NCBI GenBank assembly: GCA_029582155.1
Contig: CM055907.1
Coordinates: 8,650,001-8,714,000, forward strand
Origin: Panopea generosa
Taxonomy: Eukaryota > Mollusca > Bivalvia > Adapedonta > Hiatellidae
DNA: 64,000 nt
Direction of reading: 5' to 3'
Part shown: one piece after another, positions 1-64,000 of the stretch
Numbering within the stretch: position 1 is the stretch's first letter
How the letters are laid out: each line of letters starts with the position of its first letter
Translations under genes and position numbers: made by a program
The notes under the pieces: generated by a model
Seen by the model: the letters and a program-made list of their open reading frames with translations, nothing else
The model's database searches: none
What the model was told of the DNA's origin: nothing

Positions 1-704
1 CCCGCGTCAGTTCAATTATATAACATAAGCCTGTGTCTACTAGTATTCTATCACTTAGGGCCCATTAACTGCCTGCGTCAGGTCAAGTATAAAACATAAA
101 CCTAAGACTATTGTTATTCTATCACTGAGGGCCCATTGACAGCCCTCGTCAGGTCAAGTATATAACATAAGCTTAAGACTACTTGTATTCTATTACTGAA
201 AGCCCATTGACAGCCTGCGTTCAGTCAAGTATATAACATAAACATAAAACTACTAGTATTCTGCCACTGAGGGCCCATTGACAGCCTGCTTCAGGTCAAG
301 TATATAACATCAGCCTAAGAATATTAGTATTCTATCACTTAGGGCCCATTGACAGCCCTCGTCAGGTCAAATATATAACATAAGCCTAAGACTACTTGTG
401 TTCTATCACTGAGGGCCCATTGACAGCCAGCGTCAGGTCAAGTATATAACATAAGCCTCAGACTATTTGTATTCTATCACTGAGAGCCCATTGACAGCCA
501 GCGTCTGGTCAAGTATATAACATAAGCCTCAGACTATTTGTATTCTATCACTGAGGGCCCATTGACAGCCAGCATCAGGTCAAGTATATAACATAAGCCT
601 AAAACTACTTGTATTCTATCACTGAGGGCCCATTGACAACCCGCGTCAGGTCAAGTATATAACATAAGCCTAAAACTACTTGTATTCTATCACTGAGGGC
701 CCAC
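1..704. repeat. 71-bp satellite array, about 10 copies
   Basis: A unit of about 71 bp is repeated head to tail. Each copy carries the landmarks CAGGTCAAGTATATAACATA and GAGGGCCCATTGACAG. Copies differ by scattered substitutions. The array is cut by the window's left edge, so its full size is unknown. No coding potential is seen. Confidence 0.95.
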
Positions 705-2394
705 ACGTAATAAAGGCTGATTTATGTTTTAGGACAAACATGTTTTTTAACATATATACTTGAAAAGATAAATTGTTGTTACACTATTTAAATTTATTAA
801 ATGAAACTTTCCGTAAACATTGTGTACTATTGTAACATAAACTATATTTATTTTACTTTTAAATGGCAAATTGGACAACACTTTTACTGTTTTGAGTATT
901 CAACGATCAGAGAATAACTATGTATTCATGATGACCACTATCTCGTGAATGTTCAACGTAAGCATTTTCCTTTTAATGTATTTGATGTTAAGACACTTGC
1001 ATATTTTGTTTATCGTTATTCTATTGATATATATATTTTTTTGTTTTATTTGAATTATGCAACTAGTAATGGCTCGTACAACATTTAATTTTGGATTGCT
1101 TTTATTTGAAATATAACCCTTATTTATTCGGCAATAAAGTACAGGTAACATTTAGGTCAAAGGTTAATACTCCAAACATTGTATTTTCACGTTATAGTTA
1201 GTATTTGTTTATCTTCACTTTCAAGGGAAACCACTCTGCAGTGAGACGTATCCGGTCAAAGAGGAAACGTAGCATTCCAAGAACACGGCCACCACAGAGC
1301 AGCAGCAAAAATACAATCAATACATTATGAACTAATCATTATAAACATACAGTAGTAATGATAAAAGGGGTCATCAACTACTGCAACTGCATCTCAATAT
1401 GGATTTAGCTAATACAAAACCATTTTAATCAAATAAATACTTTTGATTTAGTACTTTAATTTTTTTTTTCTTATATTCATTCAATATTGTTAATAATTGA
1501 GTGAAAAATTAAATCGAACCTTTTAAAAAATACGAGCTTATTAGCGTTGTTTTTAAAACTTCTTCGCAACTGATATATTTCTATTGTGTATATCGATTTG
1601 GTTTTCAGAAAATGTTATTATTTTTTTATTGTTTTTGTAACAATAATTCAAATATAAAATCTGTAGTTATAGTATCATTATATTTAAGATATTTTAAAGT
1701 TATTCAACTATTTTAAAATATTCTATCTTATCAGCACAATGCTATTCCTAATTAAGTTGAAATAAAATTTTAAGAAGTAATTTGTTTAAATGCAAAGCTA
1801 TTCTAACTGAAATAAGAATAGTTTTTCACAATATTCACATTTGGAAATTTGGATCATAACCATTTCATGATAATGCCTTCTTGCACAATACTTTGTAAAT
1901 TAGTATCATTCCGTATAATCTGCCCTAATCCAAACTGCGCCAAATGAATGAGATTTGAATATGTTTTATACTGTCTATCTGTCAATTTGTCTGTCAGAGC
2001 AGATATATGGGTTCAAAGACTACATAGTTCAGGCCTTATCTTATTTTATTAGATGCGACTGGTTTGACTGTGAGGCTAGTTGCAGAAGGACATATTGACA
2101 AACGGCTGGGGATTCCTAAATGGGTTTAACATTTGTCAATTTCTTGTTTATAAACGGTAGTTGTTACCTTGTGATATGGATAAATGTTTTAGTTCTCCTG
2201 GTTAAATGCCAAAAGGACAGTTAGGCTTACTTGATGGTCGAGTGTCCGTTAACGGTATGTATGAAACTTTCCGTCTTGTATATCAAATAAAAATGTTTGT
2301 AATATTGCGTTCTAATCACATATTAACTGCCCCTTTCATTTTAGTGTTTTCATTATTTGATGTTCTGTTACATTGGCGTTTACTCAATTTAGAC
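705..2394. other. AT-rich intergenic sequence
   Basis: No gene is supported here. The only compositionally different piece is about 1229-1331, which reads as a short basic peptide on the plus strand (see rejected items). Confidence 0.6.
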
Positions 2395-2850
2395 AATGGA
2401 GCTCTAGATAAAAATACTGCCTAAGTATTTGATGGGAAGTGTTGGAAGTGTTGTAATTAATATACCCACTTATGAACATGTACAATAAAAACAATTCTGT
2501 TATATTCTATAAACACTACTATAGTTTAGAGCATTGTTCATCAATGCATCTCCAGATAAGAATACTGCCTAAGGCAATGCTGCTGGACTGGGTGTGCAGA
2601 AAGTGTTGTATTTGGTATAACCACTTATGAACATGCACAATAAAAACAATTCTCTTATTTTCTATAAACACTACTATAGTTTAGAGCATTGTTCTCAATG
2701 CATCTCCAGATAAGAATATTGCCTAAGGCAATGCTGCTGGACTGGGTGTGCTGAAAGTGTTGTATTTGATATAACCACTTATGAACATGCACAATAAAAC
2801 CAATTAATTATGTTTTTTTCTATATACACTATCCTACTATATTTTAGCGC
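2395..2850. repeat. about 150-bp tandem repeat, nearly 3 copies
   Basis: Three successive copies share the landmarks AGATAAGAATACTGCCTAAG, CACTTATGAACATG and ACAATAAAAACAATTCT. The spacing between copies is about 147 and 154 bp. The first copy is the most diverged. Confidence 0.85.
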
Positions 2851-5329
2851 CTTGTTCGTGGGTATTAATTAAACAACACTATCTGAGCTTTCTGTGAAAG
2901 GTAGTCAAATCCCACTGCAATTGACGAAGTAAACGTCCTCTCAATGATATTAAAATTGCTGCATTCATTGTTTACTCATCTTGTTTATTAAATAGAATCG
3001 AAATTAAATGAATATTTGATTTGTTAAAAATACCAAAAAAATATTGAATTCTAAGACCAAACATGACCTTCTGCAAATGGCCAGGCTCAAATTTCATTAA
3101 ACATCTCAACTTGAGATTTATCGTCAACTCAAATCTTTTTTTTACTCAAAACTTTATTTACATTGATCAGTTTGCATGTTAGTCTTCACAATAGATTGTT
3201 CGTACTTCAATGATGCATGGTCATTTAATGTCTTGAGATCAAGTAATCATTTAGAGAACTTTTTTAGTTGAGGAAAATCTCAGCTTGAGATGTTTAGTGA
3301 AACTAGGTCCAGGTTTAATACCATTATAAAAAAACCTCTGTATCGCCGGTTATGATATTGATTACTGAACAACTATGTTTTGTCTGAACTTAAAATAAAT
3401 TTATAATAATACCACCGTATAAGAACTTTAAACCTATTATAAAATGTTATACGCCAATAGAATATATAATCGAGTTTTTTTCATAATCTTGTTTTCCATT
3501 GGCAGTATACGCATCAGGGAGATATTTTTATTATCAACATTTGGCATTGTGAACTGTTGTAGTTACATGCATTTCATTTGGATACATTCGCTTAAGTTAG
3601 TTCTGTTGCACAAGGACGGACGAACGGTAATCGATATCCATACTGAACAACTATGTTTGTTATGAACTTAAAATAAATTTACAATAATACCACGGTACGG
3701 TATATAGAATATGGTGTAAATGTATCAGATTTGATCTACAACATTCAATGCGACGTTCGTCCCCATGTGTTATTTATAGTATCTGAAATAAAGTTGAACT
3801 ATATCCTTTAGGATAAACGGGCTGCTTAACAGTTAATAGACGTTTGTGTTTAAGAATCTGTCTGGTAAATGTAACATTTTGTTAAAAACAAAAAACAAAC
3901 AAATAATGGTGTGTTAATCGGATATTGTACCTACAATAGTCGTTCAGAAGTGTAAAGTACAGGTGAGTATATTCGTTAATTATTTCTCCTATTTTTTAAT
4001 TTTATAATAACGGTATTTAATATTTATAATACCATTGTGATAACTTCATATTATAAAAAAGTAAATTGATAAGTTGTATGTATAACATACAAATAATTTA
4101 TCATATCAGATTCGAAATCATTTGCAATACGTGTCTATATAACCATTGGCTGACCTGTACTGGTTGATATAAATATATATATCATAGCATGTTAATATAA
4201 TATCTGATCCATTTGATAGTGTTAGGAACAACGTGTCGATATTTGCATGCATGAACAATTATTTCCTACTAAAAAAGATAAGAGTTCAATTAGACTTCAA
4301 TTTGATAATAATAGGTAATTATCTCTAGCTGATCATATATGTTTTTGTCGCATTGGATAGAAAATACCATCTATTTGGATAACCGATTTCACTGTAACTC
4401 GGTAGGGCCTCGTTCCCACCAAACACATGCTTCTTTCTGTCCGAACCTTTAACCCATTATAATTGTTTTATATCAATAGCATACATAGCAAAACCATTAA
4501 ATTAATATTTTGATATTATGTATCGATAGTTCCTATCCTGGAAAGCAAGAAATAGTCCAATTAAATGTCCAATGACTATTTTACCATTTGTCTATATTTG
4601 ATTTCCTTTTTTGAATTATTAATGTTAAGTTTAAGGTTTTGTCTCGGTTTTAACTGTATTTATTGCATTTAATTTTAACTAATAATGGGACAATACACTA
4701 TTTCAGGTTCTTGGAACAAGTCAGTACTCAATCTGCAGGCGATGCAACACATACAACTATCGTCTGATAATTCCTAACTTAACTTCTGTTTTCCATTGGT
4801 AATATGAGTATCTGGATAACATTTCTATTATAAATATTCGACACTGGGAACTGAGTAGTAACATGAATTTCATTTGGATAAATTCGCTTAAGTAAGCTCT
4901 GTTTCACATGGACGGACTCACGGAAATCGATATCCATAAAGAATAACCTCGACAGTTTTGTGACAAATACACGGTTATTATACATAACCATATTTCCTAA
5001 CAGTACATTTTGAATAAATAACTGAATTCCATGTAATAACAAAGTTGTTTCGATAACTGAACTACGACTTCAGTGATGAGGAAAAGTTGACTACAGAACA
5101 CTTAACAAACTGCGGACACCATTTTATCTGTTACGGCCTACAAACATTGATACATTGTATGTTTATTTAACTATATATTTACAGATGGAAGCATGGTTAC
5201 GTTGGACAAAATATTATTGTACTATTTCTTAACCTCAGTGCAGTTATATTTCCATTAACTTCGAACTGATATTGTGCCATTTAAATAGCACTACCGATGC
5301 TTTCGATTATTTGTAATATCGATATCTGC
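2851..5329. other. AT-rich intergenic sequence with two diverged duplicate blocks
   Basis: Two related blocks lie at about 3490-3700 and 4788-4960. Both run from TTCCATTGG through TTTCATTTGGATA and ATTCGCTTAAGT to ATCGATATCCATA. A second small duplication links 3360-3419 and 3634-3696 (CTGAACAACTATGTTTTG then AACTTAAAATAAATTTA). A strong donor-like CAG|GTGAGT sits at 3960-3967 and an acceptor-like TTTCAG near 4707. They could mark a plus-strand 5' UTR intron of the GPCR gene, but nothing else supports that. Confidence 0.5.
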
Positions 5330-6452
5330 TACTTGTAAAGTCGAAATCTACTATACATCACGTCGATTTCTACTTTTTGTAACGCCGATTTTTACCTTAC
5401 ATTACGTCGATATCTACAGTCTGTGTCTGCAATTTGTAACGTAGATATCTACTATACATAACGTCGATATCTACTCTTTGTAACGTAGATATCTACTATG
5501 TATAACGTCGATATCTTCTATACATATCGTCAATATGTACTTTTGTAACGTCGTTATCTGCTATACATAACGTCGATATTTACTATCTCTAACGTCGATA
5601 TATACAATACATACCGTCGATATCTACACTACATAACGTCGATATCAACTTTACATAACGTCGATGACTAATATGCATACCGTCGATTTCTACTTCACAT
5701 AACGTCGATATCTACTTTACATAACGTCGATATCTACAACACATACTGTCTATATCTACAATACATAACGTCGATATCTACCATACATAACGCCGATATC
5801 TACAATACATAATGTCGATATCTACCATACATAACGTCGATATCTACAATACATATCGTCGATATCTACTATACATACCGTCGATATCTACACTACATAA
5901 CGTCTATATCAACTTTACATAACGTTAATGACTAATATGCATACCGTCGATTTCTACTACACATAACGTCGATATCTACTTTACATAACGTCGATATCTA
6001 CAATACATACTGTCGATATCTACAATACATAACGTCGATATCTACCATACATAACGCCGATATCTACAATACATAATGTCGATATCTACCATACATAACG
6101 TCGATATACAATACATAACGTCGATATCTACTATACATACCGTCGATATCTACACTACATAACTTCTATATCAACTTTACATAACGTCGATGACTAATAT
6201 GCATACCGTCGATTTCTACTACACAAAACGTCGATATCTATATTACATAACATCGATATCTACAATACATACCGTCGATATCTACAATACATAACGTCGA
6301 TATCTACCATGCATAACGCCGATATCTACAATACATAATGTCGATATCTACCATACATAACGTCGATATCTACAATACATAACATCGATATCTACTATAC
6401 ATACCGTCGATATCTTCCATACATTACGTCGATATTTACAATACATACTGTC
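5330..6452. repeat. 22-bp satellite with 264-bp higher-order repeat
   Basis: The monomer is about 22 bp, of the form TACATAACGTCGATATCTAC, and repeats without interruption. A distinctive variant block, GACTAATATGCATACCGTCG, recurs at about 5665, 5930 and 6192. That makes a higher-order unit of about 264 bp (12 monomers) present in three copies. The left part, 5330-5640, is more irregular. The array stops about 35 bp before the GPCR start codon. Confidence 0.95.
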
Positions 6453-6486
6453 GTCAGTAATATTTAACTCTTTATACTTCACAATT

Positions 6487-7521
6487 ATGGCAGGAACAGG
6501 AAATATATCATACGCTTACGTCACTTCTTATAACCTCAGTGCTTCCAATGCTAAACTAAACATTAAAATAACCAACGAATCATCACACGATTACGTCTCT
6601 AAAATTCAAAATGAAACGAACGTGGAGAATGACATGCACTTAATACATAACGCACGGAAATGGGTGATTATGGTCATGGTGGTATTCGGTCTATTTGGAA
6701 ACGTGTTGGCAATCATAATATTTAGGTGTTCACATAAAAGGAAATATTCTTCTACGGCGGTTTATTTAACAACATTGGCAGTATCTGATATTCTATTGCT
6801 TGCACCTATCACATCAGCTTCTTGGCTTGAATGGGACACGTATAGTCGTTATCTTTCTATCGCAATGGATTTCTCACTACAGTTCATGGCATTTTCAAGT
6901 AAATACATATCTTCATGGATACTTGTTGCTGTGACCTTTGACAGAGTCGTCAGTGTAGCATATCCGCACAGAGTCAAGGCTATATGCAGTGTAAAAATAG
7001 CAAAGGTTGTTTGTTTGCTAATATGTTTCATAATTTTTCTACTTAATTCCCATTATTTATTAGTTGGATTTGGGCAGACAAATATTCTTACTTTATATGA
7101 AAAAAAAAACATGTTTCATTGGAAAATTCTGCCATGGATCAACTTTTTTATTGTGTTCGCTATACCATGTGTACTTATCATATGTGGAAATGTTATAATT
7201 ATCTACATCGTTGTGCACTCACGAAAGAAAAAACAAATAGCAAAAAGAAAGAAAAGGCCCAAATTAGGAATGACTGTGACTTTAGTAGTTGTTAATATTG
7301 CTTTCATGATTACCTTAGGACCTTATAATACAGTTTGGGCTATGTATTCTTTTTATCAATTCAAACTAAGCCCCAAAGTACGCAAGGTAATTGGAATTCT
7401 CAATATGATCCAGAATTTAAATGCCGTACTGAACTTTTATCTTTATGTTTTGAGCGGATCGAAATTCAGAGCTGATATGAAACAGTGTTTTTCTAAATTA
7501 TGTTTCAAAACTTGCAAATAA
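6487..7521 (+). CDS. class A (rhodopsin-like) GPCR, single exon, ligand unknown
   Basis: A 344-residue intact reading frame has an extracellular N-terminus of about 57 residues with four N-glycosylation sequons (N6, N16, N30, N42), seven hydrophobic segments and a short Cys-rich tail. Family marks are GN in TM1 (71-72), SD in TM2 (D101), DRV in place of DRY at the end of TM3 (152-154), LGP in TM6 and NFYLY in place of NPxxY in TM7 (316-320). The usual TM3 and extracellular-loop-2 cysteines and the TM6 CWxP motif are not seen, so the standard disulfide is probably absent. This pattern, with an intronless ORF, resembles the large molluscan groups usually labelled FMRFamide-, TRH- or opioid-receptor-like. 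The ligand cannot be named. The ATG chosen is the first in frame. The function as a plasma-membrane receptor is inferred from the fold. Confidence 0.88.
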   Translation: MAGTGNISYAYVTSYNLSASNAKLNIKITNESSHDYVSKIQNETNVENDMHLIHNARKWVIMVMVVFGLFGNVLAIIIFRCSHKRKYSSTAVYLTTLAVSDILLLAPITSASWLEWDTYSRYLSIAMDFSLQFMAFSSKYISSWILVAVTFDRVVSVAYPHRVKAICSVKIAKVVCLLICFIIFLLNSHYLLVGFGQTNILTLYEKKNMFHWKILPWINFFIVFAIPCVLIICGNVIIIYIVVHSRKKKQIAKRKKRPKLGMTVTLVVVNIAFMITLGPYNTVWAMYSFYQFKLSPKVRKVIGILNMIQNLNAVLNFYLYVLSGSKFRADMKQCFSKLCFKTCK

Positions 7522-8506
7522 TCATTAACTTAGATTGCCAAAAGGGATTAAAGAACACTAACTATGTAGCAGCGCTATTGATAATTGCGTTTTGCGTAAT
7601 TGCGCTAAAGTATGCAGGTGTCGACGGTAGGCGTGTTTGCGACGTATTTCTTACTTTGGCACATCGCAATTGTTGTTGTCTTAAGGCCAGTTAACATTTA
7701 AGTAATAGTTAGTGTTCATTAAGTAAAAATTGAACAATTAATTGTTAATTTTTTACTAATTGAACACTATCTTGATTAGTGTTAAACGTCATTTGACTGA
7801 CAGTTTGACGTTATTTGACAGACTCTGGGCGGAAGCTACGATGAAAGCTGAGATGATTGACGTTTGAAAGTTGATGTTTTCTAAGGCCGTTTCTTAGCAT
7901 AGCTTGCGCGGCTTTGTAATTTGTACACGACTCGTTCAGAATTAAATCAAGGGCGGAGTATGTGCAAAGTCATTTATGCGTGCGCAGTGATGACGAACTT
8001 CTTAAGAAGTCAGAAGGAACTTAATAATTAAATTGTTTAGTATGATGTTTTAACAAATAAGAGCGACACCATTTTAAAAATTGAAGAGATTTCATTGGTT
8101 GTCAAATGAGGTTAAACACTAACGCTAATGTAATTTTTACTGGACAATAGCAAACATTTGAAATACGTTTAGCTATTTGCTGCCAATATGTAACTATTTG
8201 TCAAGTCAGTATCTTGTGTAGGAATTATGTTGGTAAATTTCGTTATCAATGTAAACAGTTATAATGAAGTTATGTTATTGATTAACTATTGTATAGTTCT
8301 TGTTTGTTTAGGTCTTAAATGGTTAGTTTATATTTAATTTTTGAAATAAAACTTTTGTCTATATTTTCATTAAATGTGATTCACTTTACATTTTAAAATG
8401 TGAATAATATCTATTGTTAAAGTAATAAAGTTAACATTCATGTCTATATGTGAGCTACATTGGTTGTCATCGTCATAAACTGATCCTTTTTTATTTACTT
8501 TTTACC
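7522..8506. other. intergenic sequence downstream of the GPCR
   Basis: No further gene is supported. It contains the imperfect palindrome at 7710-7769. A possible polyadenylation signal AATAAA lies near 8344, rather far from the stop codon. Confidence 0.5.
7710..7769. repeat. imperfect 60-bp palindrome
   Basis: The left arm begins TAGTGTTCATTAAGTAAAAA. The right arm is nearly its reverse complement, with TTTTTTACTAATTGAACACTA. The arms meet at AATTAATT. It could form a hairpin or be the footprint of a small foldback element. It lies about 190 bp after the GPCR stop codon. Confidence 0.75.
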
Positions 8507-8586
8507 CCCGCACCCCCCCCCCCCCCACATACTTCCCCCGAGCCTCCCCCCCCCCCCCCACTCTCTCTTTCCCTCTCTCTCTCTCC
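8507..8586. repeat. pyrimidine tract: poly-C and CT repeats
   Basis: Two C runs of more than ten bases are followed by CTCTCT repeats. The opposite strand is G/A-rich and could form G-quadruplex or triplex structures. Any reading frame here is a composition artefact. Confidence 0.9.
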
Positions 8587-9470
8587 AGAGTTAATCATTA
8601 TTGATATACCATATTTATACTTACGACTCCATTGACCAATGAAAGGTGGTGTCATGTATCATCAGACGATTGTAAAAACCCATAGCTAGACATGGCACGC
8701 ATTGTACGGGCGATATAAGTAGAGGTAGCGACGATACAATCTGCTGAATTGGGACCGTAGCGCTGTCTAGAACGCAACCGTACATACTTGGCCAATTCCG
8801 TTATCCTTCGGTGTTAGACTCAATTAGGATCATCGGCGAGGTGATCCGAATGATCTGATTTAAAATGGTCTAGCTATAAATTATCACTTTAAAGTAACAC
8901 ATAGCAATATTTCAATCAATTTTACTGAAGTTCACGTGATCAATCTATAATTGTATAAAAATAATATTTATAATAATAATAATATTGAAGACGTTAATTA
9001 ACTAGAGAACTTATTTGAATAAATTCAATCTTCCATGAGGCCCTCAACATATTTACAAAGTACAACAATGATTTAACATATAAACAAAAGAAGTTAACAC
9101 ACACACATATATATATATAGACCAGACTACGGCGAGTGCGCCTAGCTACAATGCAAACCAAAGATACAATATCAAAGCCTCTGCCAAACCAATAATAACG
9201 GTGTCGACCATGACTTATATACTATGGAATTACACGCAACACATCTGGACAGGGTGGACAAATTCAAATACATGAGCTGATAGCTTTATATGAGTAGGAT
9301 CCAGTTAAGGATTCATGACTACTCACATGCTATATAAAGAACATATTTATTTATGTCTTGGTTATTCACAAATAATTATCTCCATATATATATATCATGC
9401 ATTGTAAATGAGCATCTGAAAAGATCCCAAAAATCGTAAATTCCGTTGTTGTATATTTAATCATCTCCCT

Positions 9471-9472
<2 letters not shown>
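8587..9472. other. intergenic sequence with a GC-richer island
   Basis: About 8650-8860 is clearly richer in GC than its surroundings. On the minus strand it is open from 8813 to 8652 (54 codons) with a mixed, protein-like composition. It might be a decayed exon or an unrecognised repeat. The rest is plain AT-rich sequence with a short CA/TA tract near 9100-9118. Confidence 0.4.
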
Positions 9473-9541
<69 letters not shown>

Positions 9542-9751
9542 TATATCAATTTTGAAGAGAGCTATCTGATTTATTACAGTAGCTAAGAAGCTAAGAATGT
9601 TTACTCCATTGCAAATATAAAGCTTTGAACTGATTAATATAATTTGCATTTTTTTTATAAGACGGAAACAAGAGCCTGAATAAGCAAACGAATTTCGAAA
9701 CATTTCAGAATTAGGCTTAGGAGAATACAACTGTAAATAAGAGGATAACCG

Positions 9752-9800
<49 letters not shown>

Positions 9801-9998
9801 TCAATTTTGAAGGAACTTTCCGATATATTAGAGAAGCTAAGAATTTTTACTCCATTGCAAATATAAAGCTTTGAACTGATTAATATAATTTGCATTTTTT
9901 TATAAGACGGAAACAAGAGCCTGAATCAGCAAACGAATTTCAAAACATTTCAGAATTAGGCTTAGGAGAATACAACTGTAGATTAGAGGAAAACCGTA

Positions 9999-10035
<37 letters not shown>

Positions 10036-10263
10036 CGCGTGTGTGTGTGTGTGTGTGTGTGTTTGTCAATTTTGAAGAGAGCTTTCCGATATATTAGAGA
10101 AGCTAAGAATTTTTACTCCATTGCAAATATAAAGCTTTGAACTGATTAATACAATTTGTATTTTTTTTATAAGACGGAAACAAGAGCCTGAATCAGCAAA
10201 CGAATTTCGAAACATTTCAGAATTAGGCTTAGGAGAATACAACTGTAGACTAGAGGATAACCG

Positions 10264-10313
<50 letters not shown>
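9473..10313. repeat. three 250-265-bp units separated by long TG microsatellites
   Basis: After a (TA)n(TG)n tract at 9473-9538, three copies of a unit follow one another. Each starts near TCAATTTTGAAG, contains ATTTGCATTTTTTTATAAGA and CAGAATTAGGCTTAGGAG, and ends in GTAGTGTGTG. Every copy finishes with a TG tract of 40-60 bp; the one at about 10031-10040 is interrupted by GC repeats. The threonine/histidine-rich minus-strand frames here are artefacts of the CA repeats. Confidence 0.93.
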
Positions 10314-10317
<4 letters not shown>

Positions 10318-10486
10318 AAGTCTAGCAGCTCTCTTTTGGAACCTAACAATTTTACTTACAAGTGAAACATTACAATTACCCCAAATAACAGAACAGTTAT
10401 CTAAATGTGGTAAAATGTAAGCATTAAAAGCAACATACACATTGATACAGAAAGAAATACTTTGATGTGAGATAGAAGATAAAGTC
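10318..10486 (-). mobile_element. LINE (non-LTR retrotransposon) reverse transcriptase remnant
   Basis: The minus-strand frame reads AYILPHLDNCSVIWGN followed by KIVRFQKRAARL. This is the well-known end of the reverse transcriptase domain of jockey/CR1-like LINEs (ILPHLDYC..VWGN, then QKRAAR). Only about 55 residues remain. The frame then runs straight into the TG microsatellite, so the element is a fragment. It is a molecular fossil and not a working gene. Confidence 0.8.
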
Positions 10487-12000
10487 AATTGTATCGATTG
10501 CTAGTTACTAGAAGTCATGCATTAATATATAACACTTTATACTTGTCAATGTTTACCTGTGCTGCTTGCAAATGTACTGGTTACGAAGCATAAGTTTTCA
10601 TTAAAACGATTTCTAAAGTCATAGACTGTACAAAACGATACTAGCTTTCCCAGCCAGGAACCGTTACATAGTAGTCACATACGCGTATGTTGATTGGTCG
10701 ATTGCTTCAGCGGAAGTTAAATTATGTCACAGTATTGTAAACACACTAGAGTGCAATGAAAGTTGGGACAGACAGGACATCCCGTGCTTTTATAGATGTG
10801 AATCGAGATACGTTAGTTCCTAAATGCATGTCGTGGATTCCATGAAGTTAAGGCAGACCAATGGTGATCGTGTAACAGTTTCAGGATAACACTTTAGACA
10901 ATAAGTACCAAAAGTGGTATATTTAATATTGCAGCTCATAAGAACATTCGGCGTTTTGAATATACTGTAAGAGTTTGCCTTAGTAAAGAAATCCAAAGCA
11001 CTTGGAGTAATGAAATTTGGACAAACATTGTTAAGTAGAAATGAAATGATAAAGTTTGTGTCAGATGTATTTCGCAACATTAAATATGTATAAATGAGTA
11101 TACTAATGGAAAGCGATTAAGTGGGGGCTACTTTTACAAACCGATGTTTGTTGTATGGGTACAACAAAACACATACGACAGGATACTCTTTTATTTGGAC
11201 TAGTCTTTTATTTAGAAGTTTTAAGTGTGAAATAATATTTCACAGCTCACTATCCTATATGGTAGACATTTGTATGTATATCAAAGACAGTTTGATATTC
11301 CAGATGGTATACATATGAAAACAAGCAATTATAATGTTTTAAAAATCCCCAAGATGATCTAAATATGAATGTTTTGTCAGAAAAAGTTCAACCTTAAACC
11401 AGGGAATAAGAGATATAGTTCCTTAAATAAAGTTTCAATCATATAGTAAGTAATTTATTGATGATACACATAATACATATTAAATATATAATGGAAACAA
11501 CTGCAACGTTATCCTAAACATATATTACATGTACTATAAAGTTTATTTAGTATTTGTTTGTTTACTATACTTGTAAAATTGAAGTTCGACCCCAAAAGAG
11601 GGAATGCCTTAGTTAATATTATTATGCATACGTTAAAAAAAAAACTAAACTTCATTTCTCTTATTTGTGTATACGGCGAAATCTTTTCAACAAAACTAGT
11701 TGTATTTTTGACGTTTAAAATAAATGTTGCCGTGTAAATACTTACGACGTCATGACGCTAAAGAGTATACGACGTTGTGTGACGTCACGTCAGAGTGACG
11801 TTTTCTTTAATAGTAACTTTGTGTTTCACATTTTACGCAGCACAGTTTGAGTTGTACTGGCGTATTTCACTGAAAACACGGTATTTTTCATATAAATTTC
11901 ACATTTTGCTCTATCTTTGTGTGAAGTATATGCGTGAACGTTTTCACAATTCTATTAATTTTTTATTATGATTTCTTTTTTATCATCGTAATCGTTTGCC
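10487..12000. other. intergenic sequence up to the first gap
   Basis: No gene is supported. A segment at 10685-10730 (TTGATTGGTCGATTGCTTCA) has a diverged counterpart at 24151-24192, so it belongs to a dispersed repeat. The final 250 bp contain CRE-like sites (separate entry). Confidence 0.5.
11745..11800. promoter_or_regulatory. cluster of CRE-like TGACGTCA/GACGT motifs
   Basis: A perfect palindromic CRE (TGACGTCA) lies at 11780-11787, with CGACGTCATGACG at 11745-11757 and further TGACG/GACGT half-sites up to 11800. Such sites bind CREB/ATF factors in animals. If the 12501-48954 contig is reversed as argued, this cluster would lie upstream of the GABA-B-like gene in its own orientation. That link is inference. 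Confidence 0.35.
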
Positions 12001-12500
12001 NNNNNNNNNNNNNNNNNNNNNNNNNNNNNNNNNNNNNNNNNNNNNNNNNNNNNNNNNNNNNNNNNNNNNNNNNNNNNNNNNNNNNNNNNNNNNNNNNNNN
12101 NNNNNNNNNNNNNNNNNNNNNNNNNNNNNNNNNNNNNNNNNNNNNNNNNNNNNNNNNNNNNNNNNNNNNNNNNNNNNNNNNNNNNNNNNNNNNNNNNNNN
12201 NNNNNNNNNNNNNNNNNNNNNNNNNNNNNNNNNNNNNNNNNNNNNNNNNNNNNNNNNNNNNNNNNNNNNNNNNNNNNNNNNNNNNNNNNNNNNNNNNNNN
12301 NNNNNNNNNNNNNNNNNNNNNNNNNNNNNNNNNNNNNNNNNNNNNNNNNNNNNNNNNNNNNNNNNNNNNNNNNNNNNNNNNNNNNNNNNNNNNNNNNNNN
12401 NNNNNNNNNNNNNNNNNNNNNNNNNNNNNNNNNNNNNNNNNNNNNNNNNNNNNNNNNNNNNNNNNNNNNNNNNNNNNNNNNNNNNNNNNNNNNNNNNNNN
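12001..12500. other. assembly gap, 500 N
   Basis: This is a run of exactly 500 N, the usual placeholder for a gap of unknown size. The reading frames that cross it are meaningless. Confidence 1.
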
Positions 12501-14372
12501 AGAATAAACAATCAACAAATACCATAATCAAGATAAACACACAGACTGAATGACCACATGAGCATAAACAATCAAAACATACTATAATTAAGATAAACAC
12601 AACATAAACACACAGACTGATGACCACACCATCATGAACAATCACTGTTTACCATAATCAAGATAAACACAACATAAACACACACACTGAGTGACCACAA
12701 CATCATGAACATTCAACGCATACCATAATCAAGATAAACACAACAAAAACACACAAACTGAGTGACCACATGAGCATAAACAATCAACACATACCATAAT
12801 CAAGAAAAACACAACATAAACATACAGAGTGAGTGACCACAACATCATGAACAGTCAAGGCATACCATAATCAAGATAAACACACCATAAACACACATAC
12901 TGAGTGACCACAACATCATAAACAATCAAGAAATACCATAATCAACATAAACACAATATAAACACACAAACTGAGTGACCACATGAATGAGCATAACCAA
13001 TCAGCACAAACCATAATAAAGGTAAATATAACACAAACACACAGACTGAGTGACCACATGAGCACGAACAATTAACACATACCATAATCAAGGTAAATGC
13101 AGCACAAACACAAAGACTGAGTGACCACATGAGCGTGTACACTCAAAACATTGCATAATCAAGGTAAATACAATTCCAACACACAGACTAAGTGACCACA
13201 TGAGCATAAACAATCAACACATACTATATTCAAGATAAATACAACATAAACACAAAGACTGATTGACCGCATGAGCGTAAACAATCAACACATACCATAA
13301 TCAAGGTAAATACATCACAAACACACAGACTGAGTGACCACATGAACATAAACAATTAACACATACCATAATCAAGGTAAATACATCACAAACACACAGA
13401 CTAAGTGACCATATGAGCATAAACAATCAACACATTCCACAATCAAGGTAAATACATCACAAACACACAGACTGAGTGACCAAAAGACCATAAACAACCA
13501 ACACATACCATATTCAAGATAAATACAACATAAACACAAAGATGAGTGACCGCATGAGAATAAGCAATCAACACATACCATAATCAAGGTAAATACATCA
13601 CAAACACACAGATTCAGTGACCACATGAACATTAACAATTAACACATACCATAATCAAGATAAATACAACACAAACACACAGATTTAGTGACCACATGAG
13701 CATAAACAATCAACACATTCCACAATTAAGGTAAATACAGCACAAACACACGGACTGAGTGACCAAAAGACCATAAACAACCAACACATACCATATTCAA
13801 GATAAATACAACAAAAACACACAGACTGAGTGACCACATGAGCGTAAAAAATCAACACATACCACAATCAAGATAAATACAACAAAAAAACACAGACTGA
13901 GTGACAACATGTGCATAAACAATCAACATGTACCATACTCAAGATAAATACAACATAGACACACAGACTGAGTGACCACATGACCATAAACAATCAACAC
14001 ATACCATAATTAAGATAAATACAACCTAAACACACAGAATGAGTGACCACATGAGCGAAAACAATCAACATTTACCATTTTCGAGATAAATACAACACAA
14101 ACACATAGACTGAGTGACCACATGAGCGTAAACAATCAACACATACCATAATCAAGATAAATACAACATAGACACACAGACTGAGTGACCACATGACCAT
14201 AAACAATCAACACATACCATAATCAAGATAAATACAACAAAAACACACAGACTGAGTGACCACATGAGCATAAACAACCAACACGTACTACAATTAAGAT
14301 AAATACAACACAAACACACAGACTGAGTGACCACATGAGCATAAACAACCAACACGTACTACAATTAAGATA
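12501..14372. repeat. 72-bp satellite array, about 26 copies
   Basis: The unit is about 72 bp and carries CAACACATACCATAATCAAG, AAACACACAGACTGAGTGAC and CACATGAGCATAAACAAT. A distinctive block with ACCAAAAGACCATAAACAAC recurs at about 13480 and 13765, suggesting a four-unit higher-order repeat of about 288 bp. The array begins directly at the gap edge, so its left end is not sequenced. A two-copy piece in reverse orientation stands at the second gap (49455). Confidence 0.96.
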
Positions 14373-15654
14373 TATAGATGCGCTTCTTCAAAAAGACAGT
14401 AACAAAGCCATCACTGAGGAGCTTAAACCAACCAATTACTATGAAAATTTTACATTGTGCTTTATAGTTTAACTTATGTTTTAAATTGGAAACAAACTTC
14501 AATCTTTATGTTCATTTCTAACAATTTTAACAAATCGTCTGTTAAAAACAAAAACATGGTGTCTACCTAAATTTCCGAAATTATGGTTTTCAAATTCTTA
14601 GTATGATATCTTGTAAATACATATTGTCTCAAAATGTCAGCTTCATATCTTAATTAGTTTTGAAGATATTGATTATAGATCAAACCTTGCATCTGAAATC
14701 AATCCGATTTCCACCTACCAAAATCTTGTAGATGTAGATACTATATATTTTTGTCATTTATGCAACACATTTGCATGCCAGAGTATATCACCTGTGCATA
14801 CAATATTTTGGTTTTTAACTACCAGAAAGAATTCGGTAAAAAACCGAGAGACAGAACATGGTATATGATTATGACAGGTTACAGCTTTAACATGTGACAA
14901 CTCTAATCATCTCTACCATTTTGCTAAACCTAACATCTGGAGATACACATGTCTACTAGTAAATAAATACAAGCAATATTCAGCCATACCCTGGTATTAA
15001 ACAACAGAATTGTATGGTTGTGTGAGAAGTAGTGAAAACGTCTGGTGTGGTAAAAACCAGTCCATATTGTTTGTAAATGAAACATTTTTAAAACAGGTAT
15101 TTGACCAAAGAAGTGCAAATTGGTGTTGATAACCTGGTATATCAGATTTCATCTGACTTATTGTGTTGATGATAAGCAACGGTATTAACACAATCTAGAA
15201 AAATTTAAAAAGTGACACAAAATATTGAAATTTAAAGGTATGTAATTTTATGCATCACTCATTATTATAGATAAATGCAATTAGATTAGTATTTCTTGTA
15301 CTTGAAATAGATATTAAAAATATATATACCAAAATTTCAATATTTATTCCTGTATATGTCAATTAATTTAGTTAATTCATAAATTAAAATTGTACTTATA
15401 CTGAATAATTATATTAATCATTATTATGGTCGCCGTAACACATTTTGCTGTTATCGTGCATTTGTTCATATTATAGAAGAACGATAAATGGTGAGTTTAA
15501 AATACAAAATTATTATCAAAAAATTTTTTTCTGCATGTAGCCAGCTGATAATGATAACAAACTTCATACCTTTGCCACACAGATAGAACAGTTTTTGGTT
15601 GAAAATGAAAGCATATCTGGAAATGAAATAATTGCTGTAACAAAATACAAATTA
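14373..15654. other. AT-rich intergenic sequence
   Basis: I see no gene, transposon end or repeat array here. Short open frames at 14930-15191 (-) have no recognisable features. Confidence 0.5.
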
Positions 15655-17250
15655 ATGTAACGAAATAACAACCATAAAAGAGAAGTTTGATATTGTAGTT
15701 GATGTTATCAAGAAAAATGAGTGTAACGATATAACAACCATAAAAGAGAAGTTGAATATTGTCAGTGTTGTCACAGATGAAAATGAGTGTAACGATATAC
15801 CAACCATAAAAGAGCGTTTGGATATTGCACGTGTTGTCACAGAGAAAAATGAGTGTAACGATATAACAACCATAAAAGAGAAGTTGGATATTGCAAGTAT
15901 TGTTACAGAGGAAAATGAGTGTAACGATATAACAACCATAAAAGAGAAGTTGGATATTGCAAGTATTGTTACAGAGGAAAATGAGTGTAACGATATAACA
16001 ACCATAAAAGAGAAGTTATATATTGTAAGTGCTGTCATAGAGGAAAATGTGTGTAACGATATAACAACCATAAAAGAGAAGTTGGATATTGTAAGTGCTG
16101 TCACAGAGGATAATGAGTGTAACGATATAACAACCATAAAAGAGAAATTGGATAGTGTAAGTGTTGTAACAGAAGAAAATGAGTGAAACGATAAAACAAC
16201 CAAAATAGAGAAGTTGGATATTGCAAGTGCTGTCACAGAGGAAAATGATTGTAACGATAAAACAACCATAAAAGAGAAGTTTGATATTGTAAGTGCTGTC
16301 ACAGAGGAAAATGGGTGTAACGATATAACAACCATAAAAGAGAAGTTGGATATTGTAAGTGCTGTCATAGAGGAAAATGTGTGTAACGATATAACAACCA
16401 TAAAAATGAAGTTGGATATTGTAAATGCTGTCACAGAGGAAAATGGGTGTAACGATATAACAACCATAAAAGAGAAGAATGATATTGTAAGTGTAATAAC
16501 AGAGGAAAATGAGTGTAATGATATAACAATCATTAAAGAGAAGTTGGATATTATAAGTGCTGTCATAGAGGAAAATGAGTGTAACGATATAACAACGATG
16601 TATATCGTAAGTGATTTACAGAGGAAAATGAGTGTAATGATATAACAACCATAAAAGAGAAGATGGATATTGTAATTGCTGTCACAGAGGCAAATGAGTG
16701 TAACGGTGTAACAGCCATAAGAGTAGTTGGATATGTAAGTGCTGTCACAGAACAAAATGAGTGTAACAATATACAACCATAAAAGAGAAGTTGGAATTGT
16801 AAGTGCTGTCACAGAACAAAATGAGTGTAACAATATGACAACCATAAAAGAGAAGTTGGAAATTGTAAGTGCTGTCACAGAAGAAAATGAGTGTAACGCT
16901 ATAACAACCATATAAGAGAAGTTGGATATTGTAAATGCTGTCACAGAGAAAAATGAGTGCAACGATATAACAAACATAAAAGAGAGGTTGGATATTGTAA
17001 GTGATGTCACCAAGGAAAACGAACGTGATGATACAACAACCGTAAATGAGAAATCGGATAATGTTTGTACTGTCACAGAGGAAAATAAATGTTATGATGC
17101 AACAACCGTGAAAGAGAAGACGGGTTTTTAAAGGCTATCACAGAGGAAAACGAACTTGATGATACAACCATTAAAGAAAAGTCGCATAATGTAATACTGT
17201 CACAGAGGAAAACTAATGTAACAACACAACAACCATAAAAGAGAAGTATA
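15655..17250. repeat. 66-bp minisatellite, open on both strands
   Basis: About 24 copies of a 66-bp unit (22 codons) are present. On the plus strand the unit encodes a charged repeat, NDITTIKEKLDIVSAVTEEN-EC. This frame is open at 15752-16186 and 16214-16645 and is broken by a TGA at about 16184 and by later indels. On the minus strand the same DNA is open for 474 codons (15652-17076) as a hydrophobic Ser/Val/Phe repeat, SLHSFSSVTALTISNFSFMV. Because the unit length is a multiple of three, one lucky frame stays open in every copy, so neither frame is strong evidence of a protein. The plus frame has the more protein-like composition and is followed by other coding-like sequence. Confidence 0.93.
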
Positions 17251-17300
17251 TCACAGAGGTAAACTAAACTGCTAGAAACACAATGGAAAGTGAACTTGTA

Positions 17301-18275
17301 GATATAAGTGATAGTAAGAAACACTAAAATCCAAAGCGAATGCCTACAAGAAACAAAAAATACATTTCAAATTCTAATTAAGTGTACCAACCGGTACATT
17401 CCACATAATGAAAGTGATGCTGTAACATTTGCCCCGAACAAAAACACAAGGATAGCAGGATTGCAAGGCAGAGTAGCAAAGTTCACACCGGTACCTAACA
17501 ATCAGTTATGTATACACCATGTTCACTAGTAAATGTGATGTATTGCATAAACAAATCGTGTTGTTATATCTTGTATATATATGGTGCAGATGACAACAGC
17601 GCAGCATATTAGTTTTGATCAGAAATCAAAATTTGGAATCTTCAGTTGAACACATAATTCTATATTCAGGTGTATACCCTAGGCAAAGCAGAAATCTGAT
17701 CACGGCAACACGTATGTATATATTTCTGAACCCCCCCCCCCCCCCCCAACAAAAAAACAACAAAAAAAACCCAAAAAAAAACACCAAACAACATCTAACA
17801 TCAAAATAAATAACCATAAATGTCTTCGAGAGTGGCATAATGCACATGATGTGCGATTGTTTGTACGCAGCAATGAAAGTAAAAAAAGCCAAAATCAAAT
17901 ATCTTCGTAACAAGCCAGTGGGACACTGTGGTATCTATGGCACAAAAGTCCTTACTATGTAGTGACCCCGAAACATAAGGACTTCAAAATGTCAGATATA
18001 AAACAACCAGAACAACAACACGGAAAATTGGCAAAAAACAAAATGAACCAGCATAAAGTGGGTGCGAATCATAAAAGATGACCCAGATATGTGCTTCTTC
18101 AAATACGGATTTTGATGAATAAAGGGAATATCAGAAGTGAAGACGATGCAATATAGTCTAAAGAACAACTGCTGTATTTGTACAAAGCAAATTACAAATA
18201 TCAAGTGCCAAGAAAAAGGACACGATTGCTTTGTGAAAGAATGGTGGAATCCATCAGAATTCAACGAGTACTGAA
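17301..18275 (+). pseudogene. decayed coding-like sequence, family not recognised
   Basis: Several plus-strand stretches look protein-coding but lie in different frames with stops between them. 17308-17529 contains NTRIAGLQGRVAKFTPVP. 17824-17964 contains KIKYLRNKPVGHCGIYG. 18168-18275 contains NCCICTKQ and KCQEKGHDCF, then ends EWWNPSEFNEY-stop; its CxxC and further Cys/His residues resemble a zinc-binding segment. A run of 17 C and A-rich sequence at 17731-17800 separates the first two parts. It may be a broken transposase (hAT-like is one possibility) or the 3' part of a dead gene that began in the 66-bp array. I cannot name it. Confidence 0.35.
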
Positions 18276-19565
18276 ACTTAAAAATGTCCCATGTAACAGC
18301 ATATATCTATATACAGATAATGGTAGAAGACAAGACAGTTTAACAGTGATATAAAACATGTTCAATTAAATGTTCAGTTTTCATGTACTTAAAAATACTA
18401 AACTTAATGTCTTAGTATTTAAACTGTTTGAAATTAGAAATGACCACGGTGTATAGGAAAAAGATTATGATGATATCATGACCATGAATTGCAAAAAGGC
18501 ACGATTTCAGGTCTGATAGTAACACTATGTAATGGTATGTAAAATATGTGTATAATAAATGTGTAATATTTTATTTCGTCATTTAAAGAAAACATGTCTA
18601 AAGTCTTATTACGAGAAATATAATCACATTATGGTGAAAAATTTATTTTAATTGTTTATGCATCTGAATGACTTTATCATGATTATAAATGTTATTAACC
18701 CACAAGATAACATGTTTTGGTTTAAAAAGCCTCAGTATTACTACGACTTATATTACAACAAGAACAGCATATGGCAATTTACAATGTTATGTCCTTTATC
18801 TTATTAGATTTTTGTTATCAAATGGTATTGCCATACATTGTATCCATGCTATTATATAGCAAAATAAGAATAATATTTAACTCTTGCTTTTGTTAATGCC
18901 AAAATATGTTTTGGTTAATACAATATTTTGAATCTCCATTCACATACAATTTGTTTTCATGTCCTTAAAGCTAAAGACTGTTATAGGTATATACTAGGTT
19001 CTGGCATAAATACTTTCAGAAATATCTGTTTTTCACATGTGCTAAATACAAGCATCTATAGATACCAGGGTAAGGTTAGCTGAAATAAAGAACACTTTTC
19101 ATTTTGCTCAAAAACCAGAACATCTTATCGGAAGATAAGATGTTGAACCTATACATAAATACTGCCTTTTTAACTAAATTTATTCTGCCAAAAACCAAAA
19201 TAGCCTATATGTCATCATTTGAAGAACCAATAATTTGAAACATATGTATATTACTAAAGCATGTATCGATGAGTCAAATTGCTAAGAATTTTATGTAAAT
19301 ATGATTTTTTTAACATTTGACAACGTTTTTTCATGTTCCTGAACAATTTCAAAAAACGTAGATACCAGGTTCTGTTTTTTTAACAGACGAATCATTTTTA
19401 ACGAACTATTGCCTAGAGTATGATGTAAATCCTTTTACAATTCACAAATCATCTTTACTTTCGTAACTATTTAACTATCAATATCATTTTTGTTTGTAAG
19501 AATAAAAATGAAAACACCCTGTTTGTTATGTATAACTTAAAGGCGAATAAAGTACTAATTGACTG
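18276..19565. other. AT-rich sequence, includes the 3' flank of the GABA-B-like gene
   Basis: No coding sequence is supported. The part next to 19565 should contain the 3' UTR of the minus-strand receptor gene, but I could not fix a polyadenylation site. Confidence 0.5.
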
Positions 19566-46972
<27,407 letters not shown>

Positions 46973-47419
46973 CTACAATCGTCATATTATATATTTAAAC
47001 GTCTTCTAAATAAAGTCAATATAATTCAAGAGTTGAATTCTTATAAACGGTTGGTATGACATCGCAATAACGTGGGTCTCTTCTTTGCTTAATATGTTAT
47101 TTTAAAAGTTTGTAGTATTGATCAAAAAGAACACATACATATATATTCTAAAGAAACTTATGCTGGTCACTGTACTGTTTCATCATTAATGAGTCACTTA
47201 ATTCATTTAATGTATCAATGTTCAAACATTTGTCTAAGTTGAGTATCTACGAAACAAGAGATTGCTCGGTCTAATATTAATATTGTATTTGTGCTATGTA
47301 ACTGATTAAGAACTGATGTAAATATTTTGAGAGAGCTACATAATCAGTTGAGATTATATATTTCTGTTTAAACTAATTTATTTTAACTCGATTGCGAAAA
47401 AAGCTTATAGTTTATTTGA
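46973..47419. other. sequence upstream of the first visible receptor exon
   Basis: I searched the minus strand here for a signal peptide or the start of the flytrap domain and found none. Confidence 0.5.
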
Positions 47420-47566
47420 ACCGCCCTCGAGTCCACTTCCTTGGTAGAACCAGTCCTAGTTTGTTATTTTATGACAGACATCGGGCCAAGCGGGGGATCG
47501 AACCCGCAACCTCTGCCGTGAGCTGCCAACACTCTATCCATTACATTACTGGTCACTTCAGTTCTT
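47420..47566 (-). mobile_element. tRNA-derived SINE
   Basis: The minus strand reads GTAATGGATAGAGTGTTGGC (A-box region) and later GCGGGTTCGATCCCCCGC (B box within a T-stem-like palindrome). It is closely related to the copy at 60855-60975. Confidence 0.75.
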
Positions 47567-48485
47567 AGTTTTGATTAACAAAACAATATTTTATAAAAGT
47601 ATTACGGTTATTATTTATTCTAGAAATAATATTACTACTACGTTCGTCACTGTATTACAACAAGACAATATTTTAATGGAGCAGTGCGATTTCGATTCAC
47701 ATGCCGACCTTTTAGCTTCTGTTTCGACAGAATGCGATGTGTTGTAGGAGTAAGTTAAATACGATTTGTCGAAGCTACTTTCATTTGCAAATGTCACTTT
47801 TTACTTTAACTGTCATTTAATATCCTTGGATGTCATTTTGATTTTATCATCGTATTCAATATTGGCATCAGTTGCTATAAATATAATTAGGGGGTGTTAG
47901 GAATAACATTTATTGATTTTTTTAACATCAGTCATACATTTTACTATTCCATTAGAATTCATTATAATTTACCTTAGTTTATATTAACTCCTTATTTGCA
48001 ATTGACATTTTCTCACTTTATGTTCATGTATTGACTCGAATCTATGAGACAAATAGCTAATTTGTTTTTCATTTTTAAATACTGTGTTTGGTTCTTGTTT
48101 ATAACGACATGCCATGTTAAACAAGCGCCTAATGTATGTGCACTAGCGTCAGAGTAAAGAATATAGGGTTTGACGTGTCGGGATACCTTAATAAAAGTAA
48201 TATTGACACCTTGGTTTTCAATGTTTCATATGATTTTTACATGCATGCATGTGTCCAACGGGACTTTGCTAACACAATTAATGGCTCAACTTTTTTCTAG
48301 AAAACGTGGTATGAATCATCGATAGTAACAACACATACCAATGGAACTTCTTACTTCCTTAACATAATTTGGTATAACGTTTTCATAACCTCTACATTTC
48401 ATGTTCATTGATAACACATCCAATGTAATTTATTTCTTCCTTGAGAAAGTCATCTGTCTTTAATTTTAAATTAAGCTTATTAACC
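47567..48485. other. unremarkable sequence
   Basis: AT-rich DNA with no supported gene. The minus-strand frame at 47615-47797 shows no family features. Confidence 0.5.
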
Positions 48486-48890
48486 TTAATCTACCGAATA
48501 CGTTTTGAATATGCTCAAATGTTCTTCAGATGTAGAAGAGCACACATTAATATCGTATATGTAATTTATAGCAAAATCATTGAAACCTTTGATGTCTTCT
48601 GTCATTAATTCGAAAAATACATCTGGAGCACATTTTATTACAAATGACATGGCATTACATTGAAATAAACCAGCATGACAAGTGAATGCATTTGTTCTTG
48701 CTGCATTTAATTTGGCGAAAACCTGCGCTAAAATCAAGACTTGTAAACTATTATGCTTTTCCTAGCAAAGCTAACATGCAATCTATATGTGGCAAATGCT
48801 TAATGTTTGGTGCAGTTATTTCATTTAGTTCTATGTAATCAACACAGAATGTGAATTATCCGTTTTAAGAAAAATAACGATGGGAAAACT
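48486..48890 (-). pseudogene. Ty3/gypsy-like reverse transcriptase remnant
   Basis: The minus strand reads FCVDYIELNEITAPNIKHLP and HIDCMLALLGKA. In another frame it continues NAFTCHAGLFQCNAMSF, APDVFFELMTEDIKG and NYIYDINVCSSTSEEHL. This follows the order of gypsy reverse transcriptases (CVDYRxLN...LPxID; F.CH.GL..F..MPFG; YLDDI; EEH). The catalytic YxDD has become YIYD, and there is at least one frame change, so it is inactive. It runs up to the second gap. Confidence 0.82.
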
Positions 48891-48954
48891 TACAGTGATA
48901 TTGATTCAGATATAATTTTAGCATCTGACATTTCATGTCCTGCTTGTTTAATAA

Positions 48955-49454
48955 NNNNNNNNNNNNNNNNNNNNNNNNNNNNNNNNNNNNNNNNNNNNNN
49001 NNNNNNNNNNNNNNNNNNNNNNNNNNNNNNNNNNNNNNNNNNNNNNNNNNNNNNNNNNNNNNNNNNNNNNNNNNNNNNNNNNNNNNNNNNNNNNNNNNNN
49101 NNNNNNNNNNNNNNNNNNNNNNNNNNNNNNNNNNNNNNNNNNNNNNNNNNNNNNNNNNNNNNNNNNNNNNNNNNNNNNNNNNNNNNNNNNNNNNNNNNNN
49201 NNNNNNNNNNNNNNNNNNNNNNNNNNNNNNNNNNNNNNNNNNNNNNNNNNNNNNNNNNNNNNNNNNNNNNNNNNNNNNNNNNNNNNNNNNNNNNNNNNNN
49301 NNNNNNNNNNNNNNNNNNNNNNNNNNNNNNNNNNNNNNNNNNNNNNNNNNNNNNNNNNNNNNNNNNNNNNNNNNNNNNNNNNNNNNNNNNNNNNNNNNNN
49401 NNNNNNNNNNNNNNNNNNNNNNNNNNNNNNNNNNNNNNNNNNNNNNNNNNNNNN
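48955..49454. other. assembly gap, 500 N
   Basis: A second run of exactly 500 N, of unknown true size. The missing 5' exons of the receptor gene could lie here or, if the contig is reversed, beyond the first gap. Confidence 1.
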
Positions 49455-49560
49455 TATCTTGATTATGGTATTTGTTGATTGTTTATTCTCAGGTGGTCAC
49501 TCAGTCTGTGTGTTTATGTCGTATTTATCTTGATTATGGTATATGTTGATTGTTTATAAT
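49455..49560. repeat. 72-bp satellite, reverse orientation, about 1.5 copies
   Basis: This is the reverse complement of the 12501-14372 satellite. Bases 49455-49489 are identical to the reverse complement of 12501-12535, including the variants ATTTGTTG and TTTATTCT that no other unit of the main array shares. Confidence 0.95.
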
Positions 49561-50274
49561 GTTGTGATGGCTTCGTCTCCTGCTGGATATATTATTTGTT
49601 TTTTTTTATGACAGAATAACGCAAACTTTACTATTCTAAAATCGAAATGGAGCTTTGCTAGTAAGCAATACAAGAATGAATTTCAAATTTGTCTTTGGAG
49701 CATATTGTATATGAGACTTGAACTATTTACATGCAGGCAGCGTCGAGAGCAATGATGGCAACGCACAAAGACTTTTTGAATGATGTTGTGTTTAAAACTT
49801 CGCAAGGTGTATCGCAACATTTGAAATATATTTAAACATACAGTTGTTTTTGTGATCCGAAAAATCTCAACATCTTCCTTAATTATCATTATCAAACACA
49901 ACAGATGGATATGTCTTAGCTGTTAAGTGTCTATTGGTAAAAAAGAAAACCGTCCTATATGTGATTATGACAGCTAATAGTTTAATATTATACAAAATAA
50001 GTTTTATATGAACAATATCTAGGGTAACATCATCTTGTAATATATATATATAGCCTAAATAGCACGTGCTAAGTGCAAGGCTAGACTAGCCCAATATGAA
50101 CTAAAAATGTAGATAGACTTTGTTGCGCTAAGCCCACAAATGTCGGGTCAAAAAAACTATAAAAAAATATACTGTATGAATTGCTATTTTATATTTTTAG
50201 TTATTAATTAAATTTATTCAAGGACGGCATTCTGAGATGTGTATGGTATGTGTCACGTTTACATACTAAACAAA
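49561..50274. other. unremarkable intergenic sequence
   Basis: No gene, array or transposon end is recognised, apart from a short TA run at about 50040. Confidence 0.5.
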
Positions 50275-50445
50275 ACAGCTAACCCGCCACTTTTGTATAA
50301 CCAGTATTTCGTTAAACTATTGAGTAGCGTAATTAGAGTTTGTTAACGACATAAGCAGACATGTATGTATTAAATTTACATAGCGCAAAAGTCATTGATT
50401 AAATAAATTTCCGGTAAATAACATGTCAGGTGGCGGGTTAGCTGT
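50275..50445. mobile_element. possible small MITE with 16-bp terminal inverted repeats
   Basis: ACAGCTAACCCGCCAC at 50275-50290 and its exact reverse complement at 50430-50445 enclose 139 bp of AT-rich sequence. There is no coding capacity and no clear target duplication. Confidence 0.6.
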
Positions 50446-51028
50446 TCCGTACAGTATATTTGTTTACAAGCCTACTACTTAACACATGTAATAAATAATA
50501 GTTAATCTCAAAAATTGTTTTCCTATATACCAACCATTTCACTCACGAGTGGATCCGCTTTGCGTGCATGCAGTGATGGGAAGTGGGAGGACAACGCGAC
50601 AGGATAGATCCTGCTGATCTTTGTACCCATATAGCTTAAAATGGCAGGACGTGTGAGAAATAGCTGAATTCACGCACCCCTATGATATTTGTGAACAGCC
50701 TGCAATTGTTTATATCACCATTAGAACATAAGAATAAATAAGAATTACTAGTATATTCATTAAAGCGAATAAGGGTTTGCGAAAGCAAATCTATAGCCGT
50801 AGATATGATGTGAAGTAATTCACAGTTTTTTTTTATCTCTAGGCCTGTTCATAGGTTTAACTGTATTTCAAACCACAGGGCTACGGCACCTATCAAATAT
50901 CCCCTATACCACCAACCCAACTCCCATCCCCCAAAACGCTCTATAACGCCAACAAATGGTGAAAAATAAGAACATGTTTGTACTTGCGAATAAAGATTTC
51001 GTAAATGGGTAGATCTCGACCCAAATAT

Positions 51029-51579
51029 CAATTACCAAATATGATCAATAGTTGCTCCCCTTTATACTCCTTAACGATTACTGTTATATATAAATACACG
51101 TTATTAAAATGGCTGGAAAGAGAAATGCATTGGCTTTCCAACACAATGTTTTAACGAGAGTGTAACACTATTTGGTGTATTTTTAATCCGTTTCTTTGCC
51201 CGAGTGTGAATTGACAAGAACTTGACTGAGGTTTAAGTTTTACCTCTTTTCCCTATTTTAATAGACGTAAAGGGATTTTTTTTTTTATTCATATTGTTTT
51301 GCATATAGAGAGGTTCTGTTTTTATTGCAGGGATAGGTGGGGTCAATGGTTAAGCATACAGACAGGGGTGTTGTTGTTGTTTTTTGTGGGGGGAGGTTAG
51401 GGGTTTTGGGGGTGGTTTGCAATGTGCCGTACCCCTGTGAGACAAACATTCAACACAGGGAAGTTAACCAGTGTGAGTATTCATTTGTAAAGTAAAATAA
51501 GCAACAACACAATGTTCAAATACGTTGCCTTTATTTTGCAGCATAAAGGGGAGCAACTACTTATCATATTCGGTAATTG
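51029..51579. mobile_element. non-autonomous DNA transposon with 37-bp inverted repeats
   Basis: The left end, 51029-51065, reads CAATTACCAAATATGATCAA then TAGTTGCTCCCCTTTAT. The right end, 51543-51579, is its reverse complement with three differences. The 477-bp interior holds a poly-T run and a G-rich tract (51386-51417) but no protein. Confidence 0.75.
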
Positions 51580-51689
51580 GTTCAGAAAAGTTGCCTTTCA
51601 TTAATACTGTATATATATTTAAGCACTCCGTGACTTATATATGTATGTTTCTTCCAGGTTCTGTGATTTCACTTAACATCTAAACTGTA

Positions 51690-52256
51690 TCAAATATTAC
51701 TTCTTCTACGACATCCACTTCGATCAGTATAAACCATTATAACCACAATACATATTGCTTTTTCCACGACATCCACTTCGATCAGTAGAAACCATTATAG
51801 CCACAAAACATATTGCTTCTTCCGAGACATCTTATTCGATCAGTAGAAACCACCATAGCCACAATACATAATGCTTCTTCTACGACATCTACTTCGATAA
51901 ATAGAAACCATTATAGCCACAATACATATTGCTTCTTCCACGACATCTACTTCGATCAGTGGAAACCATTATAGCCACAATATATATTGCATATTCCACA
52001 TCTACTTCGATCAGTAAAATCCAATATAGCCACAATACATATTGCTTCTTCCACGACATCTACTTCGATCAGTGGAAACCATTATAGCCACAATATATAT
52101 TGCATATTCCACATCTACTTCGATCAGTAAAAACCAATATAGCCACAATACATATTGCTTCTTCCACGACATCTACTTCGATCAATAGAAACCATTATAG
52201 CCACAATACATATTGCATATTCCACGACATCTACGTCGATTAGTAGAAACCATGTT
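51690..52256. repeat. about 60-bp tandem repeat, roughly 10 copies
   Basis: The unit contains GCTTCTTCCACGACATCTAC, TTCGATCAGTAGAAACCATT and ATAGCCACAATACATATT. Some copies lack the middle of CTTCCACGACATC. Confidence 0.95.
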
Positions 52257-53089
52257 GTTCGTTTCGTTATTTAAATAAAATTAATCAAATGATTTTTTTT
52301 TGTTGAGTTATTTTTTTTAAGTGAACTTCTGTTTGAATTGTTAGTTTTTGCTGCTGCTTCTACAATATATGTGTATTATAAAATTATGGCTTTATACGTA
52401 AATGGTCACCTTCTTAAGATGTAAATGTATTAACTGGAATATATATGTTTGAACACACGACATATCATATATGGATATATATTATTATTTGTGTGAATAC
52501 CTCAGAATATATCTGAGCAGATCTGACTGCCATATTTCCGCAAGTAACTGGCAAACATTTCCACAAACAGTTCCGGACCGAGCTTTGCTCGACGCCACAA
52601 CTGCAGCAGTATTATTGCTTTAAACCATGACGGACGCCCCTTACCGGAGTATACTCATCGACTACGTGTATGATAAACAAACTTACAGTGATGGATAAAT
52701 GACCTTGTGACGGCGTATTTGACCTTTGGGAACACTCACAATAGGGGTATTTTTGTTGTCAACCGTGATGAATTAAACAAGACATATTCTGATTCTAGCT
52801 TCTGATGCAACGTTAAACAGATGATCTTACTGGAGTGTTCAGTAAATATTTATCTTAGAAATTTGTTTTGGTTCTCTGAATTAAAATAATAGAAACAAAT
52901 CGGTTTTCTCTTTTTTTATGAATACCATTTTCTGTCTGTCATTGTAACTGACGTAACGTCTATAAATAAAGCGTTAACTATTACAGTGTCACATTTTTGG
53001 GAGTGTTTGGTTATTTTTACTGTCTGGAATATTGTATGGTATTCAAAAAAGAAAAAATCTTACAATATCTATTTTTTATATATTTATTT
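52257..53089. other. intergenic sequence with a GC-richer island
   Basis: About 52520-52690 has a much more balanced base composition than its surroundings. On the minus strand it is open with LLQLWRRAKLGPELFVEMFA. It may be a stray exon or an old repeat. I cannot assign it. Confidence 0.35.
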
Positions 53090-53339
53090 GTTTATCAACA
53101 TCGGAAAAACAAAATGTTTTGAGAAACTGTCGTCATTCTGTTTAGAAATAGATTCGCCCATTATGGGTATATTAGATTTATCTTCTTTAAACAGTATAAA
53201 AGATAAATAATCGATAATAACCCTAATTGGTATACCCTATCTATAAATAGAATGACTTACTTTTTTCATTAACACTATAGCATAAATAATGTACCTAACA
53301 CAGGATATGTAAACCGTTTGATTCATGTGTAATATAATA

Positions 53340-53970
53340 AGGACGTTCAATAAATACTGTTATTCGTCCCATAAATTATGAACCGTGAGCATGTAAATCG
53401 TGAAATTTCACAGACAGATAGATTAATTTGTTATGCATGAGATGAAACCAACACACAACTCGTGCGACTTCCAGAAAACGTTTTTATCGTAGTCTTGACC
53501 ACATTCAGTCGTATAAACTGCAGTCAAATATAATTTAGAGCTACTAAATGTTCACATACAGTCGTATACACTGCAGTCAAATGTTATTTAGAGCTACTAA
53601 ATGTGTTCACATACGGAGCTGCATGAGTGCGCGTGGCATAATTGAAGTACACGCATCGCAGATTTTCTTGTGTATAAGGAAATAGCAAGAATATTAAACA
53701 TAAGTTCACTGTTTTGAGCCCCATAGAAACAATGGCAGCAATTTATTACCACGAAAGACAGGCGAAGGTCTTACAACGCCAACGGAAGTGTGGTATTTCA
53801 GCGTCTGATACAGACTATGATGACATGTTTCGAAAGTTATGAAAATATTAAAAAAGTACATTTCTGTTAAAGGCGATAACATTGAAGGTATGAACCAATT
53901 ACTACGAAGATACTATTTCTTATTGTTTTAAGTTATTACCAATAAAACGCTTTTTATTGAACGCCCCTCG
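53340..53970 (+). mobile_element. internally deleted mariner element
   Basis: The right end, reverse-complemented, reads CGAGGGGCGTTCAATAAAAA, the well-known mariner terminal repeat. The left end reads GGACGTTCAATAAATACTG. TA dinucleotides flank both sides. Near the right end ISVKGDNIEGMNQ resembles the last residues of mariner transposases (C-V-x-x-x-GDYIEG). At 631 bp it is half the length of a full mariner, so it is a deletion derivative. Confidence 0.75.
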
Positions 53971-54936
53971 TATCAGCCAATACTTAATGAAACATATTAT
54001 GATTATACGGTCACTTATGTATTACCAGTACATTAACATAATATATACTATTTGGATTACTATACTATAAGTAAAATAATACAGATATTTAATAATAGTA
54101 ATTATATAGGCATTTGTTTATCAACATCAGAAAACAACATATATTCCTTGCGAAACTGACGTCATTCTATTTATAGACAGATTCGCCCAGCACGGGTATA
54201 TTGTGTTTATTTTAACTAGTCTGTATGAAATATAAATAATCGATAATATCCCTTATTTGGTATACCCTATCTATAAATAGAATGATGTATTTTTTTATTA
54301 CCACCATACCATACATAACTATTGTATATTACACATGGTAATACTATGTAACCCGTTTGATTCACGTATAACGTATCAGCCAATACTTTTATCAAACAAG
54401 TTATTATAATGTCAAATTTATGTAAACTGCATTTGATAATTTAATGTTGTATCATAATTTATAATATCTTGTATTTTTATACTTTACCAAGGACTCGTAT
54501 AGACGGATAGGAAACTTGAATCTACTGACTTAATGTTGATGAAATAGCACACGAAGTATTAATTATTTGCAAATTAATCATTCATAAATCACAGGCAACT
54601 GATTTCTTGTAAAAAGAACTATAAGTTGTATGTAAACCTAGATGTTTGAATATGTTTCGATCAGCAAATCATCTTCAATTAAAGATATTGAGGTTTGAAG
54701 GAAAATATATCATAATTTGTTGTTATTTAAGCTGCAGTATACACATTTTGTAATCAAAAGCACTTCAACAATTTTAAACACAAATTTCTGGTAATGGTAT
54801 TGTTTCGACGAGAATTTCATTCTGCAATGTAAGAATTGTGATCGTATAATGATTCAGATCTTAAAACGTAGTTTTAAAAAACAAATATTATTTACTGACG
54901 TAATTTTTTTGATCGACTGATACGTTTACGTAGTAT

Positions 54937-55130
54937 CAATATATCAATATACTATCATGTATATCAAAGTAGGTGTATTTATATCAATACATTAATATAC
55001 TATCATGCATATCAACGTAGGTGTATTTACATCAGTACATCAATATACTATCATGCATATCAAAGTATGTGTATTTATATCAATACATTAATATACTATC
55101 ATGCATATCAAAGTAAGTGTATTTATATTA
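54937..55130. repeat. 48-bp tandem repeat, 4 copies
   Basis: The unit is of the form ATCAATACATTAATATACTA + TCATGCATATCAAAGTAGGT + GTATTTAT, located between two units of the 53-57 kb family. Confidence 0.93.
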
Positions 55131-56765
55131 ATAAAAGTCTTAAAACGTTACTTGTTATCAACATCGGAAACAACAAATGTTCCTTGCGAAACTGACATCA
55201 TTCTATTTATAGACAGATTCGCCCAGTACGGGTAAATTATGTTTATTATAACTTATCTGTATGAAAGATAAATAATCGTTGATATCCCTTATTTGGTATA
55301 CCCTATATATAAATAGAACGACGTACTGTTTCCTTACCATCATTACATACAAAACGTTTGTATATTGCATATGGTATGCAACATGTTTGATGCATATATA
55401 ACGTATTAGCCAATACATTAATCAAACATGTTATGATTATAAGGTCAAATCTATGTCAACTCTATTTGATAATTTAATGTATTACCAATATTTTAACATA
55501 ATTTATATTGTTTTGTATTGTTATAATACAATTATAATAATACAGATCTTAAAACGTACTTTTTGTTTATCAATATCAGAAAACAAATATTTCCTTACAA
55601 AACTGATGTCATTATGTTGATAGACAGATTCGCCCAGTACGGGAATATTGTGATAACCGTTCTTAGTCTGTATAACAGATGAATTATCGCTAATATCCCA
55701 ACATCCCTTACATGGTATACCCTACCTATCAATAAAATAGAATAGTTCTTACAATATAGATTTTTTGTTATATATTTAATTGTTTACCAACATCGAAAAG
55801 ATAAAAAAATGCGTCATTCTTTTTAGAAATAGATTCGCCCAATACGGATATGTTGTGTTTATCTTAACTTATCAGCAGGAAAGATAAATAATCAACAATA
55901 TCCTTTATTTAGTATACCCTATCTATAAATAGAACGATGTACTTTTTCAATACCACAATAACATACACAACTATTGTATATTACCCGTTTGATGCATGTA
56001 ACTTATCAGCCAATATTAAACACGTTATAATTATAAGGTAAAATTCATCTATCATAATATATGCATAATTCATACATAAACTGCATTTGATAATATATGT
56101 ATTATTATTGCAATATAATAATATACATATAAGAATACAGATCCTAAAACAAGGCATTTATTTATCAACACCAGGTAACATATTCATAGTAAAACTGACA
56201 TCATTCTAATGACAGACAGATTCGCCCAGTACGGGAATATTGTGATAACAGTAACTAATCTGTGTAACAGATAAATTATCGATAATATCATAAAACCCGT
56301 TATATGGTATACCCTATCTATAAATAGAATGAAGTAGTTTGTCATTAACACTACAGCATACATAATATGTGTACTGTACACAGGTATGTAACCCGTTTGA
56401 TATATGTAGAAAGATTAGCAAATGCATTACTGAAACATATAATTATAAAGTTCAAAATTGTTTATCATAATATATGCATTATTCATACATAAACTGCAAA
56501 AACAAGTTAAAATAAAACCAATACATTAATAAACTTCATAAAATTTTGTATTATAACAATATAAGTATCATAATACATATCTTAAAATGTAGTTTTTATT
56601 TAGTAATTTGTTATCAACATCAGAAAAACAACTAATATTCCTTGCGAAACTGACGTCATTCTATTTATAGACAGATTCGCCCAGTACGGGAATATTTTGA
56701 TTACCATTATCGACAATATCGTAACATCCCTTATATGGTAAACCCTACCTATAAATAGAATGATG

Positions 56766-57049
56766 TTGTATGGGTTTTTTTGCAACAATTTTGCAGTTAT
56801 ATCGCGACGGTGTCTACTTGAGACACTGTAGTATCATTGCCACAGACACTTGATATCCTACCCAATCCAGTCAATGTATACTGACAGCGGGCCGGCCAGA
56901 CCTAGAACTATCCTCTAAATTTTTAGCGCTTAACGAGCAAGTTTCGAGGACCATTTTTCAAGTATTTGGTATGACCCGGACTGGGATCGAACCCACAACC
57001 TTCCGCAAGCGAGTCGGGCTCTCTTCCCCTAGACCATTGCTGCAGAAGC
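56766..57049 (-). mobile_element. tRNA-derived SINE with target-site duplication
   Basis: On the minus strand it starts with GCAATGGTCTAGGGGAAGAG (A-box region) and GTGGGTTCGATCCCAGTCCG (B box). A body of about 200 bp follows, ending in a T/C-poor AAAAAAACCC stretch. It is flanked by AGAATGATG (56757-56765) and AGAATGAAG (57050-57058), an 8-of-9 match that is the target duplication within the host unit. Confidence 0.85.
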
Positions 57050-57114
57050 AGAATGAAGTAGTGTTTCATTTACACTATAGCATACATTGCAAATACTTGT
57101 ACACAGGTAAAAAA

Positions 57115-57365
57115 TAACACGTATCTTAAACATATGTTGAAAAAAATACTTTTAACCGTATGTTTAACATATGTTTTACGTGCAGTTTGATTAACATGCG
57201 TTTCAAAATATGTGTTTAACGTGCGTGGTACTCCATGAAAAACATACGTATTTGACCGTATGTTAAACTTACGTTAAATATATATTTGACATGCGTGGTA
57301 CCATTTATATGAATAATATAAGTTTTAACCGTACGTCAAATTTGCGTTTAACGAACGTTAATCTG
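57115..57365. repeat. degenerate repeats of an AACATACGTTAA-like motif
   Basis: The sequence is crowded with variants of ACCGTATGTTTAACATATGT, TTTAACGTGCGTGGTA and TTTGACATGCGTGGTACCAT. At least two loosely repeated blocks of about 100 bp can be drawn. Many motifs are self-complementary (ACGT, CATATG, AACGTT). Confidence 0.7.
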
Positions 57366-57699
57366 CAATACTAATAGAATAATAATACAATAATAATGTA
57401 TGTTATATTGTTAATGAAACACCGCGTCATTCTACATGTATTTATATACTGGTTGCAAACCCACGTGATCAAATGCTATGGGGTAGTGTAACAAATGGAA
57501 GGAAAAGTGCCAGCTTCCGTTGTGCATGATCACGTGATAGTACCGATTGTTGATCTCTATACAGAGACGGTGTTTGTCTTGTTTTCGTAAAATGTAATGA
57601 AATATTAAGAACGTTATCTGCAAAAAATGTAAACTAAAGCTGCTGTTTTTTCTAAGATTTTTACGTTATTCGCTAGCATAAGGTCACGTGGGTATATAA
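57366..57699. other. intergenic sequence sharing a dispersed repeat with 59463-59560
   Basis: TGATCAAATGCTATGGGGTA with GGAAAAGTGCC near 57468-57512 has a diverged partner at 59497-59545. No gene is supported. Confidence 0.45.
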
Positions 57700-58740
57700 A
57701 TAGAATAACATGGTTATAGATACAACCACACGTTCAAACCATAAATAACATGGTTATAGATACAACTACATGTTCACACCTTATATAACATGGATATAGA
57801 TACAACCACACGTTCACACCATATATAACATGGTTATAGATACAACTACATGTTCACACCTAATATAACATGGTTATAGATACAACCACACGTTCACACC
57901 ATATATAGCATGGTTAAAGATACAACCACACGTTCACACCATATATAGCATGGTTAAAGATACAACCACACGTTTACACCAAATATAACATGGTTATAGA
58001 TACAACTACATGTTCACACCTAATATAACATGGTTATAGATACAACCACACGTTCACACCATATATAGCATGGTTATAGATACAACCACACGTTCACACC
58101 ATATATAGCATGGTTAAAGATACAACCACACGTTTACACCAAATATAACATGGTTATAGATACAACTACATGTTCACATCTAATATAACATGGTTATAGA
58201 TATAACCACACGTTCACACCTTATACAACATGGCTAAAGATACAACCTCACGTTCACACCATATATAACATGTTTACAGATACAACCACACGTTCACACC
58301 ATATATAACATGGTTATAGATACAACCACACGTTCACACCTTATATAACATGGTTATAGATACAACCACGAGTTCACACCATATATAACATGGTTATAGG
58401 AACAACCACGAGTTCACATCCTATATAGCATGGCTATAGATACAACCACACGTTCAAACCATTTTTAGCTTGGTTATCAATAAAAACCATATGTTCACAC
58501 CTTTTATAACATGGTTATAAATAAAACCATATGTCCACACCATATATAACATGGTTATAGATACAACCACATGTTCACACCTTATATAGCATGGTTGTAA
58601 ATAAAACCATATATTCACACATAGTATGGTTATATATACAATTCCATGTTCACACCATATATAACATGGTTTTAAATACATGACATGCTCACGCCATATA
58701 TAATATGGCTATTTACAACCTCACAAGTTTACACCATACA
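57700..58740. repeat. 40-bp satellite, about 26 copies
   Basis: The unit is ATATAACATGGTTATAGATA + CAACCACACGTTCACACCAT. Variant forms (CAACTACATG; AGCATGGTTAAAG with CGTTTACACCAAA) recur in the same order at 57900-58020 and 58060-58170, about 160 bp apart, so there is a short higher-order repeat. The right end is degenerate. Confidence 0.96.
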
Positions 58741-59286
58741 TTTGAGATTTAATGTATATCTATTTTACAACATATATTGCATTATTGTACATGTCAACAA
58801 GATATAATTCACTTATAAATGTACTATTATATGTAGGCAATTCGGCAGAAACCTTCCTTGAACGCACACTCATGTCGTCCAAAAATGAACCAGCATGGAC
58901 ATTTTCATATGTATCGATATTATGATCAAAACAATAATGGTTAGGTTTCGTCTTAAATATATACACTCATTCTTAATAAATATAAAACAGAAAAAATGAC
59001 AAAATATATACATATCAAATGGCAGCCTGAAAACTATTCAAACCATTTTTTTTCCCTATTGAAGGCAGAACTATTAATACTTTATTAACGCCTAACACAA
59101 CCTATCTAATGGCGAGACACTAATACAAAATTGCACTATTAAATTAACGTATTTACAACAATAAAACTACTACACTAAAACAGCAATTATATTTTATGTT
59201 TAATTCAAATGTATAAAAAACAATATTGAACACTTTGTGCGTACAAGTACATAATACAGTGAGTATTTTTTAAATTCATTTTACAT
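58741..59286. other. unremarkable intergenic sequence
   Basis: AT-rich DNA with no recognisable feature. Confidence 0.5.
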
Positions 59287-59475
59287 CGATTATGAAACAA
59301 GTTGTTATAACTCACGCTCGAAGTCTTCCTGGGTAGCACTTGTACTAAACATATGTGGATGAAGTGTCTTACTCAAGTACACCATAAAACACAGCCATGG
59401 CGGAGGATCAAACCACGACTCTCCGGCCCTTGGTCGGATGCTCTACCACTGTATTACGCGCTCCACAGCATTATA
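59287..59475 (-). mobile_element. tRNA-derived SINE
   Basis: The minus strand reads GTAATACAGTGGTAGAGCAT (A box), GGTTTGATCC (B box), then TAAGACACTTCATCCACATA and GAAGACTTCGAGCGTGA. It is the best preserved member of the family seen at 26511-26665 and 26805-26993. Confidence 0.82.
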
Positions 59476-59546
59476 TATACGGTGGCGAACCAACGTGATT
59501 TAATGCTATTGAGTGGTGCAAAATATCGGTGGAAAAGTGCCCGCTC

Positions 59547-59700
59547 CAGGGGCGGATCCAGGATTTCAATTAAGAAGGGGTGTTCTTAGGAGCCGCAACA
59601 CAAATTCTAAACGAACACACACGTTTTCCAGTAGTAATTTAGTAAATTTTAATAATATTTAGGGGTTAAGAGGGGCGGATACCGTATTTTTAAATAGAAG
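59547..59700. mobile_element. possible hAT-type MITE end
   Basis: CAGGGGCGGATCCAGGATTT is the kind of terminal sequence found in many hAT-derived MITEs of invertebrates. A similar AGGGGCGGATACC occurs at about 59671 in the same orientation, so the structure is a truncated or rearranged piece and not a clean element. Confidence 0.4.
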
Positions 59701-59710
59701 ATCCACCATT

Positions 59711-60736
59711 GAGTATTCCATTTTAATGCCGATATCCATTCCAATGCAACAAATCAATAGTGCTCACGATTTAGTCTGATCGATCATATGTATAATATTC
59801 AAAGGATTTAATCATGGTAACGCTATAATGGTTTTCTGTTTTAAGTAACAACAAATGGCATATGTACATGCATAAACTTACCAAATGTTTCGTTCAATGT
59901 TTCAAGTTAAAACAAATAATATCAAATAAATCAATCTTTGTAATTTTGCACTTGTATGAGCTAAAATCATCCCGGTAAAATTTTATATGGTGTTATCACA
60001 TTCAAGTTTTTTCCTTTTCCTTTGTTGGTCTAAACACAGGCTGTTGGCATTTTGATATAAATCAGACGTTTAACAGTTAATAAACTACCTGTCTATGAAA
60101 ACCGTATTGTTTTTGTCCTATGATCATTTTAATTCTACGTTCGACTACGGTATAAGTACCTGGCAATCGTATATTTTGTTTTCCAATATTGTCAAAGATG
60201 TTTACTATTGTATATTCTTACTTTACCCTAACAAATTTTTCTTTTTTTTTCAATTAGTTGAAATTCCAGAAAATCATTCTTTTGTTTGTGTATATTTTGT
60301 AATATTGATAATGCTTTAAAATGTATATGTAATTTGTATTCCGTTTTGCTTATAACAATAAAGAAATGAGCAGTTTCCATCCCATAGATCTACATGTATT
60401 ACAAAAATGAAAATTATTACTATTTGTACTATAATCTTCCATACATCCAGTTTAAAAAAACTATAATCAAATATGATATATTGCGAACGTATTGTATCGC
60501 AACTCGCTAATTCACGTATTAATACAAACTGAGCAATATACATGTATCTATGTATTCACGCAAGAGTAAATTTGAGATATATAACATACGTAAATCCTCA
60601 CGCATTGTGGCCAATACACATATAATACACACATCTCTCTATTCACACTCAAGAGATACGAAAACGCAAAGCAGTAAGAGATAGGAACACGTGACACAGG
60701 GATAGATATGAAAACACGAAATTCTTAGCACGACTG
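59711..60736. other. unremarkable intergenic sequence
   Basis: No gene, array or transposon end is recognised. Confidence 0.5.
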
Positions 60737-60818
60737 TCTACATCCTACAGTAATTATTGTCTGTTTGTTGTTTACATCCACATCCTACAGTAATTATTGT
60801 CTGTTTGTTGTTTCCTTT
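60737..60818. repeat. direct duplication of about 40 bp
   Basis: ACATCCTACAGTAATTATTG followed by TCTGTTTGTTGTTT occurs twice in a row with no differences in that stretch, so the duplication is recent. Confidence 0.95.
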
Positions 60819-60854
60819 AGATGTTAAGAATTTTTTTGGCAGCTTCTGCATTGG

Positions 60855-60975
60855 TTAGAAACAGTACTGCGAGTAGTTGTTGATAGGACAAACGGTCGAG
60901 TCTGGGATCGAACCCGCGACCCATTTGGTGAGCATCCAACACTCTATCCACTTCACCATTACACCACTATCCAGC
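60855..60975 (-). mobile_element. tRNA-derived SINE
   Basis: The minus strand reads GTAATGGTGAAGTGGATAGA (A-box region) and GTCGCGGGTTCGATCCCAGA (B box). It is related to 47420-47566. Confidence 0.78.
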
Positions 60976-61828
60976 CTTCACAAACTTAAGGTCTACAGAT
61001 GATTCACTCTGTGTAAAACTAAGAGAGTTGTGTTCAAATAATCAAGAAAATATTGATTAATGTACCAATTAGGTAAATAATTACGTAACCTCTTTATGTT
61101 GTTGTTGTTGGTGGTGGTTTTATTTCTTGTTTTTTTTAATGCCGGGCCTTTAACTGTCATTTTAGGGATAATTATTTGCAAGTTTCAAATTCAAATTCGT
61201 TTTCATGACATTACTAGATATTAATACCTGACTATTTAGTGATTTAACGCTAGGTATATCGCTTAACTCTTTGATGGGCGTTTAGAAAAATATATTAAAA
61301 CAAACATAACAAAACACATTTTTTTTCTTTTCCTTTTAAAAGAATCATGATATTTCATTTTTTAGAATTGAAGGTTGAGCTTTAAATTAGTTAATGAGCA
61401 TTATTGCACATTTGCAACACTTAAAAACTATGGGATATTATTTACTTCTAAGCATCTGGTTTTCAGATGGTAAACCTGCTTTTCAACTTATAACATATTC
61501 GTAACAAAATCCTAGTATGCATCCCAGTGTAAACTAGATAAGTTTCCTATGTGAATGTGTCTGTTTGTACTTTTCTCTCATATGTATTTAATAAACTCTA
61601 TTAAAATATTGTTTTAAACAATAAGCTAGATGGAACAAAAACGCTTTCAGTTTTGTTAAAAAAGCAATTTTCTTTGTCCTTTGGGGGTCCTATAATAATC
61701 TGAACGCCTAAATCTGAGCACCTGATCTTAATTTGAATATCAACAAAATCTTTTAGATGCGGGATTGCATTGAAAGACAAAATCGAAACTATAGCAAGTA
61801 CTCTTATTTGTTTGTTTCGATAAATTGA
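60976..61828. other. 3' flank of the LRR gene
   Basis: AT-rich sequence with no coding content. It should hold the 3' UTR of the minus-strand LRR gene. Confidence 0.5.
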
Positions 61829-64000
61829 TTAAGTAATCCTAAATCTGGTAGGAACATGAGACACAGAGGTTGTAATATTGGTGCTCATTAAACACACTGG
61901 GGCGTTCTTAGCAACAGAGTCTACGAATGTTTGCCAACCAGACGGAGTCATGTTAACACCATGTAATACTATCTCGTTTTTAAACCTACTCTGAGATAAA
62001 TTACAAGATGTAAGCCCAGTAATACTAGTGAGTTCAAGTGTGTGAAGAACAAGTGACGATATATCGATAGTGTGTATATTCATATTCTTCAGGCGCAATC
62101 TGCACAGGTTCTGGTTGTTGGATAAATTTACATTAACTGGTCTTGTACCTGCGAACGGTTTTTCTGAGTGTATTTCTTTAAATTCTACTTCGAGTATACT
62201 TAGTTGCTGACACATGGACAGTTGATGAAATAACTCACATTCTGACGCCACCCACACATCAAGGAGGCTTACGAACCGTAATAGTTCTAACGGAAGATGG
62301 ATATATTGTATATTCATATTCTTGAACTTCAAGTTATCCATTTGTCGGAAGTGGGATAAATGTAAATATACTAATTTTGTATCTGACATCACAGAGACAG
62401 GTTCTTCTAAGTGTCTTTCTTTAAATTCTACTTTGAGCGATCCCAGTTTTTGACACTGAGATAGATGTTGAAATAACTCACATTCTGGCGTCACCGATAC
62501 ATCACGGAGTTCAATGTTCTGGATTCTTTCTAACGGAAGATGGATACTTTGTATATGCATATTCGTCAACTTCAATGTCTCCAGTCGTCGACTGTTGGAT
62601 AAGTGTAAATCTACTAATTGTATATCCGACATCACAGAGACAGATTCTTCTGAACGTCTTTCTTTTAATTCTACTTCGAGCCGTGTCAGTTGTTGACACT
62701 GAGATAGATGTTGAAATAACTCACATTCTGGCGTCACCGATACATCACGGAGTTCAATGTACCAGATACTTTCTAACGGAAGATGGATACTTTGTATATG
62801 CATATTCGTCAAATCAAATGACCACAGTCGTCGACTGTTGGATAAGTTTAAATCTACTAATTGTATATCCGACATCACAGAGACAGATTCTTCTGAACGT
62901 CTTTCTTTTAATTCTACTTTGAGCCGTGTCAGTTGTTGACACTGAGATAGCTGTTGAAATAACTCACATTCTGACATCACCGATACATCACAGAGGATAA
63001 TCTTCTTGATACTTTCTAACGGAAGATGGGTACTTTGTATATGCATATTCGTCAACTTCAATGTCTTCAGTTGTCGACTGTTGGATAAGTTTAAATCTAC
63101 TAATTTTTTATCCGATATCACAGTGACAGATTCTTCTGAACGTCTTTCTTTTAATTCTACTTCGAGCCGTGTCAGTTGTTGACACTGAGATAGCTGTTGA
63201 AATAACTCACATTCTGACATCACCGATACATCACAGAGGATAATCTTCTTGATACTTTCTAACGGAAGATGGGTACTTTGTATATGCATATTCGTCAACT
63301 TCAATGTCTTCAGTTGTCGACTGTTGGATAAGTTTAAATCTACTAATTTTTTATCCGATATCACAGTGACAGATTCTTCTGAACGTCTTTCTTTTAATTC
63401 TACTTCGAGCCGTGTCAGTTGTTGACACTGATATAGCTGTTGAAATAACTCACATTCTGACATCACCGATACATCACAGAGGGTAATCTTCTCGATACTT
63501 TCTAACGGAAGATGGATACTTTGTATATGCATATTCATCAAATTCAATGACTTCAGTCGTCGACTGTTGGATGAGTTTAAATCTACTAATTGTATATCCG
63601 ACATCACAGAGACGGATTCTTCTGAACGTCTGTCTTCTAAATTTACTACGAGTGTTGTCAGTTGTTGACACTGAGATAGCTGTTGAAATAACTCACGTTC
63701 TGGCATCACCGATACATAACAGAGGGTAATGTCCTCGATACTTTCTAACGGAAGATTGGTACTTTGTATATGCATATTCGTCAACTTCAATGACTTCAGT
63801 CGTCGATTGTTGGATAAGTTTAAATCTACTAATTTTTTTTCCAATACCTCAGTGACAGATTCTTCTGAATGTGGATATCTTAATTCTACTACGAGCTTTG
63901 TCAGTTGTTGACACTGAATTAGCTGTTGAAATAACTCACGTTCTGACATCACCGATACATAACTGAGGATAATCTTCTCGATACTTTCTAACGGAATATA
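61829..64000 (-). CDS. leucine-rich-repeat protein, C-terminal part (possible NLR-type immune receptor)
   Basis: The frame is open from the window edge to the stop at 61829 (723 codons); the true start lies outside. It is built of about eight repeats of 81 residues (243 bp). Each contains ELFQQLSQCQQLTRLEVELK, then KLVDLNLSNSRQLKTLKLTN and MHIQSTHLPLES, so each 81-mer spans about three LRR-like turns. The last 100 residues leave the pattern, with LVLHTLELTSITGL and MTPSGWQTFVDSV. No signal peptide or membrane segment is visible in this part. From memory of the family, such C-termini follow NACHT or death-fold domains in bivalve NLR-like proteins; the N-terminal domains needed to confirm this are out of view. 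Two neighbouring repeats (about 62948-63190 and 63191-63433) appear identical at DNA level. Confidence 0.75.
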   Translation of the reverse strand, partial: YIPLESIEKIILSYVSVMSERELFQQLIQCQQLTKLVVELRYPHSEESVTEVLEKKLVDLNLSNNRRLKSLKLTNMHIQSTNLPLESIEDITLCYVSVMPERELFQQLSQCQQLTTLVVNLEDRRSEESVSVMSDIQLVDLNSSNSRRLKSLNLMNMHIQSIHLPLESIEKITLCDVSVMSECELFQQLYQCQQLTRLEVELKERRSEESVTVISDKKLVDLNLSNSRQLKTLKLTNMHIQSTHLPLESIKKIILCDVSVMSECELFQQLSQCQQLTRLEVELKERRSEESVTVISDKKLVDLNLSNSRQLKTLKLTNMHIQSTHLPLESIKKIILCDVSVMSECELFQQLSQCQQLTRLKVELKERRSEESVSVMSDIQLVDLNLSNSRRLWSFDLTNMHIQSIHLPLESIWYIELRDVSVTPECELFQHLSQCQQLTRLEVELKERRSEESVSVMSDIQLVDLHLSNSRRLETLKLTNMHIQSIHLPLERIQNIELRDVSVTPECELFQHLSQCQKLGSLKVEFKERHLEEPVSVMSDTKLVYLHLSHFRQMDNLKFKNMNIQYIHLPLELLRFVSLLDVWVASECELFHQLSMCQQLSILEVEFKEIHSEKPFAGTRPVNVNLSNNQNLCRLRLKNMNIHTIDISSLVLHTLELTSITGLTSCNLSQSRFKNEIVLHGVNMTPSGWQTFVDSVAKNAPVCLMSTNITTSVSHVPTRFRIT

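Follow-up and report, generated by a model that had tools for sequence, protein, structure and literature searches.

Probable reverse orientation of a 36-kb contig between two gaps in the Panopea generosa assembly

The window, i.e. the whole analysed stretch of 64,000 nucleotides from the Panopea generosa assembly, is divided by two gaps into three contigs (contigs 1 to 3, from left to right), and it raises the question whether the middle one is drawn in the orientation that it has in the genome. Judged from the letters of the window, contig 2 was most likely drawn in reverse. The inversion proposed in the first-pass annotation is thus supported, although not proved, by an exact dovetail of contig ends, by the fact that no other tandem family occupies a second locus in the window and, mildly, by a direct repeat.

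Gap-facing contig ends and their overlap

12001..12500, no strand: gap 1, a placeholder of 500 N
12501..48954, no strand: contig 2 (36,454 bp), the piece proposed to be misoriented
48955..49454, no strand: gap 2, a placeholder of 500 N
12501..12535, plus strand: 35-bp contig end abutting gap 1, exact reverse complement of 49455-49489
49455..49489, minus strand: 35-bp end of contig 3 abutting gap 2, reverse complement of the former
12501..14372, plus strand: 71-bp satellite array of contig 2 with 27 unit starts
49455..49560, minus strand: short piece of the same satellite in contig 3, consisting of a 35-bp part unit and one full 71-bp unit (BLAST similarity extends to 49566)

Both gaps comprise exactly 500 N, so that contig 2 is flanked on either side by a placeholder of fixed size. 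The claim that positions 12501-12535 equal the reverse complement of 49455-49489 was confirmed letter for letter, each copy lying directly beside a gap. When exact dovetails of 6 to 2999 bases were sought in all pairings of the four gap-facing ends, this 35-bp match was the sole one: the ends of contigs 2 and 3 fit each other solely with contig 2 flipped. That the same satellite follows both gaps in opposite orientations also held, whereas the period given for it in the first-pass annotation (72 bp) did not; Tandem Repeats Finder (TRF) returned 71 bp.

At the two other gap-facing ends (12000 and 48954; 150 bases each, both strands) no satellite remnants above the level of shuffled sequences were detected. 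Besides the satellite, BLAST at the thresholds used matched contig 2 to contig 1 three times and to contig 3 four times, and gave no match of contig 1 to contig 3; all of these matches were short or weak, and none extended to a gap-facing end. A decayed reverse-transcriptase fragment (48486..48761, minus strand) lies near the right end of contig 2. Searches of the window for tRNA genes gave none, and those against Rfam no match at gathering score.

Rarity of the overlap within the satellite family

Contig ends that lie in one satellite overlap in phase automatically; only the exactness of the match is therefore informative, at roughly 1 in 150. With up to 10 mismatches allowed, the window contains 29 matches to the 35-mer, of which 27 lie in contig 2 and 2 in contig 3 (both contig ends counted), and the nearest other satellite units in the window differ from it at no fewer than three positions. 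Relative to the satellite consensus it carries two substitutions (positions 3 and 18). They had been regarded as private to the two ends: each alone recurs once among the 26 other contig-2 units, but both together are found nowhere else. Across all phases of the array, 156 of 23101 homologous (overlapping) 35-mers were identical (0.7%); at the phase of the contig end, this applied to 2 of 351 pairs of contig-2 units, so that an exact 35-mer can also come from local duplication. The exact 35-mer was absent from the viral_contigs collection, which says nothing on the host genome.

These frequencies bear on the reading that the assembly is correct and that two separate arrays of a dispersed satellite-like family, 36 kb apart and in opposite orientations, are each broken at a gap, their 35-bp identity being a coincidence or a recent duplication. 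Such an arrangement has a precedent: in Crassostrea gigas, short satellite-like arrays are described as dispersed in both orientations in the form of HINE central repeats (PMC7492417). It is also favored by the complete contig-3 unit, which was closest not to its supposed neighbors but to two units at the opposite end of the array (14196 and 14125). On the other hand, identity of this kind is rare even inside one array, the remaining two gap-facing ends showed no satellite above shuffles, and a second array in the window was found for none of the 21 other tandem arrays (a lone match of 27-30 bp elsewhere was present for 2 of the 21). Two separate arrays are in consequence considered unlikely.

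The place of the contig-3 unit along the array was set aside as support for the flip: the unit is intermediate between the left six units and the remainder (mean score 47.9 versus 49.8). Similarity among the 25 complete contig-2 units depended weakly on their position (Mantel r -0.17, permutation p 0.03). The hexamer CACAAC stands directly before the full contig-3 unit; among the 25 contig-2 units whose preceding hexamer was recorded, it recurs before three, all of which belong to the first seven units (a post hoc observation). The first contig-2 unit measures 60 bp, 11 bp under the usual 71; the missing stretch starts where the shared 35 bases end, and the shortening sits between AAACACA direct repeats.

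If one array was broken by the gap, flipping 12501-48954 is required. According to the preferred reading, the 35-bp overlap would reflect true adjacency of contigs 2 and 3: the genome would contain just one 71-bp satellite array here, running on from contig 3 to contig 2; the assembler would have broken it at an internal point, and both contigs would have been left ending on the same 35 bases. The length ambiguity at the 11-bp shortening between the AAACACA repeats may be what stopped the assembler. A long-range scaffolder, presumably based on Hi-C in view of the fixed 500-N gaps (gaps of this size are described in a Hi-C scaffold, PMC10421919), would then have put the contig backwards between its neighbors, perhaps for want of orienting contacts, which would be few on a contig of 36 kb. 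With contig 2 flipped, the reversed 12501-14372 and 49455-49560 would form one array of uniform orientation.

Hi-C scaffolders are known to misorient short contigs: 3D-DNA, widely used to locate contigs, is described as still challenged by their orientation, with 4.3% local errors in one human short-read set (PMC7672694), and SALSA2 is reported to correct orientation errors with assembly-graph overlaps (PMC6719893). The present locus resembles the cases treated in these two reports in its short contig, its fixed-size gaps and an end overlap that contradicts the drawn orientation, but differs from them in that the overlap comprises merely 35 bp inside a satellite. The drawn orientation of contig 2 is most likely an ordinary scaffolding error and no biological discovery, and a misorientation would have no bearing on any open biological question. 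Its correction would help those who work with this assembly, whose comparison with other genomes would show a false 36-kb inversion, and the case would illustrate a fast check that needs only the letters of the sequence, namely the search for exact overlaps of gap-facing contig ends.

The receptor gene and the neighboring contigs

46829..46972, minus strand: ligand-binding domain exon, the most 5' one found (tblastn)
46058..46225, minus strand: ligand-binding domain exon of a GABA-B-like receptor (sequence searches including tblastn)
36209..36418, minus strand: ligand-binding domain exon of a GABA-B-like receptor (tblastn and a small profile)
34338..34664, minus strand: open reading frame with a GABA-B-like stretch of the late ligand-binding domain (E 0.015, weak alone; no ANF_receptor hit)
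25600..25749, minus strand: 7tm_3 stretch, probably of the same receptor (E 2.8e-7; 30.9 bits, under the curated 33.5)
11401..12000, no strand: CpG-rich end of contig 1, rich in CRE half-sites, a candidate promoter

On one strand of contig 2, a class C ligand-binding domain precedes 7tm_3, with the exons in the order expected of a GABA-B receptor; the closest known protein is GABA-B receptor subunit 1 (PDB 4mqe and others). Only one ligand-binding exon passed its Pfam cut-off, and the 7tm_3 match remained just under its curated one. The best receptor exon scored higher against subunit 1 (E 2.8e-10) than against subunit 2 (E 4.8e-7). In contrast to subunit 1, the early ligand-binding domain and the signal peptide were not found in the window. 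It follows from the confirmed exon order that flipping contig 2 would put the gene on the plus strand and turn its 5' end to lower coordinates, as had been predicted; if the misorientation is real, the present gene model is both on the wrong strand and severed from its 5' exons.

The 5' exons were searched by Pfam in 30 pieces (12 of the contig 1 plus strand from base 700, 15 of the contig 3 minus strand from 49560 and 3 of the contig 2 right end), as well as by tblastn and with the small profile. No convincing match to the first receptor exons was obtained in contig 1 or 3; the best small-profile match outside contig 2 (E 0.31) lies within a dinucleotide repeat. Apart from the 7tm_1 receptor named below, the Pfam matches in the 30 pieces (E 0.0004 to 1) were under the curated cut-offs and taken as noise. 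The power of this search is limited: Pfam missed the exon at 46829-46972 that tblastn found, though one piece held it in frame. Whole-frame Pfam scans (8 of the proteins in these and related scans lay outside the list of open reading frames) were not trusted for absence, as one of them missed a known 7tm_1 receptor at 6361-7521 that was recovered with shorter pieces. With the missing exons found on neither side, the gene gives no vote on the orientation of contig 2.

The candidate promoter does not decide the orientation either. Of the TGACGT/ACGTCA sites of the window, 6 of 26 fall in 11709-11796, but a stretch of contig 3 (57001-57700) is nearly as CpG-rich as the right end of contig 1. A bacterial promoter scan had no bearing on this candidate.

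A further reading keeps the flipped junction of contigs 2 and 3 but denies that contig 1 is a neighbor of contig 2, which would then be misplaced and not just misoriented. In its favor, no overlap, split repeat or gene was found that ties either end of contig 2 to contig 1; placement of short contigs is presumably safer than their orientation, and this reading is regarded as highly improbable. Likewise, there is very little to recommend the view that both orientations are real, as an inversion polymorphism or haplotype difference with satellite breakpoints in an assembly mixing haplotypes. An inverted satellite does follow both gaps as drawn; however, nothing in the sequence requires a polymorphism, and after the flip the satellite is continuous and present at one breakpoint only, the ends at 12000 and 48954 having none. 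The same view, cast as a real inversion polymorphism of about 36 kb with inverted satellite at the breakpoints, by which the GABA-B-like receptor gene would be turned around with respect to its promoter region and of which the assembly caught one form, is granted an equally slim chance.

Flanks of the array

14405..14414, plus strand: AAGCCATCAC, 32 bases past the array
49564..49573, minus strand: AAGCCATCAC, 3 bases before the full contig-3 unit

With contig 2 flipped, these two copies of a 10-bp word, the only ones in the window, would flank the array on either side as a direct repeat. A shared word of this length was reached in 4 of 2000 mononucleotide shuffles restricted to the edges (windows chosen post hoc), and in wider flanks (600 x 200 bp) it is unremarkable (128 of 500 shuffles). 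Its interpretation as a decayed satellite unit is unsupported: decayed units in the flanks did not exceed shuffled sequences (p 0.08 for the contig-2 flank and 0.42 for the contig-3 flank). Alignment of the flanks themselves (150 bp versus 148 bp) was likewise not above shuffles (p 0.58). In a Helentron HINE element, a microsatellite would be expected in the left flank and a palindrome immediately past the array. At score 50, TRF returned nothing in 49572-50160, a setting that short decayed microsatellites would escape. The sole palindrome with an arm of at least 7 in 200 bp (arm 8, loop 7) starts at 14525, about 150 bp away.

In oyster genomes, satellite-like arrays are described within Helentron-type elements in both orientations, and at one gene of C. 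gigas two nearly identical copies lie about 4.5 kb apart (PMC7492417). The present array shares with those of C. gigas that it is short, consists of diverged units and lies outside a long satellite block. Subterminal inverted repeats of 11-12 bp are described there (PMC7492417); the longest exact inverted match between the flanks (600 bp on the 5' and 200 bp on the 3' side) measures 9 bp; this value refers to exact matches only, and repeats with one mismatch are common in C. gigas. Short arrays of diverged units abound in the window.

Contig ends and the shared 35 bases

The window consists of three contig stretches, parted by two gaps, each exactly 500 N long:

1-12000, contig 1
12501-48954, contig 2 (36454 bp)
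49455-64000, contig 3

Contig 2 and contig 3 begin with 35-base stretches that are reverse complements of each other without differences, the letter-for-letter match that the first-pass annotation had claimed for the two post-gap ends. Exact dovetails of 6 to 2999 bases were sought for each pair of gap-facing ends in every orientation, and this overlap alone turned up. Contig 1 stops exactly at window base 12000, which may reflect chance or a misjoin corrector's round-number cut.

Both overlapping ends sit inside one satellite, as annotated, although its period is 71 bp (TRF) instead of the 72 bp first read; 27 units start in contig 2, and contig 3 holds one full unit and a 35-base part. Since two ends within one satellite overlap in phase automatically, the evidence rests on exactness. 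Relative to the satellite consensus, the shared 35-mer carries two substitutions, each of which recurs once (units 13557 and 12915): the claim that no other unit shares them held for the combination, but not for either singly. Beyond the matching pair, the nearest units showed at least three mismatches to the 35-mer. Within the contig 2 array, 2 of 351 unit pairs were identical at the phase of the 35-mer; with all phases taken together, 156 of 23101 homologous (and overlapping) 35-mers were. A coincidental identity would thus come up about once in 150 cases, and presumably less often between independent arrays. In contig 2 the opening unit falls 11 bp short of standard length, the missing stretch beginning at the end of the overlap between AAACACA repeats; length ambiguity at this site might have halted the assembler.

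Satellite arrays and their flanks

From 54 TRF rows, 23 tandem-array loci were drawn (overlaps merged, a few very short rows omitted). Besides the 71-bp satellite, none of 21 loci had a second array within the window (BLAST, E 0.001), and two had a lone 27-30 bp match elsewhere in it. Within this window, two arrays of one family at a distance of 36 kb would therefore be out of the ordinary; a single array broken by a gap would require no coincidence.

The motif AAGCCATCAC occurs just twice in the window:

14405, contig 2, 32 bases past the array
49564, reverse, contig 3, 3 bases ahead of the full unit

With contig 2 flipped, the copies bracket the array as a direct repeat, in the manner of a target-site duplication. 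When the 30 and 60 bases adjoining the array were shuffled, 4 of 2000 trials reached a match of this length, as did 128 of 500 with 600 x 200 flanking bases. As the narrow windows were picked after the match was seen, and the whole flanks (150 versus 148 bases) did not align above shuffles (p 0.58), the repeat lends the flip mild support.

The full contig 3 unit had its best scores against two units from the array's far end (14196 and 14125) and took an intermediate place between the left six contig 2 units and the rest; CACAAC precedes it and 3 of 25 contig 2 units, all three near the left end. The two halves of the unit consequently point opposite ways. The further apart two units lie, the less alike they are, the trend being weak (Mantel r -0.17, p 0.03; 25 complete units), and this mixed result speaks neither for nor against the flip.

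Origin and weighing of the probable misorientation

A long-range scaffolder would have set the contig order and put in the fixed-size gaps; a Hi-C scaffold with 500-N gaps is described in PMC10421919. Contig 2 would have been wrongly oriented; such scaffolders are weakest at orienting short contigs. PMC7672694 gives 4.3% local errors for 3D-DNA in a human short-read set and describes orienting as harder for shorter contigs; PMC6719893 attributes more than half of the errors on simulated data to inversions, which assembly-graph overlaps lower, a remedy that follows the same reasoning as the end-overlap argument of the first-pass annotation.

By our own estimates, drawn in part from the array and unit comparisons above, a prior of about a tenth for the wrong orientation of a 36-kb contig, combined with factors of ~7-40 for one family standing on exactly this pair of ends with the orientation required and of ~15-20 for the exact overlap, would place the flip above nine tenths; a somewhat lower confidence was adopted because of the unit-similarity result and because the count of the family covered the window only. 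Judged from sequence, misorientation of contig 12501-48954 is quite probable, and the flip is the best available interpretation, ahead of two real opposite arrays, an inversion polymorphism or a misplaced contig 2. The flip first proposed is supported by the sole exact dovetail, the rare 35-mer identity and the lack of a second array for all 21 other loci. The feature would then be an ordinary assembly error; the flipped orientation should be used only together with reads.

Receptor genes, candidate promoters and other repeats

Contig 2 carries on its minus strand a GABA-B-like receptor whose nearest match is subunit 1 (tblastn query: human sequence). With its introns, a class C receptor of this kind would point to an animal genome.

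Receptor pieces, all on the minus strand
46829-46972, exon (tblastn)
46058-46225, exon (tblastn; PDB E 2.8e-10; Pfam ANF_receptor E 9.4e-10)
about 41576-41686, weaker piece (tblastn, small profile)
about 40091-40153, weaker piece (tblastn, small profile)
36209-36418, exon (tblastn; small profile E 1.9e-6)
35403-35534, weaker piece (tblastn)
in 34338-34664, weaker piece (E 0.015)
25600-25749, 7tm_3 stretch, probably of this receptor

The pieces are ordered as one gene running toward lower coordinates, which lacks the signal peptide and roughly 50 residues at the start of the ligand-binding domain. This 5' part was not found on the contig 3 minus strand, where the drawn order would put it, on the contig 1 plus strand, where the flip would, or in 46973-48954 by Pfam, tblastn and small profile, which short exons can escape; the exons may lie in a gap or beyond the window. 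After exon 46829-46972, a 134-bp tandem repeat (46574-46922; 2.4 copies, TRF) seems, read by eye, to consist of partial, decayed copies of this exon together with its splice region; an in-frame stop is present in one of them, and 46574-46636 gave a weak profile match.

The right end of contig 1 could be a candidate promoter, set 5' of the receptor by the flip: CpG observed/expected in 11601-12000 is 2.02 (rank 12 of 619 400-base windows, the 11 higher ones all overlapping a 22-bp array at 5325-6447), and TGACGT/ACGTCA sites, 26 in the whole window, number 6 there. Over 11401-12000 the ratio is ~2.0, with six clustered CRE half-sites including a full TGACGTCA. Under the drawn order, a CpG-rich stretch near 57 kb (57101-57500, ratio 2.01) could be a candidate promoter, and the argument was therefore given no weight.

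An apparently complete rhodopsin-family receptor occupies one plus-strand ORF at 6361-7521 (7tm_1, E 2.7e-18); its open frame begins within the 22-bp array, the first ATG lying just past it. Contig 2 carries close to its right end a decayed reverse-transcriptase fragment (48486-48954, minus strand) whose 5' part would lie past the gap. Stretches with GTTCGATCC-type box B, read by eye at 47490-47520 and 56970-57030, are presumably like those in tRNA-derived SINEs; ARAGORN found no tRNA genes. At 40269-41464, a 66-bp array and a perfect (ACAG)37 microsatellite lie ~275 bp apart (TRF), an order that recalls the microsatellite and central repeats of oyster HINE elements (PMC7492417).
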